Under the pieces are notes generated by a model. It was not told the origin of the DNA. It searched no databases and worked only from the letters and a program-made list of their open reading frames with translations. Of a stretch of DNA of 64,000 bases, positions 1 to 64,000 are shown one piece after another. The position numbers and the translations under genes are program-made. The first letter of the stretch is position 1. Each line of letters begins with the position of its first letter. This DNA comes from Devosia sp. SD17-2 (GTDB lineage: Bacteria; Pseudomonadota; Alphaproteobacteria; Rhizobiales; Devosiaceae): contig NZ_CP104002.1 in assembly GCF_029201565.1 (NCBI RefSeq), positions 1,629,001 to 1,693,000 of the forward strand. Reading direction: 5' to 3'.

Positions 1-2
1 GC

Positions 3-2201
<2,199 letters not shown>

Positions 2202-2220
2202 GGCCGCACCGGGAGGTTTT

Positions 2221-3495
2221 ATGGTTAGAGTGCTGGGCTTGGCCCTGGCGGCGGCGATGCTGCCAGGTGTGGCTGTCGCGGGGGAAGCAGGCGACGCTCT
2301 GGTGCAGCACCTTTATGCGGGGACCTCGGCCGAGGGCCTCTCCAGCGCGGTAAGCGCCTGCGAGGCCGGAGACAGCGAAGCCTGCTTTGCCGAGGCGATG
2401 TATTCCCTCGTCCTTGCCTATGAGGGCCTTGCCGAGGATCTCTATCGCTACGGCGCCTCAACTCCCTCCATGCCTGCGGCTGCCATGCTGCTGGGACTCG
2501 GCATGGGCGGCGAAATCGTCGAGCCGGCCAACAGCGCCCCCGAGCCGCTCAGCTATGACAAGCTGCGCCAGATGCTCGAGGATTTCCTCGCCGATCTCGA
2601 CACCACCCGCGCCGCCTTCATCCGCGCCGGCGAAAGCGGCGACTTCATGGTCCGCATCGACCCGCTGAAGGTCCGCATAGACTTTGACGGCGATGGCGAA
2701 GCCGGTGCCGACGAAACCCTGGGCACGCTACTGACTTCAGCCGGCGTGTTCATGGACAATTTTGACGGCGAGATGTCGGAAAAGACCAAGACCAAGGTGG
2801 CCGAACTGGACACGAGCGTGGGCTTCGACCGCGCCGATGCCTTCTGGTTCGCGGGCTATAGCCAGATCGCCGGCGCACCGCTCGATTTCCTTCTCGCCCA
2901 TGATTTTTCGGGCTTTTATGACGCCTATCTCCATCGCGTCTTCCCCGCCTCCGGCCTGCCGATGCAGGATTATTCGCGCGGCGGCACGCTGATGATGGAT
3001 CCGGAAAGCGATGCGGCGATCGCCGACATCATCGCCGCCATTCACACCCTCTCTTTCCCAGTGGTCGACGCCGAGCGTCTCAGCGGCGTGCGCGGCCGCC
3101 TGCTCGAAATCACTGCTCTCTCACGCCGCAATTGGGACGCCATCCTCGCCGAGACAGACGATGAGCGCGAGCTCGTGCCGTCGCCGGCGCAGACCTCCAT
3201 CTTCCCCGGGCATGAAGTGACCGAGGACGTGGTTTCCGCCTGGATGGCGACGCTCGACACGCTCGACACCATTCTCGAGGGCGAATTGCTGCTGCCGCAT
3301 TGGCGCTTCAGCCAGGGCTTTGATCTCAAGGCGTTTTTCGAGACGGCCACAAGAACCGATCTCGTCATTATCTTCACCGGTCAGGGGGCAGTGCCGTTCC
3401 TTGCCGATGGTCCGGTGGCCGATGCGCAGAGCTTTGCCGAAGGCAATCGCGTCTTTGGTGACGCCTGGCCCAATTTCGTGCTCTGGTTTAACTGA
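2221..3495 (+). CDS. secreted protein of unknown function
   Basis: A 424-residue protein with a clear Sec signal peptide (MVRVLGLALAAAMLPGVAVAG), so probably periplasmic. I do not recognise a named family. A segment reading DFDGDGEAGADE near residue 160 resembles an EF-hand-type calcium loop, but no second loop is evident. The start is placed at the ATG at 2221, which has GGGAGG just upstream and begins the signal peptide; the longer frame starting at 2182 would overlap ligA. The gene lies 19 bases after ligA and 27 bases before another secreted-protein gene, so the three may be co-transcribed. Confidence 0.75.
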   Translation: MVRVLGLALAAAMLPGVAVAGEAGDALVQHLYAGTSAEGLSSAVSACEAGDSEACFAEAMYSLVLAYEGLAEDLYRYGASTPSMPAAAMLLGLGMGGEIVEPANSAPEPLSYDKLRQMLEDFLADLDTTRAAFIRAGESGDFMVRIDPLKVRIDFDGDGEAGADETLGTLLTSAGVFMDNFDGEMSEKTKTKVAELDTSVGFDRADAFWFAGYSQIAGAPLDFLLAHDFSGFYDAYLHRVFPASGLPMQDYSRGGTLMMDPESDAAIADIIAAIHTLSFPVVDAERLSGVRGRLLEITALSRRNWDAILAETDDERELVPSPAQTSIFPGHEVTEDVVSAWMATLDTLDTILEGELLLPHWRFSQGFDLKAFFETATRTDLVIIFTGQGAVPFLADGPVADAQSFAEGNRVFGDAWPNFVLWFN

Positions 3496-3522
3496 TCGGG
3501 TTCTCGCTTGAGGAGCGAAATT

Positions 3523-3990
3523 ATGCGTCGTCTGGTACTCGCCTTCGGATTTGCCGCCGCGTTGGTGGCCTCCGCCGCCGCGCAGGAGTTTGATAGTCCC
3601 GAAGCATTGCTCGAGACCTTTTACGAGCCCTATTTCACCGGCGCCTTCGCCGAGGATGAATCCATCTTCCGCTCGGCGTTCCTGCAGGAGCTCTACGAGC
3701 AGGATGAGGCCAATACACCCATCGGCGAAATGGGCGCGCTGGGCTTTGATCCCTATATCAACGGGCAGGATTTCGACATCGCCGACTTCGAGATCGTCGC
3801 TACCGAGGTCGAGGGGGATGTGGCGACGGCCGAGGTCTACTTCACCAATTTCGGCGAGCCGACCGAGCTGATCTACGATCTGGTGTTCGAGGACAATGGC
3901 TGGCGCATCGATGATGTCACCTCGATCTCGCCGGGTCGGGAATATCGCCTGAGCGAGATTTTCCTCGAAACTCTGGGCGTCGAGCCCTGA
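3523..3990 (+). CDS. small secreted protein, possibly DUF3828/NTF2-like
   Basis: A 155-residue protein that starts at the ATG at 3523 behind GAGGAG. It has a signal peptide ending near SAAAQE. The mature part has the pattern of a DUF3828-like or NTF2-like fold: a helix with SPEALLETFYEPYF, then strands ending in YDLVFEDNGWRIDDV. The family assignment is by resemblance only and the function is unknown. It is the last gene of the run that starts at ligA and is closed by a strong intrinsic terminator. Confidence 0.7.
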   Translation: MRRLVLAFGFAAALVASAAAQEFDSPEALLETFYEPYFTGAFAEDESIFRSAFLQELYEQDEANTPIGEMGALGFDPYINGQDFDIADFEIVATEVEGDVATAEVYFTNFGEPTELIYDLVFEDNGWRIDDVTSISPGREYRLSEIFLETLGVEP

Positions 3991-3998
3991 TTATGCAG

Positions 3999-4028
3999 TC
4001 TCCCTCGGGCCAGCCCGAGGGAGATTTT
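3999..4028. terminator. intrinsic terminator
   Basis: An 11-bp perfect stem (tctccctcggg paired with cccgagggaga, 3999-4024) with a four-base loop is followed by TTTT. It ends the ligA-side genes and lies between convergent genes, so it may also stop transcription arriving from the aminopeptidase gene. Confidence 0.85.
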
Positions 4029-4040
4029 CTTCGATAAGCC

Positions 4041-5861
4041 TCAAATGGCCTTGGTCGCCTGTTCGAGCCAAGCTTTGACGTCGCCGCTCACCAGCGGACC
4101 AATCTCCGTCCACACACGCGCATGGAATGCGTTGAGCCAGTCCCGCTCGGCTGCGGTCAGCAGCTCAAGCGCGATCAGCCGTGTATCAATGGGGGCCAGG
4201 GTGATGGTCTCGAAGTCGAGATAGCCGGGATATCCAGCGCACTCCTGCACCACGATCAGGTTCTCGATGCGGATGCCGTACTCGCCGGCCTTGTAGTATC
4301 CGGGTTCATTGGAAATGACATTGCCCACTTCCAGCGGCAGCGGATAGCGGCTGGAGATGCCGATCGGCCCCTCATGCACGCCGAGGAAGGCGCCGACGCC
4401 ATGGCCGGTGCCGTGATTATAGGTGACGCCATCGGCCCAGAGGAACTGGCGCGCCAACACGTCGATCTGCGCGCCGCTGGTGCCCCGCGGGAAACGCGCC
4501 ATTGAAATGGCGATCATGCCCTTGAGGACGCGCGTATAGCGGTCCTTCTGCTCGGCCGTGGCCGAGCCGGTGGACAGGGTGCGGGTGATGTCGGTGGTGC
4601 CCGAAAGATATTGCGCGCCGCTGTCGACCAGCATGATTTCCCCGGCCTTGAGTGTGCGGTCGGTCTTGGTGGTCACGCGGTAATGGACGATCGCCCCGTT
4701 GGGGCCGGCGCCGGAAATAGTGTCGAAGCTTGCGTCGATGCAGCTCTCTTCCTCGCGGCGGAACGCCTCCAGTGCGGTGACAATGCCGATTTCGGTCAGC
4801 TGTCCCTTTGGCGCTTCGCTATCGAACCAGTGGAGGAATTTTGCCAGGGCCACGCCGTCGAGCTTGTGCGCCTCGCGCATGCCGGCCAGTTCAGCGTCAT
4901 TTTTGCGCGATTTTGGCAGCAGCACCGGGTCGCGCTTGTCGACCAGTCTTGCTCCCGCCTTGGTGAGCGTATCGGCGACGGCCATGGGCGCGGAGTGCGG
5001 GTCCACCAGCACGGATTTGCCGTCCTTGCCCAGGGCTTCAAGCGCGCCGGGCAGATCGGTGCTGGCTGCCACATCGGCGATGCCGGACAGAGCGTTTTTC
5101 AGCTCCGGCGTGATCTTGGCCGGATCGAGATAGAGCAGCGGGCTGCCTTCCGCTGGCACGGTGGCAAAGCCGAGCACGAACGGCGTGTTCGGTACATCGC
5201 GCCCGCGCATGTTGAACAGCCAGCAGATGGACTCAGGCAGGGTCAGCACGGCGGCATCGGCGCCGTCGGCCTTCAGCGAGGCCTGGATCTCGGCGATCTT
5301 GTCCGCGGCGGTCTTGCCGGCGCGGTTGTGGCCCAGAAATTCGATCGTGCTGACGGGCGGAGCAGGGCGGTCTTCCCAGACACTATCGACGAGATTGGCA
5401 TGGGACACGATTTTGGCGTGGCCCCGCAATTGCGTTTCCATGTCGCGCACGCTGCCCGGTGTATGCAGCCACGGGTCATAGGCCAGCACGGCCCCAGCGG
5501 GCACATAGGGTTTCAGGTCAAAACTCATGCTGGGCACTTCGTGCACCTCGACCAGATTGGTGTCGGTCTGCGCCGGGGCCTGCAGTGTGTAGCGGCTGTC
5601 GATGAAGAGGTGGGCCTTGTCGGCAGTGACCATCGCCATGCCCGCTGAACCGGTAAAGCCGGTGACATAGGCGAGGCGCGCCTCGCTCGCCGGCACGGAT
5701 TCGCCGCGATGGGCATCGGCGCGGGGAATGAGGAAGGCGTCGACGCCGGCCTGTTTCATGGCCTGGCGCAGGGCTGCCAGGCGCGGCGCCACGTGGCTGG
5801 GGTCGCTCTTTTCCTCAAAGCTCTGGAATAGGGCAGGGGCGAAACTGGGTGTGCTCATCAT
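4041..5861 (-). CDS. Xaa-Pro aminopeptidase (aminopeptidase P, M24B)
   Basis: A 606-residue metallopeptidase that removes an N-terminal residue preceding proline. This is the long three-domain form: two creatinase-like N-terminal domains (about 1-310) and a C-terminal pita-bread catalytic domain. The dinuclear metal ligands are visible: Asp in MLVDSG and in TTDITR, His in HGTGHGVG, Glu in SNEPGYY and Glu in GIRIEN. No signal peptide is seen, so it is cytosolic. The start has two adjacent ATG codons (5861 and 5858). It is transcribed alone, convergent with the genes on its left and divergent from the small genes on its right. Confidence 0.93.
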   Translation of the reverse strand: MMSTPSFAPALFQSFEEKSDPSHVAPRLAALRQAMKQAGVDAFLIPRADAHRGESVPASEARLAYVTGFTGSAGMAMVTADKAHLFIDSRYTLQAPAQTDTNLVEVHEVPSMSFDLKPYVPAGAVLAYDPWLHTPGSVRDMETQLRGHAKIVSHANLVDSVWEDRPAPPVSTIEFLGHNRAGKTAADKIAEIQASLKADGADAAVLTLPESICWLFNMRGRDVPNTPFVLGFATVPAEGSPLLYLDPAKITPELKNALSGIADVAASTDLPGALEALGKDGKSVLVDPHSAPMAVADTLTKAGARLVDKRDPVLLPKSRKNDAELAGMREAHKLDGVALAKFLHWFDSEAPKGQLTEIGIVTALEAFRREEESCIDASFDTISGAGPNGAIVHYRVTTKTDRTLKAGEIMLVDSGAQYLSGTTDITRTLSTGSATAEQKDRYTRVLKGMIAISMARFPRGTSGAQIDVLARQFLWADGVTYNHGTGHGVGAFLGVHEGPIGISSRYPLPLEVGNVISNEPGYYKAGEYGIRIENLIVVQECAGYPGYLDFETITLAPIDTRLIALELLTAAERDWLNAFHARVWTEIGPLVSGDVKAWLEQATKAI

Positions 5862-5968
5862 ATCTTCCGGCGCCGGGCTGCAGTGCAGGCATGGCTGGCT
5901 TGTGGTTGTGGCGCTACTCCTCGCGCCAAAAGAACACTATCTCATCGGCAGACATCAGGAGACGGAAA

Positions 5969-6103
5969 ATGAACAAGGGAAACAATTTCTTCCAGCGCGC
6001 GCTCAACTCGCTTGTTGAAGGTCGCACGCGTCAGGCCCAGCGTTATCTGGCTCAGTATGACCGCGATCACGGGCACGAAGCCGCCCGCAAGCTGGCGCGT
6101 TAA
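5969..6103 (+). CDS. 44-aa basic small protein, paralogue of the next gene
   Basis: A short reading frame, MNKGNNFFQRALNSLVEG followed by a basic amphipathic segment, ending EAARKLAR. The ATG at 5969 is preceded by GGAGACGGA. It resembles the 43-residue frame at 6221: both open with N-x-F-x-x-A-L-x-x-L and continue with an R-x-R-x-A-x-R type basic stretch. That paired similarity is the main reason to believe both are real genes. Function unknown; small helical proteins of this type are common in Hyphomicrobiales, but I cannot name the family. Confidence 0.65.
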   Translation: MNKGNNFFQRALNSLVEGRTRQAQRYLAQYDRDHGHEAARKLAR

Positions 6104-6220
6104 TCACGCCCTGCAAAAGCGGCATGGCTGGTCTGCTCTTTGACCCCTAACGGACGCAGAGCAAACAGCCTACATAGGCTTTGACGGATGGCAACAGACC
6201 CCCGTCGCATGGAGAAAAAG

Positions 6221-6352
6221 ATGGCTGAGAGCAAGAATGGTTTCCGCAACGCACTGGGTGGTCTTATCCACGCTCGCGGTCGCGAAGCCACACGCCAGGT
6301 TAACTATCGCATGCAGCATCAGCTGATCGGCGCGGTCACCAAGCGCCCGTAA
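6221..6352 (+). CDS. 43-aa basic small protein, paralogue of the preceding gene
   Basis: Encodes MAESKNGFRNALGGLIHARG followed by REATRQVNYRMQHQLIGAVTKRP. The ATG at 6221 has GGAGAAAA at a good distance; in-frame ATGs at 6209 and 6188 are alternatives. Pattern, size, charge and strand match the neighbouring 44-residue protein, 117 bases upstream. An intrinsic terminator follows 31 bases after the stop. Function unknown. Confidence 0.65.
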   Translation: MAESKNGFRNALGGLIHARGREATRQVNYRMQHQLIGAVTKRP

Positions 6353-6383
6353 CGGCTGCCTGCATCGCTGACGATCTGATTTG

Positions 6384-6418
6384 ATCCCCGGAGCCCGCTT
6401 CGGGGATTTTGCTTTTTT
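6384..6418 (+). terminator. intrinsic terminator
   Basis: The stem ATCCCCGGAG/CTTCGGGGAT with a CCCG loop is followed by TTTTGCTTTTTT. It closes the two-small-gene unit. Confidence 0.8.
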
Positions 6419-6500
6419 CGGGCTTTTGTATTTTGGGGGCTTTGCGCGCGGTTCTGCGACTGCACCCGCATAGCCACATCGCGCCAAGTCCACCGTCGCC

Positions 6501-6573
6501 GTCGTCACCCGGTTTATCCGGGTGATCCATGCCACGGTGAATAGATTGCCCGGATAAACTGGGCAATGACGAC
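6501..6573. repeat. REP-like imperfect inverted repeat
   Basis: The left arm gtcgtcacccggtttatccg and the reverse complement of the right arm share the core CCCGGTTTATCCGGG / CCCAGTTTATCCGGG and both begin GTCGTCA. The arms flank about 20 bases. This resembles dispersed extragenic palindromes of alphaproteobacteria. Only one copy is in the window, so its repetitive nature is inference. Confidence 0.5.
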
Positions 6574-6635
6574 AGATGGATGAATTTCGCCTCAGAGAGG
6601 AAGCGTGTCCTTAGGCGCGACGACCCCAAAAATCC

Positions 6636-7505
6636 TCAGTGCTTTTCGAGCACCAGGGTCGTCCATTCCTTGCGCTTGAGGTGATCCACCAGCTTGAAAC
6701 CGGCAGCCTCATAGGCGGCGATGACGCCGTCGGCCTGGGTGTTGAGAATGCCCGATAGAATGGCCGTCCCACCCTGGCGGGTGATGCCGCCCATGCCGGG
6801 GGCCAGTTCGGTCAGCGGACCGGCCAGGATATTGGCAACCACCAGATCATAGGGCGCGCGGGCAGTGATGGCTTCGTGGTCAAGGCCGGTGGCCTCGAGC
6901 GCATCGATCAGCTCGGCAACGTCGTTGTCCCGTGCGTTCTCTTCGGTCGTCGTCACCGCAACTGGGTCGATATCGGTAGCCAGAACATTGACGCCGACAC
7001 GCTTGGCGAGCGCGATGGCGAGAACGCCGGTGCCGGTGCCGACATCGATCATGTTCTGCGGCTTGTCGCGCTGCAGCAGCGCTTCGATTGCCTCAAGGCA
7101 GCCGGTGGTGGTCTGGTGGTGGCCGGTGCCAAACGCCTGGGCGGCGTCGATCTTCATCGGCGTCAGGCCTTCGGGGATCGGGCCGGTCTCATGGCTGCCA
7201 TAGACATAGAAGCCGCCCGCGATCACCGGGGCGAGGCCCTCGAGCGATTTGGCGACCCAGTTAACATCGGGGTCGAGCGTTTCGACGGAAAATTCCACCG
7301 TTCCGCCCAGAACCTCCTTGGCTAGCGCATTGAAGGCGTCGATATCCGGCGGGCTGTCGCAGGTGGCTTCAAAGAACCACTCACCAGTGTCTTCGTTTTC
7401 ATGCGCCGATGCGGTCAGCGCCAGATCGTCCCGCTCCATCACGGCGTCGACCAGTGCATAGGCCTGATCCTTGGTGAGAGCGACGGAGATCTGGTCGACG
7501 GACAT
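6636..7505 (-). CDS. prmA: ribosomal protein L11 methyltransferase PrmA
   Basis: SAM-dependent enzyme that trimethylates ribosomal protein L11. The SAM-binding motif DVGTGTGVLAIALAKRVG is clear, followed by ATDIDPVAV and VVANILAGPL, the PrmA version of the N-P/I-P-Y-type active-site loop. The substrate-recognition N-terminal domain occupies about the first 90 residues. Length is 289 aa from the ATG at 7505, which has AGGAAG upstream; a longer in-frame start at 7556 has no such support. It stands alone between a terminator/repeat region and a divergently spaced cyclase gene on the same strand. Confidence 0.95.
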   Translation of the reverse strand: MSVDQISVALTKDQAYALVDAVMERDDLALTASAHENEDTGEWFFEATCDSPPDIDAFNALAKEVLGGTVEFSVETLDPDVNWVAKSLEGLAPVIAGGFYVYGSHETGPIPEGLTPMKIDAAQAFGTGHHQTTTGCLEAIEALLQRDKPQNMIDVGTGTGVLAIALAKRVGVNVLATDIDPVAVTTTEENARDNDVAELIDALEATGLDHEAITARAPYDLVVANILAGPLTELAPGMGGITRQGGTAILSGILNTQADGVIAAYEAAGFKLVDHLKRKEWTTLVLEKH

Positions 7506-7608
7506 GAGGGGCTTCCTTTTTGATTGGCTCCCTGATTGCTGCACGCCAGTGGCCAAGTCAATGCAAACCGCGTTGAGCGGCCGGGCACCCCACAGGCTGG
7601 GGGCTCAA

Positions 7609-9354
7609 TCAGGCGATGCGCTGGGCGGTGTCGGCGCTGTCGCTGACAATCCGGTCGCGGCCGGCATTCTTGGCAGCGTAGAGATGCTGGTCTGCCCGGC
7701 GGAAGATTTCGTCCCAGCTTTCGTCGGAATCGGCGAGGCGCATGGCAATGCCGAAGCTCGCGGTGATCTTCAATTGCAGGGGCTGCTGGACCGGATTGCG
7801 ATGCAGCTGGTTCTTGAAATGGGTCACGATGCTGATCGCCTGTTCCAGATCGACGCGGCGCAGGATGATGACAAACTCCTCGCCCCCCAGCCGCGCAAAA
7901 GCATCGGTGGGGCGGGTCAGTAGGCCGATTTCGCGTGCCACACCGGCCAGCACTTCATCGCCGACCGAATGGCCATGGGTGTCGTTGACGTTCTTGAAGT
8001 GGTCGATGTCGAACAGAACCACGGCCATGTCTTCGCCGGTGATTTTTGCCCGTCGGAACAGCGCGTCGGCGCGTTGCACGAGAGCCCGGCGATTGAGCAG
8101 GCCGGTGAGAGTATCGGTTTCGGAGAGGCGCTTGAGCCGAAGGTTCATCTGCCTTTGCAGACCTTCTAGCCGCCGCTTCTCCCGCTGGTTTTCCCGCAGG
8201 ATGGCCAGACCCTCGAAAATATCGTTGACCTCGCGGGCCGCATTGCCTGCCTTGGGCGGCGTGGTGAGATCGCCGCTGGCGAGGGCCACGACCTCGCCAT
8301 GCAGGGCGAGGAGCGGGGTGAAGAGCCCGCGCCGAAACATTGCCCCCACCCCGATCAGCACGGAAATCACCAGCGCGGTGAGGAGGGCGGAATCGATCAT
8401 GGCCTGCCGCGCCTGCAGGCGGCGTGTCTCGAGCATGGTGAGCGAGAGTTCGACCAGCTCATTGCGCAGGCTCTCGAGGCTTGCCATGCCCGGGACATAG
8501 ACTTCGGTGAAGGAGCCGCCCGACATGCCATTGGTCGGCCCCATGATATGGGCGGTGGCGATGGCCATGGGCATGGCGTCGTCGAGATATTCGGCCTCGA
8601 CGCGTTCCACGAGGCTGGCAATGGTGTCATTGCCGGAAAAGAGCGCGGCATTGTTCAGCCCGCTCTCCCATATATTGAGGATGATGGCGCTCGTCTTGTC
8701 CATCAGCAGGGCATAATTGGCGTCCTCGTCGCGCGGCGCCACCAGTGTCATCACCACATAGGAGCCGAGCCGGCCGGCCTGTTCGCGCAGGGCGCTGGCG
8801 CTGCTGGCGAGCAGCACCTCCCCGGCAATCTGCGGCGTTGTCGGCACCAGATGGCCGCTGACCTCGTTGCGCAGATCGGCGGCGCTGTCGGCGGCACGGA
8901 ACATAGCCATGATTGCCAGTGGCACATGCAATGTGGTGCGCGCCTCGAGCGGCACGGCCACGACCTTGTCCACGGCCATCCGTCCGGTGTTGAGGCTTTC
9001 CAGAACCTCGGTGATGGCGGTGAGCCTGGCCTGGTCGTCGACGTGGTGGAGGGTGAGCGCCTCGATCATTACAGCGATGGCGTCGTCGGTCTTGGCGCGG
9101 CTCTGCTCGAGTGCGACCAGCGCCTCGTCGAGCTCGGAAGGTTTTGCCGCCATAGCGACATTGGCCGGACCGCGTTCGGCGGAAATGGCATTGGCGCTGT
9201 CGAGCACAAGGACGAAGACGCGCATTTCCTCAGCGCCGTGACCGAAGCGCTGGAAATCATTGTAATTGCTGAGAATGGCCGCGCCGCCAAGCAGCAGGCA
9301 GCCAAAGGCCACGACTGCTGCTCCCAGCGACTGTAGGTGTTGAATTCGAAACAC
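7609..9354 (-). CDS. membrane-bound diguanylate cyclase (GGDEF)
   Basis: A 581-residue inner-membrane enzyme likely to make cyclic di-GMP from two GTP. Residues about 8-30 form a first transmembrane helix. A roughly 280-residue periplasmic sensor region follows, then a second helix (LLTALVISVLIGVGAMF), a short HAMP-like/coiled linker and a C-terminal GGDEF domain. The signature reads RLGGEEF, an active-type GGEEF. Five residues before it is RPTD, an intact RxxD inhibitory site, so product feedback is expected. No EAL domain is present. The signal sensed is unknown. Confidence 0.92.
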   Translation of the reverse strand: MFRIQHLQSLGAAVVAFGCLLLGGAAILSNYNDFQRFGHGAEEMRVFVLVLDSANAISAERGPANVAMAAKPSELDEALVALEQSRAKTDDAIAVMIEALTLHHVDDQARLTAITEVLESLNTGRMAVDKVVAVPLEARTTLHVPLAIMAMFRAADSAADLRNEVSGHLVPTTPQIAGEVLLASSASALREQAGRLGSYVVMTLVAPRDEDANYALLMDKTSAIILNIWESGLNNAALFSGNDTIASLVERVEAEYLDDAMPMAIATAHIMGPTNGMSGGSFTEVYVPGMASLESLRNELVELSLTMLETRRLQARQAMIDSALLTALVISVLIGVGAMFRRGLFTPLLALHGEVVALASGDLTTPPKAGNAAREVNDIFEGLAILRENQREKRRLEGLQRQMNLRLKRLSETDTLTGLLNRRALVQRADALFRRAKITGEDMAVVLFDIDHFKNVNDTHGHSVGDEVLAGVAREIGLLTRPTDAFARLGGEEFVIILRRVDLEQAISIVTHFKNQLHRNPVQQPLQLKITASFGIAMRLADSDESWDEIFRRADQHLYAAKNAGRDRIVSDSADTAQRIA

Positions 9355-9434
9355 GGCCCTGCTCCCATCGGGAGCGTGAGTGTGGCACGCAGCAGGCTGA
9401 CAAGGTGTGAATTTGGCTGGTTAACTGTGTGCTA

Positions 9435-9752
9435 TCAGAGACGTACGGCCGTTCCCGATACCGAAACCATCAGCATCGACCCGCCTTGGCCGACGACTTC
9501 ATAGTCGATGTCGACACCCACGACCGCATCGGCACCTATGCGCCTTGCTTCTTCTTCCAGCTCGGCAAAGGCCTGTCGGCGCGCATCGCGCAGTGTCGAT
9601 TCATAAGCACCGGCCCGACCACCCACGATATCGCGGATGCCGGCAAACAGATCCTTGAAGATATTAGCCCCGACAATCACCTCGCCCGTGGCAATGCCGA
9701 GATACTCCCGAATAGCCCGGCCTTCGAGCGTCGGCGTGGTGGAAATGATCAT
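9435..9752 (-). CDS. YbjQ/UPF0145 family protein
   Basis: A 105-residue cytosolic protein matching the YbjQ (UPF0145, DUF74) family: [12 protein letters not shown], then [24 protein letters not shown], and [19 protein letters not shown]. Members form pentameric beta-barrels and are often called heavy-metal-binding, but the biochemical role is not established. Length is typical. It is a single gene between the cyclase and uvrD on the same strand. Confidence 0.9.
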
Positions 9753-9840
9753 CGTGGTCCTCCTGTTTGCTCTCCAGCATGTGGGGCGAGCAGCGCAAAA
9801 GGCAAGACGCGAGGCTGTATAATCTCGTGGGGAAGGGGGC

Positions 9841-12177
9841 TTAGCCCTTCTTCACAAAACTCTCCAAAACCTTCTTGGTCCCGGCCTTTTCAAAATCGAT
9901 GGTCAGCTTGTTGCCTTCGATGGTGATCACCTCGCCATAGCCGAACTTGAGGTGGAAGACGCGGTCGCCCAACACATAGCTGCTCGACTGGCTGCCGAGA
10001 TCGACCGAGCGGGCGACCAGCTCGCCTTCGATGGTCATCGGTCCGCCGCTCTTGCGGCTGGCCTGATTGGCGCGGGCGCGCTGCCAGCCTGGCGTCTCGT
10101 AGACGCTTTCGAACGGGTCAGCCTTGTTGAAGCGGCTCGCCGCGCCACCGCCATAACTGTAGCCGCCATAGGCCGAGCCGCGATCGGTCACCTCCACCGC
10201 CTCAGGCGGCAGTTCGTCGATGAAGCGGGAGGGAATGGCAGACTGCCAGAGCCCGTGGATACGCCGGTTCTGTGCCGCCGAAATGCGCACGCGCTTGCGC
10301 CCGCGGGTGATGCCGACATACCCGAGGCGACGTTCTTCTTCGAGGCCCGCGCGACCGCTTTCATCCATCGAGCGCTGGCTGGGGAAGGTGCCATCCTCCC
10401 AGCCGGGCAGGAACACGGTGTTGAATTCCAGCCCCTTGGCCGAGTGCAGCGTCATGATGGTGACAGCGTCGCTGGCGTCGGCGCTGTCGCGGTCCATCAC
10501 CAGAGAGATGTGTTCGAGGAAGCCGCCGAGGGTCTCGAACTCCTCCATGGAACGGCTGAGTTCCTTGAGGTTTTCCTTGCGCCCTTCGGACTCCGCGGAT
10601 TTGTCAGCCGCCAGCATGTCCATATAGCCGCTTTCCTCGAGGATCTGCTCGACCAGCTGATAGGGCGGCAGGGTCTGGGAGCGATAGGACCAGTCATCGA
10701 ACTGGTTGACGAGGCTGCGCAGGGTCGAGCGCTGCTTGGGCTTGAGGTCCTCGGTTTCCACCATCATGCGTGTTGAGGCGAGGAGGGGAATGTTCTGGTG
10801 CCGCGCCGTCGCGGTCAGCATGTTGACTGTGGTGTCGCCGAGGCCGCGCTTGGGCACGTTGATGATGCGCTCGAAGGCGAGGTCGTCGGCCGGTTGTGCC
10901 ACGAGCCGCAGATAGGCCAGAGCATCGCGGATTTCCTTGCGCTCATAAAAGCGCGGGCCGCCGACGACGCGATAATTGAGTCCCAGCGTGATGAAGCGCT
11001 CTTCGAACTCGCGCATCTGGAAGGAGGCGCGCACGAGGATCGCCATGGAGTTGAGCGGTTCGCCAGCGCGCTGATACTGCTCGATTTCCTCGCCGATGGT
11101 GCGGGCTTCTTCCTCGCTGTCATAGACCTGGGTGAACGAGACCAGCTCGCCGCCCTCGGCAATGTCGGTGTGCAGCGTCTTGCCCAACCGGCCTTCATTA
11201 TTGGCGATCAGCGTCGAGGCGGCCTTCAATATATTGGCCGTCGAGCGATAATTGCGCTCGAGCTTGATCACCTTGGCGCCCGGGAAATCCTTTTCGAAGC
11301 GCAGGATGTTGTCCACCTCGGCGCCGCGCCAGCCATAGATCGACTGGTCGTCGTCGCCCACCACGCAGATATTGGCTTCCGGAGCTGGCTTGCCCTGTGC
11401 CAGCAGCCGCAGCCACAGATATTGGGCGGTGTTGCTGTCTTGGTACTCGTCCACCAGCATATATTTGAATTTGCGATGATATTCGGCCAGCACTTCCGGG
11501 TTCTCGCGGAACAGCCGGATACATTCGAGCAGCAGATCGCCGAAGTCGGCGGCGTTCAGCGTCTTCAGCCGCGCCTGATAGTCGTAATAGAGTTTTCCGC
11601 CCTTGCCGTTGGCGTAATAGCCGCTGTCGCTGGCCGGCACATCCTTGGGCAGCCAGCCGCGGTTCTTCCATGCATCCAGCATGCCGGCGAACTGCCGGGC
11701 GGGCCAGCGCTTCTCGTCGATGTTCTCCGCCGCCAGCAACTGCTTGATCAGCCGGATCTGGTCGTCGGTATCAAGGATGGTGAACTGGGGTTTGAGGTCC
11801 ACCAGTTCGGCATGGCTGCGCAAGATGCGCGCCGACACCGAGTGGAACGTCCCCATCCACGGCAGGCCGTCGAAATTGGGCACGATCTCGTGGATGCGCC
11901 GCTTCATTTCGCTGGCGGCCTTGTTGGTGAAGGTCACCGCCAGGATCTGGCTGCCCCATGCCATACGCTGGTTGAGAATATGGGCGATACGCGTGGTCAG
12001 CACGCGCGTCTTGCCCGTACCGGCGCCCGCCAGCACGAGCAGCGGCCCTTCGGTCGAAAGCACGGCTTCGCGCTGTTCGGCGTTCAGGCCAGCCAGATAG
12101 TCGGGCACACTCGCGCCGCGCAGCTGGCTGGTGATGGGCCCGCCTTGGGGGCGGTGCAGGGGGGCGGGTTCGACCAT
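9841..12177 (-). CDS. uvrD: ATP-dependent DNA helicase UvrD/PcrA
   Basis: Superfamily 1A 3'-to-5' helicase for nucleotide-excision and mismatch repair and for removal of proteins from DNA. Visible motifs: Walker A AGAGTGKT, Walker B VDEYQDSN, motif [16 protein letters not shown], motif IV RNYRST, motif [12 protein letters not shown] and motif [14 protein letters not shown]. The C-terminus ([20 protein letters not shown] onward) is the Tudor-like domain that contacts RNA polymerase in PcrA/UvrD. Length (778 aa) is normal. It is divergent from the AsmA-like gene, with 294 bases between them. Confidence 0.96.
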
Positions 12178-12471
12178 GAGCGCTAAATCCCTTGGCCTTG
12201 CACCCGGGACAGATGCGCGGCCAAGCCTTGACGAATTTTATTTTGTTCTTGGTGCAATATAGGGTCGAGGCGGGCCTCTGTATAGGAGCGCGGCCCCTCA
12301 CACGGGCGTCACCGGGCGCCTTTGCGCTGATAAGGCCGGCGAATTCGTTCTTTTCTTGTTCACGACTGGTTTTGTGGCCCGCGCAAGCGTCGATTGACTG
12401 TCGCCTGGTCTTGCGCGGACACGCCAAGTCCCTACACTCGCGGCAGGAATCTGGCGGGCAGAACGCACACC

Positions 12472-15400
12472 GTGCTCAATCGCATCTATATCGTCGTCGG
12501 CTTGATCGCCATCGCAGTGCTGGCGGGGGCTTTCCTTGCGCCGCGCTTTATCGAGTGGAGCGATTATCGCGACCGCATGGAGGTGCTTGCCGCCAGCGTT
12601 CTGGGTGCCGAGGTGACCATCGAGGGCGACATCGACTTCGCCCTTCTGCCCCAGCCGCGCCTGGTTTTCTCCGACGTCGTGGTCGGCCCCGCGAACAAGC
12701 CGGCCGCCACTATTGCCGGGGTCGAGGCCGAGTTCGCGCTCATGGATTTCCTGCGCGACCAGTATAACCTCACCCAGCTCGTGCTCCGCGCCCCGGTCAT
12801 CAATCTCGTAATCGACGAAAACGGCCTCCTCTCCAGCGGCGTTGAGATTGCCGGCACCGGCAGTGGCGTGGTGCTCGATCAGGCGCGTGTCGAAGAGGGG
12901 CGCATCGGCCTTACCGATCTGCGCTCCGGCGAAAGCCACAGTTTCTCGGCGATCTCCGGCGATCTGCGGCTCTCGAGCCTTGCCGGTCCCTATCAGTTTT
13001 CGGGCCGCCTTCAGTATCAGAACGATCCCTTCGAGATCCGCCTCTCGAGCGGCGTCGCCGACGCCGAAGGCACAGCGCGCCTCACAGCTTTTCTTGGCCG
13101 CACCGGCGGCGCCTACAGTCTCACCCTCGATGGGGCGATGACGTCGGGCATCGCGCCCAAGTTCGACGGTGCCATGACCTACCGGCAGGCGCCGCCACCG
13201 GCCGCCACCGCCGAAGACATTCGCGGCAATCTGGTGCTCGAAAGCAAGGTGACCGCATCCACCGACCGGGTCGTGCTCAACGGCTACACCCTGCTGCTCG
13301 ACGAGAACCGTGCCGGCATGCGCCTCACTGGTGCCGCCTCCATCCAGCTCGGCACGCGCCGCGACTTTGAAGCCGTGGTCTCGGGCGGCGTTTTCAACCT
13401 GCCGCCGCGGGACGCCAATGAAGTGGCCAGCGAACAGCCCTATGAACTGGTGCGCCTCCTTTCCGAACTGCCGGCGCCGCCCCTGCCACCGATCCCCGGT
13501 CGCCTGGGCGTCGATCTCGCCGAAATCGGCCTTCGCGGGGCCTCTCTCCGCAATGTCCGCGTCGATGCCAATTTCGATGGCTCTGCCTGGCAGGTGTCGC
13601 GAGCTCTTGCCGAACTGCCCGGAAACACCAGCGTGTCCCTTGCCGGCACTCTGCGCGGCATCGATGACAAGCCCTCTTTCAACGGCAATCTCACTCTCGC
13701 CAGTGCCCGGCTCGATGCCTTCTCCCATCTCTGGCGCCGTGCCCGTGAAGACAATCCGCTCGCCAATACGGCGGGCAGGCTGGAAGGGCAGGTCATCTTT
13801 GCCGGCGAGGCCTTCGGCTTCAGCCATGGCCGCCTGACCCTCAACAACAGGGTCCATGCCGTTGAGCTGCGCCTCGGTTTCGGCGATGAGCCGCGCATTG
13901 ACCTCGTCGGGCGTTTCGATGATCTCACCGCGGCCGACAGCGCTGCGCTCGGCGCACTGTTCCCCGATCCGGCCAGCGACAATACATTTGCCGTCAGCTT
14001 CCCGCAGGGCAGTTTCGCGGTCCACACCAAGGCCACACGCGTGCTCGGCCTCGATGCCACCGATCTCATCGCCGAAGGCAGCTGGACCGAAGAGGAATTG
14101 CGGCTGACGCGTTTCGTCAGCAGCGATCTCGGCGGGCTTGGGCTCGATCTCATCGGCACAGCCACCGGCACGCTCGCGGCCCCCGAGCTTGGCCTCTCCG
14201 GTCGGGTGCAGCTCGACAATCGCTCCGCTCCGGCGCTGACCGCGCTCTATGATCTCGCCGGGCTTCCCGAAGGCTGGCGACGGGCGCTCGCCGGCTCCAT
14301 CCCGCTTGATCTCGAGCTCGATCTCACGCGCCCGTCCTCGGTGGGGGGACAGATCCTTTCGCTCAATGGCACAGCAGGCGCGGGCATGCTCACATTGCGC
14401 GCCGATCTCGAAAAGGGGCTCGCCGGTCTCGACGAGGGGCATATTCTGCTCTCGGCGTCCATCGAAGGGGACGACGCGGCGGGCATCATGGCGCAGCTCG
14501 GTCTTGCGGAGGTTTCGCCCTTCGCCGCCGATGCTCCGGCCATGGTCTCGCTCTTTGCCGAGGGAACGCGCGGGGACGGTTTTGATACCCGCATCGCTGC
14601 CAGCCAGAACGATGAATCCATCGCCTATGTGGGCACGCTCACGCTTGCCGACAGCGGCGAAGTTTCGGGCGCCGGGACGATCGACGTGCAACTCGAAAAC
14701 GGCTCCGGTCTCGCGGGCCTTGCCGGTATTCCCGGGCTCGGCCTCGGCTCGTTCGAAGCCAGCGCCGGCGTGCGCTTTGCCGGCACTTCGCGCGTTACCC
14801 TCTCCGGCATTTCCGGGGTCACGGGCGCAGGGGGCTTTGGTGGCAATCTCGAGCTCGCCGCGGTGGGTCAGCTCCCCAGTTTCAGCGGCACGCTGAGCTT
14901 TGACCATCTCGCCGCCGAGCATCTTGCCGGCTCCATCCTCTCTCCCGCGGCCCTGATCGGTACCGATGGCGTCTGGCCCGAGGGGCCGCTGGCCGGCGCC
15001 AACGCGTTGCGGCCCTCGCGCGGCACAATTGCCGTCGAGGCCGACCAGCTGGGTATCGGCAATGTCAGCCTGGCCAATGCAAGGTTCGACGTCACTTGGA
15101 ACCCGCAATCGATCGGTCTCAGCCGTTTTACCGGCGCCATCGGCAATGGTAGCGCCACGCTCGACCTCACCCTCTGCTGCGCCGGCCCCTTGCCTGACCG
15201 TGTGCTGTCGGGCCGGTTGACGCTCACTGATGTCGACCTTGCCGCCATCTTGCCCGAAACCATCAGCAGCGGCGTTTCGGGCAGCCTCACCAGCGGGCTG
15301 CAGTTTGAGGGCACGGGCGCCAGCCTTGCCGAAGTCATGGCCGCCATGACCGGGGAAGGCAATTTCTCCCTCGCCGATCTCGAACTCACGCGCTTGGACC

Positions 15401-16122
15401 CGCAGGTCTACCCCGCCATTTCCGGTCTCGAAAATGTGCTGCAGACTGAGGCCGAGGTTCTCGAAATCCTCATCGCCCAGGCGCTGGAGCGCAGCAGCTT
15501 TGTCGCCGAAAGCGCGCAGGGCGCCTTCACCATTGCCGGCGGGATTGTCCGTCTCGCCAATCTGATGATGGCGGGGGAGGGCGCGCGCCTCGATGGCGGG
15601 CTCAATCTGGCCCTCGCCACGCTTGGTCTCAACGGCAGTTTTGTCATGACCCCTGCGCGCTATGAGGACGCCAGCGGCCTCGTGGAACCCGACACCGCGC
15701 GCATCATTCTGCGCGTCACCGGCAATCTGGCTGAGCCACAGGTAGATATCGATCTCGGTGAAATGGTCGCCGCCATTCAGGTGCGGGCCAATGAACTGGA
15801 AGTCGATCGGCTTGAAGCGATGCGTCTTGAGGATGAGGCGCGCCAGCGCGCCGCTGCCGAGGAGCGCAATCGCCTGATCGAGGAACAACGCCGCCAGGCT
15901 GCAGAGGCTGCTGCACGGCGCGCCGAGGCGGAAGAGGCCCAGCGTGTTGAAGAGGAACGGCGCCGCCTCGAACAGCAACCACAAATTGCGCCGCAGCCTG
16001 CGCCGCCCACCGATCTCAATCGGCCGCTCGATCTCGGCCTTCAGCCGGGCTTCCAGACCGGCGTGCCGACGCAAGGCGGTTTCCAGGTGCTTCCCAGCGA
16101 CCTGCTCAACCTGCCGCGCTAA
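12472..16122 (+). CDS. AsmA-like large membrane-anchored protein
   Basis: A protein of about 1216 residues anchored by one N-terminal helix (IYIVVGLIAIAVLAGAFLAP) with a long periplasmic part of repeated beta-strand units. The pattern after the anchor (LGAEVTIEGDIDFALLPQPR...VVVGP) is the AsmA N-terminal domain. A second conserved AsmA region lies near the C-terminus (NFSLADLELTRLDPQ...GLENVLQTEAE). Family members are implicated in outer-membrane lipid transport. The last 110 residues are a Glu/Arg/Gln-rich helix followed by a Pro/Gln tail. I place the start at GTG 12472, just before the anchor; an ATG at 12394 adds 26 unlikely residues. Confidence 0.85.
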   Translation: MLNRIYIVVGLIAIAVLAGAFLAPRFIEWSDYRDRMEVLAASVLGAEVTIEGDIDFALLPQPRLVFSDVVVGPANKPAATIAGVEAEFALMDFLRDQYNLTQLVLRAPVINLVIDENGLLSSGVEIAGTGSGVVLDQARVEEGRIGLTDLRSGESHSFSAISGDLRLSSLAGPYQFSGRLQYQNDPFEIRLSSGVADAEGTARLTAFLGRTGGAYSLTLDGAMTSGIAPKFDGAMTYRQAPPPAATAEDIRGNLVLESKVTASTDRVVLNGYTLLLDENRAGMRLTGAASIQLGTRRDFEAVVSGGVFNLPPRDANEVASEQPYELVRLLSELPAPPLPPIPGRLGVDLAEIGLRGASLRNVRVDANFDGSAWQVSRALAELPGNTSVSLAGTLRGIDDKPSFNGNLTLASARLDAFSHLWRRAREDNPLANTAGRLEGQVIFAGEAFGFSHGRLTLNNRVHAVELRLGFGDEPRIDLVGRFDDLTAADSAALGALFPDPASDNTFAVSFPQGSFAVHTKATRVLGLDATDLIAEGSWTEEELRLTRFVSSDLGGLGLDLIGTATGTLAAPELGLSGRVQLDNRSAPALTALYDLAGLPEGWRRALAGSIPLDLELDLTRPSSVGGQILSLNGTAGAGMLTLRADLEKGLAGLDEGHILLSASIEGDDAAGIMAQLGLAEVSPFAADAPAMVSLFAEGTRGDGFDTRIAASQNDESIAYVGTLTLADSGEVSGAGTIDVQLENGSGLAGLAGIPGLGLGSFEASAGVRFAGTSRVTLSGISGVTGAGGFGGNLELAAVGQLPSFSGTLSFDHLAAEHLAGSILSPAALIGTDGVWPEGPLAGANALRPSRGTIAVEADQLGIGNVSLANARFDVTWNPQSIGLSRFTGAIGNGSATLDLTLCCAGPLPDRVLSGRLTLTDVDLAAILPETISSGVSGSLTSGLQFEGTGASLAEVMAAMTGEGNFSLADLELTRLDPQVYPAISGLENVLQTEAEVLEILIAQALERSSFVAESAQGAFTIAGGIVRLANLMMAGEGARLDGGLNLALATLGLNGSFVMTPARYEDASGLVEPDTARIILRVTGNLAEPQVDIDLGEMVAAIQVRANELEVDRLEAMRLEDEARQRAAAEERNRLIEEQRRQAAEAAARRAEAEEAQRVEEERRRLEQQPQIAPQPAPPTDLNRPLDLGLQPGFQTGVPTQGGFQVLPSDLLNLPR

Positions 16123-16131
16123 ACGATGTCG

Positions 16132-16359
16132 CTAGGCGTCAGCTGCGCTTGGGGTAGCGCCGTCGCGATACCAGGCCAGCACAGCCAGCCGCAGGGATGA
16201 GGAGAGATTGGTGCTTTCGCGCGCCTCATCGACCTGGCGGACGAGACCGGCAAGGCTCAGCGCACGGGCATCTGCCATCGCTTCGAGCCCGGCCCAGAAT
16301 TCAGGCTCGAGCGCGACCGATGTGCGGTGTCCGGCAATGGAAAAGGAGCGCTTTTGCAT
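16132..16359 (-). CDS. ribbon-helix-helix domain protein
   Basis: A 75-residue protein with the RHH_4-type pattern: a basic N-terminal strand (KRSFSIAGHRTSVALE), helix FWAGLEAMADARALSLAGLVRQVD and helix SSLRLAVLAWYRD. It is probably a dimeric DNA-binding protein; targets are unknown. It lies 15 bases downstream of sspB on the same strand and is probably co-transcribed with it. Confidence 0.85.
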   Translation of the reverse strand: MQKRSFSIAGHRTSVALEPEFWAGLEAMADARALSLAGLVRQVDEARESTNLSSSLRLAVLAWYRDGATPSAADA

Positions 16360-16374
16360 GCGCGTCCCGAAAAA

Positions 16375-16866
16375 TCAGGGCTTTTTGCGGAAGGCGTCGA
16401 GGCTGACGACCTTTTCGCCCGTCGCTTCGGGCTGGGCATCGTCACCACCGGCGGCCTTTTCGGTTGCTGCGTCGGCCTTGGCTTCGTTTTCCGCATCCTC
16501 ATTGGGCGCGGTAGCCGGATCGAACTGCAAGCCAAACTGCACGGAGGGATCGAAGAAACCCTTGATGGCAGAGAAGGGGACGACCAGCGTCTCGGGAATG
16601 CCATCGAAGCTCAGACCGACCTCAAAACCGGTCTCAGTGACCTTGAGGTCCCAATACTGATTCTGCAGGACGATGGTCATTTCCTTGTCGTACTGGGTCA
16701 GCAGCTTTTCGCTGAGGCGCACGCCGGGGGCGCGGGTCGCGAAGGAAATGAAGAAGTGATGCTCGCCGGGCAGGCCGGTGCGGGACACTTCGGCCAGAAC
16801 CTTGCGCACGACGCCGCGCAGAGCTTCCTGAGCGAGAATGTCGTAACGCAGATGATCTTCGGCCAT
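16375..16866 (-). CDS. sspB: SspB family ClpXP adaptor protein
   Basis: A 163-residue adaptor that binds the tmRNA-encoded degradation tag and delivers tagged proteins to the ClpXP protease. The N-terminal tag-binding fold (HLRYDILAQEALRGVVRKVL, HHFFISFATRAPGV, NQYWDLKVTETGFEVGLSF, VPFSAIKGFFDPSVQFGLQF) is the alphaproteobacterial SspB type. A disordered, Ala/Glu-rich linker follows, with a short C-terminal tail (VVSLDAFRKKP) that would contact ClpX. The tmRNA gene lies immediately upstream on the same strand, so adaptor and tag source are neighbours. Confidence 0.92.
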   Translation of the reverse strand: MAEDHLRYDILAQEALRGVVRKVLAEVSRTGLPGEHHFFISFATRAPGVRLSEKLLTQYDKEMTIVLQNQYWDLKVTETGFEVGLSFDGIPETLVVPFSAIKGFFDPSVQFGLQFDPATAPNEDAENEAKADAATEKAAGGDDAQPEATGEKVVSLDAFRKKP

Positions 16867-16975
16867 TTTAGTCCCTTGGTCTTGTCAGTCGGCACGAATC
16901 CGAACGGCCCATATCAGCCCTACGTTCCCCGATAATTCAAGAACAAAGGCCGAGGACAAGGCGGGCAACATGGGA

Positions 16976-17299
16976 AAAGTGCAGGCTTCTGTTGCCAGGT
17001 GCCTGCGAACCCCGCCTGTCACCCGGCTAGGGGTGGAGGACTTAATTTCCCAATGCTAGCACTGCTTACGCAGCGAGAGCGACTGGAGCCTTATTGTTGT
17101 CATTTGCAACTATAAGTTTCGGACCGATAACGGTGGTACCTCACCGAGCAAAAGCACACTCTTTACGCCCTCGTCGATCCTGTTTCGTCCCCAGTGGCTC
17201 CCCCTTTTGAGGGGAGGAGATGGTGGAGACGCCGGGTACTGCCCCCGGGTCCGATGGGTTTATTACAATGACCGTTTATCGCCATAGCCCTTACGGGCA
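16976..17299 (-). ncRNA. ssrA: tmRNA, two-piece circularly permuted (ssrA)
   Basis: Transfer-messenger RNA that rescues stalled ribosomes. Reading the minus strand, the acceptor piece comes first (about 17299-17221) and ends GGCGTCTCCACCA, with CCA at 17223-17221. A removable spacer follows. The coding piece starts GGGGACG at 17192, and this 7-mer pairs with CGTCTCC of the acceptor piece to form the acceptor stem. The tag frame runs from GCA at 17107 to TAA ending at 17066 and encodes ANDNNKAPVALAA. The permuted order is the alphaproteobacterial type. The 3' end (about 16976) is approximate, placed after a GCAGGC/GCCTGC hairpin. Confidence 0.95.
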
Positions 17300-17304
17300 C
17301 TCCC

Positions 17305-17333
17305 TATATAGGGCACCGCTCGGCTTGATGCAA
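17305..17333 (-). promoter_or_regulatory. predicted sigma-70 promoter of ssrA
   Basis: On the minus strand TTGCAT (17333-17328) and TATATA (17310-17305) are separated by exactly 17 bases. The predicted start near 17299 coincides with the expected 5' end of the acceptor piece. Confidence 0.65.
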
Positions 17334-17400
17334 ACTCCACCATGCTGATTCAGCGACGTTTAACACCTTAAGGCCATCCTCTCTTGCGAACGGAGGCGAT

Positions 17401-17937
17401 ATGGCCAGCTTGTCCGACATCCTCGAGCTTTCGCGCAGTCGGCGCCAACGCAGAAGGCTGCCGTTCCTTGTGCTGGCGCTGATCGCCTTTGGCGTCGGGG
17501 GTGCTGCCACCACGGCCCTCAACACGGCCCTCAATAAGACCGGCATTGCCGACTGGATGCTGTCCCGGGCGAGTGCGTCCAGCCTTGTCGCGCAGCGCAG
17601 TTTCCCGGTCTGCGCCGGCACGGTCCGCATCACCTGCGTGGTCGATGGCGATACGTTCTGGCTCGATGAGGTCAAGTACCGGGTGGCCGACATCAATACG
17701 CCCGAGATCGGCCAGCCGCAGTGCACGCGCGAGGCGACGCTGGGGCGCGAGGCCACCAGCCGCTTTGCCCAATTGCTCTCCGCCGGCCCGTTCGAACTAC
17801 ATCGCATTGACCGCGACCAGGACCAGTATGGCCGCAAGCTGCGCATCGTCGAGCGCGATGGAAAATCGCTGGGGGATATTCTCGTGGATGAGGGCCTTGC
17901 CCACACCTGGCGCGGGCAGCGAGAGGGCTGGTGTTAA
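17401..17937 (+). CDS. thermonuclease family (SNase-like) protein
   Basis: A 178-residue protein with an N-terminal membrane anchor (LPFLVLALIAFGVGGAATTAL) followed by a staphylococcal-nuclease-like domain: VVDGDTFWLD, YRVADINTPEI with the expected Arg and Asp, and DQYGRKLRIV with the second catalytic Arg, then LVDEGLAHTWRG. Catalytic residues look intact, so a Ca-dependent nuclease facing the periplasm is plausible. It is divergent from ssrA. An alternative is a non-nuclease OB-fold relative, as biochemical data are lacking for most bacterial members. Confidence 0.85.
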   Translation: MASLSDILELSRSRRQRRRLPFLVLALIAFGVGGAATTALNTALNKTGIADWMLSRASASSLVAQRSFPVCAGTVRITCVVDGDTFWLDEVKYRVADINTPEIGQPQCTREATLGREATSRFAQLLSAGPFELHRIDRDQDQYGRKLRIVERDGKSLGDILVDEGLAHTWRGQREGWC

Positions 17938-17985
17938 GCCGCTGATTTCGATTATGTCTCTCCTTGATTTTCAAGGAGGATAGGC

Positions 17986-18537
17986 GTGTCCCTTCCCGTC
18001 ATCGCGGATCGAAACTGCGAAGGGTGTACTGCCTGCTGCTCCTTCGCGCCGATCCACACTGTCCCGCTGCAGAAGCCTGCCAATACGCTGTGCCAGCACT
18101 GCGCCGAGGGGCAGGGATGCACGGTTTATGATGTCCGCCCCGACGTCTGCCGGGGCTTTTATTGCGGCTATTTCTTTCTCGAGGAGCTTTCGCCAGGCTG
18201 GCATCCGCTCCGCAGTGGCGTCGTCATCCGCACCGAGCATTTCGACGAGGATGTCATCACGCTGCTCATCCTCGAGCTGTCGTCCTTCCTCGTCTCCGAG
18301 GAGTTCGCCGGGATGGTCGGGGGATGGGTCGATGCGGGTATTGGTGTCGAGTTCGAGCGGGTGGGGCCGCCCGGCCATCTGCCCGCCAAGATGCGCATGA
18401 ACGAGCTGCTCGAAGAGGCGGTGGCGGCGCGAGATCTTCGCGAGATGCAAAAGGTCTTCGCCTGGTCGCTGGCGCATATCGATCGCACGCACGTTTGGGA
18501 GCAGGACCCGACGCCAATGCAGAGCACGCTCGCCTAG
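17986..18537 (+). CDS. YkgJ-type cysteine-cluster protein
   Basis: A 183-residue protein with an N-terminal metal-binding cluster: NCEGCTACCSF, then CQHCAEGQGCTVYDVRPDVCRGFYCG. This is the CxxCxxCC...C...RPxxCR arrangement of the YkgJ (zinc/iron-chelating) family; function unknown. Translation starts at GTG 17986, decided by an excellent AAGGAGGA at 17972-17979. The C-terminal half has no feature I recognise. Confidence 0.8.
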   Translation: MSLPVIADRNCEGCTACCSFAPIHTVPLQKPANTLCQHCAEGQGCTVYDVRPDVCRGFYCGYFFLEELSPGWHPLRSGVVIRTEHFDEDVITLLILELSSFLVSEEFAGMVGGWVDAGIGVEFERVGPPGHLPAKMRMNELLEEAVAARDLREMQKVFAWSLAHIDRTHVWEQDPTPMQSTLA

Positions 18538-18566
18538 CCGTCAACTCGGAGCGGGCGACGCGCGGG

Positions 18567-18806
18567 TCAACGCCCCCATTTCATCTTCATGTAAACGCCG
18601 CCAGCCTCCAGTTCATCCAGCATCTGGGCGAGGTGCCGGCGTTTGGTGTCCTCGCCTTTGACCTTGTTGATCCAGAGCAGATAATCGTTGCGCTGATAGG
18701 CGGGCCGCGCCGCATAGGCCGCAGACAGGCCGCGCTCCTCCAGCGCCTGGCGCACGAAGCCGGGCATCTCCTCGCGTTTGCGCAGTGGCCGCAGGGCAGG
18801 GCTCAC
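18567..18806 (-). CDS. short YdeI/OmpD-associated family protein
   Basis: A 79-residue protein matching only the C-terminal part of the YdeI/OmpD-associated family: ARPAYQRNDYLLWINKVK, then RRHLAQMLDELEAGGVYMKM. It starts with GTG at 18806, which overlaps the TGA stop of the upstream RidA-like gene by the sequence GTGA; this overlap implies translational coupling and fixes the start. It lacks the N-terminal DUF1905-type part found in longer members. Function unknown. Confidence 0.75.
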   Translation of the reverse strand: MSPALRPLRKREEMPGFVRQALEERGLSAAYAARPAYQRNDYLLWINKVKGEDTKRRHLAQMLDELEAGGVYMKMKWGR

Positions 18807-19201
18807 GGCAGCACCGCCTGCGCCTCGATCTCGATCAGAAAATCGGGATTGGCCAGCGCCGTCACCCGCAGCGCGGTCACCGTCGGGGGGGTGGGGCGCT
18901 GCCCCCACATCTGCATCCACACGCCAAAAGCGCCATTGAGATCGGCATCGTCGCGCAGGATGATCATGGTGCGCACCAGATGCTCGAGCCGCGCGCCGGC
19001 CGCAGCCAGCACCTTCTGCATATTGTCCAGCGCCTGTTCGGTCTGCCTGACGATATCGCCCTTGCCGACGATTTCCCCCTGCGCATTGACCGCATTCTGT
19101 CCACCCACCAGGAGGAGCCGCGCATTGGCCGGCAGGATGATGCCCTGTGAGAAGACCGGGCTCGCATGCATGTCCGGCGGGTTGATGTACTCGATAGCCA
19201 T
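18803..19201 (-). CDS. RidA family protein
   Basis: A 132-residue member of the RidA/YjgF/UK114 family, trimeric enzymes that hydrolyse reactive enamine/imine intermediates in many cases. Recognisable segments are INPPDMHASPVFSQGI, LLVGGQNAVNAQGEIVGKGDIVRQTEQALDNM and TVTALRVTALANPDFLIEIEA. The arginine typical of deaminase-active RidA proteins may be the one in TALRVTAL, but its position is not certain. The ATG at 19201 is preceded by GAGGAGGAT. First gene of a two-gene overlapping unit. Confidence 0.9.
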   Translation of the reverse strand: MAIEYINPPDMHASPVFSQGIILPANARLLLVGGQNAVNAQGEIVGKGDIVRQTEQALDNMQKVLAAAGARLEHLVRTMIILRDDADLNGAFGVWMQMWGQRPTPPTVTALRVTALANPDFLIEIEAQAVLP

Positions 19202-19356
19202 TCTGATATCCTCCTCATGCCCCGTTGCAGGGGCCACTATCGAAGACGCCTCGGACAGCTCCTGACAGCAGGATATGCGGTATTAGGATGCCGCATCTGG
19301 CTCGCGCGTCCGGAGTGCCAGTATCGCTCGAAGACGACCGCACGGGAAATAAACTC

Positions 19357-19926
19357 ATGTCCTTCGACCCCGCCGCCAAGCTTGCTCATGCCGCCGACCG
19401 CTTTCTGGGAAAAGACCTCGGGAAGCTGACCGAGCAGGAGCTGAAAATCCTCGAGCAGACCGTGAAGCGCCGCACGCTCTCGCGCAACCCTGACCTCCAG
19501 TTCGCCGACAGCCTCACCTTTGGCCAGCGCCTTGCGGACAATGTCGCGGCTTTCGGTGGCTCCTGGGTGTTCATCGCCGGTTTTGGCCTGGTGCTGGTGC
19601 TCTGGGTGGCGACCAATCTTCTCCTCGCCGGGCGGGCCTTTGATCCCTATCCCTTCATCTTCCTCAATCTGATGCTCTCCATGCTGGCGGCCGTGCAGGC
19701 GCCGGTGATCATGATGAGCCAGAACCGGCAGGCGGCCAAGGATCGCGAGGTTTCCTCCCATGACTATGAGGTCAATCTCAAGGCGGAGATCGAGATCATG
19801 GCCCTGCACGAGAAACTGGACCGCCTGCGCGAGGACGAGATTCGCGGCATCGTTCTGCGCCAGCAGGAACAGATCGCGACTTTGACGCGGATCGTAGAGA
19901 AACACCTCGATAGCGAATCGCGATAA
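19357..19926 (+). CDS. DUF1003 membrane protein
   Basis: A 189-residue inner-membrane protein of the DUF1003 family. It has a cytosolic N-terminus, the conserved [23 protein letters not shown], a first helix, [37 protein letters not shown] including the second helix, and a charged C-terminal coiled coil ([21 protein letters not shown]). The role is not established. The ATG at 19357 is chosen; longer frames add unlikely residues. It lies 10 bases before thyA. Confidence 0.88.
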
Positions 19927-19936
19927 GCTGACGCCC

Positions 19937-20731
19937 ATGCAGCCCTATCTGACGCTTCTCTCTGACATTCTCGAAAACGGCGCCGACAAGTCGGACCGCA
20001 CCGGCACCGGCACGCGCTCGCTGTTTGGCTATCAGATGCGCTTCGATCTCTCGAAGGGCTTTCCGCTTCTGACCACCAAGAAGCTGCATCTTAAATCCAT
20101 CATCTATGAGCTGCTCTGGTTCCTTCGCGGCGAGACCAATGTCCGCTGGCTGCAGGAGCGCGGGGTCAAGATCTGGGACGAATGGGCCGATGAAAACGGC
20201 GATCTCGGTCCCGTTTACGGCTCGCAATGGCGCTCCTGGCCGGCGCCAGATGGCCGCCATATCGATCAGATCGCCAATCTGGTGGAAAGCATCCGCACCA
20301 AGCCGGATTCGCGCCGCCACATCGTTTCGGCCTGGAACCCCGCCGAAGTCGACGACATGGCCTTGCCGCCGTGCCACTGCCTTTTCCAGTTCTACGTCGC
20401 AAACGGCAAGCTGAGCTGCCAGCTCTATCAGCGCTCGGCCGACACTTTCCTCGGCGTGCCGTTCAACATCGCCTCCTATGCGCTGCTGACCCATATGATG
20501 GCGCAGGTGTGCGATCTCGAAGTGGGTGACTTCGTGCACTCCTTTGGCGATGTCCACCTTTATTCCAATCACTTTGAGCAGGCCCGCCTGCAGCTCACCC
20601 GCGAGCCGCGTCCGCTGCCGAAGCTGATCATGAACCCCGAGCGCAAGCGTCTCGAAGATTTCGTCTTCGAGGACTTTGCCTTCGAAGGCTATGACCCGCA
20701 TCCCCATATCAAGGCTGCGGTCGCGGTATGA
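19937..20731 (+). CDS. thyA: thymidylate synthase ThyA
   Basis: Converts dUMP to dTMP with methylene-tetrahydrofolate, producing dihydrofolate. Length 264 aa, identical to the common bacterial enzyme. Visible signatures are [13 protein letters not shown] (phosphate-binding Arg loop), [12 protein letters not shown] with the nucleophilic Cys, [20 protein letters not shown] and [11 protein letters not shown]. Its stop overlaps the next gene in ATGA. The dihydrofolate it makes would be recycled by the folA product encoded 3.5 kb downstream. Confidence 0.98.
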
Positions 20732-21054
20732 GCCGGTCCCTGTCCGAGCTCAGCGCGCTTGTCGCCCGGGTCTCGGACATTTACGCCGCGCGAACTGCCA
20801 TCACGCGCGACGACGACTGGTATCTGCTGAAACTTCAGGAAGAGCTTGGCGAACTGGTTGCCGAGCATCTCCGGGCCAGCGCCCGAAAGCGCAGTGACGG
20901 CGCCGCTGAGGCGGAAATCCGCCGGGCGCTCGAAGACGAGACCGCCGATCTCCTCGCCACAACCATCCTTTACGCGCATCACAACGGCATCGACCTCGAT
21001 GCCGCGCTCGCCCGCAAGTGGTTCTCCCATCTGCCTGCGCCGCAAGAGGGTTGA
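20728..21054 (+). CDS. MazG-like nucleotide pyrophosphohydrolase
   Basis: A 108-residue all-alpha protein with the MazG/HisE-type pattern: [17 protein letters not shown] (E-x-x-E), then [21 protein letters not shown] (E-x-x-D), the residues that hold Mg2+ and nucleotide phosphates. It probably hydrolyses an NTP or dNTP. Translational coupling to thyA through an ATGA overlap suggests a role in the deoxynucleotide pool, such as dUTP or damaged-nucleotide removal; this is inference from context. Confidence 0.75.
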
Positions 21055-21516
21055 GCGGTCCTGCCGGACCGGCACTCCAAAGTGCAGCCAAGTCGTAAAC
21101 ACCACTGTCCGAGTGCGGTTTTTCCTCTCGGAAGGGGCGATAGAGACGAGGGCGCGCGTCTTTCCACCAATTTAACTGTGGGCACTTGGTTAACGAAGCG
21201 TAAGGTCTCGTAAGCAATTGGTCTAGATCGATGCGATCGAGTGATTTCCACACGCATTGGCCCCGCGCCGCTAAAATATAGGCGCGACCGTTGTTTAGGA
21301 ATCCAACGCGTGACCGGACGGGCGTCGCGGAGCGACCGCCGCAGCCGGTGCGCCATTTTGTGATGATTTGGCTCGCCGGGAATGTGCTATTTGCCGCTGG
21401 AATAGAAAAGACGAACCTCAGTTTTCCAGTCACCCATGCATTTGGACGCGCTTGGTGGGCCGGTGGGGATTTTCATCCTCGCCGTTCTCTCTCTTCGACG
21501 TTGAGGATGCAATTTC
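21055..21516. other. 462-base intergenic region, no gene seen
   Basis: No convincing coding frame. A hairpin CGGTCC/GGACCG lies right after the MazG-like gene (21056-21071), followed by a GCACT/AGTGC hairpin; neither has a T-run. A short palindrome TCGAT-GCG-ATCGA is at 21228-21240. The right part is the leader of the AraC-type gene. No promoter could be assigned with confidence. Confidence 0.5.
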
Positions 21517-22422
21517 ATGGCGCACGGTCCCGAGTTTTCGGTCGAGGATACACATAGCTTTCTCGAAGCAGAGAATATGGATATTTCCCGGACCAGCTTG
21601 GGTCTGGGTTGGCGCCGCGCGTTCATGTCGGTGCAGCGCGAAGGCCCCCATAAGATGCACTTTCGCGCCCGCAGCGACGTGCTGGTCAATGTCGTCAATT
21701 CAAAGACGGTCAAGGGGCGGATCACTGTCGATGGTCAGGATTATCCCATAGAGGGCGGGCCGGGGACCATCACCATCGTGCCGGCGCGAAAGCCCTTCGA
21801 TCTTGTCCTCGAGAACACGGTCGACACCACCCATCTCTACATTCGCCGCAAGGTGATCGACCAGGTGATCAGCTCCATGTTTTCGGAGGGCAAGCGGGAC
21901 GTGGAGATCAAGTTCTGCCCTGCAACCTATGATCCGGTGCTCGAGCACCTCTGCTCGGCGGTGCGCCTGGGCCTCCATGAAGCGAGCCGGACCTCGGCCC
22001 AATATGTCGATCTCATGCTGCATGGGGTGGCGGCCTATCTGGTGCGCAATTACAGCGCTGCCGACCTGAGCACGGAGGGCGTTGCAGCGACCCTGACGGA
22101 GCGGCAGGTTCTGCGAACCCGCGAAATCATCGAGGCGCGGCTCGCCGACAAGATCACCCTCGCTGACATCGCCTGCGAGTTTCAACTCAGCTCCGACCAT
22201 TTCGGGCGTCTGTTCAAGCGCGCGTCCGGGGTCACGCTCTACCAGTTCATCATCCGCTGCCGGGTGGATCGCGCCCGCACCATGCTGGCCGAAACCGCCA
22301 TGCCCATCGTCGATATTGCAGCCGAGTGCGGTTTTGCCGACCAGGTTCACCTGACGCGGGCCTTCGGTCGCATCGTCGGCACCACGCCGGCTGCCTATCG
22401 CCGGTCGCGGCGCGGCAGCTAA
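21517..22422 (+). CDS. AraC family transcriptional regulator
   Basis: A 301-residue regulator. The C-terminal 100 residues hold two helix-turn-helix units: ITLADIACEFQLSSDHFGRLFKRASGVTLYQFII and MPIVDIAAECGFADQVHLTRAFGRIVGTTPAAYR, the standard AraC/XylS arrangement. The N-terminal 180 residues are a sensor or dimerisation domain with no family I can name. The effector and targets are unknown. It is transcribed alone after a long leader region. Confidence 0.92.
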   Translation: MAHGPEFSVEDTHSFLEAENMDISRTSLGLGWRRAFMSVQREGPHKMHFRARSDVLVNVVNSKTVKGRITVDGQDYPIEGGPGTITIVPARKPFDLVLENTVDTTHLYIRRKVIDQVISSMFSEGKRDVEIKFCPATYDPVLEHLCSAVRLGLHEASRTSAQYVDLMLHGVAAYLVRNYSAADLSTEGVAATLTERQVLRTREIIEARLADKITLADIACEFQLSSDHFGRLFKRASGVTLYQFIIRCRVDRARTMLAETAMPIVDIAAECGFADQVHLTRAFGRIVGTTPAAYRRSRRGS

Positions 22423-22557
22423 GTCGCCGGCCATTTCGGAAAAGCGGCGCGTCCCTTGTGGATGCTTTCTCTTCGCGCCGAGGCTCTTAAGCGCTAAAAG
22501 GCGTTAGGGGCTTCGGCGAATCCGCCAAAGGGCAGACGCTTTCCGGGGAAGAGAACG

Positions 22558-23613
22558 ATGATGAGAGCAATGGGAGCCAGCGCACTGGTTCTGGCGCTGG
22601 CAGCGCCGGCTTTGGCCAATGATACCATGGCGCAACTTGGAGCGGGCGGCCTCCATTTTATCACCAACGACAAGATCGAGATGGCGTCGGAGGACCTTTA
22701 TGTGTCCCCCACCGAGGTCCGTGTGGCCTACGAGTTCAACAATATCTCCGGCGTGCCCCAGACCATTCTCGTCGCCTTCCCGATGCCGGACATCGCGGGC
22801 ACCGGCAATTTCATGACCGATGTGCCGGTCCAGCACACCGATGAGGACGGCAAGCCGCTGATTGCCGATCCGGACAATCTCTTCGGCTTCGAAACCACCT
22901 TCAATGGCGTGCCTGTCGATGCCGAACTGCACCAATATGCCTTCGCCAGCAATATCGACTACTCCGCCACCCTGCGTGAGCTTGGCATCCCGCTCGAGCC
23001 GTTTGGCGAAGCGACCACGGCAGCGCTGACGGCGCTCGATGATGATCAGGCGAGCCGCCTGATCTCGCGGGGCCTGGCCTATCGCTCTGATTTCGATGCC
23101 GGCAATGGCTGGGAATCCGAGCTGATCCCGCTGTGGACGCTGCGCTCCACCTACAGCTGGGAAGCCACGTTCGAGCCGGGCATATCCGAGGTGCTCCATA
23201 CCTATCGACCCAGCGTCGGCGGCACGGTCGCGATCACGTTCATGCCGGTCAAGGGCGATGAGTTCTCCGAGGAGCGCTTCGCCGAATACGCCAAGAAATA
23301 TTGCGTGGAGGACAATCTCGTTGCCACCCTGCGCAAAAAGGAAATCCAGCAGGATGGCTATACGTCCTATCCCTATGTCGAAAACTGGATTTCCTACATC
23401 TGGTCGACCGGCAATAACTGGTCCGGCCCGATCGGCAAGTTCACGCTGACCGTCGACAAGGGCGAGGTGGACAATCTCGTTTCCTTCTGCGGCGAGGGCG
23501 TCAAGAAGATTGGCCCGACCACTTTCCAGATGACGGCCGAGGACTGGTTCCCGCCCTGGGATCAGGAACTCGAAATCCTGCTGCTCAAGCCGGTCGACTG
23601 GTTCGACGAATAA
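22558..23613 (+). CDS. DUF4424 secreted protein
   Basis: A 351-residue exported protein: a signal peptide (MMRAMGASALVLALAAPALAN) followed by the DUF4424 pattern. This begins NDTMAQLGAGGLHF and includes YEFNNISGVPQTILVAFPMPDI in the N-terminal half and WISYIWSTGNNWSGPIGKFTLTV near the C-terminus. Expected to be periplasmic; function unknown. A GC-rich hairpin follows 47 bases after the stop. Confidence 0.85.
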   Translation: MMRAMGASALVLALAAPALANDTMAQLGAGGLHFITNDKIEMASEDLYVSPTEVRVAYEFNNISGVPQTILVAFPMPDIAGTGNFMTDVPVQHTDEDGKPLIADPDNLFGFETTFNGVPVDAELHQYAFASNIDYSATLRELGIPLEPFGEATTAALTALDDDQASRLISRGLAYRSDFDAGNGWESELIPLWTLRSTYSWEATFEPGISEVLHTYRPSVGGTVAITFMPVKGDEFSEERFAEYAKKYCVEDNLVATLRKKEIQQDGYTSYPYVENWISYIWSTGNNWSGPIGKFTLTVDKGEVDNLVSFCGEGVKKIGPTTFQMTAEDWFPPWDQELEILLLKPVDWFDE

Positions 23614-23659
23614 TCGGTCGCGCCTCGGCGAGACCTCTCATTCCATTTTGCAAACGGAG

Positions 23660-23679
23660 GCCCCCGCATCTGCGGGGGC
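23660..23679 (+). terminator. GC-rich hairpin between DUF4424 and GNAT genes
   Basis: A nine-bp perfect stem GCCCCCGCA/TGCGGGGGC with a two-base TC gap, followed by TGGCATTTT. It may end the DUF4424 transcript. It also lies immediately upstream of the probable GNAT start codon, so it could mask that gene's ribosome-binding site. Confidence 0.5.
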
Positions 23680-23686
23680 TGGCATT

Positions 23687-24178
23687 TTGACCCAAGACAA
23701 GCTCTCCATCCGCCCCGCCGTCGCCAGCGATGCCGACACGATCGTCCATTTCATCCGCGAGCTGGCCGATTATGAAAAGCTGCTCCACGAGGTGAAGATC
23801 ACCGCGGCCGATATCGCGCGCGATCTCTTCGGTGCCGAACCCAAGGTGTTTTGCGAGATCGCCGAGTGGGATGGCCAGCCGGTGGGGTTTGCGCTCTGGT
23901 TCTACACCTATTCCACCTTCCAGGGCCGACACGGCATCTGGCTGGAGGACCTCTATGTCCAGCCCGACCAGCGGGGCAGGGGTATCGGTAAATCCCTCCT
24001 CCGGCATCTAGCCCAGCGCTGCGTCGCCGAGGGGCTAGGGCGGTTCGAATGGTGGGTGCTGGACTGGAACGAGCCGTCCATTGCCTTTTACAAGAGCCAG
24101 GGCGGGGTCATGCAGGATGAGTGGACACGGGTCCGCGTCGAAGGCGATGATCTCGTCAAGCTCGGCACGCCCTCATAA
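23687..24178 (+). CDS. GNAT family N-acetyltransferase
   Basis: A 163-residue acetyl-CoA-dependent transferase. It has LSIRPAVASDADTIVHFIRELADYE, then LEDLYVQPDQRGRGIGKSLL, which is motif A with the Q/R-x-x-G-x-G/A pyrophosphate loop, and WVLDWNEPSIAFYKSQGG. The overall pattern is closest to the diamine (spermidine/spermine) acetyltransferase subgroup, but the substrate is not established. The start is uncertain: TTG at 23687 is favoured because an upstream TTG at 23648 would put a strong hairpin inside the coding region. No ATG is available. Confidence 0.85.
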   Translation: MTQDKLSIRPAVASDADTIVHFIRELADYEKLLHEVKITAADIARDLFGAEPKVFCEIAEWDGQPVGFALWFYTYSTFQGRHGIWLEDLYVQPDQRGRGIGKSLLRHLAQRCVAEGLGRFEWWVLDWNEPSIAFYKSQGGVMQDEWTRVRVEGDDLVKLGTPS

Positions 24179-24215
24179 GCCGACTGCCAGAATCGCCTGA
24201 ACCCGAAAGCACCTC

Positions 24216-24740
24216 ATGAGCCCCAGAATTTCCCTCATTGCCGCTGTCGCCCGCAACAATGTGATCGGGGCTGATCAGGACATCCCATGGCGCATTCCAT
24301 CCGACTTCGCCTGGTTCAAGCGCCAGACCATGGGCAAGCCGATGATCATGGGTCGCAAGCAGTTCGAGACCTTTCCAAAACCCTTGCCCGGTCGCCCGCA
24401 TATCGTGGTCACCCGCAGCACCGATTATGCCGCCGAGGGCGTCCACGTGGTCCACACCATCGATGATGCCGTGAAACTGGCCGAAAGACTGGCTGCAGAG
24501 GCGCAGGTGGATGAGATCATGGTCATCGGTGGCGGCAATCTCTACGCCCAGGCGATCGCGCAGGCCGACCGGCTTTACATCTCCCATGTCGATCTCGCGC
24601 CGGAGGGCGATGTGGTGTTTCCAGTGATCGATCCTTCAGTGTGGCGCCTTGTGGAAACCCCCGATGTCACGCCATCGGATAAGGATTCTGCTGCGTACAG
24701 GATCTGTATCTATGAGCGGCAGGATGCCAGGCCGCATTGA
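24216..24740 (+). CDS. folA: dihydrofolate reductase
   Basis: Reduces dihydrofolate to tetrahydrofolate with NADPH, replenishing the cofactor used by ThyA. Length 174 aa. Landmarks: ISLIAAVARNNVIGADQDIPWRIPSDF with the conserved Trp and the acidic Asp of the active site, GKPMIMGRKQFETF, GRPHIVVTR, and MVIGGGNLYAQAI. The promoter for hflKC appears to overlap its 3' end. Confidence 0.97.
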   Translation: MSPRISLIAAVARNNVIGADQDIPWRIPSDFAWFKRQTMGKPMIMGRKQFETFPKPLPGRPHIVVTRSTDYAAEGVHVVHTIDDAVKLAERLAAEAQVDEIMVIGGGNLYAQAIAQADRLYISHVDLAPEGDVVFPVIDPSVWRLVETPDVTPSDKDSAAYRICIYERQDARPH

Positions 24741-24764
24741 TCGCACGGGCCGCTTGCCTATATA
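24737..24764 (+). promoter_or_regulatory. predicted promoter of hflKC
   Basis: TTGATC (24737-24742), a 16-base spacer and TATATA (24759-24764), 39 bases before the hflK start. The -35 element overlaps the folA stop codon. Confidence 0.5.
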
Positions 24765-24803
24765 TGGCTGAAACGACTTCTCGACAGAGCCGAAAGGAAA
24801 AAG

Positions 24804-25901
24804 ATGCCTTGGGAGAATAATGGAGGCGGAGGTGGCCGCAATACTGGCGGTCCCTGGGGCCAGGCACCTGGTGGAGGTGGCGGCGGCCCGCGCCGTCCGG
24901 GCGGAAATACGCCCAATCTCGAGGACATTCTCAATCGCGGTCGCGACCAGTTCAAGGGCGGCGTTCCCGGTGGTCGGTGGGCGATCGTCGGCGGCGTACT
25001 CGCCATTCTCGCCTTCTGGGGCGTGAACTCGGTCTACACCATCAATCCGCAGGAAGTTGGCGTCGAGCTGCAGTTTGGTAAGCCAAAGCCCGAACTGTCC
25101 GGTCCGGGCCTGCATTTCATGCTCTGGCCGATCGAAAGCGTTGAACGCGCGACCACGACAGTCAACCAGACCCAGATCGGCAACTCGCCGACCGCCGGCC
25201 CACGCGGCCAGACCGGCAGCGACGGCCTGATGCTCTCGGGCGACCAGAACATCGTCAACGTCCAGTTCTCGGTCTTCTGGGCCATCAACGACCCCGTCGC
25301 TTACCTCTTCAACGTCCGCGACCAGGAATCAATGGTTCGCTACGCTGCAGAAAGCGCGATGCGCGAAGCCGTTGGCCGTCGTCCCGCACAGGACGTCTAC
25401 TCGGACGACCGCTCGGGCATCCAGGCAGAAGTGATGCGCATTACGCTCGCCACGCTTGAAAGCTATGGCCTCGGCGTCTCGGTCAACCAGATTCTGATCG
25501 AAAATGCCGGCCCGCCGACGGAAGTGGTGGACGCCTTCAACGAAGTTCAGCGCGCCCGTCAGGACGAGACGCGTCTGCAGGAAGAAGCCCGCTCCTACGC
25601 CAATACCCTGCTGGGTAATGCGCGTGGTAGTGCTGCGGCCCTGCGCGAAGAAGCTGCCGCCTACACCAACCGCGTGGTGCAGGAAGCAACCGGTGAAGCT
25701 GGCCGTTTCAACGCCATCTACGCCGAATATGTCAACGCACCCGAAGTGACGCGCAAGCGCCTGTTCCTTGAAACAATGGAAGAGGTTCTGGGCGGGTCCG
25801 AGAAGGTTCTTATCGAGAATAGCGAGCAGGGTTCGGGGGTCATCCCCTATCTGCCGCTGCCCGAACTGCGCCCCGGCGCTAGAACCTCGACGGGGAACTG
25901 A
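24804..25901 (+). CDS. hflK: FtsH protease modulator HflK
   Basis: A 365-residue SPFH/prohibitin-family membrane protein that forms a large cage with HflC around the FtsH protease and modulates membrane-protein degradation. A Gly-rich N-terminus (about 1-35) precedes a single helix (WAIVGGVLAILAFWGVNSVYTI). Then come the SPFH domain (PQEVGVELQFGKPKPELSGPGLHFMLWPIE) and a long helix (EVQRARQDETRLQEEARSYANTLL). The start has AAAGGAAAAAG upstream. Two bases separate it from hflC. Confidence 0.96.
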   Translation: MPWENNGGGGGRNTGGPWGQAPGGGGGGPRRPGGNTPNLEDILNRGRDQFKGGVPGGRWAIVGGVLAILAFWGVNSVYTINPQEVGVELQFGKPKPELSGPGLHFMLWPIESVERATTTVNQTQIGNSPTAGPRGQTGSDGLMLSGDQNIVNVQFSVFWAINDPVAYLFNVRDQESMVRYAAESAMREAVGRRPAQDVYSDDRSGIQAEVMRITLATLESYGLGVSVNQILIENAGPPTEVVDAFNEVQRARQDETRLQEEARSYANTLLGNARGSAAALREEAAAYTNRVVQEATGEAGRFNAIYAEYVNAPEVTRKRLFLETMEEVLGGSEKVLIENSEQGSGVIPYLPLPELRPGARTSTGN

Positions 25902-25903
25902 GC

Positions 25904-27031
25904 ATGACCAATCGTCTCTATATCATCGGCGCGGCCATTCTCGTCGCCATCTACATCTTCTTCTCCTCGCTCTACGTCGTCGACGAGCGCGAGCAGGCCA
26001 TTGTCACGCGCTTCGGCCAGATCACCGACGTGCGCACTGAGCCGGGCATCTACTTCAAGATCCCGACCGACTTCGTCGACACGGTCCAGATCATCGAAGA
26101 CCGTCTGCTGCGCTATGACATCGCCAATATGCGCGTTCAGGTCTCGGGCAACGCCTTCTATCAGGTCGACGCCTTCCTGACCTACCGCATCTCCAATGCG
26201 CGCCTGTTCCGCGAACGCGCCACCGGCCAGCTGTCGGTTGCTGAAGCCCGTATCGGCGCCAGCCTGGATGCTGCTCTCCGCCAGGTCTATGGTCTGCGTG
26301 AATTCAACGCGGCCCTGTCGGACCAGCGCGCCCAGATGATGCAGGAAACCCGTGACCTCATCCGTCCGGACCTTGCAGAACTCGGTATCGATGTCGTCGA
26401 CGTGCGTATTCTGCGCACCGATCTCGACGCAGACGTCTCGGCCACGACCTTCGAGCGTATGCGCGCCGAACGTCTCGCCGAAGCCGCACTGCTCCGTGCT
26501 CGTGGTCAGGAACAGGCACAGAGTCTGCGCGCTATCGCCGATCGTCAGTCGGTTGAAATCGTCGCCGCGGCAACCCGCGATGCCGAGCTCATCCGCGGTC
26601 AGGGCGACGCCGAGCGGAACCGCATCTTCGCTCAGGCCTATGGCCAGGACGCAGAGTTCTTCGAGTTCTACCGCTCGATGCAGTCCTACCGCGCGGCGCT
26701 GGCCAACACCGGCACCACCATGGTCCTCTCGCCCGATAGCGAATTCTTCCGCTACTTCGGTTCGGGCGGCTCCATCCCGGCCGCCAATCCGAACCTGGCC
26801 CCGCCGGCTGCTCCGGTCGTCGTGCCGGAACTGCCGACCAGCGATGGCCCGGCTCTCGACGGCCTCGGTATCGAGGAAAGCGTTGCGCCCAGCCTGACGC
26901 TCGAAGACGGCTCCGAGCTGGTTCCGACCATCGGCACCGAAGCTCCGCCTCCGGTCGAGGCACCGGTCACTGAAGCTCCGGCGCCTGCCGAAGCACCGGC
27001 CACCGAAACGCCCGCTCCCGCCGCTCAGTAA
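25904..27031 (+). CDS. hflC: FtsH protease modulator HflC with extended tail
   Basis: Partner of HflK. It has an N-terminal helix (LYIIGAAILVAIYIFFSSLYVV), then the SPFH domain (DEREQAIVTRFGQITDVRTEPGIYFKIP), then the helical arm with ERMRAERLAEAALLRARGQEQAQSLR. Residues from about 300 to 375 form a Pro/Ala/Glu-rich low-complexity tail absent from typical HflC proteins of roughly 300-335 residues. Many alphaproteobacteria have a degP gene following hflC; here an intrinsic terminator and the convergent serB follow instead. Confidence 0.95.
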   Translation: MTNRLYIIGAAILVAIYIFFSSLYVVDEREQAIVTRFGQITDVRTEPGIYFKIPTDFVDTVQIIEDRLLRYDIANMRVQVSGNAFYQVDAFLTYRISNARLFRERATGQLSVAEARIGASLDAALRQVYGLREFNAALSDQRAQMMQETRDLIRPDLAELGIDVVDVRILRTDLDADVSATTFERMRAERLAEAALLRARGQEQAQSLRAIADRQSVEIVAAATRDAELIRGQGDAERNRIFAQAYGQDAEFFEFYRSMQSYRAALANTGTTMVLSPDSEFFRYFGSGGSIPAANPNLAPPAAPVVVPELPTSDGPALDGLGIEESVAPSLTLEDGSELVPTIGTEAPPPVEAPVTEAPAPAEAPATETPAPAAQ

Positions 27032-27056
27032 GCGCGCCACGAGCGACACACAAAAA

Positions 27057-27089
27057 GGGCCGACCCGGATCTCCGGGTCGGCCCTTTTT
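27057..27089 (+). terminator. intrinsic terminator after hflKC
   Basis: A 13-bp perfect stem (GGGCCGACCCGGA/TCCGGGTCGGCCC) with A-run before and TTTTT after. It is symmetric enough to serve the convergent serB gene as well. Confidence 0.92.
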
Positions 27090-27188
27090 CATTGTTGTCA
27101 CTATCGCTGTTTTGCCGCTCTCGATGCTAACAGTCTGCTAACCAAGTCTGACCGATCAGGCACTGATCTGTCACCGATGCGTGCCGCC

Positions 27189-28061
27189 TTACCGCACGAA
27201 ATCGTCGTCCGGATAGCCCTGCAGATAGAGCAGCGCGGTCAGGTCGCCATGGTCGATCCGCACGCCAGCTTCCGCCGCAACGGCGGGCTTGGCATGCAGC
27301 GCCACGCCGAAACCGGCGACGCGGATCATGTCGAGATCATTGGCGCCATCGCCGACGGCAATGGTCAGGCTGGGATCAACGCCGCGTTCTGCCGCCAGCG
27401 CCAAGAGCCTCTCGCGCTTGGTGTTTTTGTCGACGATGGGCTTTGTCACCGTGCCGGTCAGCACATCACCATCGAACTCCAGCACATTGGCGATGGCCTC
27501 GTCGAAGCCGATGCGCTTGCCAAAATAGTCCGCAAAGAAGGTAAAGCCGCCCGAGACCAGCGAGGTGTAGGCGCCATAGGCCTTCATGGTCTGCACCAGC
27601 GCCCGGCCGCCCGGCGCCAGCGTAATCGCCTCGCGCCGCACTTCCTCGATCACCGAACGCTCAAGCCCCTTGAGGAGGGCCACCCGGGTATCCAGAGCCT
27701 CGCCGAAGTCGAGCTCGCCGCGCATCGCCCGGTCGGTGATCTCAGCCACCTGGTCCTTCAAGCCCAACGCCGCGGCCAGCTCGTCGATGCACTCCTGCTC
27801 GATCATGGTGGAGTCCATGTCGGCCACGAGGATCAGCTTCTTGCGCCCTTCGCTGGGGATCAGATTGGCGTCGACACTCTTGGTGCCGATAATATCGCGG
27901 GCGATTTGAAGGGCTTGCGGGGCGGTGGGTTCGTGAATGTCGCAGGCAACGCCGTGGTTCAACCAGTTGAGTTCTCCGCCGGTTTGCTGCACCACTGCGG
28001 CAGCAAGCGCGGCATCCAGTTCGGGGTCGGCAGGATTGGCAATAAGGCTCAGGACCGGCAT
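27189..28061 (-). CDS. serB: phosphoserine phosphatase SerB
   Basis: Last step of serine synthesis, hydrolysing phosphoserine. A 290-residue HAD-family enzyme: the N-terminal 80 residues are an ACT-like extension, then the nucleophile motif ILVADMDSTMIEQECIDELA (DxDxT), SGGFTFFADYF (motif II Ser) and VGDGANDLDMI (motif IV). The ATG at 28061 begins MPVLSLIANP; much longer upstream frames are antisense to miaA and not credible. The start codon is 24 bases from the divergent miaA start, so their promoters must overlap each other's coding regions. Confidence 0.96.
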   Translation of the reverse strand: MPVLSLIANPADPELDAALAAAVVQQTGGELNWLNHGVACDIHEPTAPQALQIARDIIGTKSVDANLIPSEGRKKLILVADMDSTMIEQECIDELAAALGLKDQVAEITDRAMRGELDFGEALDTRVALLKGLERSVIEEVRREAITLAPGGRALVQTMKAYGAYTSLVSGGFTFFADYFGKRIGFDEAIANVLEFDGDVLTGTVTKPIVDKNTKRERLLALAAERGVDPSLTIAVGDGANDLDMIRVAGFGVALHAKPAVAAEAGVRIDHGDLTALLYLQGYPDDDFVR

Positions 28062-28085
28062 GACGACAGGTACTTTCGGGGGATC

Positions 28086-28988
28086 ATGGTGAACACGCAA
28101 AGGCGTGCCGTCCTGATAGCGGGTCCGACTGCCAGCGGCAAGTCGGCCCTGGCGCTCGCGCGCGCTCAGGAGGGGCAGGGGCTCATCGTCAATGCCGACG
28201 CCATGCAGATCTACGACACGCTGCGCGTCGTCACCGCCCGCCCCAGCGTCGAAGACGAGCTCCTCGCCGAGCACCGGCTCTATGGTTCGGTCCCGGCCGG
28301 TCATCGCTTCTCGACCGGCCAGTGGCTGACGGCCGTCGCCGAAATCCTGTCCGCCACCGATCCCGCCCGCGAGGTCATTTTCGTCGGCGGTACGGGGCTT
28401 TACTTCGATGCCCTCACAAAGGGATTCGCAGATGTCCCCGCCATTCCCGAGGCGGTTACACTGGCGGTTCAGGATGAGGTTTCGGCATTGGACCACGAGG
28501 GACGCATGGCATTGCTGCAGAGAGAGGACCCGGAGACGGCCGCACGTCTCGGCGTCGCCGATCCGCAGCGCGTCATCCGTGCGCTCGCTGTCAAACGTGC
28601 CACCGGCAAGACGCTGTCCGATTTTCAGGGCGCGGAGCAGCCGGCGTTGCTTGCTGATTGGGCCGTCGAGCGCGTTGTGCTGGCGCTGGAGCGTCAAATC
28701 CTCCGGGACCGGATTACTCGGCGCTTTGCCGCGATGTTTGAAAATGGCGCTGTCGAAGAGGTCGAGGCGCTTCTCGCCCAGAAGCTTGATCCGTCGCTGC
28801 CGGCAATGAAAGCCATCGGCGTTCCGGAGATTTCCGGCTGGCTCGCCGGCACGCTGTCGCGTGAGGACGCCATTCGCCTCGCTACCACGGCCACCCACCA
28901 ATACGCCAAGCGGCAGGGCACATGGCTCCGCAACCGCATGGGCGACTGGCCGCGGCTGGGCCTCGAAGGACAGCCTCTCCCAGGCTAG
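28086..28988 (+). CDS. miaA: tRNA dimethylallyltransferase MiaA
   Basis: Transfers a dimethylallyl group to A37 of tRNAs reading UNN codons. Length 300 aa. Landmarks: P-loop AGPTASGKSALAL, the substrate motif NADAMQIYDTLRVVTARPS, FVGGTGLYFDALTKG, DPQRVIRALAV and KQ-RTW equivalent near the C-terminus (KRQGTWLRNR). The start ATG at 28086 follows GGGGGATC. Divergent from serB. A perfect inverted repeat follows the stop. Confidence 0.96.
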   Translation: MVNTQRRAVLIAGPTASGKSALALARAQEGQGLIVNADAMQIYDTLRVVTARPSVEDELLAEHRLYGSVPAGHRFSTGQWLTAVAEILSATDPAREVIFVGGTGLYFDALTKGFADVPAIPEAVTLAVQDEVSALDHEGRMALLQREDPETAARLGVADPQRVIRALAVKRATGKTLSDFQGAEQPALLADWAVERVVLALERQILRDRITRRFAAMFENGAVEEVEALLAQKLDPSLPAMKAIGVPEISGWLAGTLSREDAIRLATTATHQYAKRQGTWLRNRMGDWPRLGLEGQPLPG

Positions 28989-28994
28989 TGCGTT

Positions 28995-29023
28995 GATAAG
29001 TCAGAAGAAACTTCTGACTTATC
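28995..29023. terminator. inverted repeat between convergent miaA and MATE genes
   Basis: A 13-bp perfect inverted repeat GATAAGTCAGAAG / CTTCTGACTTATC with an AAA loop. There is no T-run on either side, so it may be a weak terminator or an RNA-stabilising hairpin rather than a classical intrinsic terminator. Confidence 0.55.
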
Positions 29024-29035
29024 CACCTTTCCCGC

Positions 29036-30466
29036 TTATCCCGCGAGCGGCTTGCGCATGCGCTCGAGCAGCCCGATCCGATCGCGCATGACAAAGCGGA
29101 TGACCAGGACCACGGCGGCAAAGGTCAGCCCTGCCGCCAGCCCGATCCAGATGCCGGTGCCGCCCCAATCGGCCACAAAACCAAGCACATAGGCGATCGG
29201 CAGGCCGACGCCCCAATAGCCGACAATGGCGAGGATCATCGGGATCTTCGTGTCGCTCATGCCGCGCAGGGCATGGGCCGCAACCACCTGCGCGCCATCG
29301 GCCAGCTGGAACACGCCGGCCACGAGAAGGAAGGTCGTCGCCAGACCCAGTGCCTTGGCATTGGCCTCAACATTCGGGTCGAGGAAAATGCGGACGATAT
29401 CGGGTGCAAATGCCAAAAAGGCGATGCAGGACAGGACCATGAAGCCGGTCCCCATCACCAGCGAGACATAGCCGGCCTTGCGAATGCCCTCGGCATCCCC
29501 CCGGCCATAGGCCCGGCCAACGCGCACGGTGGCGGCAATGCCCAGCCCCAGCGGCACCATGAAGGCGATGGAGGCGCACTGGAGCGCCACGGCGTGGGCC
29601 GCGACTTCGTCGGTGCCAATCCGCCCCATCAACAAGGCGGCTGCGGTAAAGAGGCCAACTTCGGCGACCACAGTCAGGCCGATCGGCGTGCCGATGCGGA
29701 AGATCTCGCGGAAGCGGGCCCAGTCGGGCTTCCAGAACCGCACAAGCACATGGAAACGCTTCAGTTTCTTGTGGCGCACGACGTAGATCATCATCGCCAG
29801 GAACATGACGATATTGCTCGTCAGCGTGGCAATGCCCGCGCCGCGCAGCTCGAGCCGCGGAAAGCCGAAATGCCCGAAGATCAGCGTATAGGCGATGAGG
29901 GCGTTGACCAGCACACCCAGCACGGTGATCACGAGGATCGCTCTTGTCGCATCAAAGGCGGAGAGCATGGAGCGGAAAGCAATGATCCCCAGAGCCGGGA
30001 ACAGCGACCAGGCGGCGATCTGGATGAACTGGTCGGCCAGCTCCGTCGCCACCGGATCCTGCCCAAGCGCCAGGTAAAGTGGCTTTATCTGCAAGACCAT
30101 AGGCACAAGGATGGCGCCGAGCAGGATGGCGGCCCAGCAGCCCTGCCGCACGATCCGGCGCACCGCCTTGATGTCGCGGGCGCCGCGCGCCTGGGCCACC
30201 AGGGGCACTACAGCCCCGACAATGCCCACACCGCCGACAAGGAAGGGCGTGAGGAAACTGGTCGCCAGTGTAGCGGCCGCAAGATAGGTCGAGCCGAGCC
30301 AGCCGAGCAGAATCACATCGGTCGTATGCAGCGCGTTCTGCGCCAGCTGGGCAATCACCAGTGGCCAGGCCAGCGCAAAAGTCTCTTTGAATTCAGTGGC
30401 CCAACCGTTGGAAACTGGCATTTCTTTGCCGGTGTCGGTCGTTGTCGGCGCGACATCTTCAATCAT
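29036..30466 (-). CDS. MATE family efflux transporter
   Basis: A 476-residue inner-membrane exporter of the MATE (NorM-type) family, which ejects drugs or metabolites using Na+ or H+. Two homologous six-helix halves are visible: the first begins LAWPLVIAQLAQNALHTTDVILLGWLG, the second IGTPIGLTVVAEVGLFTAAALLMGRIG, where the repeat of G-x-P-x-x-x family residues marks the duplication. Substrate unknown. The start may be the ATG 16 codons in (MPVSNGW). Divergent from the DUF423 gene. Confidence 0.92.
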   Translation of the reverse strand: MIEDVAPTTTDTGKEMPVSNGWATEFKETFALAWPLVIAQLAQNALHTTDVILLGWLGSTYLAAATLATSFLTPFLVGGVGIVGAVVPLVAQARGARDIKAVRRIVRQGCWAAILLGAILVPMVLQIKPLYLALGQDPVATELADQFIQIAAWSLFPALGIIAFRSMLSAFDATRAILVITVLGVLVNALIAYTLIFGHFGFPRLELRGAGIATLTSNIVMFLAMMIYVVRHKKLKRFHVLVRFWKPDWARFREIFRIGTPIGLTVVAEVGLFTAAALLMGRIGTDEVAAHAVALQCASIAFMVPLGLGIAATVRVGRAYGRGDAEGIRKAGYVSLVMGTGFMVLSCIAFLAFAPDIVRIFLDPNVEANAKALGLATTFLLVAGVFQLADGAQVVAAHALRGMSDTKIPMILAIVGYWGVGLPIAYVLGFVADWGGTGIWIGLAAGLTFAAVVLVIRFVMRDRIGLLERMRKPLAG

Positions 30467-30551
30467 TGTCGTTTCCCATGCTCGCCGTCATGCTCTAGTC
30501 CAAACTTTCCCGGCAGGGAAGGACAGCGAGAATGACGCAGTGAGGACCGCG

Positions 30552-30908
30552 ATGATCGAACGCCTGATAATTTGCCTCGGCGGGGTGTTTGGAGCCGTTG
30601 GCGTGGCAACGGCCGCCATGGCCTCGCATGGCGAAAATCCCCGAAATCTCGCGGCCATTTCCGCGATATGCCTCGCCCATGGCCCGGCGCTCCTGGCCCT
30701 CGGTCTGGCGCGGCGGGGCAGGGGGCTGGACGCCGCAGCGTTAATCCTCGCCGTTGGTACACTGGTCTTTGTCGGCGATCTGGCGCTGCGCGAATATTTC
30801 GGTCAGGCGCTTTTCCCCGGCGCGGCCCCTCTCGGCGGCGGGACGATGATGATCGGCTGGGGAGCAATCGTGTTCTGGGGGCTCTTCGCCAAATTCGTCC
30901 GCATTTGA
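30552..30908 (+). CDS. DUF423 membrane protein
   Basis: A 118-residue protein with four predicted transmembrane helices. The pattern is that of the DUF423 (YgdD) family: GGVFGAVGVATAAMASHG near the N-terminus and GGGTMMIGWGAIVFWGLF near the C-terminus. Function unknown. The ATG at 30552 is preferred over an upstream start at 30387, which lies antisense to the MATE gene. Confidence 0.8.
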   Translation: MIERLIICLGGVFGAVGVATAAMASHGENPRNLAAISAICLAHGPALLALGLARRGRGLDAAALILAVGTLVFVGDLALREYFGQALFPGAAPLGGGTMMIGWGAIVFWGLFAKFVRI

Positions 30909-30986
30909 CTCGAATAAATCTTAACGCAGGCCGGAACCAATCCCGTTCTGGAGCATTTTTCCGGCAATATCTCAGTGGAGGGTTAC

Positions 30987-31262
30987 ATGCACAAGATTCT
31001 GATCATCGCCGCAACGGCGCTTTCGATGGCAGCTTGCACGTCAACGCAGCAGGGTGCCACCGTAGGCGCCGTGGGCGGTGCGATCGTTGGCGCCGGCGCA
31101 ACCGGCGGTAATATTGTCGGCACCGCAGTCGGCGCCGGCATTGGTGGCGTTGTTGGCGCTGCCGCTGGTGACGTCCTTGGCCGCGTCGATGGCAGCAACG
31201 ACCGTTGCGTCTATCGTCGTTCCAACGGCACCCAGTACATCGATACCTGCCCGCGCGGCTAA
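30987..31262 (+). CDS. glycine-zipper lipoprotein
   Basis: A 91-residue lipoprotein: the signal peptide ends in a lipobox (LSMAAC), so the mature protein is lipidated at Cys18 or so. The body is a glycine-zipper repeat (GAVGGAIVGAGATGGNIVGT and GAGIGGVVGAAAGDVLGR), and the end has two Cys that could form a disulfide. Such proteins are usually attached to the outer membrane; the exact role is unknown. The ATG at 30987 follows GGAGGG, and an intrinsic terminator follows. Confidence 0.85.
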   Translation: MHKILIIAATALSMAACTSTQQGATVGAVGGAIVGAGATGGNIVGTAVGAGIGGVVGAAAGDVLGRVDGSNDRCVYRRSNGTQYIDTCPRG

Positions 31263-31315
31263 CCCCACGAGCCGCATCGCCCCCTATGCGGCTCTGCGCC
31301 ATACCCTTGGCGCCA

Positions 31316-31349
31316 ACACCCGGCAAGGTTCGTCCTGCCGGGTGTTTTT
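31316..31349 (+). terminator. intrinsic terminator
   Basis: A ten-bp stem ACACCCGGCA/TGCCGGGTGT (31316-31345) with a ten-base loop, followed directly by TTTT. It closes the lipoprotein gene. Confidence 0.88.
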
Positions 31350-31447
31350 GTGTCCGTCGTGCCTCACGCTGGTGACAGCCCAGCAATATTGGTCGTCGGC
31401 GGTGGACTCATCCCGCCGTGCCATGCGAGAGAGCGTCCAGACCTGCT

Positions 31448-31927
31448 ATGGAGATGGCGTTGCTGCGCGATATTCTCAAGAATTGGAGCCCCATTGCCGA
31501 GACGCGCCAGGCGTTGCGCCAGGCCGGGGCTTTGCCCTATGCGATCGTCGACGGCCGGGTGGCGTTCCTGCTCATCACATCGCGCCGCAGCGGCAAGTGG
31601 ATTTTTCCCAAGGGTGCCATTGAGCCCGAGACCACGCCCTGGGACAGCGCTGCCATGGAAGCGCTCGAGGAAGCCGGCGTGTCTGGCGAGATCGCGACGA
31701 CGCCCATCGGCAGCTACCGCACGGGCATCGGTTCGGATGGCGCAAGCCTCGTCGATGTGGATCTTTATCCGCTCAAGGTGACCCAGCAGCACGACACCTG
31801 GCGCGAAGATGGCCAGCGTCTGCGGCACTGGGCAACGGTTTCCGAAGCCCAGCGCCTTCTTGCCGATCGCTCGCTGGCGCGGTTGGCTGTGCGCCTGAAC
31901 GCACAGCTTCTCGGCACTAGCCGATAA
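31448..31927 (+). CDS. NUDIX hydrolase
   Basis: A 159-residue hydrolase of the diphosphoinositol-polyphosphate/diadenosine-polyphosphate-like NUDIX group. The region WIFPKGAIEPETTPWDSAAMEALEEAGV holds the Nudix box, with the Mg-binding EExG intact but Met in place of the usual Arg before the first Glu. The substrate is unknown. ATGs at 31448 and 31454 are both possible starts. Its last 11 bases overlap the end of the convergent phosphate transporter gene. Confidence 0.85.
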   Translation: MEMALLRDILKNWSPIAETRQALRQAGALPYAIVDGRVAFLLITSRRSGKWIFPKGAIEPETTPWDSAAMEALEEAGVSGEIATTPIGSYRTGIGSDGASLVDVDLYPLKVTQQHDTWREDGQRLRHWATVSEAQRLLADRSLARLAVRLNAQLLGTSR

Positions 31928-33416
31928 TCAGGGTCAGGCCCAGGAACAGCAGGCCGGAGAGAATAGCCGAGGCCGGAACCGTCACCACCCAGGCTGCAGC
32001 AATGCTGTAGACGTGGTGACGCCGGACCAGCAGGCGGCTCTCAGCTTTACGGGCATTTGCAAGCGCATCTTCCGGTGTCGCATTAAGCTGGCTGGAGTCG
32101 ACGAACTTGGCGTTCACCGGCACGGCCGTGCCTTCCATGTCGCGCCGCGAATAATATTCACGCAGGAAGCCGACACCGAACACAGCGCCCACGGCGATGT
32201 GCGTGGACGACACCGGCATGCCGAGGGCCGAAGCGACCAGCACCGTAATTGCTGCTGACAGGGCGGCGCAGAATGCCCGGATTTCATTGAGCTTGGTGAT
32301 CTGCTCGCCGACCGTGCGGATGAGACGCGGCCCGAAGAGAGCGAGTCCTAGGGAGATACCCACCGCACCGATCGCCAGAACCCAGAAGGGCAGGCTGATG
32401 CCAGCGGCCTGGCCGTGGCCGGTCTCAATGGCGCTGACAATGGCAGCGAAGGGGCCGATGGCGTTGGCAACGTCATTGGCACCATGGGCAAAGGACAGCA
32501 GCGCAGCCGAGATAATCAGGGGCAGGCGGAAGAGGGTGGCGATGTGCTTCTTCCGGTTCTCCATATGCAGCGACTGCTTGCGCACCCACGGCATGGCGAC
32601 GATCCACCCAAGTGCGGCGAAGGCGAGGCCGAGCAGACCAGTGGTCAGCAAGTCCGGCTTCCACACACGGCTCAGGCCCTTGGTGGCCAGATACATGGCG
32701 AAGACGCCGGTCATGATGGCCACGAAGATCGGCACCCAGACGAGCGCAGCCGAAATCTTGTCGATACGGTTGGTGATGGTGGCCATGATGATCGCCAGCA
32801 GGGCCGCAGCGGCGATTGCGCCGAGAACGGGCGAGATCACCCAGCTGGCGGCGATGGCGCCGATCATCGGCCAGTTGACGATGCCGAAACCGGCCGAGGC
32901 AATGCCGGCACCGACCACGCCACCGACCACGGCGTGGGTGGTCGAGACGGGTGCACCGATAAAGGTGGCAAGGTTCACCCACAGCGCCGAGGCGAGCAGG
33001 GCCGCCATCATCACCATGATAAAGGTCGAGGCTTCGATCTCGGGCGTTGTCAGCAGGTCGCGGGCGACGGTGTTGACGACGTCGCCACCGGCGAGCAGCG
33101 CACCGGCCGCTTCGAAGATGCCTGCGATGACAAGCGCGCCACCCATGCTGATGGCGCGTGAGCCCACGGCAGGGCCCATGTTGTTGGCGACGTCATTGGC
33201 GCCGACATTGAGCGCCATGTAGCCGGCGATGATAGCGCCGATAACGACGATGTAGCTTGTCGGACCTTGTCCGACCGAAAAACTTGCCCACACCGCGGCA
33301 AGAAGCAGGAACACCAAGGCGATGCCTGGTGCGGCCAAGGACCGGCTCAGATTATGGGTGGCTGTTTCGAGACCGGTTACCCTCTGCAGGTCCTTGTCCA
33401 GCGCGCTTTTACTCAT
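31917..33416 (-). CDS. inorganic phosphate transporter, PiT family
   Basis: A 499-residue inner-membrane transporter that brings in phosphate (as metal-phosphate) with protons. The two PiT signature repeats are visible: GANDVANNMGPAVGSRAIS in the N-terminal half and GANDVANAIGPFAAIVSAI in the C-terminal half. About 11 transmembrane segments are suggested. The long cytosolic N-terminus and central loop are typical of the larger bacterial members. It is a single gene; no pho box was identified upstream by eye. Confidence 0.93.
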   Translation of the reverse strand: MSKSALDKDLQRVTGLETATHNLSRSLAAPGIALVFLLLAAVWASFSVGQGPTSYIVVIGAIIAGYMALNVGANDVANNMGPAVGSRAISMGGALVIAGIFEAAGALLAGGDVVNTVARDLLTTPEIEASTFIMVMMAALLASALWVNLATFIGAPVSTTHAVVGGVVGAGIASAGFGIVNWPMIGAIAASWVISPVLGAIAAAALLAIIMATITNRIDKISAALVWVPIFVAIMTGVFAMYLATKGLSRVWKPDLLTTGLLGLAFAALGWIVAMPWVRKQSLHMENRKKHIATLFRLPLIISAALLSFAHGANDVANAIGPFAAIVSAIETGHGQAAGISLPFWVLAIGAVGISLGLALFGPRLIRTVGEQITKLNEIRAFCAALSAAITVLVASALGMPVSSTHIAVGAVFGVGFLREYYSRRDMEGTAVPVNAKFVDSSQLNATPEDALANARKAESRLLVRRHHVYSIAAAWVVTVPASAILSGLLFLGLTLIIG

Positions 33417-33601
33417 GTCACCAAACCGTCATGAAATCTGCTGATGCCCATAGCACTGTCTCGCGCCGAGGCCACCTGTTTTGCGGGCGCTTCTGCACTC
33501 CCTCAACGCTTTTCCGGCGCGATAGAGGCGCGATGGGCACGCATGTTGGCAATTTCGGCTCATTCAGCGGGTGTCGAGGGCTGTTCCGGCCATCCGCGCC
33601 C

Positions 33602-33630
33602 TTGACGAATGCTTCGGCTTGATCCTATCA
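33602..33630 (+). promoter_or_regulatory. predicted promoter of the ilv leader
   Basis: TTGACG (33602-33607), a 17-base spacer and CTATCA (33625-33630). It lies 30 bases before the start of the leader peptide gene and fits alphaproteobacterial sigma-70 promoters. Confidence 0.6.
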
Positions 33631-33659
33631 ATACGCGTCTTTGAATTTGGAGAGGTCCC

Positions 33660-33710
33660 GTGCGGGCACTCATTCTCGTAGTAGGTAGGCGCATCGGCAA
33701 CGTGGGGTAA
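33660..33710 (+). CDS. ilv attenuator leader peptide
   Basis: A 16-codon frame starting with GTG behind GGAGAGG: the peptide reads (f)MRALILVVGRRIGNVG. Seven of 15 residues after the start are Leu, Ile or Val, with a run of LILVV. It stops just before a G-rich/C-rich hairpin and 49 bases before an intrinsic terminator and T-run, upstream of ilvB. This is the standard layout of ribosome-mediated attenuation: scarcity of branched-chain aminoacyl-tRNAs stalls the ribosome and lets transcription continue into the acetolactate synthase genes. Confidence 0.85.
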   Translation: MRALILVVGRRIGNVG

Positions 33711-33764
33711 AACCCCGCGCGATAGCTGGTGCGCCGAAAACAGGTCCCGAACGGGGCCTTTTTT
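33703..33764 (+). terminator. ilvBN transcription attenuator
   Basis: The terminator stem GGTCCCG/CGGGGCC (33743-33758) is followed by TTTTTT. Upstream, GTGGGG...CCCCGC (33703-33717) can form an early hairpin, and its ACCCCG arm can also pair with CGGGGC of the terminator. That gives mutually exclusive structures, as expected for an antiterminator. A GCGC...GCGC hairpin lies between them. Confidence 0.8.
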
Positions 33765-33855
33765 ATTGCCTTTTTTCCGCCGAGGCGGTCAGAAAGGCAC
33801 CAACGAATGACAGGCCCGCCGCCATGGGCAACAGGACTTTAGGGAAGGGCTCGTA

Positions 33856-35625
33856 ATGGCCGAGAAAATGACCGGCGCAGAGATGGTGATCCAGGCGCTG
33901 ACGGATCAGGGTGTTGAACATATCTTCGGGTATCCCGGTGGCGCGGCTCTGCCGATCTATGACGCCATGTTCCAGCAGGATTTTGTGAAGCACATTCTGG
34001 TCCGCCACGAGCAGGGCGCGACCCATATGGCCGAAGGCTATGCGCGCTCCACCGGCAAGCCGGGTGTGGTGCTGGTGACCTCGGGCCCGGGCGCGACAAA
34101 TGCCGTCACTGGTCTCACCGACGCGCTGATGGACTCCATCCCGCTCGTCTGCATCACCGCCCAGGTGCCCACCACGCTGATCGGCTCGGACGCGTTCCAG
34201 GAATGCGACACGGTCGGCATCACGCGCAGCTGCACCAAGTACAATTATCTGGTCAAGCGCGTCGAAGACCTGCCACGCATCATGCACGAGGCGTTCCACA
34301 TTGCCACGACCGGCCGTCCCGGCCCGGTGGTCATCGATATCCCCAAGGACGTGCAGTTCGCGCTTGGCGACTACTACACGCCAGACCTTGATACCCTGCG
34401 CCACCAGAGCTACCGCCCGCAGATGGATGGCGACGCTGCTGCCATCGAGGCTGCCGTCGACCTGATGCTCAAGGCAGAACGCCCGGTCTTCTATACCGGC
34501 GGCGGCGTGATCAACGCCGGCCCGGCAGCGGCCGAGCATCTGCGTGAGCTGGCAGCCCTCACCGGCTTCCCGGTGACATCCACCCTCATGGGCCTCGGCG
34601 CTTTCCCCGCCTCCAATCCGCAGTGGCTGGGCATGCTGGGCATGCACGGCACATATGAAGCCAATTGGGCGATGCATGATTGCGACGTCATGATCAATAT
34701 CGGTGCGCGCTTCGACGACCGCATCACCGGTCGCATCGACGCCTTCTCGCCCCATAGCCGCAAGATCCACGTCGATATCGACCCGTCCTCGATCAACAAG
34801 GTCGTGCGCGTCGACGTGCCGATCATTGGCGACAGCGAGCGCGTTCTGGCCGAGATGGTCCGCATCTGGCGCAGCAAGACCAATCAGCCCCGCACCGAGG
34901 CCATCGCGCCGTGGTGGGAGCAGATTGCCAAGTGGCGTGCGGTCAATTCGCTCGGCTACAAGAACTCCGACACCACCATCAAGCCGCAATATGCGATCGA
35001 GCGCCTCTATGAGGCGACCAAGAAGCAGGGCAAGGAGGTGTATATCACCACCGAAGTCGGCCAGCACCAGATGTGGGCCGCCCAGCACTTCCACTTCGAT
35101 CAGCCTAACCGCTGGATGACCTCGGGTGGCCTGGGCACCATGGGCTATGGCCTGCCGGCCGCGGTCGGCGTGCAGGTTGCCCATCCCGACGCGCTGGTGA
35201 TCGACATCGCCGGTGAAGCTTCGGTGCAGATGACCATGCAGGAGCTGTCGACGGCGGTGCAGTATCGCCTGCCGATCAAGATCTTCATCCTCAACAATGA
35301 GCGCATGGGCATGGTCCGCCAGTGGCAGGACCTGCTGCACGGCTCGCGCTATGCGCATTCCTATTCGGAATCGCTGCCCGATTTCGTCAAGCTGGCCGAG
35401 GCCTATGGTGCCAAGGGCATCAAGTGCGACAGCCCGACCGAGCTCGACGCCGCCATTGCCGAAATGCTCGACTATGATGGCCCGGTGGTCTTCGACGTGC
35501 TCGTCGAAAAGGACGAGAACTGCCTGCCCATGATCCCCTCGGGCAAGCCGCACAATGAAATCATCCTGCCCGACACAGCCAATATCGGGGACATCATCGA
35601 CGAGAAGGGACGGCAGCTGGTTTAA
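33856..35625 (+). CDS. ilvB: acetolactate synthase large subunit
   Basis: Thiamine-diphosphate enzyme that makes acetolactate or acetohydroxybutyrate, the first shared step of branched-chain amino-acid synthesis. Length 589 aa. Landmarks: FGYPGGAALPIYDAM, the catalytic Glu in RHEQGATHMAEGYAR, TSGPGATNAVTG and the cofactor segment AGEASVQMTMQEL...IFILNNERMGMV. In this segment the usual Mg-binding Asp (GDA/GDG) reads Glu. It follows the attenuator and is separated by 23 bases from its regulatory subunit gene. Confidence 0.97.
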   Translation: MAEKMTGAEMVIQALTDQGVEHIFGYPGGAALPIYDAMFQQDFVKHILVRHEQGATHMAEGYARSTGKPGVVLVTSGPGATNAVTGLTDALMDSIPLVCITAQVPTTLIGSDAFQECDTVGITRSCTKYNYLVKRVEDLPRIMHEAFHIATTGRPGPVVIDIPKDVQFALGDYYTPDLDTLRHQSYRPQMDGDAAAIEAAVDLMLKAERPVFYTGGGVINAGPAAAEHLRELAALTGFPVTSTLMGLGAFPASNPQWLGMLGMHGTYEANWAMHDCDVMINIGARFDDRITGRIDAFSPHSRKIHVDIDPSSINKVVRVDVPIIGDSERVLAEMVRIWRSKTNQPRTEAIAPWWEQIAKWRAVNSLGYKNSDTTIKPQYAIERLYEATKKQGKEVYITTEVGQHQMWAAQHFHFDQPNRWMTSGGLGTMGYGLPAAVGVQVAHPDALVIDIAGEASVQMTMQELSTAVQYRLPIKIFILNNERMGMVRQWQDLLHGSRYAHSYSESLPDFVKLAEAYGAKGIKCDSPTELDAAIAEMLDYDGPVVFDVLVEKDENCLPMIPSGKPHNEIILPDTANIGDIIDEKGRQLV

Positions 35626-35648
35626 GCCGGTTGCGGAGGTAAGCAGAC

Positions 35649-36203
35649 ATGAACGCACATATGCAGCCCACCGGTTCGGCCTATTTCCTGACCAAGGAAA
35701 CCCAGGAAACCGAACGCCACACCCTTTCCGTGCTCGTCGACAATGAGCCGGGCATCCTCGCCCGCGTCGTGGGCCTTTTCTCGGCCCGCGGCTACAATAT
35801 CGAAAGCCTGACGGTCAGCGAGACCGAACACGGCCGTCGACTTAGCCGCATCACGGTTGTCGTTATCGCCACGCCAAAAACCCTCGTGCAGATCAAGCTG
35901 CAGCTCGAGCGCCTTGTGCCCGTGCACCGCGTGCACGATCTCACGGCCGAAGGCAATTTTGTCGAGCGTGAACTGGCCCTGATCAAGGTGAAGGGTTCGG
36001 GCGAGCATCGCGCCGAAACCCTGCGTCTCGCTGACGCCTTCCGCGCCCATATCGTCGATGCGACCGTCGAGAGCTTCGTCTTTGAAGTGACCGGCAAGCC
36101 AGACAAGATCGACAGCTTTATCGCCCTGATGTCGCCGCTCGGTCTCGTCGAAGTGGTGCGGACCGGCCTTGCCGCCATCGGCCGCGGCCCGGCGAGCATG
36201 TAG
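35649..36203 (+). CDS. ilvN: acetolactate synthase small (regulatory) subunit
   Basis: A 184-residue regulatory subunit (also called IlvH) that activates the large subunit and confers valine feedback inhibition. The N-terminal ACT domain is visible (TLSVLVDNEPGILARVVGLFSARGYNIESLTVSET). A C-terminal domain includes ELALIKVKGSGEHRAETLRLADAFRAHIVDATVESFVFEVTG. Length is typical. It is coupled to ilvB and ends before an inverted repeat at 36237-36259. Confidence 0.97.
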   Translation: MNAHMQPTGSAYFLTKETQETERHTLSVLVDNEPGILARVVGLFSARGYNIESLTVSETEHGRRLSRITVVVIATPKTLVQIKLQLERLVPVHRVHDLTAEGNFVERELALIKVKGSGEHRAETLRLADAFRAHIVDATVESFVFEVTGKPDKIDSFIALMSPLGLVEVVRTGLAAIGRGPASM

Positions 36204-36236
36204 TCACCGGCGCGTTTGCGTTGAAACCAAAAGGAT

Positions 36237-36259
36237 AGATTGGGCGAACCGCCCAGTCT
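36237..36259 (+). terminator. inverted repeat after ilvBN
   Basis: AGATTGGGCG and CGCCCAGTCT can form a ten-bp stem with one G-T pair and a three-base loop. There is no T-run, so termination strength is doubtful. Confidence 0.4.
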
Positions 36260-36295
36260 GGTGTATGGCAGGGCCGACCAAATCGGGGCCCCGCC

Positions 36296-37039
36296 ATGAC
36301 TCTTCTCTCCGTCAATCTCAATGCCGTCGCCCAGCTGCGCAATCGGCGCGATCTGCCGTGGCCCAGTGTGACCGGGATTGCCCGCGTGGTCCTCGATGCC
36401 GGGGCGAGCGGCATCACCATCCACCCCCGTCCAGACGAACGACACATCCGGCGCACTGATGTGTATGAGCTCTCGGCCCTGCTGCGCGCCGACTATCCGT
36501 CCGCCGAATTCAATATTGAAGGCTATCCCAGCGAGGATTTTCTGGCGCTGGTTGATGCGGTGAACCCCGAGCAGGTGACCCTCGTCCCCGATGATCCGGC
36601 ACAGGCGACATCCGATCACGGCTGGCCGTTTGCGGAGCAGGGCAATTTCCTGCGTGACGTGGTCCAGCGTCTGGCGCGTCCGGGCCGCCGTATTTCGCTG
36701 TTCTGCGATCCTGATGCGGGCGCGGCTGGCGTTGCGGCAGCCAAGGCCACGGGTGCGGATCGGATCGAGCTGTTCACCGGCCCCTATGGCGCCTGCTTCG
36801 ATGATCCGGCCCGCGCTGAGCGCGAGCTGGCGGATCTCGCAGAGACATGCCGGGCGGCGCTTGATATCGGGCTCGGCGTCAATGCCGGCCATGACCTGAC
36901 GCTCGAGAACCTGCCTGCGTTTCAGGAGAAGGTGCCGGGTGTGGCGGAAGTCTCGATCGGCCACGGCATTACGGCGGACGCCCTTCTTATCGGCTTTGCC
37001 GAGGCCACGCGCCGCTATCGGGAAGTGCTGGGCGGCTGA
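36296..37039 (+). CDS. pdxJ: pyridoxine 5'-phosphate synthase PdxJ
   Basis: Condenses 1-deoxyxylulose 5-phosphate with 3-amino-2-oxopropyl phosphate to make pyridoxine phosphate (vitamin B6). A 247-residue TIM barrel. Landmarks: [60 protein letters not shown] and [17 protein letters not shown] (phosphate loop). Normal length. It is 92 bases after ilvN and might be partly read through from the ilv operon. Confidence 0.96.
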
Positions 37040-37085
37040 CGCTTCCCTGTTTGGGAAAAGCCCCGCGCCCAGCACAACTTGCCGA

Positions 37086-37412
37086 TCAATCGGTGAAGGT
37101 GAACTCCGAGAGCTCGCACACATTGTTGTCGCCGGAAGTCACTTCGTCACCGTCGTCAAACACAGCGCGGAAATCGTATTTGCAGTAGCCCGAGCCGTCG
37201 TCGATGTTGATCATGACGCTGTCGCCGGAGCCCAGAACGTCGCTGCCCAGAATATCCTCTTCCCAGGACTGGGTGCCGGTGCTGGAGGCGTAGAACTCGA
37301 CGATGACGTAGGAGGTGTCATTCACGATGCGCACCTTGCGGTCGAGCGCAGCCGCGTGGATCGTGCCGATGCTGAGCACAGCAAGCGCCAGCGCGGTCGA
37401 GATGATTTTCAT
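37086..37412 (-). CDS. small secreted protein of unknown function
   Basis: A 108-residue protein with a signal peptide ending near IHAAALD. The mature part (VRIVNDTSYVIVEFYASSTG, WEEDILGSDVLGSGDSVMIN, YDFRAVFDDGDEVTSGDNNVCEL) resembles a group of small beta-rich exported proteins common in alphaproteobacteria; I cannot name the family. Two Cys could form a disulfide. It is convergent with pdxJ and divergent from the FMN reductase gene. Confidence 0.75.
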   Translation of the reverse strand: MKIISTALALAVLSIGTIHAAALDRKVRIVNDTSYVIVEFYASSTGTQSWEEDILGSDVLGSGDSVMINIDDGSGYCKYDFRAVFDDGDEVTSGDNNVCELSEFTFTD

Positions 37413-37723
37413 GTTAGTCCCTCAGTTTTTCATTAAGATACTGGGAGTAAACAGAAAAAAATGACACGGTCATTATCCCGCCTTGCCGATCCACAGATTG
37501 TTGCCTCTGGTTGAACACTGCGTCTCAGAACGCTGTCCGATCACGCCTCAGTAACGGTGAAAATCCCCCGAAACATCCGAAATCCTTTGATTTCCGATAC
37601 TTACATTGGTGTGCCTATGTCACTCCGGTGTCCCTGAAGGACATAAAGGTTCCCTCTTGAGCAAATCGATTGCAGGCACATATATCGCCTCAGTTACGAT
37701 TTGTTACCAAGGAGGGCACCCAG
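37413..37723. promoter_or_regulatory. divergent intergenic region with a predicted promoter and palindrome
   Basis: No gene seen in these 311 bases. A perfect short palindrome GAAATC-CTTT-GATTTC lies at 37579-37594. A likely promoter for the FMN reductase gene is TTGAGC (37657-37662) with TATATC (37681-37686), spacer 18. The ribosome-binding site AAGGAGGG is at 37709-37716. Confidence 0.45.
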
Positions 37724-38338
37724 ATGTCCAAGCTCAAAGTCGGCGTCATCATCTCTTCCACCCGTCCCACCCGCTTCGGCGAAGTCCCCGCCAAGTGGAT
37801 CCTCGAGAAGGCCAATGCGCGCCCCGAGATCGAGGCAGAGATCGTTGACCTCCGTGATTTCGACCTGCCGTTCTTCGACGAAGCCGCGTCCAACGCCTGG
37901 ATGCCTTCGCAGAACCCCAATGCTGTAAAGTGGCAGAACAAGGTCGGCGAATTCGACGCCTTCATTTTTGTCGTCGCTGAATACAACCGCGCCATCACCG
38001 GTGCGCTGAAGAACGCTCTCGACCAGGCTTATGTCGAGTGGACCAAGAAGGCGTTCGGCGCTGTCGGCTATGGTTCGGTCGGTGCTGCCCGCGCCATCGA
38101 AAACCTGCGCACCATCGGTGTCGAGCTGCAGATGGCTTCGACCCGTTCGGCCGTTCATATCGCCGGCGCAGACTTCGTCTCCGTGCACCCTGGCTTTGGT
38201 GGCACCAAGTCGCTGAACGACCTTGAAGGCTCGATCGGCAACTCGACCAAGGACATGCTGGACCAGCTGATCTGGTGGGGCAATGCGACCAAGGCTGCCC
38301 GCAACGCCGAAGCCGACGTCGCCCAGGCTGCTGAATAA
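37724..38338 (+). CDS. NADPH-dependent FMN reductase family protein
   Basis: A 204-residue flavodoxin-fold oxidoreductase. The FMN phosphate-binding loop (GVIISSTRPTRFGE) and the flavin-binding segment FVVAEYNRAITGALKNALDQ match the NADPH-dependent FMN reductase/quinone reductase family. The physiological acceptor is unknown. The ATG at 37724 is decided by a strong AAGGAGGG eight bases upstream. Transcribed alone. Confidence 0.9.
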   Translation: MSKLKVGVIISSTRPTRFGEVPAKWILEKANARPEIEAEIVDLRDFDLPFFDEAASNAWMPSQNPNAVKWQNKVGEFDAFIFVVAEYNRAITGALKNALDQAYVEWTKKAFGAVGYGSVGAARAIENLRTIGVELQMASTRSAVHIAGADFVSVHPGFGGTKSLNDLEGSIGNSTKDMLDQLIWWGNATKAARNAEADVAQAAE

Positions 38339-38370
38339 GTTCGAAGGCCCAACAGTCTTCGTTTACCTGG

Positions 38371-38400
38371 CAGGGGTCGTTCCGGAAGGAGCGGCCCCTG
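38371..38400 (+). terminator. hairpin after the FMN reductase gene
   Basis: CAGGGGTCGTTCC pairs with GGAGCGGCCCCTG with two wobble or mismatched positions. It has no T-run and is a possible weak terminator. Confidence 0.4.
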
Positions 38401-38494
38401 ACTGGTTTGAACCAATCGCTTCTCGGAGTATTGTGTGTGGTGGGGCGCGGGTGTATAGCGGCGCCCGCCTTAGCAACAGAGAGCCCCGCTTCTG

Positions 38495-40417
38495 ATGACG
38501 CGTTCGAATACGTCCGGCCCGGAGGCCGGGGCGTTAGCGACCGACCAGGCCAGCCACGCAAAGTCCAATCTGCCCATCCTCACTCTGGGGGCTATCGGTG
38601 TCGTCTACGGCGATATCGGCACCAGTCCGATTTACGCCTTCCGCCAGGCCATGCATATCCGGCCCGGGGCAGCGTCGTCGCATCTCGAGATACTCGGGCT
38701 GCTCTCGCTCATTGTCTGGGCACTGACCCTCACCGTCGCGGTGAAATACGTCTTCTTCGTCACCCGCGCCGACAATAATGGCGAAGGCGGCACGCTGTCG
38801 TTGATGGCGCTGGCCCGAAAAACCTTTGCGAACCCGCCGATCTGGATCACCGTTCTCGGCGTTCTGGGGGCCGCGCTGTTCTTCGGCGATGCTATCATCA
38901 CGCCCGCCATCTCGGTGCTGTCAGCGGTTGAGGGACTTGATCTCGTGGCCCCCGGCATGGGGCGCTGGGTCGTGCCGATCACCCTTGTGCTGATCGTCGG
39001 CATCTTTGCGGTCCAGCGCTTCGGCACCGCCAAGGTGTCCATCGTCTTCGGCCCCGTCACCGCCATCTGGTTCCTCACCCTGGGCATTTCCGGGCTCTTT
39101 CATATCATCGACTATCCAGGTGTGCTTTGGGCGCTCAATCCGCTTCTCGGGGTCCAGTTCCTTGTCGACCATTTCGCCATCGCCTTTGTGGTCATGGGCG
39201 CGATCTTCCTCGCCGTCACCGGGGCTGAGGCGCTCTACGTCGATCTCGGCCATTTTGGGCGCAAGCCGATCGTTCTAGCCTGGTTCGGCCTGGTCTTCCC
39301 CTGCCTGCTGCTCAATTATTTCGGGCAGGGCGCCTATGTGCTCGAGCGCGGCATCGAGAATGTCGGCAGTCCGTTCTTCGAGATGCAGCCGCAATGGGCG
39401 CTGCTGCCCTTTGTCATTCTGGCGACCTGCGCCACCATCATCGCCAGCCAGGCTGTCATCACCGGCACGTTCAGCCTCGCCCAACAGGCCATCGCGCTCA
39501 ACATGCTGCCCCGCATGGTGGTCCAGCACACATCCGAAACCCAGAGCGGGCAAATCTACATGCCCCAGATCAACGCCATGCTGATGCTCGGCGTGCTGGT
39601 TCTGGTGGTTGTTTTCGGCAGCTCCGCGGCGCTCTCGAACGCTTATGGCATCGCCGTATCGGGCGTCATGGGGGTCACGCTGGCGCTTCTCGTCGTCGTC
39701 ATGTGGCGCAACTGGAAGTGGCCACCCATTGCGGTGGTGCTGTTCGGCCTCGTCTTCCTCATCATCGACGGCACCTTCTTTGCCGCCAATGCCGCAAAAC
39801 TCTTCCAGGGTGGCTGGGTGCCGGCAGCGGTTGCCGTCGTGGTGGCACTCGTCATGTGGAGCTGGATGGCCGGCCGCCGCCGCCTCTCGGACAAGACCCG
39901 TCGTGATGAAGTGCCGCTGCAGTTCCTCGTCGATAATCTCGCTCGCAAGAAGCCGACGACCGTGCCGGGCACGGCCATCTTCCTCACCAGCGATATCGAG
40001 GGCGCGCCAACGGCGCTGCTGCACAGTCTCAAGCATTACAAGGTGCTGCATGAGCAGAACGTCATCCTCACCGTGCGGACCTCGGTCTCGCCCCGCGTGC
40101 CGGACGACGAGAAGGTGACCATCGACGCCTACAACGAGCTGTTCTCACGCGTCATCGTCACCTTCGGCTACATGGAAACGCCTAATATCCCGAAGGCGCT
40201 GGTGCTGGCGCGAAAACTGGGGTGGAAGTTCGATATCATGTCGACCTCGTTCTTCCTCTCCCGACGTTCGCTGAAAATCGGCCAGAAAACCGGCCTCCTG
40301 CGGTTCTGGCAGGATCGCGTCTTCATCCGTCTGGCGCGCAATGCCAGCGACGCGACGGAATATTTCCATATCCCCACCGGACGCGTGGTGGAGATCGGCA
40401 CGCAGGTGGTGATGTAG
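38495..40417 (+). CDS. kup: potassium transporter Kup
   Basis: A 640-residue K+/H+ symporter of the KUP/HAK/KT family. The N-terminal signature GAIGVVYGDIGTSPIYAFRQA is present, then about 12 helices (for example VLGVLGAALFFGDAIITPAISVLSAVEG and GQGAYVLERG) and a cytosolic C-terminal domain (from about 480) ending in PTGRVVEIGTQVVM. Length is typical. It is a single gene with only 12 bases to the convergent neighbour. Confidence 0.96.
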   Translation: MTRSNTSGPEAGALATDQASHAKSNLPILTLGAIGVVYGDIGTSPIYAFRQAMHIRPGAASSHLEILGLLSLIVWALTLTVAVKYVFFVTRADNNGEGGTLSLMALARKTFANPPIWITVLGVLGAALFFGDAIITPAISVLSAVEGLDLVAPGMGRWVVPITLVLIVGIFAVQRFGTAKVSIVFGPVTAIWFLTLGISGLFHIIDYPGVLWALNPLLGVQFLVDHFAIAFVVMGAIFLAVTGAEALYVDLGHFGRKPIVLAWFGLVFPCLLLNYFGQGAYVLERGIENVGSPFFEMQPQWALLPFVILATCATIIASQAVITGTFSLAQQAIALNMLPRMVVQHTSETQSGQIYMPQINAMLMLGVLVLVVVFGSSAALSNAYGIAVSGVMGVTLALLVVVMWRNWKWPPIAVVLFGLVFLIIDGTFFAANAAKLFQGGWVPAAVAVVVALVMWSWMAGRRRLSDKTRRDEVPLQFLVDNLARKKPTTVPGTAIFLTSDIEGAPTALLHSLKHYKVLHEQNVILTVRTSVSPRVPDDEKVTIDAYNELFSRVIVTFGYMETPNIPKALVLARKLGWKFDIMSTSFFLSRRSLKIGQKTGLLRFWQDRVFIRLARNASDATEYFHIPTGRVVEIGTQVVM

Positions 40418-40429
40418 GCGGGCTTTTGC

Positions 40430-40851
40430 CTACTTCACCATGTCCGGGCAGACATATGGCACCTCGGCCGGCGCGAACCGTTGCTCAAGCACTTCCGCGC
40501 CGAGCTTGAGATTGAGCACAAGCTCGGTCTCGGAGAGAGCGGCAATGTCGGCCGCAATGGTCATGCCGTATTCCTCCCAGGAGATCTCGCTCTCGGAGAC
40601 CTGCTGCCAGCGCGAGAGCCGGTAGGTCTCCCAGCAGCTGTCGGACACCAGCGTGCCGTCCTCGAGGAAGATATGCATGACCCCAGGAAGGCCGGAGTCG
40701 TCGTCCTGCCGCACCCACACCTTGTTGAGAAGCGGGGTGCGCGGTCTTCCCCTTCAACGCCTGGTTCTGCGCTGTCCTGAGCCATTGCAGGGCCTCCGGC
40801 AGCAAAGCCGCAGGCGGTGATCAGGGCCAGAATGGCGGCCTTGGTGTCCAT
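40430..40851 (-). pseudogene. small secreted protein gene split by a frameshift
   Basis: The frame starting at ATG 40851 gives a signal peptide (MDTKAAILALITACGFAAGG then PAMAQDSAEP) and then runs into an unlikely Arg/Thr-rich tail. From about 40740 another minus-strand frame continues with plausible protein (TPLLNKVWVRQDDDSGLPGV, MHIFLEDGTLVSDSCWETYR) to the stop at 40430. Start to stop is 422 bases, so two extra bases or one missing base break a protein of about 140 residues. A CGCGC stretch at the junction is the likely site. Either a recent pseudogene or a sequencing error. Family unknown. Confidence 0.65.
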
Positions 40852-40883
40852 GTCAGTCTCCTGCTCGTGTGGCGTCAAGCAAG

Positions 40884-40916
40884 CGCCGCCATCACGGCAA
40901 AAGTGGGATGGCGGCG
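40884..40916. terminator. hairpin downstream of the oxidoreductase gene
   Basis: A ten-bp perfect stem CGCCGCCATC/GATGGCGGCG with a 13-base loop lies after the stop of the minus-strand oxidoreductase. It lacks a clear T-run. Confidence 0.4.
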
Positions 40917-40938
40917 TTCAGGGTTCTGTCAGGAAAGT

Positions 40939-42060
40939 CTAGCTGCGGATGCCCAGCACCTTGTCCCGGCCAACGACACGACGCGTCTGAATCGGCCAGA
41001 GTGAATAATCGTCTTCCAGCAAGCGGGCTGCGTGAGCCGCCCAATTGGGATCATCGAGCGCCCCACGGGCGAGGGCGATGAAGTCGGCCTCGCCATCGAC
41101 CAGAATGCGTTCAGCCTCGTGGATGTCGCCGAGGAGCCCGACAGCCATGGTCGGGATGCCGGCGCCGTCGCGGACCGCCTTGGCGAAGGGGACCTGATAG
41201 CCCGCCGCCGAAACGATCTGCCCTTGTGCAAACCCGCCGCTGGAGCAGTCGATGGCGTCAACGCCACGCGCCTTGAGTTCGCGCGCGAGCACGACGCTGT
41301 CCTCGACAGTCCAGCCGCCCTCGGCATTGTCACTGACCGAAAGCCGGGCGAGCAGGGGCTTTTCGGCCGGCCAGACTGCGCGGACGGCCTCTGTGACTTC
41401 CAGCACCAGCCGCATCCGGTTTTCAAGGCTGCCGCCATATTCATCGGTACGGAAATTGGCCAATGGCGACAGGAACTGGTTGAGGAGGTAACCATGGGCA
41501 GCGTGGATTTCGACAGTGTCGAAACCGGCCTTATCGGCGCGGCGCGCAGCGTCCACAAAGCCTTCGATCACGCGACGGATGCCTGCCTTGTCGAGCGCCG
41601 TCGGCACCTGGTAGTCGCTGTCATTGGGGTCATGGGACACGGCGCTCGGTGCAACCGGCGTCCAGTGCTCATAGCCGGCAGCCTTGCGCTGCTCTTCGGT
41701 CGCAAGGTCTTCCGGCCCGCGCCAGGACACGGAAGTCGAGGCCTTGCGGCCTGCATGGGCCAGCTGGATACCGGCCGCAGCGCCCTGGCTGTGGAGGAAA
41801 TCCACGATACGGGCGAGGGGGGCGATATGCTCGTCCTTCCAGATGCCGAGGTCGCCATAGCTGATGCGCCCTTCCGGGACGACGCCGCTGGCCTCCAGAA
41901 CAACAAGCCCGAACCCGCCCATGGCGAAGCGTCCGAGATGGACCATGTGCCAGTCATTCACGAAGCCGTCGATGGCAGAATACTGGCACATCGGCGCCAC
42001 GACGGTGCGGTTGCGCAGGGTCAGATCGCGCAGGGCGATGGGGGAGAAAAGCTTTGTCAT
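40939..42060 (-). CDS. NADH:flavin oxidoreductase, Old Yellow Enzyme family (YqjM-like)
   Basis: A 373-residue FMN-dependent ene-reductase of the thermophilic-like/YqjM class. Visible: VVAPMCQYSA with the flavin-modulating Cys, GIQLAHAGRKAS, the substrate-binding His pair context EIHAAHGYLLNQFLSPLAN, RTDEYGGSLENRMR and ADFIALARGALDDPNW (phosphate binding). It reduces activated C=C bonds in vitro in known members; the natural substrate is unknown. ATG at 42060 is chosen because it opens the canonical LFSPIALRDLTLRNR. Divergent from the hydrolase gene. Confidence 0.93.
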   Translation of the reverse strand: MTKLFSPIALRDLTLRNRTVVAPMCQYSAIDGFVNDWHMVHLGRFAMGGFGLVVLEASGVVPEGRISYGDLGIWKDEHIAPLARIVDFLHSQGAAAGIQLAHAGRKASTSVSWRGPEDLATEEQRKAAGYEHWTPVAPSAVSHDPNDSDYQVPTALDKAGIRRVIEGFVDAARRADKAGFDTVEIHAAHGYLLNQFLSPLANFRTDEYGGSLENRMRLVLEVTEAVRAVWPAEKPLLARLSVSDNAEGGWTVEDSVVLARELKARGVDAIDCSSGGFAQGQIVSAAGYQVPFAKAVRDGAGIPTMAVGLLGDIHEAERILVDGEADFIALARGALDDPNWAAHAARLLEDDYSLWPIQTRRVVGRDKVLGIRS

Positions 42061-42237
42061 GAGGTCTCGCTGGGCGGTTGGGATGAAATACATGCACATC
42101 GGACAGTTCATCGGCAAGTGCCGATGAAGGAAAAGACAGGCGTTCGACGATAAACATTTGTGGTCATCGCGCCGGGCGGCATGGCACCGTGCCAATCGCT
42201 CGGCTAGGCTCGGGCGAGGAGATTGGGGGAGAAGACC

Positions 42238-43131
42238 ATGAGCATCACGAGAGCGCGTTTCGCCGAGCTTGTCGGCCTTGCAGAGCCACAGATTTCCCTT
42301 CTGTCGCACCGCGTTGAGGACATGGGCGACTATACGATCGAACATCTCCGCTTCCGTCTCGGCGAAGAGGAGGTGCGCGGCATTCTCACCCGGCCGAGCA
42401 GAGAAGGTGGGCGCCACCCGGCAATCCTCTACGGTCATTCCCACGGCGGGGGTTATGCCATCGGCGCTAGGGAACTTCTCGATGGCCGCGAATATCTCCT
42501 TGATCCGCTGGGTCCGGTCTTTGCCCGCGCCGGCTATGTTACCCTTTGCATCGACATGCCGATCTTCGGGCAGCGCGCCAGCGTCAGTGAAAGCTTTGCG
42601 GCCAAGGCGTTGCTTTGGCATGGCAAATCGCTGTTCGGGCAGATGCTCTCGGACCATGCCGCGGCACTGACCTATCTCGCCGGTCGCGACGATGTCGACG
42701 CCAGCCGGATCGGCGCGTTCGGGATTTCCATGGGGTGCGCGCTGAGCTATTGGCTGGCCGCGCTTGATCCGCGCATTGCCGCCGTCGCCCATCTCTGCTG
42801 CTTTGCTGATTTCCGCACCATGATCGAGCTGGGCGCGCACGACGGCCACGGCATCTATCTCACCGTCCCGGGCCTCTTGAAGGAGACCGACTGCGGGGGG
42901 ATTGCTGCTCTGGTCGCGCCGCGCCCGCAATTGGTCTGCATCGGCGAGGCCGACAATCTGACCCCACCGGAAGCCGTCGCCCGCGCCTGGTCGGAGCTCG
43001 CACCCGCTTATGCGAAAAATCCCGAGATGCTCGAGAAGATCAGCGAGCCCGACGTCGGCCATCGCGAGACGCCGCGCATCCGGGAAGCCGTTCTCGCCTT
43101 TTTCGGCCGCCATCTCGCGGCGACCACCTGA
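42238..43131 (+). CDS. alpha/beta hydrolase (dienelactone-hydrolase-like)
   Basis: A 297-residue cytosolic alpha/beta hydrolase. The nucleophile elbow is GISMG, the oxyanion region HSHGGGYAIG, the probable acid Asp in CIGEADNLTPPE and the His in DVGHRETPRI. Known relatives include acetyl-esterases and dienelactone hydrolases; the substrate is unknown. The ATG at 42238 follows GGGGAGAAG. It ends four bases before the convergent iron permease gene. Confidence 0.87.
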   Translation: MSITRARFAELVGLAEPQISLLSHRVEDMGDYTIEHLRFRLGEEEVRGILTRPSREGGRHPAILYGHSHGGGYAIGARELLDGREYLLDPLGPVFARAGYVTLCIDMPIFGQRASVSESFAAKALLWHGKSLFGQMLSDHAAALTYLAGRDDVDASRIGAFGISMGCALSYWLAALDPRIAAVAHLCCFADFRTMIELGAHDGHGIYLTVPGLLKETDCGGIAALVAPRPQLVCIGEADNLTPPEAVARAWSELAPAYAKNPEMLEKISEPDVGHRETPRIREAVLAFFGRHLAATT

Positions 43132-43134
43132 GGG

Positions 43135-44868
43135 CTAGGCCTGATCGGTAGAGAGGGTCGTGGGATGGGCGTGGTCGCCCGCAGCATGGGTCGGCCGCGC
43201 CACGCCTGCGGCCCGGCCTGTCCGTGCCAGCAGGATCACCGGCAGGATACCGATCAACACCAGGATCAGCGCCGCCAGCGCCGCATCTTCATAGGTGCCC
43301 CGCGCGGCCTCGCCGTAAAGCAGCGTGGCCAGCGTTTCAAAATTCAGCGGCCGCAGCAAAAGGGTTGCCGGCAATTCCTTCATGCAATCCACGAAGACCA
43401 GCAGCCCCGCGGCGACAATGGCGGTGCGCGAGAGCGGCAGGTGGATATGCAACATGGTCCCGGTTGCGCTCTGGCCCAGTGTGCGCGAGGCATGATCGAA
43501 CGAGGGCGGGATGCGGCTGAGGCCCGCCTCGATGCCGCCGGTGGAAATGGCGAGGAAGCGCGCGGTATAGGCGTAGACCAGCGCAACGCCCGAACCGAGC
43601 AACAGCAGCCCCGTCGACCAGCCAAAATTCTCGCGGAAAAAGCCGTCGAGCGTCCTGTCAAACGCCGCAACCGGCACGAGAATGCCAATCGCCAAGACAG
43701 TGCCTGGCACGGCGTAACCGAGCGTCGCGATACGGGCGAGCGCGGCGCTCAACCGACCGGGTCGCAGCCGCCCGGCATAGGCGGTGGCAAAGCCGAGCAC
43801 CAGCACCACCAGCATGGCAATGGCCGAAACGCTGACGGTGTTGATGGCGGCGCGCACCAGCGGCGCCGAGAGCCCGGCGAATTCGAGCCGTCTCACTGCC
43901 GCGACGATGAGATATAGAGCCGGTCCGGCAAAACCGATGAGGATCGGCGTCAGGCCCAGCCCCAGGGCGACCAGCGCCTTCAGCCCTGTCAGTTTCTCGG
44001 GAGTCATGGCCCTTGCCCGCTGCGCATTGGAAGCAAAGCGCTGATTGCGCCGCGCCCAGCGCTCCATGACGAGAAGAGCGATCACGATGACCAGCATGGC
44101 CAGCGCAATCTGCGCCGCGCCGGCCAGATCGGTGCGCACGATCCAGGTCGTATAGACCGAGGCCGTCATGGTGCGGATGCCAAGGAACTGGGCCGCGCCC
44201 ACGTCATTGAGCACTTCCATCAGCACCAGCGACACGCCGACAGCAATTGCCGGCCGCGCCAGAGGGAGGGCGACACGCCAGAACACGGCATTGCGGCTGA
44301 CTCCCAGCGTGCGCGACACTTCTACCAGATTGGCAGCCTGGGTGAGGAACATCGCCCGGGCGGTGAGATAGACATAGGGGTAGAGCACAAAGCCGAAAAC
44401 AAGGATCGCGCCCCACATGGACCGGATGTCGGGCAGGCGGAATTCTCGTGGGCTCGAATAGCCGAGAATGTAGCGCATCGCCCCCTGCACCGGGCCGAGC
44501 GGGCTTAGAATGTCGAGATAGGCGTAGGCCATGATATAGGTCGGCACCGCCAGCGGCAGCAGCAGCGCCCATTCGATCACGCCGCGCCCCTTGAAATCAT
44601 AGGCCGACACGATCCATGCCGCGCCCGTGCCGACGCAGGTGGCGATGATGCCGGTGCCGACCAGCAGCACAGCCGTGTTCCAGGCCGATTGCGGCAGCAC
44701 ATGAACCAACACATGTCCCCAGAGCGCGCCGGTGTCGGCGAAAGCCGTCAGCGCGATCGTTGTGATGGGCAAAAGCGCAAGGGCCGCGGCGGCAAGAGCC
44801 AGCGCGGTCCAGGGGTTGATGGCGATGTAGGGCCGACGCGCGGTGCGTCCCAAGGCAATCTGGCTCAT
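43135..44868 (-). CDS. ferric-iron ABC transporter permease (fused, FbpB-like)
   Basis: A 577-residue inner-membrane permease made of two fused halves, about 12 helices. Each half carries an EAA-type ATPase contact loop: EVSRTLGVSRNAVFWRVALPLARPAI in the first and DHASRTLGQSATGTMLHIHLPLSRTAI in the second. This fused design is typical of Fe3+ permeases FbpB/AfuB/SfuB. It is the last gene after the ATPase and binding-protein genes. A perfect GC-rich hairpin followed by TTTT lies just before its start codon, and no Shine-Dalgarno sequence is obvious, so expression is probably lower than that of the binding protein. Confidence 0.92.
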   Translation of the reverse strand: MSQIALGRTARRPYIAINPWTALALAAAALALLPITTIALTAFADTGALWGHVLVHVLPQSAWNTAVLLVGTGIIATCVGTGAAWIVSAYDFKGRGVIEWALLLPLAVPTYIMAYAYLDILSPLGPVQGAMRYILGYSSPREFRLPDIRSMWGAILVFGFVLYPYVYLTARAMFLTQAANLVEVSRTLGVSRNAVFWRVALPLARPAIAVGVSLVLMEVLNDVGAAQFLGIRTMTASVYTTWIVRTDLAGAAQIALAMLVIVIALLVMERWARRNQRFASNAQRARAMTPEKLTGLKALVALGLGLTPILIGFAGPALYLIVAAVRRLEFAGLSAPLVRAAINTVSVSAIAMLVVLVLGFATAYAGRLRPGRLSAALARIATLGYAVPGTVLAIGILVPVAAFDRTLDGFFRENFGWSTGLLLLGSGVALVYAYTARFLAISTGGIEAGLSRIPPSFDHASRTLGQSATGTMLHIHLPLSRTAIVAAGLLVFVDCMKELPATLLLRPLNFETLATLLYGEAARGTYEDAALAALILVLIGILPVILLARTGRAAGVARPTHAAGDHAHPTTLSTDQA

Positions 44869-44871
44869 GGG

Positions 44872-44901
44872 AAAAGTCTGCGGCGGGCGAACCCGCCGCA
44901 G
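44872..44901 (-). terminator. intercistronic hairpin with short T-run between binding protein and permease
   Basis: On the minus strand a perfect ten-bp stem CTGCGGCGGG/CCCGCCGCAG with a TTCG tetraloop is followed by ACTTTT. It lies between the iron-binding protein and permease genes and would partially terminate transcription or protect the upstream message. Confidence 0.7.
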
Positions 44902-44908
44902 TGTCGGT

Positions 44909-45934
44909 TCAATTGAAGGTGTCGAAATTGACTTCGTCGACCAGCTCGCTGGCGCGGGTCCGATAAGGCAGGACCTCGGTCAGCGCCATGCTGTCGGGCG
45001 TCAACGTACCGATGCCGGCGATGATCGGGTGTACTTCGGCCTTGGCGTTGACCGGGTGCTCGAAATTGGCCTCCGCATAGAGCTTCTGGGCCGGCTCGGA
45101 GACGAGATATTCGAGAAGCTTGACCGCTTCGTCGCGATGCGGCGCATGAGCGGCCACGCCGGCGCCGGAGATGTTCACCAGCGTTCCACCATTTTCGAAC
45201 GTGGGCAGGATCACCTTGATCGCATCGGCCCATGCCTTCTGCTCGTCGCCACCGGCGCCGCTGGTCATCAGCCCGTAGTAATAGGAGTTGGCAACGGCGA
45301 TGTCACAGATGCCGGCCGCGATGTCGCGGGCCCCGTCACGGTCACCACCAGCGGCAACGCGGGCCTGATTGGCCTTGACGCCTTCGAGCCAGGTGCGGGC
45401 CTCTTCCTCGCCATGCTTGGCGATATAGGCCGCGATCATTGCCGTATTATAGGGATGCTGACCCGAGCGGATGCAGAGACGGCCGCGCCATTCCTCATCG
45501 GCCAGTTGCTCATAGGTGATGGCGTCGAGATCGAGGTTCTTGGCGGCGTAGACAACGCGCGCGCGGCCGGACAGGCCGAACCAGTTGCCGTCGGGATCAC
45601 GCAGGGATTCCGGGACAGTTGCCTCGAGGATGTCGGACTGCACCGCCTGGGTCAGGCCGGCATTGACCAGGTCGATAAGCGCGCCGAAATCAACGGTCAT
45701 CAGCAGATCTGCCGGGGAGCTTTCGCCCTCCGCCTTGACGCGCTCGATCAGCCCGTCCTGCAGGAATACGGTATTCACCTTCACACCGGTCTCGGTGGTG
45801 AACGCATCGAGGATGGGCTGAATGAGGCCCGGCTCGCGCGTGGTGTAGATATTGACCTCCTGGGCCAGGGCCGGCACGGCGCAGCCCAGAACCAAAAAGC
45901 TCGCGGCGCTCAGAATTCCTGCAATTCTTGTCAA
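44909..45934 (-). CDS. Fe3+ ABC transporter substrate-binding protein (FbpA-like)
   Basis: Periplasmic ferric-iron-binding protein of about 341 residues. A signal peptide (LTRIAGILSAASFLVLGCAV then PALAQE) precedes VNIYTTREPGLIQPILDAF and GKVRVGTVDS-type lobes. The consecutive tyrosines in VANSYYYGLM match the Tyr pair that coordinates Fe3+ in FbpA/FutA proteins. The start is probably TTG 45934, decided by GAGGAG upstream and by the signal peptide; the ATG at 46009 would add 25 residues and put the promoter inside the gene. RirA- and Irr-type sites lie upstream. Confidence 0.92.
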   Translation of the reverse strand: MTRIAGILSAASFLVLGCAVPALAQEVNIYTTREPGLIQPILDAFTTETGVKVNTVFLQDGLIERVKAEGESSPADLLMTVDFGALIDLVNAGLTQAVQSDILEATVPESLRDPDGNWFGLSGRARVVYAAKNLDLDAITYEQLADEEWRGRLCIRSGQHPYNTAMIAAYIAKHGEEEARTWLEGVKANQARVAAGGDRDGARDIAAGICDIAVANSYYYGLMTSGAGGDEQKAWADAIKVILPTFENGGTLVNISGAGVAAHAPHRDEAVKLLEYLVSEPAQKLYAEANFEHPVNAKAEVHPIIAGIGTLTPDSMALTEVLPYRTRASELVDEVNFDTFN

Positions 45935-46000
45935 AATAGTCTCCTCTTGGTGCACAGCATCAAGGGCGGCGGAGGCCTGTTTTCGCGCCCATACCGGCGC

Positions 46001-46028
46001 ATTACTCATGCCTGACTTTTGAAGTCAA
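46001..46028 (-). promoter_or_regulatory. predicted promoter of the iron-binding protein gene
   Basis: Minus strand TTGACT (46028-46023), a 16-base spacer and AGTAAT (46006-46001). The -35 hexamer lies inside the TGA-N9-TCA motif, so a bound regulator would block RNA polymerase. Confidence 0.5.
46013..46027. promoter_or_regulatory. IRO-type (RirA) iron operator
   Basis: TGACTTTTGAAGTCA is an exact TGA-N9-TCA palindrome, the iron-responsive operator bound by RirA in Rhizobiales. RirA represses iron-uptake genes when iron is sufficient. Its position over the predicted -35 of the binding-protein gene fits repression. Confidence 0.75.
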
Positions 46029-46044
46029 GTAATATTCGCGCAGA

Positions 46045-46059
46045 TTAGAACTGTTCTAA
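46045..46059. promoter_or_regulatory. ICE-type (Irr) iron-control element
   Basis: TTAGAACTGTTCTAA is a perfect palindrome fitting the Irr iron-control element core TTAGAA-N3-TTCTAA. It lies 17 bases upstream of the RirA-type site. Irr acts under low iron; an ICE upstream of the promoter would be consistent with activation. Confidence 0.75.
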
Positions 46060-46086
46060 CCTTTTGAATGTGCTGAACTATTTGGC

Positions 46087-47130
46087 CTATACTTGGCCTT
46101 TGGGTATGACGATGACGTCACTTGGGTCCAGCTTGATGCTGACCATTGCGCCGGGCTCTGCCTGGTGGCGGGCCGTGGTGCGCATTACCAGGGGGCGCGG
46201 GAGCCCTGCGAGCTCCAGGCTCCATTCCTCGATCTCGCCCAGCAATTTACGCGAGAGGATCTTCGCCTCGACTCCGTCGCCGCCCATGCTGAGGGCGCGG
46301 GGCCGCACGAAGACATCCGCCGGTCCGGGCAGGGCAGGGGCCGAGATCCGGCCGAGCGGGGTTTCGAGCCACTCCCCGTGGCGCTGCGAGGGCAGGTGAT
46401 TGACCTGTGAGAAGAAGCCGGCCGCATAGGCGGTGTGGGGCGTGGCATAGATTTCTTCGCCAGTCCCGGCCTCAATGACTTCACCGCGGTGCATCAGTAC
46501 TACCTTGTCGCCGATCGCCAGTGCCTCTTCCGGGTCATGGGTCACGATAATGGCGGTGGTACCCAGCCCGCGCAGCAGGGATATGGTTTCGGCCCGGATA
46601 TCGTCGCGCAGCCCGCGGTCGAGATTGGAAAAGGGTTCGTCCATAAGGAGGATGCTGGGCCGGGGGGCGAGGGTGCGCGCCAGCGCAATGCGCTGCTGCT
46701 CGCCGCCCGACAGCATATGCGGATAGCGGTTGGCGAGCGGGCCAAGCCCCAGGCGGTCGATAATATCGTCAACCCGCGCGGCGGCCTCGCTCCGGCTGAG
46801 ATGTTTCAGGCCGAAGCCGATGTTCTGGCGCGCCGTCATATGCGGGAAGAGGGCATAGTCCTGTAGCATCAGCCCGACGCTGCGATGCTCGGGCTCGACG
46901 AAGATGCCGTCGCCGCACACCTGTTCTCCGCCGAGGACGACGCTGCCACCGTCGATATCCTCGATGCCGGCGATCACGCGCAGCAGGGTAGACTTCCCGC
47001 ACCCCGAATGGCCGACGAGACAGACAATCTCGGCCGCATCGATGTCGAGCGAAACCGCGTTGAGCGCGGCGACCTTGCCGAAGCGGCGCGACACATCGCG
47101 GATGGAAAGAATTGGCGTGAGCTGTTGCAT
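46087..47130 (-). CDS. Fe3+ ABC transporter ATP-binding protein (FbpC-like)
   Basis: A 347-residue ATPase energising the iron importer. Walker A GHSGCGKST, signature LSGGEQQRIALARTL, Walker B ILLMDEPFSNLD and the switch His in IIVTHDPEEALA are intact. The C-terminal 110 residues (GRISAPALPGPADVFVRP and later TTARHQAEPGAMVSIKLD) form the TOBE-type regulatory domain found in iron and sulfate importers. It is encoded upstream of the binding protein, separated by a 152-base regulatory region, so the two are probably controlled independently. A TTGACA hexamer at 47166-47161 may be its own -35 element. Confidence 0.94.
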   Translation of the reverse strand: MQQLTPILSIRDVSRRFGKVAALNAVSLDIDAAEIVCLVGHSGCGKSTLLRVIAGIEDIDGGSVVLGGEQVCGDGIFVEPEHRSVGLMLQDYALFPHMTARQNIGFGLKHLSRSEAAARVDDIIDRLGLGPLANRYPHMLSGGEQQRIALARTLAPRPSILLMDEPFSNLDRGLRDDIRAETISLLRGLGTTAIIVTHDPEEALAIGDKVVLMHRGEVIEAGTGEEIYATPHTAYAAGFFSQVNHLPSQRHGEWLETPLGRISAPALPGPADVFVRPRALSMGGDGVEAKILSRKLLGEIEEWSLELAGLPRPLVMRTTARHQAEPGAMVSIKLDPSDVIVIPKGQV

Positions 47131-47346
47131 GACGGAGTAGAGCCCCGCTTGTCCCTATTTTGTCAAGAAAGGCGATAGCCGCGCGCCCGTCCGAAGATCG
47201 GGGAGCGAGGCTCTGGCTGCGGCGGCGGGGCGACCCCAAATCTGCCCGTGAATATCTGGATAAACCAGACCAGGCGCCGCCTTCGCGGGCTTGTGTCGGG
47301 CCATTGCGTGTGCCCTCCTCGATGGGACGCCTGAGGGGGAGTTTTC

Positions 47347-48222
47347 GTGGAACGCGGAGTATTTTTGGCCCTGCTGGCCTATGCCTTCTGGGCCTTTGCC
47401 GACGCCTTGATCAAACAGCTTGGAAAGACGATCGGGGTGTTCGAGGTGGGCCTCGTGCTCACCAGTATCAGTCTTGGGACGGCGCTGGTGCTGAAGCCGC
47501 GCGAGGAGAAGGTGCGCGACGTCTTCCGCCTACGTCATCCCTGGCTCATGCAGGGGATCGCGACCCTACGCGTCATCTCCGGCGTGTCGCTCACCTATGC
47601 TTTCATGACGTTGCCATTGGCCGAAGCCTATTCGCTGGGCTTCCTCATTCCGGCAACCAGCACCATCCTCTCCGTGATCTCTCTCAAAGAAGATGTTCGG
47701 GCAGAGCGCTGGCTCTTCATCGCGATCAGTTTCGCCGGAGTTCTGTTGGTGGTGCGACCGGGGTTTGGCGAACTGCAATGGGGGCATCTGGCCATGGTCG
47801 CCTGCGTCGTCGCGCATGCCGCCTCCTCGACGCTCACCCGTTTCGTCTCCAGCAACGAGCGGAGGATCAGCCTTCTCATCGTGCCGCCGATTTATACTGT
47901 AGCCTTCAACCTGGTGATGGTTCTCATCCTCGGGTTCCAGGTGCCAAATCTCACCGAGGCTGCGCTGATGGTCGCCTGTGGTGTGTTCGGCGGCGTCGGC
48001 TCGGTGCTCTATATCAACGCCATCTCGACGGCCCCGGTCAGCCGGGTTGAGCCAATGAACTACAGCCAGATCGTCTGGGCGCTGGTGCTGGGCGCGTTCT
48101 TCTTCAACGAGATCCCCGACACGCTCGCGATCGTGGGCATGGTGGTTGTCGTGCTCGGGGGCATAGGCGCCATCTACGCCGACAATCTTAGAGCGCGATG
48201 GACCCGCATCCGGGCTGCGTAG
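47347..48222 (+). CDS. DMT family (EamA) transporter
   Basis: A 291-residue inner-membrane protein with about ten helices, composed of two EamA repeats; the second ends with the recognisable PVSRVEPMNYSQIVWALVLGAFFFNEIPD. Such proteins export amino acids, nucleotides or drugs; the substrate is unknown. The start is GTG 47347 behind GAGGGGGA. Transcribed alone, convergent with the sugar operon. Confidence 0.9.
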   Translation: MERGVFLALLAYAFWAFADALIKQLGKTIGVFEVGLVLTSISLGTALVLKPREEKVRDVFRLRHPWLMQGIATLRVISGVSLTYAFMTLPLAEAYSLGFLIPATSTILSVISLKEDVRAERWLFIAISFAGVLLVVRPGFGELQWGHLAMVACVVAHAASSTLTRFVSSNERRISLLIVPPIYTVAFNLVMVLILGFQVPNLTEAALMVACGVFGGVGSVLYINAISTAPVSRVEPMNYSQIVWALVLGAFFFNEIPDTLAIVGMVVVVLGGIGAIYADNLRARWTRIRAA

Positions 48223-48250
48223 GCGGGTCAGCCTGAACACGGCCCCCTCA

Positions 48251-48280
48251 AAAACAAAGATCCCCGCTCTCGCGGGGATC
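48251..48280 (-). terminator. intrinsic terminator of the leftward sugar operon
   Basis: A nine-bp perfect stem GATCCCCGC/GCGGGGATC with a four-base loop. Read on the minus strand it is followed by TTTGTTTTT, the proper orientation to end the operon whose last gene stops at 48307. Confidence 0.85.
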
Positions 48281-48306
48281 GTATCGTTCAACGCTGGAGC
48301 TCTTGA

Positions 48307-49212
48307 TTAGCCGAAATTGGCCAGATCCTGCACGCCGCGGTGGAAGCGGGCGAGCTTGGCGTAGAAATCTTCGAGAATGTAGCGGATGTCGATCGAGTCA
48401 TAGACCTTGATCGGACGGTTTTGGCCGTTGTGGATGTAGTGCATGTGCGGGCTGAACTCGGGCGCCGGACGCCACTCGTAGGTGCCGCCCATCGGGTTGA
48501 GGATCACCGACAGCGAGGGTGTGTCGCCGAGCGAACGGTGCTCGATCGGGCCCTGATGCACGCGAAGGTTCCAGTCGATCAGCTGATCGACGAGATATTT
48601 GCCGATCGGGCCCTTGTCCTCGCAGCGCTCCTGCAGCTCGGCATAGCTCACCGCCATCATGCGATAGACGGTGGACGGGATCTGCCAGACCTGAACGTTC
48701 GAGCGCATCACCACATTGGCGGCGGCAATGTCGTTCATCAGGTTGAATTCGCGACCGCCCGAGGGCCAGACGCCGCCACCGATCCAGACACAGATGACGT
48801 TCCGCTCGTTGAGCCGCGGCTCCATCAGGATGGCCGAGGCCATGTCGGTCAGCGGCCCAAGGAAAGCGACATAGAGCGGACGGTCGTCGTCCTTCATTGC
48901 CTCATCGATGATCAGCTGGGCGCCGGGCGAGGGCACGGCGGTCTGCTCATCCGGCAGGGCCTTCGGCGCGCCATTGGCGACCGGGATACGGCCTTCAAGG
49001 TCCATCAGCTTGAGCAGATGATCGATCTCGACGCGGCTGTCCTCCATCGAGGTCTTCGAGCGGTGATCGCCGAAATGGGCGGCGATGATGCCGTGGAAGT
49101 CGAAGGTCGGGGTCAGGAGCGCATGAACGATGGTGAACTGGTCGTCAGCTTCGTTCTTGGCGTCTGTATTGAGGATCAGACGGGCGCGCTTTTCGCGGGG
49201 TAGAGTGGTCAT
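48307..49212 (-). CDS. nucleoside-hydrolase-like protein
   Basis: A 301-residue relative of the inosine/uridine-preferring nucleoside hydrolase family, Ca2+ enzymes that cleave N-ribofuranosides. The metal-binding N-terminus reads ILNTDAKNEADDQF, where the canonical form is DxDxxxDD; the spacing differs but the ADD pair is kept. Other family-like parts are YVAFLGPLTDMASAIL and WIGGGVWPSGGREFNLMNDIAAANVV. As last gene of the split-transketolase operon (ATGA overlap with the isomerase gene), it may act on a pentofuranoside rather than a nucleoside; this is inference. Confidence 0.82.
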   Translation of the reverse strand: MTTLPREKRARLILNTDAKNEADDQFTIVHALLTPTFDFHGIIAAHFGDHRSKTSMEDSRVEIDHLLKLMDLEGRIPVANGAPKALPDEQTAVPSPGAQLIIDEAMKDDDRPLYVAFLGPLTDMASAILMEPRLNERNVICVWIGGGVWPSGGREFNLMNDIAAANVVMRSNVQVWQIPSTVYRMMAVSYAELQERCEDKGPIGKYLVDQLIDWNLRVHQGPIEHRSLGDTPSLSVILNPMGGTYEWRPAPEFSPHMHYIHNGQNRPIKVYDSIDIRYILEDFYAKLARFHRGVQDLANFG

Positions 49213-50201
49213 TCCTGCTCTCCGAGTGCGCCGAAGAGGGCCTTCTGCGCGATTTTCATGGCGCCGATGGCGTCGTGGCGGCTCTGGGCTTCCTGCAGAG
49301 CGTCGAAGTCCAGGCGATCAAGACCCTTGGCTGCGGCCTTGAGGAAATCGATGGCGTGGGTCGCGGTGGCGACACTGTCCTCGCGGAACGGGAACTGATC
49401 CAGCTGCCAGACGCCTTCCCACTTGTTCTTCTTGAGCACGTAGAAGAACTCGAAGAGTTCGAGCGGATGGAGGCTCCCGGCGACGAGATCGTCGTCCCAG
49501 GCGCGATAATTGTCGTTCACGTCCATCCCGAAGAGGCGGCCATGGTCGATGGCGAGCTGGGCCGAGTCGGCAGCAGATTCACCGCCCATGATGGCGTGGC
49601 CGAAGTCGAGCAGGATGCCGACGTTCGGCAGGCCGATCTTCTCGATGCCCAGAATGGTGCGGGCAACCGAACCAAAGCTCATGCGCACGCGGGGTTCGCG
49701 CGGCTTGTATTCGATGACGAATTTGAGGTCCGGATTCTCGGAGGCGAGCTGGCCGACGCCGTCGAGCGAACGCTGCCACTGGGTCGAATAATCGACCTGG
49801 AAGGGGTAGTCCCAGCCGTCCTGACCGGGCCACAGCTTGACGTAGTCAGCCTTGTGGAAGCGGACGACGTCGCAGGCGGCAGTGATCAGCTCATGCGCCT
49901 TGCGGCGGATGCCGGCGTCGGGGTTGGTGAAGGCGCCCTTGACGAAGTCGCGGGTGTAGATTTCCGGCGTGATGCCGATGACCGAGAGATTATTGCGATC
50001 GAGCACTGCCTTGATCTGGGCGTCCGAGAACTCGCCACCAAAATAGGGCCAGTTCAGATCGACGACCGAAAGGTCCTTCACCTGGCCGGCAATGTCGATG
50101 GCCTCGATGATGTTGCGCGGCAGGCCGTAGCCGTCGGTGGCATAGCGGTCAAGATAGGTGGCAAAGTGCCAGATACCGGCGCCGAAGCGGGGTGTGGTCA
50201 T
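49209..50201 (-). CDS. TIM-barrel sugar isomerase, candidate D-apiose isomerase
   Basis: A 330-residue protein of the sugar phosphate isomerase/epimerase (xylose-isomerase-like TIM barrel) superfamily. Likely metal ligands are the Glu in FVIEYKPREPR, the Asp in GILLDFGHA and the Asp in GMDVNDNYRAWDDD. Starts ATGACCAC at 50201, overlapping the kinase stop as ATGA, and overlaps the next gene the same way. Next to an FGGY kinase and a split transketolase it fits the ApsI step, D-apiose to D-apulose, of the known apiose transketolase pathway. Alternatives are isomerases of other pentoses or branched sugars. Confidence 0.8.
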   Translation of the reverse strand: MTTPRFGAGIWHFATYLDRYATDGYGLPRNIIEAIDIAGQVKDLSVVDLNWPYFGGEFSDAQIKAVLDRNNLSVIGITPEIYTRDFVKGAFTNPDAGIRRKAHELITAACDVVRFHKADYVKLWPGQDGWDYPFQVDYSTQWQRSLDGVGQLASENPDLKFVIEYKPREPRVRMSFGSVARTILGIEKIGLPNVGILLDFGHAIMGGESAADSAQLAIDHGRLFGMDVNDNYRAWDDDLVAGSLHPLELFEFFYVLKKNKWEGVWQLDQFPFREDSVATATHAIDFLKAAAKGLDRLDFDALQEAQSRHDAIGAMKIAQKALFGALGEQE

Positions 50202-51700
50202 AGGGTTCCTCCGGAATTCTGTAGATCGTGTCGGCCTGCTGCCAGCGTCTGCTGCATTGCGGACTGCCAGCGTTGGCGATGTGTAATGCGCTTATCGTCG
50301 TCCATCGCCGGGGAGAAGTGCCTGGCAGCGGGAACGCCGGGCATGGAAATGCCAAGAGACGAGAAGGCGAGGGCGGCGGCGCCCAGCGCGCTGACTTCGG
50401 GCGCGGCGGCGACGGCAACCGGGCGGCCCAGAATGTCGGACTGGAACTGCATCAAGAGACCATTGCGCGAAGCCCCGCCATCGGCGCGCAACTGGCCGAG
50501 CGCCTCGCCCATATCGGCTTCCATGGCCGAATAGACGTCCGACACCTGAAAGGCGATGGCTTCGAGCGCGGCCCGTGCCAGATGCGCCGGCTTTGTACCG
50601 AGGGAGAGGCCGGTGATGGTGCCGCGTGCATCGGATCGCCAATAGGGCGCGCCAAGACCCACGAGTGCCGGCACAAATGCCACGCCATTGCTGTCGTCAA
50701 CGGTTTCGGCCAGTGCCGACAGTGCAGCCGCGTCGGCGAGGCCGAGCAGTTCAGCGGCAAAGGCGGCGGTCTGCCCGGAAACCGAAATATTGCCCTCGAG
50801 CGCGTGGAACACCGTGCCGCCCTGGCTCCAGGCGATGGTGCTGGAAATGCCATGGCTGGAGCGGACGCGGCCTGGCGTCAGCGCCATAAGCGAGGTGCCA
50901 GTGCCATAGGTGGCCTTCACGGTGCCGGGCGCGCGCACGCCATGACCGAAGAGGGCAGCGTGGGAATCGCCAATCATGGCGAGGATGGGCGTTCCGGCGG
51001 GCAGGGCGGTTGCGCCCTCTGCCGTGTCGCCAAAGCGCGTATCGGAGAATTTGACCTCAGCGAGCATGGACTGCGGCACGCCGAAGAGGGCACAGAGCTC
51101 AGCGTCCCAGCTGAGCGTGTCGGTGTTGAAAAGCTGCGTGCGCGAGGCGTTGGAATGGTCGGTGGCATGCACAGCGCCGCCGGTGAGCGACCACAAGAGC
51201 CAGCTGTCCACCGTGCCAACTCGAAGCTTGCCCTCTTCAGCGCGAGCCCGCGCGCCGGGAGTATTGTCGAGCAGCCAGGCGATCTTGGCGGCCGGGAAAA
51301 GCGGGTCGAGCGCGAGGCCGGTTTTGGCTTCGATCGCCTCCGCATGCCCGGCGTCGCGAAGGGCATCACACTTCGGGGCCGACCGACGGCACTGCCAGAT
51401 GATGCAGGGGCCGATCGGTTCTCCGGTAGCTGTATCCCAGACGACGATAGACTCCCGCTGATTGGAAATGCCGATGCCGACGATCTCGGCATGACCCGCC
51501 TCAGCGACCACCGCAGCGATAACAGTCTTGACCCCATCCACCAGCGCCGTTGCCGATTGCTCGGCCCAGCTGGGGTGTGGATAGGTGACGATGTTGGGCA
51601 CCGACGCCTGGAGATGGACGGTGCCGGCAGCATCGACCAGCAGTGCCTTGGTGTTGGTGGTGCCCTGGTCGATGGCGAGGATGAGGCCGGATGCGGTCAT
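50198..51700 (-). CDS. FGGY family carbohydrate kinase, candidate apulose kinase
   Basis: A 500-residue sugar kinase. The N-terminal phosphate-binding motif LAIDQGTTNTKALLVD and the C-terminal FGGY signature region ADGGASRNGLLMQFQSDILG are present, along with GDSHAALFGHG and ATYGTGTSLM. The sequence is close to glycerol kinases, but the operon has no glycerol genes. Between an isomerase and a two-subunit transketolase it fits ApsK, which phosphorylates D-apulose at C4. Overlaps both neighbours by four bases (ATGA), so translation is coupled. Confidence 0.85.
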   Translation of the reverse strand: MTASGLILAIDQGTTNTKALLVDAAGTVHLQASVPNIVTYPHPSWAEQSATALVDGVKTVIAAVVAEAGHAEIVGIGISNQRESIVVWDTATGEPIGPCIIWQCRRSAPKCDALRDAGHAEAIEAKTGLALDPLFPAAKIAWLLDNTPGARARAEEGKLRVGTVDSWLLWSLTGGAVHATDHSNASRTQLFNTDTLSWDAELCALFGVPQSMLAEVKFSDTRFGDTAEGATALPAGTPILAMIGDSHAALFGHGVRAPGTVKATYGTGTSLMALTPGRVRSSHGISSTIAWSQGGTVFHALEGNISVSGQTAAFAAELLGLADAAALSALAETVDDSNGVAFVPALVGLGAPYWRSDARGTITGLSLGTKPAHLARAALEAIAFQVSDVYSAMEADMGEALGQLRADGGASRNGLLMQFQSDILGRPVAVAAAPEVSALGAAALAFSSLGISMPGVPAARHFSPAMDDDKRITHRQRWQSAMQQTLAAGRHDLQNSGGTL

Positions 51701-52656
51701 TTCTTGCGGGCGATGGTCTGGCGGACGGCGTCGGCGATGCCGGCTTCATTGAGCCCGAAATTGTCGAACAGCCATTCGGCCGAGCCTGTCGGCACAAAGC
51801 CGGGGAAGCCGAGGATGCGCATGGGCACGGGATTGGTGGTGCTCACCACCTCGGCCACGGCGCCGCCGAGCCCGCCGCGCACGGAATGCTCTTCCACGGT
51901 CACGATGGCGCCGGTGTCGATGGCGGCGGCGATCGCCTCTTCATCGAGCGGGTTGACCGTCGACATGTTGACGACGCGCACCGAAATGCTTTCGCTGGTG
52001 AGGGCCTTTGCCGCAGCAACAGCGCGATGGACGGTTGTGCCGTTGGCGATGATGGTGGCGTCGGAACCCTCAACAAGGGTCTCGGATTTGCCGATCTGGA
52101 ATTTTGCCCCGGCGGGACGCTCCAGTGCCGGCACGGCCATGCGGCTGACGCGGACGAACACCGGGCCGTCATAGGCCGCGGCCGCCTTGATCGCCTCGGC
52201 CGTCTCCCAGGGGTCGGCCGGCACGATCAGCTTCAGATTGTTGAAGAGGCGCAGCCAGGCCAGGTCTTCGATGGAGTGGTGGGTCGGGCCAAGCTCGCCA
52301 TAGGCGACGCCGCTCGACTGGCCGATCAGCTTCACATTGACATTGGAATAGGCGATGTCCGCCTTCACCTGCTCCAGCGCGCGACCGGTGATGAAGCACG
52401 AGGCCGCGGAAACGAACGGGATTTTCCCGCCGTTGGCAAGACCGGCGCCGACGGCCACCAGCGTCTGTTCGGCAATGCCGACATTGACCATGCGCTCGGG
52501 GAATTTCGTGCGGAAGCCGCCGAGTTTGGACGAGCCGACGCTGTCGCTGACCACGGTCACGATGCGCGGATCGGCTGCGGCAAGGGCCTCGATGGTCGAG
52601 GCAAAACTGTCGCGGCAGTCAAAAAGACCGGCTTTTGCAGGGGCTGCAGCGCTCAT
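51697..52656 (-). CDS. transketolase C-terminal subunit
   Basis: A 319-residue protein with the pyrimidine-binding (Pyr) and C-terminal transketolase domains: TVVSDSVGSSKLGGF, VGIAEQTLVAVGAGLA with the Glu that activates thiamine diphosphate, SSGVAYGELGPTHHSIEDLAWL and VEEHSVRGGLGGAVAEVV. The other half of the enzyme is the adjacent upstream gene, overlapping by one base (TGATG). Split transketolases serve sugar-specific routes, including apulose 4-phosphate transketolase (ApsTb-type), which yields dihydroxyacetone phosphate and xylulose 5-phosphate. Substrate assignment is inference. Confidence 0.9.
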   Translation of the reverse strand: MSAAAPAKAGLFDCRDSFASTIEALAAADPRIVTVVSDSVGSSKLGGFRTKFPERMVNVGIAEQTLVAVGAGLANGGKIPFVSAASCFITGRALEQVKADIAYSNVNVKLIGQSSGVAYGELGPTHHSIEDLAWLRLFNNLKLIVPADPWETAEAIKAAAAYDGPVFVRVSRMAVPALERPAGAKFQIGKSETLVEGSDATIIANGTTVHRAVAAAKALTSESISVRVVNMSTVNPLDEEAIAAAIDTGAIVTVEEHSVRGGLGGAVAEVVSTTNPVPMRILGFPGFVPTGSAEWLFDNFGLNEAGIADAVRQTIARKK

Positions 52657-53495
52657 CAGACCAATTCCGCCATGGCTTGTTCAAACTGTTCCTGGTTGGG
52701 CACGCCATGATGCCAAGAGACATTATCGTGCATGAAACTGACGCCCTTGCCCTTGAATGTATTGGCAATGACGCAGAGCGGCTTGCCGCGTCCCCTAGGA
52801 GAGGCCGAGAGAACATCGAGCAGCTGGCCGTGATCATGGCCGTCGACCACTTCCACATGCCAGCCGAAGGCGCGCCACTTGTCATCCAGCGGATCGAGCG
52901 AAGCGGTGTCCTCGGTGCGTGCACCCTGCTGCAGGCGATTGCGGTCGATGATCAGGGTGAGGTTCTCGAGCTTGCGGTGCGCGGCGGTCAGCGCCGATTC
53001 CCAATTGCTGCCTTCCTGGAGTTCGCCGTCGCCGGTGAGCGCAAAGGTGCGGAAATCGGCATTGTCGAGCTGACCGGCAATGGCAATGCCCGTCGCGACC
53101 GGCAGGCCGTGGCCGAGCGGGCCGGTATTGGTCTCGACCCCCGGCAGATAATTGCGATTGGGGTGGCCGTTCAGCATGGAGAGCGGCTTCATGTAGGTGT
53201 TGAGGTCGGCCTCGGGAAAGAAGCCTGCACGGGCCAGAACGGAATAGAAAGCGCCGGTGCAATGGCCCTTGCTCATCACGAAACGGTCGCGGGCGGGGTC
53301 GCGTGGATTTGCCGGATCATGGCGCAGCACGCCGAAATAGAGCGTCGCCAAAATGTCGGCCGCGCTGAAATCCCCCCCTGGGTGACCTTGCCTGGCCTCA
53401 TACACCATCTGGAAACTGCGGCGGCGAATCCACAGCGCCTGGGTGGCGATGTCGGCGACGCGGTCGATTTTCAGGGGTGTTGCTGGCGATGACAC
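52656..53495 (-). CDS. transketolase N-terminal (thiamine diphosphate) subunit
   Basis: A 280-residue protein equal to the first third of transketolase. GHPGGDFSAADILATLYFG, SKGHCTGAFYSVLA, GPLGHGLPVATGIAIA and the cofactor motif TGDGELQEGSNWESAL...IIDRNRLQQ are intact. First gene of the five-gene leftward operon. I place the start at GTG 53495, with GGAG upstream; a frame reaching 53603 has no ribosome-binding site. Together with the next gene it forms a two-chain transketolase, candidate ApsTa-type. Confidence 0.9.
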   Translation of the reverse strand: MSSPATPLKIDRVADIATQALWIRRRSFQMVYEARQGHPGGDFSAADILATLYFGVLRHDPANPRDPARDRFVMSKGHCTGAFYSVLARAGFFPEADLNTYMKPLSMLNGHPNRNYLPGVETNTGPLGHGLPVATGIAIAGQLDNADFRTFALTGDGELQEGSNWESALTAAHRKLENLTLIIDRNRLQQGARTEDTASLDPLDDKWRAFGWHVEVVDGHDHGQLLDVLSASPRGRGKPLCVIANTFKGKGVSFMHDNVSWHHGVPNQEQFEQAMAELV

Positions 53496-53806
53496 TTTTG
53501 TCTCCGGCGGACGACATGGGCGCTTGACCGATGTCTGGGGGCGGGGCTGATCATGCCAGAGCGAGCCAGGCTGATCGACAGGATGGTGCGGCGTTACTGT
53601 CACGCTGCGTCCTGATGATTGCTAACCTGCGATTTTCATTCGCGCAATGCTGAAATGTTTGGATTCTTGCGTTTTTTCTCGGTCTTGGTTCGAAGTGGCA
53701 GGTTTGATTATGCTGGCGTCGTGCATTGTGGGCCTGAAGTGCCCGTAAACTGGCGTTTATGGCCTAGTAGATTCTTTCGACCTGTCATTTTCTGCGGAAC
53801 AGGCCA

Positions 53807-53835
53807 TTGACACTCTCGTTATCCGACCATATCCG
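53807..53835 (+). promoter_or_regulatory. predicted promoter of the ABC importer operon
   Basis: TTGACA (53807-53812), a 17-base spacer and TATCCG (53830-53835). The -35 matches the sigma-70 consensus exactly; the -10 is weak, as expected for a regulated promoter. Confidence 0.5.
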
Positions 53836-53841
53836 TAATTA

Positions 53842-53872
53842 ATCGCAAAAAAATAACAAACTAAATTGCGAT
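53842..53872. repeat. inverted repeat, candidate operator
   Basis: ATCGCAA (53842-53848) and TTGCGAT (53866-53872) are perfect inverted heptamers separated by 17 A-rich bases, right at the predicted transcription start. Centre-to-centre distance is 24 bases, a bit more than two helical turns. A dimeric repressor site is possible. Confidence 0.45.
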
Positions 53873-54033
53873 GCGCTGTGCGGGTATGCGCCAGTGGCGG
53901 GTGGATTCACGGTTGACCGGACATGGGCGGCGCCAGGCGGCTGTTGCCGGATGTTCGTGTGGGTTGGCTTGTCATCAAAGTGCCTGCTTTGCTGGACGAC
54001 GCCAGTCACGCGTCGCCGGTGTGGAGGAAAGAT

Positions 54034-55935
54034 ATGAACCGGCTTGGCCGACTGTTAATGACGTCCGCGGTGGGCGCTCTCACGACCACCACCGCATTTG
54101 CGCAGGCGATGACCGACGTCGGTACGCCGCGCAGCGAAACCCTGATCGTGCAGACATTCGATGGTCGCGCGGCCAACCCAAGTGCCCAGAACCCGCTCAA
54201 CTCCTACGCCATCTGGCGCGGCTTCCGTGAGCTGGGCTGGGGCTATCTCTGGGAAATGGATACGGCGACCGGCGTGTCCTATCCGGAAATGGCCGATGGC
54301 TTCCCGGAAGTTCTGAACGAAGAAAACACGCAGTTTCGCATCAAGATCCGCGAGGGCATCACCTGGAGCGACGGAGTCGAGTTCACCACCGACGACATCA
54401 TCTTCTCGCTCGATACCGCCTTCAAATACCGCGACAAGCTGACCAACGTCGCCAGCGCGGTGGTGTATATCAAGAGCTACAAGAAGATCGACGACTACAC
54501 CTTCGAGCTCGAGACGGTGAACCCGTCCTATGATCTGACGACGCGTTTCGGTGTCTATACCTGGGGCACCCCGTTCAACTGGGTTCCAAAGCACGTGTTC
54601 GAGCCGCTCGGCGACGAAGTCGTGACTTTCCAGAATGCGCCCGCCGTTACCCTCGGGCCCTACAAGATCAAGGAATTCGATCCCAACGGCTTCTGGCAGC
54701 TGTGGGAGCTGCGTGAAGACTGGCAGAACTCGTCCTGGGGCAATCTCGGAGAGCCCAAGCCGAAGTACATTCTCTACAAGGATTTCGGCGCTGAAGAGAC
54801 CCGCGCGCTGGCCTTCGTCCAGAACCAGTACGACGTCGACACCTTTATGAGCCCCGACAGCATCGATGCTGCCAAGGCCCGCAATCCCAAGGTCGAAACC
54901 TTCTCCGCGACCTTCCCCTATCACGACATGAACGACGCCTGCTCTTATGGCGTCTACATCAACCAGCAGCGTGCGCCTTACGATATGCCGGAAGTGCGCT
55001 GGGCTCTCGCCTTGTCGCTCAACCTCTCGCAGGTGGGCATCAGCGCCATGAGCGGCCAGTTCAAGGCTGCGGCCCTGCCGCTGCCCGACACCCCCATCAC
55101 CGGACCGATCTTCTACGACGCCAATCTCGAAGCGCTGAAGAACCTGACCATCGGCGATGGCTACAAGCCATTCGACACCGAGTTCAGCACAAAGCTCGTC
55201 GAGACCCTGGCTGCCCAGGGCATCGACCAGTCCCTGCTGCCGACCGGCGACGCCGTCAACGAAGGCTTCGGTGTGGGTTGGTGGAAGCATGATCCGGCAG
55301 AAGCTGAAAAGCTCCTCGCTTCGGTCGGCATGAAGAAGGGTTCAGACGGCTTCTACACGCTTCCCGATGGCTCGCCCTGGATGATCGAATTCGTCATTCC
55401 GGGCGACTGGAACAAGGTGCTGCAGCGTCTCGGCTTCTCGATTGCCGACAGCTGGCGCCAGGCTGGCTTCAACGTCAATGCGCGCCAGGTGGACAATGGT
55501 GAATTCACCACCGTCCAGAACACCAATGCCCGCAACGAGTTGGCAATCAACTGGTCCAACACCTGCGTGTACAACGCCAACTGGCTCGGCAACTGGAACC
55601 AGTTCCGCGAAAGCAACATCAAGCCGGCAGACTCCACCGATCCGCTGAGCGGCAACTATGCCCGCATCACCGATCCGAAGGTTCTGGCGCTTGTGGATGA
55701 AGGTGCTGCGCTGCCGCTCGACGATCCGAAGTTCGTCGAAAATGGCCAGAACATCGCGCTTCAGATCGCCAGCGAGATGCAGATCATCAACCTGATGAAC
55801 ATCCCGACCACGATCCCGACCAACAGCACCTATTGGACCAATTTCCCCAAGCAGGACAACTTCTACGCCGCTCCCTACACCTGGTGGAGCTCGTTCAAGA
55901 AGGCTGTGGTCTCCATCGAGCCGACCGGTCAGTAA
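54034..55935 (+). CDS. ABC transporter substrate-binding protein, family 5
   Basis: A 633-residue periplasmic binding protein of the peptide/nickel/oligosaccharide family 5. Signal peptide MNRLGRLLMTSAVGALTTTT then AFAQ. The mature part shows FRIKIREGITWSDGVEFTTDDIIFSLD, the family hallmark, and continues through NLSQVGISAMSGQFKAAALPLPDTPI. Start at ATG 54034 behind GGAGGAAA. Family 5 members with this length often bind oligosaccharides rather than peptides, and the downstream hydrolase genes favour a sugar ligand here. Confidence 0.9.
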   Translation: MNRLGRLLMTSAVGALTTTTAFAQAMTDVGTPRSETLIVQTFDGRAANPSAQNPLNSYAIWRGFRELGWGYLWEMDTATGVSYPEMADGFPEVLNEENTQFRIKIREGITWSDGVEFTTDDIIFSLDTAFKYRDKLTNVASAVVYIKSYKKIDDYTFELETVNPSYDLTTRFGVYTWGTPFNWVPKHVFEPLGDEVVTFQNAPAVTLGPYKIKEFDPNGFWQLWELREDWQNSSWGNLGEPKPKYILYKDFGAEETRALAFVQNQYDVDTFMSPDSIDAAKARNPKVETFSATFPYHDMNDACSYGVYINQQRAPYDMPEVRWALALSLNLSQVGISAMSGQFKAAALPLPDTPITGPIFYDANLEALKNLTIGDGYKPFDTEFSTKLVETLAAQGIDQSLLPTGDAVNEGFGVGWWKHDPAEAEKLLASVGMKKGSDGFYTLPDGSPWMIEFVIPGDWNKVLQRLGFSIADSWRQAGFNVNARQVDNGEFTTVQNTNARNELAINWSNTCVYNANWLGNWNQFRESNIKPADSTDPLSGNYARITDPKVLALVDEGAALPLDDPKFVENGQNIALQIASEMQIINLMNIPTTIPTNSTYWTNFPKQDNFYAAPYTWWSSFKKAVVSIEPTGQ

Positions 55936-55953
55936 ACATCTGACGGTTTTGAA

Positions 55954-55988
55954 GCAGGGCGGCCGATCCCGGTCGCCCTGCAAATTTT
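55954..55988 (+). terminator. intercistronic hairpin after the binding-protein gene
   Basis: An 11-bp stem GCAGGGCGGCC/GGTCGCCCTGC with one wobble pair is followed by AAATTTT. It is expected to make the binding protein more abundant than the permeases. Confidence 0.7.
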
Positions 55989-56009
55989 CCGACGTCAAAG
56001 GATTTGCCC

Positions 56010-57011
56010 ATGGGTGTGCTGCGCTACGTCGCCAAGCGCCTCGGCCTCTACTTCGCGGTGCTCTTTATCGGCCTGACGATAACGTTCATGCTGCCGCGTC
56101 TGATGCCGATCAATCCGGTCGATGGTTACATCGGTCAGCTCCAGAGCCGCGCCAACGGCACGCTCACATCAGATGCAATCGCAGAACTGCGCGCCAATCT
56201 CGAAGAGCTCTATGGGCTGAACGGGGACCTGTTCACGCAATATGTGTCCTACATGAAGCGTGTGGTCTTCAGCCTCGATTTCGGGCCGTCCTTCACCTAT
56301 TACCCGCAGCCGGTTTCGGCGATGATCCTCAACGCGTTGCCCTGGACGCTGGGGCTGCTGCTGACGGCGACGCTGATCGCCTGGACACTGGGCAATATGG
56401 TGGGTCTTGTCGCCGGGTACTTCCACAAGAAGAAGGCAGCCTCGGTGCTCGAGTTCCTCGGCATCCTGCTCTACCCCATTCCTTATTACATTCTGGCCGT
56501 CACAGTGCTGCTGCTGCTGGCCTATATCTTCCCTATCTTTCCGCTCTCGCCCACGTTCCCGGTAGGACAGATGACGCCGGAAAAGATCGGCATGATCTTT
56601 TATAATTCGCTCTTGCCGGGGATCACGCTGGTGCTGGCCGGGTTCGGCTGGAACATCCTCTCGATGAAGGCCTTGGCCGTCGCGACCTCCGAAGAACCCT
56701 ATGTCACCTATGCGCGGCTCAAGGGCACGTCCAACTGGACGCGGATGACGCGCTATGTGTTCCGCAATGCGCTGCTGCCGCAGGTAACGGCCCTCGCCCT
56801 GTCGCTGGGCATGGTGTTCAACGGCGCGCTGCTGACCGAGATGATCTTCTCCTATCCCGGCATCGGCCTGATCATGCGGACCGCCGCGACGGGTGGTGAC
56901 TACAACGTCCTTTATGGTGCGATCACGCTTTCGATCGTTGCCGTCGCCACGGCCGGGCTTGTGATCGATCTCATCTATCCCCTTCTTGACCCGCGGATCC
57001 GCACGAAATGA
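56010..57011 (+). CDS. ABC transporter permease (DppB-like)
   Basis: A 333-residue membrane protein with six helices. It has the family N-terminus (LRYVAKRLGLYFAVLFIGLTITFMLPRLMP) and the ATPase-contact loop around YVTYARLKGTSNWTRMTRYVFRNALLPQVTALAL. Start ATG at 56010. It overlaps the next permease by four bases (ATGA). Confidence 0.92.
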   Translation: MGVLRYVAKRLGLYFAVLFIGLTITFMLPRLMPINPVDGYIGQLQSRANGTLTSDAIAELRANLEELYGLNGDLFTQYVSYMKRVVFSLDFGPSFTYYPQPVSAMILNALPWTLGLLLTATLIAWTLGNMVGLVAGYFHKKKAASVLEFLGILLYPIPYYILAVTVLLLLAYIFPIFPLSPTFPVGQMTPEKIGMIFYNSLLPGITLVLAGFGWNILSMKALAVATSEEPYVTYARLKGTSNWTRMTRYVFRNALLPQVTALALSLGMVFNGALLTEMIFSYPGIGLIMRTAATGGDYNVLYGAITLSIVAVATAGLVIDLIYPLLDPRIRTK

Positions 57012-57925
57012 CCGTCGACAGCAACCAAGTTGATCCGGTGGCGATCGTGACTGCGCCACCTGTTTCCGCCAAATCCGCACGCAAGGGCAGGGGCCTTCTC
57101 TGGCTCCTCAACGGGCGGCTCGCGGTGGGTCTGACCATCCTCCTCGTCATGGGCCTTGGCAGCTTTATCCTGCCGATGTTTGCCCCGGCCGACCCGTCGA
57201 TCCAGGCGACCTATATGCGCAATCTGCCGATGTCGGGCGTGCACTGGCTGGGCACCAATTCGCTCGGCCAGGACATCTTCTGGTTCCTCGTCGTTGCGGT
57301 GCGCAACTCGCTGATGCTGGGCATTCTCGTTGCAGTGGGCGTCACCATCGTGGCCACCATCGTCGGCCTCAGCGCCGGCTATATCGGCGGTGCCTTCGAG
57401 CGCTGCGTGATGCTGATCGTCGATACGTTCATCACCATCCCGCTCCTGCCGATCCTCATCATTCTCGGCGCGCTGATCCGCGGGAACACCTCGTTCTTTA
57501 CGGTCGGCCTGATCATCATCATCTTTGGCTGGGCGTGGGATGCGCGCACGGTTCGCGCCATGGCGCTGTCGCTGCGCGAGCGCGAGTTCATCAATATGGC
57601 GCGCTTCTCTGGGGCAAACACGGTGCAGGTCCTTGCCCGTGAAGTGTTCCCCTATGTGTCCGCCTATATCCTCGTGGGCTTCATCAACACCGTTCTTTTT
57701 GCCATCAATACCGAGGCAACGCTGGCGGTGATCGGCCTCTCCAAGGTCGAAGTGCCGACGCTGGGCTCCATCATCTTCTGGGCGCTGAGCTACAATGCGC
57801 TCTTTACCGGCCAGTACCCCTGGATCGTGGCGCCGATCGTGGCGACCGTGACCCTCTTCCTCGGCCTCTTCCTCACCTCCACCGGCTTCAACCAGGCCTT
57901 TGCCAGCAAGCGGGGCGTGTCATGA
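57008..57925 (+). CDS. ABC transporter permease (DppC-like)
   Basis: A 305-residue permease with a cytosolic N-terminal extension of about 30 residues, then six helices. The segment MSGVHWLGTNSLGQDIFWFLVVAVRNSLMLG is characteristic of the second permease of family-5 importers, and REREFINMARFSGANTVQVLAREVFPYVSAYIL is its EAA-type loop. Overlaps both neighbours by four bases. Confidence 0.92.
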   Translation: MTVDSNQVDPVAIVTAPPVSAKSARKGRGLLWLLNGRLAVGLTILLVMGLGSFILPMFAPADPSIQATYMRNLPMSGVHWLGTNSLGQDIFWFLVVAVRNSLMLGILVAVGVTIVATIVGLSAGYIGGAFERCVMLIVDTFITIPLLPILIILGALIRGNTSFFTVGLIIIIFGWAWDARTVRAMALSLREREFINMARFSGANTVQVLAREVFPYVSAYILVGFINTVLFAINTEATLAVIGLSKVEVPTLGSIIFWALSYNALFTGQYPWIVAPIVATVTLFLGLFLTSTGFNQAFASKRGVS

Positions 57926-58833
57926 TCCGGCTCAACGACCTCAAGATCAGCTATCGCATCGGCGGCCGCGTGATCGACGCGGTGGATGGGGTAACCCTGA
58001 CCATTCCGGACAACTGCGTCGTCGGCATTGCTGGCGAAAGCGGCTCGGGCAAGTCGACCCTGATGAAGGCGATCTACGGCGATATCCAGTCGCCCATGTA
58101 TGTCTCCCAGGGCAGCATCGACTACGGTCTCAAGGGCCGGGACGGGAAGCCGGTGACGGCTGAAAACGTGCGCGAGGAATGGTTCAAGACCATCTCCTAT
58201 GTGCCGCAAAGCTCGATGAATTCGCTGAACCCGGTGATCCGCATCCGCGACCAGTTCATCGATTTCCCAGGCACCGACAGCAACAAGAAGCGGGTGCTGG
58301 AAACGGCCCGCGCCTATATCGGCAAGCTTGGCCTGCCGCCTGAGGCGATGGATTCCTATCCGCACCAGCTTTCTGGCGGCATGCGCCAGCGCATGATGAT
58401 TGCCCTCGCAACCTTCTTCAAACCCGAGCTCATCATCGCCGACGAGCCGACCACCGCGCTCGACGTCGTGGTGCAGAAGGACATCCTGATGCTGCTCATG
58501 GAGTTGCAGGAAGAGATGGGCAACACCATCCTCGTCGTCTCCCACGACATGGGCGTGCACTATCAGGTCACCCACAAGATGCTGATCATGTATGCCGGCC
58601 GCGTCGTCGAATATGGCGATACCGACAGCGTCTTCGCCGACCCGCAGCACCCCCATACCAAGATGCTGATCGATAGCCTGCCGACCATCGGGGACGACAG
58701 CATGCGTGGCGTTCTGGCCAGCCAGGCCGGTACCGGCGGCGACAGGGTCTATCGCGTCGAGCCCCGGCTCATCGAGGTCAAGCCCAATCACTTTGTGGCC
58801 CAATCGGCCAATCTGGGCGCGGGAGCTGCCTGA
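57922..58833 (+). CDS. ABC transporter ATP-binding protein (DppD-like)
   Basis: A 303-residue ATPase. Walker A GESGSGKST, Q-loop in TISYVPQSSMNSLNPV, signature LSGGMRQRMMIALATF, Walker B LIIADEPTTALD and switch His in LVVSHDMG are intact. It ends in a C-terminal extension typical of oligopeptide-type importers. Overlaps the preceding permease (ATGA) and the next ATPase (TGATG). Confidence 0.94.
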   Translation: MIRLNDLKISYRIGGRVIDAVDGVTLTIPDNCVVGIAGESGSGKSTLMKAIYGDIQSPMYVSQGSIDYGLKGRDGKPVTAENVREEWFKTISYVPQSSMNSLNPVIRIRDQFIDFPGTDSNKKRVLETARAYIGKLGLPPEAMDSYPHQLSGGMRQRMMIALATFFKPELIIADEPTTALDVVVQKDILMLLMELQEEMGNTILVVSHDMGVHYQVTHKMLIMYAGRVVEYGDTDSVFADPQHPHTKMLIDSLPTIGDDSMRGVLASQAGTGGDRVYRVEPRLIEVKPNHFVAQSANLGAGAA

Positions 58834-59663
58834 TGACCTTCATTCTCAAGACTGAAGCCCTCAACAAGGTCTATCGCCGCGGCGGCATCGTCGGCGGCAA
58901 GAACATCCACGCCCTCAATGACGTCAACATCACGGTCGAGAGCGACAAGCCAGTCGTCATCGCGGTGGTGGGGGAATCTGGCAGCGGCAAGACCACGCTC
59001 GCCAAGACCCTGCTGCGGCTCGAGACGCCGACCAGCGGCCGCGCCATTGTCTATGACGACGTGGTGGCCGGGAAGGGCGCCATTCCCTCGCGGAAGGATT
59101 TCCTCGGGCTGGTGCAGCCGATTTTCCAGAACCCGTTCGAGGCGTTCAGCCGCTATCGTCCGGTCGATGCCTATCTGCTTGAAACGGCGCGCCGTGTTGC
59201 CGGCCTCGACGCCGCCCCCGCCGAGGCGGCCGTTGAGGTGGCGCTCAAGAATGTCGGGCTCGACTACGACGAGATCCGCGGCAAGTACACCGCCCAGTTC
59301 TCGGGCGGCGAGCTGCAGCGTATCTCGGTTGCCCGTGCGCTGATCCCGCAGCCCAAGCTGATCGTCGCCGACGAGCCGGTGAGCATGATCGACGCGTCGC
59401 GCCGCATGATCATCATCAACCTCTTCAAGCGGCTGCGCGATGATGAGGGGCGAAGCTTCGTCTACATCACCCATGACCTCGCCACCGCCTATTACATCTC
59501 CGACTTCGTGGCGGTGATGAACAAGGGCCGTGTGGTCGAGTTCGGCCCGGCCCGGAAGGTGATGTCCGATCCGCAGCACGATTATACGCGACTGCTTCTC
59601 AGCTCCATTCCCACCACGACCAGCCGCTGGCGCGAACGCCCACGGCTCGTGGCCAGCAACTAG
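58833..59663 (+). CDS. ABC transporter ATP-binding protein (DppF-like)
   Basis: A 276-residue second ATPase of the importer. Walker A GESGSGKTT, signature FSGGELQRISVARAL, Walker B LIVADEPVSMID and the His of YITHDLATAYYI are present. The region after Walker A runs QPIFQNPFEAFSRYRPVDAYL, the Q-loop. With the other four genes it makes a complete importer. A short TTTCGT/ACGAAA hairpin follows before the first hydrolase gene. Confidence 0.94.
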   Translation: MTFILKTEALNKVYRRGGIVGGKNIHALNDVNITVESDKPVVIAVVGESGSGKTTLAKTLLRLETPTSGRAIVYDDVVAGKGAIPSRKDFLGLVQPIFQNPFEAFSRYRPVDAYLLETARRVAGLDAAPAEAAVEVALKNVGLDYDEIRGKYTAQFSGGELQRISVARALIPQPKLIVADEPVSMIDASRRMIIINLFKRLRDDEGRSFVYITHDLATAYYISDFVAVMNKGRVVEFGPARKVMSDPQHDYTRLLLSSIPTTTSRWRERPRLVASN

Positions 59664-59707
59664 GGCGTTTCGTTCGCACGAAATCCCGCTTTCTGACGGA
59701 AGATCAC

Positions 59708-61303
59708 ATGACCAGGATTGCCACTGCCACCGGCGACGCGTCGCTGTGGGCCACGTACGAACTCACCCTGACTGGCCCCAGCGAGGGCAATCCGTTCCAG
59801 GATGTGGAGCTGCGCGCCAGTTTCACCCAAGGCGACCGAGTGGTGCGGGTTAACGGCTTTTATGATGGCGATGGCAGTTACAAGCTGCGCTTCCTGCCCG
59901 ACATGACCGGCACCTGGTCCTATACGACATCGAGCAATGTCTCGGCGCTCGATCAGGTAACCGGCAGCTTTGCGGTCGGTGCGGCAAAGCCCGGCCACCA
60001 TGGCCCGGTGCGTGTGTCCAACCGCCACCATTTCCGCTACGCCGATGGTACGCGCTACATCAACATCGGCACCACCGCCTATGTGTGGAACCTCCAGGGC
60101 GATACGGTGGAAGAGGAAACACTGGCAACGCTGGCGGAGGCCCCTTTCACCAAGATACGCATGTGCGTCTTTCCCAAGCACTATCGCTATAACCAGAACG
60201 AGCCCGATCGCTATCCCTTCCCGCTGGTAAAGCAGGGCAGCAGCGAATGGACCGGCAGCTTCCGCGGCGAATATGGCTGGGAGTTTGATTTCGAGCGGTT
60301 CGAGCCCGACTATTTCCGCCACCTCGAAAAGCGCATCAACCAGCTCGCCGAAATTGGCGTTGAGGCCGACCTCATTATCTTCCACCCCTATGATCGCTGG
60401 GGGTTCTCGACCATGACGCCGGCGCAGGATGACCGGTATCTGAAATATCTGACGGCGCGTCTGTCGGCGCTGCCGAACGTCTGGTGGTCGATGGCCAATG
60501 AATATGACCTGATGCCGAGCAAGACGATGGCGGACTGGGACCGGTTCATTCACATCGTCTCGGACAATGATCCGCATGGGCATTTGCTCAGCGTCCATAA
60601 TTGCTTTGCCTTCTACGATCACAACCACCCGCGCATCACCCATTCGAGCATCCAGCGCTCGGCGGCCAGTCAGACGGCGCTGTGGCGCGAGAAATTCGGC
60701 AAGCCCGTCTCCATCGACGAGTGCTGCTATGAGGGCGATATCGGCGAACTCTGGGGCAATATCTCGGCCAAGAAGATGGTTCGCCGCTTCTGGGACGGCA
60801 CCGTCAATGGCGGTTACGTCACCCATGGCGAGACCTATTACAACGAAGAGGAAAAGCTCTGGTGGGCCAAGGGCGGCAAGCTGGTCGGCGAAAGCGTCGC
60901 CCGCATCGCCTTCCTCAAGCGCATTCTTGAAGAGGGGTCGGACGAGGGGCTTGATCCTGTAAAATCCACCGGAGCCTATCGCGTCACCATGATGGGTGGC
61001 CTCGACAATGTCGTCATGCAGCAATTGTTCTCGCCCGCAGCGGGCGAGGAAGATTGGCCGCGCGCCCAGGCCTGGTGGGCCACCGCCGGACAGGCGCATC
61101 GCTACTATCTCGTCTACATGGGTGAGAACCAGCCGAGCGAACTCGATGTCGCCGTGCCACCGGGTGAGAAATATTCGGCCACGCTCATCGATACCTGGAA
61201 CATGACCGAGACGAAGCTCGCCGACAGCGTCGAGCGGGGGGACCGGCTGAATTTCGAGCCGAAACCCTATCTGGCAATGCTGTTCAAGCGCGTCGACGGC
61301 TGA
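59708..61303 (+). CDS. apiosidase-like glycoside hydrolase (DUF5060/DUF4038 type), copy 1
   Basis: A 531-residue protein without a signal peptide, so cytosolic. The N-terminal 95 residues form a DUF5060-type beta-sandwich (FQDVELRASFTQGDRVVRVNGFYDGDGSYKLRF begins it). A TIM-barrel domain related to the GH140 apiosidase-like fold follows, then a small C-terminal beta domain (DTWNMTETKLADS) like DUF5605. Probable acid/base Glu265 sits in NVWWSMANEYD and the probable nucleophile Glu338 in VSIDECCYEG, a clan GH-A layout. Together with the importer it suggests intracellular cleavage of an imported glycoside. Confidence 0.82.
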   Translation: MTRIATATGDASLWATYELTLTGPSEGNPFQDVELRASFTQGDRVVRVNGFYDGDGSYKLRFLPDMTGTWSYTTSSNVSALDQVTGSFAVGAAKPGHHGPVRVSNRHHFRYADGTRYINIGTTAYVWNLQGDTVEEETLATLAEAPFTKIRMCVFPKHYRYNQNEPDRYPFPLVKQGSSEWTGSFRGEYGWEFDFERFEPDYFRHLEKRINQLAEIGVEADLIIFHPYDRWGFSTMTPAQDDRYLKYLTARLSALPNVWWSMANEYDLMPSKTMADWDRFIHIVSDNDPHGHLLSVHNCFAFYDHNHPRITHSSIQRSAASQTALWREKFGKPVSIDECCYEGDIGELWGNISAKKMVRRFWDGTVNGGYVTHGETYYNEEEKLWWAKGGKLVGESVARIAFLKRILEEGSDEGLDPVKSTGAYRVTMMGGLDNVVMQQLFSPAAGEEDWPRAQAWWATAGQAHRYYLVYMGENQPSELDVAVPPGEKYSATLIDTWNMTETKLADSVERGDRLNFEPKPYLAMLFKRVDG

Positions 61304-61315
61304 GGAGTTCTTAAG

Positions 61316-62830
61316 ATGACCACTGTTGCACAATGGGATGTGTTCGAGGCCAGCTTTGAGGGCCCGTCCTCCGGCAATCCCTTCCTCGAGGTAAAGCTCG
61401 AAGCCTTCTTCCAGCAGAACAGCCGCGTGGTCCGCGTCCCGGGCTTTTACGATGGCGACGGAATTTTCCGTGTTCGCTTCATGCCCGACAACCCGGGCGA
61501 ATGGAGCTTTTCGACGAAGGCCAATGTGGCTGACCTCAATGGCAAGACCGGCAACTTCACTGTCACCGCTCCGCGCGACGGCGTCCATGGTCCGGTCCGC
61601 GTCGCCAACAAGTTCCACTTCGCCTATGCCGACGGCACGCCCTATCTGCCCTTCGGCACCACCTGCTACGCCTGGACCCATCAGCCGCTGAGCGAGCAGA
61701 CCAAGACGCTCGAAACCATGGCCAAGACGCGCTTCAACAAGCTGCGCATGGGCGTCTTCCCCAAGGACTATCCGTACAACGTCAATGAGGCGTTGCACGA
61801 CGTCTACCAGAAGGGCGCGGACGGCCAGTACGATTTCGACCGGCCCAACCCGGAGAGCTTCCGCCACTTCGAAAATCAGGTGAAGGCGCTGGGCGAGCTC
61901 GGCATTGAAGCCGACATCATCATGTTCCACCCCTACGATCGTTGGGGCTATTGCGACATGAGCGAGGCGCAGGACTACGCCTATGTCGAATATCTCGCCG
62001 CGCGCCTCTCGGCCTATCGCAACGTCTGGTGGTCGCTGGCCAACGAATATGACTTCTTGCTCAACACCAAGCCGATGCACCAGTGGGAGCGCTACTTCCA
62101 TATTCTGGAAGAGAACGACCCCTATGGCCACCTGCGCTCGATACACAACGGCGATCCAGAGGCCAATTACGACCACCGCAAGCCATGGGTCACCCATGTC
62201 TGCATCCAGAACTGGGACGTGAAGCGCACCGGCGAATGGCGCCTCGCCTATGGCAAGCCGGTGATCAACGACGAGCCCGAATATGAGGGCAATATCATAC
62301 AGGTCTGGGGCAGCATCTCTGCCGAGGAACTGGTGCACCGCTACTGGATCACCACCATGCGCGGCGGCTATGCCGGCCACGGCGAAACCTTCGCCAACGC
62401 CGACGATCTGCTCTGGTGGGCCAAGGGCGGCGAGCTGCACGGCGAAGCCTGGAAGCGCATCGGCTTCCTCCGCGACGTGATGCAGGAAGATGTCCAGCAC
62501 GGCTTCGAGCCCATCGATCCGATGACCCGCTACCCCTGGAATCGGGTGTCGGGTGCGCGCGACGGCGACACCACCATCATCTATTTCGGTGAGCACCAGC
62601 CAGTAATCTGGTCCGCCGGCCTGCCCAAGGATGACGGCGACTACCATGCCGATATCATCGACACCTGGAACATGACGGTCGAGCCCGCCAAGATCGTCGC
62701 TGCCCCGGAAAACCATCCGACCCGCCACGGCACAACCATCGTCCAGCGCAAGCCCGACGCCGCCTTCGCCGTGGAACTCCCTGGTCGCCCCCACCTGGCG
62801 CTGCGCGTCAGAGCTGGAAAGCGGGTCTAG
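61316..62830 (+). CDS. apiosidase-like glycoside hydrolase (DUF5060/DUF4038 type), copy 2
   Basis: A 504-residue paralogue of the preceding protein, homologous over the whole length. Shared blocks include VVRV-GFYDGDG, HGPVRV, YADGT, FHPYDRWG, NVWWS-ANEYD, LLWWAKGG-type and DTWNMT. Probable acid/base Glu244 (NVWWSLANEYD) and nucleophile Glu320 (INDEPEYEG). It lacks the roughly 20-residue insertion copy 1 has around residues 175-190, which suggests a different binding pocket. No signal peptide. Start ATG 61316, 12 bases after copy 1. The stop lies inside a nine-bp inverted repeat (AGCGGGTCT, 62820-62828; AGACCCGCT, 62844-62852). Confidence 0.82.
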   Translation: MTTVAQWDVFEASFEGPSSGNPFLEVKLEAFFQQNSRVVRVPGFYDGDGIFRVRFMPDNPGEWSFSTKANVADLNGKTGNFTVTAPRDGVHGPVRVANKFHFAYADGTPYLPFGTTCYAWTHQPLSEQTKTLETMAKTRFNKLRMGVFPKDYPYNVNEALHDVYQKGADGQYDFDRPNPESFRHFENQVKALGELGIEADIIMFHPYDRWGYCDMSEAQDYAYVEYLAARLSAYRNVWWSLANEYDFLLNTKPMHQWERYFHILEENDPYGHLRSIHNGDPEANYDHRKPWVTHVCIQNWDVKRTGEWRLAYGKPVINDEPEYEGNIIQVWGSISAEELVHRYWITTMRGGYAGHGETFANADDLLWWAKGGELHGEAWKRIGFLRDVMQEDVQHGFEPIDPMTRYPWNRVSGARDGDTTIIYFGEHQPVIWSAGLPKDDGDYHADIIDTWNMTVEPAKIVAAPENHPTRHGTTIVQRKPDAAFAVELPGRPHLALRVRAGKRV

Positions 62831-63233
62831 ATCCTCCCATTCGAGACCCGCTCCTTCGGCGGCGGACCGTGTGTGCCCCTGGCGCAGCGGTCCGCCCGTC
62901 GGCCTCTCATCCACTTCGCAGGGCGCACTGGATGTTCACAGCCAACCGCCCCGCGCCAGCGCCGCCGAATAGTCCGGCCCGCCCCGGCAACCCCAGCAAA
63001 CCGGCAAATCTCTGGGCTCGCGCGATTTTTCTGACTCAATGACAGCGCTGGAAGCCGCTCTGGTCCTGCACGACCGGAGCTGGAAGCACAGCAAAAGCCC
63101 GCACCACGCCCCGTCAAATCGCAATCTGGCGATCGCTTCGTGAAATTCCTCTTGCACTGAACCGTACCGTACGGTACGCCTCGAACGGAAATGCCCGAAA
63201 CCGTTCGGACACCAGCATGTGAGGTTGGGACTC
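62831..63233. other. intergenic region of about 400 bases, hairpins only
   Basis: No credible gene. After the hydrolase stop there is a second inverted repeat, GGCGGACCG (62861-62869) and CGGTCCGCC (62888-62896). No T-run follows either hairpin. The right end holds the palindromes of the TetR-type gene. Confidence 0.5.
63152..63207 (+). promoter_or_regulatory. TetR gene promoter with palindromic operators
   Basis: CGTACCGTACGGTACG at 63163-63178 is a perfect 16-bp palindrome. A second inverted pair, CGAACGG (63182-63188) and CCGTTCG (63201-63207), follows. A possible -35 (TTGCAC, 63152-63157) is placed so that the palindrome fills the spacer. This arrangement suits autoregulation by the adjacent TetR-type repressor. 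Confidence 0.6.

Positions 63234-64000
<767 letters not shown>

Follow-up and report, generated by a model that had tools for sequence, protein, structure and literature searches.

Overview of the locus

Two divergent operons at positions 48307 to 62830 of the window (the whole 64,000 bp stretch of Devosia sp. SD17-2 DNA analysed here) probably act together in the import of an apiose-containing glycoside, its cleavage in the cytosol and the degradation of the released apiose by the transketolase route. We infer the substrates, the importer cargo and the site of cleavage; the reading rests on gene content, gene order and homology of the cluster to the enterobacterial apiose cluster, and further on hydrolases that recur with two unrelated apiose routes and on the lack of a close monosaccharide-type apiose binding protein. 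An Opp-type ABC importer would take up a small apiose-containing glycoside, from which two intracellular hydrolases of the PF13204 fold, perhaps helped by a protein of the nucleoside-hydrolase (NH) fold, would free D-apiose in the cytosol. The isomerase would then convert D-apiose to apulose, the FGGY kinase would yield apulose 4-phosphate, and the split transketolase would produce dihydroxyacetone phosphate and xylulose 5-phosphate, by which apiose carbon would enter central metabolism.

Plants contain apiose in rhamnogalacturonan II and apiogalacturonan and in many secondary metabolites. The pathway itself is already known (two apiose routes reportedly originate with Carter et al. 2018), and it is the surrounding importer and cutting enzymes that are new candidates. 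If the reading is correct, it names an importer and cytosolic cutting enzymes for the use of small apiosides by plant- and soil-associated bacteria, gives a testable function to DUF5060, DUF5605 and the Sde182-like nucleoside hydrolases, which so far have no function or a loose name, and offers enzymes to trim apiosylated flavonoids and saponins. The features of the locus are as follows.

48307..49212, minus strand: NH-fold protein with Sde182-like match, candidate furanosidase (IU_nuc_hydro/Sde182_NH-like, Pfam)
49209..50201, minus strand: predicted D-apiose isomerase, ApsI-like (AP_endonuc_2, xylose-isomerase-like TIM barrel, Pfam; 58% to PDB 3ktc)
50198..51700, minus strand: FGGY kinase, predicted apulose kinase, AplK-like (FGGY N and C, Pfam; 43% to SE15 AplK)
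51697..52656, minus strand: C-terminal transketolase subunit, AptB-like (Transket_pyr and Transketolase_C, Pfam; 39% to E. coli SE15 AptB)
52656..53603, minus strand: N-terminal transketolase subunit, AptA-like (Transketolase_N, Pfam; 48% to E. coli SE15 AptA)
53644..53675, plus strand: conserved block resembling an operator, in the divergent intergenic region (pattern drawn from 24 aligned intergenic regions, the window's among them)
54034..55935, plus strand: family-5 solute-binding protein, signal-peptide-like start (SBP_bac_5, Pfam)
56004..57011, plus strand: importer permease 1 (BPD_transp_1; Opp/Nik-type B permease profiles match below cut-offs)
57008..57925, plus strand: importer permease 2 (BPD_transp_1)
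57922..58833, plus strand: importer ATPase 1 (ABC_tran and oligo_HPY)
58833..59663, plus strand: importer ATPase 2 (ABC_tran and oligo_HPY)
59708..61303, plus strand: hydrolase 1, HYD1 (DUF5060-PF13204-DUF5605, Pfam; signal peptide not evident by eye)
61316..62830, plus strand: hydrolase 2, HYD2, predicted cytosolic apiosidase (DUF5060-PF13204-DUF5605, Pfam; signal peptide not evident by eye)

The genes of both operons are all present where the original prediction placed them, and the overlaps of 1-4 bases claimed for the leftward operon were measured as 4, 4, 4 and 1 bases. Within the ORF 52656-53603, the true start of the N-terminal transketolase subunit may lie about 30 codons inside, since the match spans approximately 282 residues in many relatives. 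In the rightward operon the two permease and two ATPase genes run into one another with overlaps of 4, 4 and 1 bases, and gaps of 44 and 12 bases precede hydrolases 1 and 2, respectively. The most likely start of the solute-binding protein is the ATG at 54034, chosen because of a ribosome-site-like sequence and the signal-peptide-like start, as judged by eye. Pfam confirmed the domains expected of a five-gene family-5 ABC importer and two DUF4038-type (PF13204) hydrolases, the importer being a full Opp-type set of one SBP_bac_5 protein, two permeases and two oligo_HPY-type ATPases.

The catabolic operon and its sugar

Homologous gene clusters strongly support the leftward operon as a putative D-apiose route of the transketolase type. 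The window isomerase is 57-58% identical over its full length to the isomerases of L237 and L238, two genomes of one family, in which this gene adjoins homologues of SE15 AplK (44-45%), AptB (71-72%) and AptA (79%) at a locus that additionally carries a SorC regulator and a ribose-type importer. PDB 3ktc has long invariant blocks in common with the window isomerase, and a stretch of it matches the L237 isomerase at 100% identity across 323 residues. The isomerase, FGGY kinase and split transketolase of the known pathway (ApsI, AplK/ApsK and AptA/AptB; MetaCyc PWY-8089) adjoin each other, and the same is true in the window. Passages of PMC13001218 name the E. coli SE15 apiose genes and state that P. 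carotovorum WPP14 and those E. coli strains that carry the cluster grow on D-apiose; Carter et al. 2018 is cited for the apiose routes in passages of PMC13001218, PMC11747546 and PMC6302742.

Percent identity does not separate AplK from GlpK for the window kinase, which is 43% identical to E. coli SE15 AplK and 41-43% identical to GlpK of E. coli and to the separate GlpK of the window's own genome. AplK did not group with the window kinase in a first tree that included marine rows, and two proteins on extreme branches of that tree (L048_7018 and L187_8801) are probably wrong ORFs. After these two and nine marine rows were dropped, AplK sat weakly with GlpK (81/61) in a second tree, and an AU test did not reject a single clade of 41 kinase rows (p 0.276). 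Of the apiose pathway originally predicted, the catabolic route stands by cluster homology, and the kinase was shown to be an AplK orthologue by neither identity nor trees.

It is also conceivable, if quite improbable, that the pathway serves a related sugar, the isomerase clade that unites Devosia with Actinobacteria and marine Alphaproteobacteria having diverged in substrate from enterobacterial ApsI. Such a change would suit the marine Alphaproteobacteria, whose isomerases are 75-78% identical to that of the window and whose kinases are merely about 30% identical and group with GlpK on long branches in the first tree. Plant apiose is unexpected in open-ocean cells, and the second tree and AU test do not establish the window kinase as an AplK orthologue. 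However, the invariant runs common to the window isomerase and 3ktc, and the accompaniment of the same gene families by an apiose-type importer and by the RuBisCO-like apiose route, argue for apiose itself. No pairing of SAR11 with apiose was found in the open-licence literature. Two Pantoea plasmid isomerases (58-61%) were rejected as apiose genes, being set in no apiose cluster. Weaker isomerase relatives (30-36%) within the order occur in other contexts (L049-L054).

Linkage of the two operons and type of importer

Devosia yielded 28 full-length isomerase places, of which 25, including the window, were readable. The kinase and both transketolase genes adjoin the isomerase in 24/25, and this order recurs likewise in other orders and phyla, so the arrangement is more than chance. 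Eighteen of the 25 places carry one or more hydrolases together with an Opp-type importer, and in 21 a hydrolase is found with some importer. L047 has the importer-hydrolase operon at the opposite flank of the catabolic operon, the pair still being together. Counting against the import-and-cleavage reading, the hydrolase is absent from the stretches examined in four of the 25 places (L026, L030, L031 and L043).

The transketolase-type D-apiose pathway of Pectobacterium and E. coli has a ribose-type importer with a DUF2291 protein, whereas the window has an Opp-type importer and adds the two hydrolases, neither with an evident signal peptide, and the NH-fold protein. When the window's genome was searched for a monosaccharide-type (ribose-type) apiose binding protein, the best match was 31% identical, and free apiose would therefore need a different entry. 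This would be expected if the cargo of the Opp-type importer were free apiose, or anything else without a link to the hydrolases, and the latter were neighbours of convenience. We consider such an arrangement very unlikely, as the hydrolases lie within importer operons in both Opp-type and CUT1 versions, and the Opp-type importer coexists with a ribose-type binding protein in four Devosia places (L028, L034, L038 and L047). In three others a ribose-type importer replaces the Opp-type, its binding protein sharing 74-79% identity with the one encoded in the apiose cluster of R. johnstonii; the four places with both kinds indicate that the two are no simple substitutes. Whole-glycoside import with intracellular cleavage, as originally proposed, is the best fit to this anatomy (no evident hydrolase signal peptide, an oligomer-type importer and no close apiose binding protein), the evidence being one of association.

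The hydrolases HYD1 and HYD2

HYD1 and HYD2 are 46% identical to each other. Two candidate catalytic glutamates of HYD2, E244 and E320, are invariant in 35/35 rows and are both kept in HYD1; the catalytic pair of the GH140 enzyme BT1012 is, we assume, Asp and Glu. Compared with the GH140 apiosidases (BT1012, PDB 5msy; 8t9w), the window hydrolases add an N-terminal DUF5060 and a C-terminal DUF5605 and are apparently cytosolic. A phmmer search to E 0.001 gave no match of HYD2 to 5msy or 8t9w, returning only 4n0r, and a profile (A3) search to E 10 returned 4n0r and one unrelated chain, with no GH140 structure. The protein in 4n0r, BVU_0362, is titled "putative glycoside hydrolase" and comes from Bacteroides. 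HYD2 has the PF13204 domain and fold; this fold resembles a GH5 mannanase no less closely, and if anything more closely, than it does GH140, which weighs against the apiosidase reading, although the fold comparison cannot choose between a mannanase-like and an apiosidase-like substrate. The description of two cytosolic apiosidase-like hydrolases holds for domain and want of an evident signal peptide in both, and for fold in HYD2; as HYD2 has no sequence match to GH140 structures, "apiosidase-like" alone is a weak label, and genomic context is better evidence of function. DUF5060 receives a passing mention in one open-licence paper.

Members of the HYD2 family accompany the transketolase route in Devosia and in some Rhizobiaceae, and the RuBisCO-like apiose route on Rhizobium plasmids; the importer operons that hold them are of the Opp, CUT1 or ribose type. 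In the RuBisCO-like (OiaX) D-apiose/apionate pathway of Rhizobium, a HYD2 relative (71%) lies in an adjoining sugar-importer operon, as in the window, but the catabolic enzymes differ and the importers are CUT1 and ribose-type. The annotated example is R. johnstonii, with the hydrolase inside a CUT1 importer operon, and R. phaseoli and R. tropici have the same layout. In all 28 plasmid records common to the HYD2 and OiaX listings, mostly close kin and not independent, the two genes are 14.5-15.7 kb apart. The CUT1-HYD2 operon also occurs in 7 of 28 Rhizobiaceae-like isomerase loci in the stretches examined. Streptomyces NBC_00841 carries, all within 41 kb, genes for an isomerase and a transketolase, genes of an Opp-type importer (24-38%) followed by one for a DUF5060-PF13204-DUF5605 protein, and relatives of OiaX and OiaK (42% and 35%).

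Among 397 genomes of the order, 23 bear HYD2. The isomerase is present in five of these, vestiges of the transketolase route in one (G009), and relatives of OiaX and ApnL in five, three of which carry them on other contigs. In 12 of the 23, ten of them from one genus, no isomerase or OiaX (E<=1e-100) or ApnL (1e-20) was found, which counts against the apioside reading. Plasmids of Martelella, Aureimonas, R. grahamii, Shinella and Sinorhizobium BG8 have HYD2 with a CUT1 importer and, apart from a DhaK relative (36%) in Martelella, lack the apiose reference genes over a distance of about 15 kb.

The nucleoside-hydrolase-fold protein

The NH-like protein has the nucleoside-hydrolase fold and keeps what we take to be the metal- and ribose-binding residues. 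It is about 20% identical to inosine-uridine nucleoside hydrolases and differs from them in a longer metal loop, presumably a trait of Sde182-like proteins. In 29/29 NH-like rows Gly precedes the C-terminal metal Asp, D230, at what we assume to be the place of the nucleoside-hydrolase catalytic His; the His-bearing residues stand opposite a gap in the phmmer alignment to 1ezr. The gene is no peculiarity of the window: it adjoins the isomerase operon in 18 of the 25 readable Devosia places, and of six actinobacterial isomerase loci four have it as well. No pairing of a nucleoside hydrolase with apiose was found in the open-licence literature.

Known relatives of the NH-fold protein act on furanosides, and it may be that the leftward operon degrades apiose, that the NH-fold protein releases the apiofuranose and that the hydrolases cut some other bond, for example, if the substrate is an apiose-bearing oligosaccharide, a GH5-like beta-mannoside or glucoside. 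We regard this division of labour as unlikely, since in the stretches examined the catabolic operon lacks a close NH-like gene in seven of the 25 Devosia places (one has a 32% relative behind the hydrolases), and hydrolases sit beside apiose genes in Rhizobiaceae loci, among which an NH-like gene was seen in 0/28. Returning to release of apiose by the hydrolases, we suggest tentatively, and with more doubt than confidence, that DUF5060-PF13204-DUF5605 proteins might be a second, cytosolic apiosidase family outside GH140, forming a portable importer-hydrolase module coupled to two unrelated apiose routes and three importer kinds, and that the NH-fold partner might be a furanosidase moved from nucleosides to O-linked apiofuranosides.

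Regulation

No exact inverted repeat was common to more than 2 of the 24 intergenic regions. The operator-like pattern occurs once in the window, with 0 mismatches, against 0.05 matches expected by chance when up to 3 mismatches are allowed. Of 246 loci, 29 contain it exactly, among them several that duplicate a place or had contributed to the pattern. A TetR gene (63219-63881) was rejected as the regulator, no match to it being listed in the relatives' stretches examined. A DeoR regulator gene is present at this locus in 23/23 other isomerase-bearing Devosia genomes searched and is missing from the window and one close MAG, whereas the enterobacterial-type apiose cluster has a SorC regulator.

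Genes and their setting

The predicted genes and their short overlaps were all recovered from the window sequence where the original prediction had placed them, and Pfam assignments were made. The surrounding genome is a single contig of 4.23 Mb, and in protein searches the nearest named relatives of the window proteins were from Devosia. The features are as follows:

43135-47130: ABC importer (solute-binding protein SBP_bac_6, long permease, ATPase)
48307-53603, minus strand: catabolic operon (nucleoside-hydrolase-like (NH-like) protein, isomerase, FGGY kinase, split transketolase)
53644-53675: conserved block upstream of the transketolase genes
54034-62830, plus strand: Opp-type importer with family-5 binding protein (SBP5), and hydrolases HYD1 and HYD2

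Two starts were revised: the binding protein most likely begins at 54034, and the true start of the N-terminal transketolase subunit is perhaps inside its ORF. The importer left of the operons looks by eye to be iron-type, and seems unrelated to the apiose genes.

Catabolic route

The assignment of the leftward operon to a transketolase-type apiose route held up. From end to end the isomerase shares 58% identity with the PDB 3ktc protein, and the transketolase subunits share 48% and 39% with AptA and AptB of E. coli SE15, respectively. The kinase shows 43% identity to AplK versus 41-42% to GlpK of E. coli and of its own genome, and kinase trees neither firmly join it to AplK nor separate the two. 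The source of 3ktc is presumably Pectobacterium. The 3ktc stretch matches the isomerase of locus L237 exactly (100% over 323 residues). Next to that isomerase lie a kinase (45% to SE15 AplK) and two transketolase subunits (71% to SE15 AptB, 79% to SE15 AptA); this cluster also contains a ribose-type importer and a regulator of the SorC type, and its arrangement is repeated at locus L238. Judged by these identities, the L237/L238 cluster would be enterobacterial. The SE15 apiose gene names follow PMC13001218, according to which P. carotovorum and cluster-bearing E. coli strains grow on D-apiose and the isomerase is missing from the E. coli version of the cluster. Our verdict on the two operons is a transketolase-type apiose route whose front end is unusual. 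The route itself is already known. The importer-hydrolase module and the NH-like protein are newly proposed candidates, with a specificity that we infer from context.

Linkage of the two operons in Devosia

When 101 related genomes were searched for the isomerase, it occurred at full length in 28 places (at least 82% identity, window included), 25 of them readable and three (G056, G041 and G037) on contigs too short to read. The kinase and both transketolase genes accompany the isomerase in 24 of the 25, and the NH-like gene in 18. The expected co-occurrence of the two operons was found, with an Opp-type importer in 18 of 25 places and at least one hydrolase each time (in genome G006 the first alone was seen). 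A hydrolase and an importer of some kind are present in 21/25; the remaining three hydrolase-bearing places (G001, G007 and G028) have a ribose-type importer instead of the Opp-type, with a CUT1 importer besides in G007. No hydrolase was seen in the stretches examined of four places (G031, G022, G021 and the second copy in G012). A ribose-type binding protein is present besides the Opp-type importer at loci L028, L034, L038 and L047, the last with its importer-hydrolase operon on the opposite flank of the catabolic operon. Genome G012 (L031, L028) carries two isomerase-kinase-NH copies, one lacking transketolase genes, and an isomerase fragment.

At locus L094 of genome G009, the hydrolase gene stands back to back with an N-terminal transketolase gene that is shortened, alongside the other subunit and a kinase with no clear full-length ORF; no isomerase match was found there, and the locus is seemingly a decayed version of the system. 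Four Devosia genomes (L039, L040, L043 and L094) have an alpha-L-rhamnosidase gene no more than about 10 kb from their apiose genes, followed by CUT1-like permease genes in L039 and L040; its proximity is a hint that the source may be plant pectin or flavonoid glycosides.

Regulation

A DeoR-type regulator gene is found at the apiose locus in 23/23 other isomerase-bearing Devosia genomes searched. In the 16 Opp-type places of divergent layout it separates the importer from the transketolase genes. It is absent from the window (53604-54033), where tblastn detected no trace of it. Despite this absence, the window keeps the operator-like block at 53644-53675, which is conserved across Devosia and occurs at one site in the window against a chance expectation of 0.05. 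The nearest DeoR copy in the same genome is a 67% relative elsewhere, with no apiose genes in its neighbourhood. A MAG locus (L136) that runs collinear with the window for 14.2 kb (95% nucleotide identity) likewise has no DeoR gene, so the absence looks like a lineage trait rather than an assembly error.

Isomerase loci beyond Devosia

With each species represented by a single genome, a scan yielded 332 isomerase relatives, of which the best 80 were grouped using 10-kb flanks; several Devosia-like loci are genomes already counted among the 25 places. The kinase is present at all 24 Devosia-like loci, the transketolase pair at 20, NH at 16, SBP5 at 14 and, within the examined stretch, a hydrolase at two. 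The 28 Rhizobiaceae-like loci have a ribose-type importer (28), transketolase (22), kinase (21) and CUT1 plus hydrolase (7), and the six actinobacterial loci have kinase and transketolase (6/6) and NH (4/6). Within these flanks, where absences are weak because many loci were ended by contig ends, no NH gene was found at the 28 Rhizobiaceae-like loci and no hydrolase at the six actinobacterial or 22 marine alphaproteobacterial loci.

The marine loci (L189, L191, L192, L196-L201 and L203-L215; one titled Pelagibacteraceae) encode isomerases 75-78% identical to that of the window, with split transketolase in 20/22, FGGY kinase in 19/22 and often ribose-type importers nearby, suggesting that open-ocean bacteria may possess a route for an apiose-like sugar. 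No pairing of SAR11 with apiose was found in the open-licence papers searched. On a Croceibacterium plasmid (L060) the neighbour of the isomerase (71%) is a nucleoside-hydrolase-like protein that looks secreted, and GH65 and TonB-receptor genes are close by. Two Streptomyces plasmids carry isomerase-transketolase(-kinase) genes amid pectin-type enzymes: those of L062 are annotated as GH28, beta-L-arabinofuranosidase, pectinesterase and GH95, and L225 has GH127.

Hydrolase relatives and the RuBisCO-like route

Among 397 genomes of the order, HYD2 relatives (E<=1e-60) were found in 23, OiaX relatives in 63 and the isomerase in five (both E<=1e-100). Five of the 23 HYD2-bearing genomes have the isomerase, and G009 retains the transketolase route as remnants only. 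OiaX lies 14-16 kb from the hydrolase in G245 and G447, and in G146, G264 and G343 relatives of OiaX and ApnL are present on contigs other than the hydrolase's. Isomerase, OiaX and ApnL were all not found in 12 of the 23 (ten of one genus, with G233 and G349).

Of 72,556 plasmid records, 101 carry HYD2 relatives, and 82 of these bear the name Rhizobium. The hydrolase gene of R. johnstonii 3841 belongs to a CUT1 importer operon that lies immediately downstream of the RuBisCO-like apiose cluster; R. phaseoli shares these hydrolase neighbours, with OiaX outside the stretch examined, and R. tropici has OiaX and the remaining cluster beside the hydrolase. At least 28 plasmid records, mostly from one species complex, share HYD2 and OiaX, and the gap is 14.5-15.7 kb in 28/28 found among both sets of matches listed. 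The CUT1-HYD2 module is present at another five loci on plasmids (Martelella, Aureimonas, R. grahamii, Shinella and Sinorhizobium BG8), where no apiose reference genes were seen save a DhaK relative in Martelella. In Streptomyces NBC_00841 the isomerase and transketolase share a 41-kb stretch with Opp-type importer genes, with a DUF5060-PF13204-DUF5605 protein and with relatives of OiaX (42%) and OiaK (35%).

The window's own genome has, about 260 kb away (L226; C1:1949560 to about 1955000), relatives of the RuBisCO-like apiose route: a phosphogluconate-DH-type protein (58%), ApnL (34%), OiaX (44%) and OiaK (46%). Opp-type importer genes lie some 5 kb away, and this cell may have here a second pathway for a branched sugar acid.
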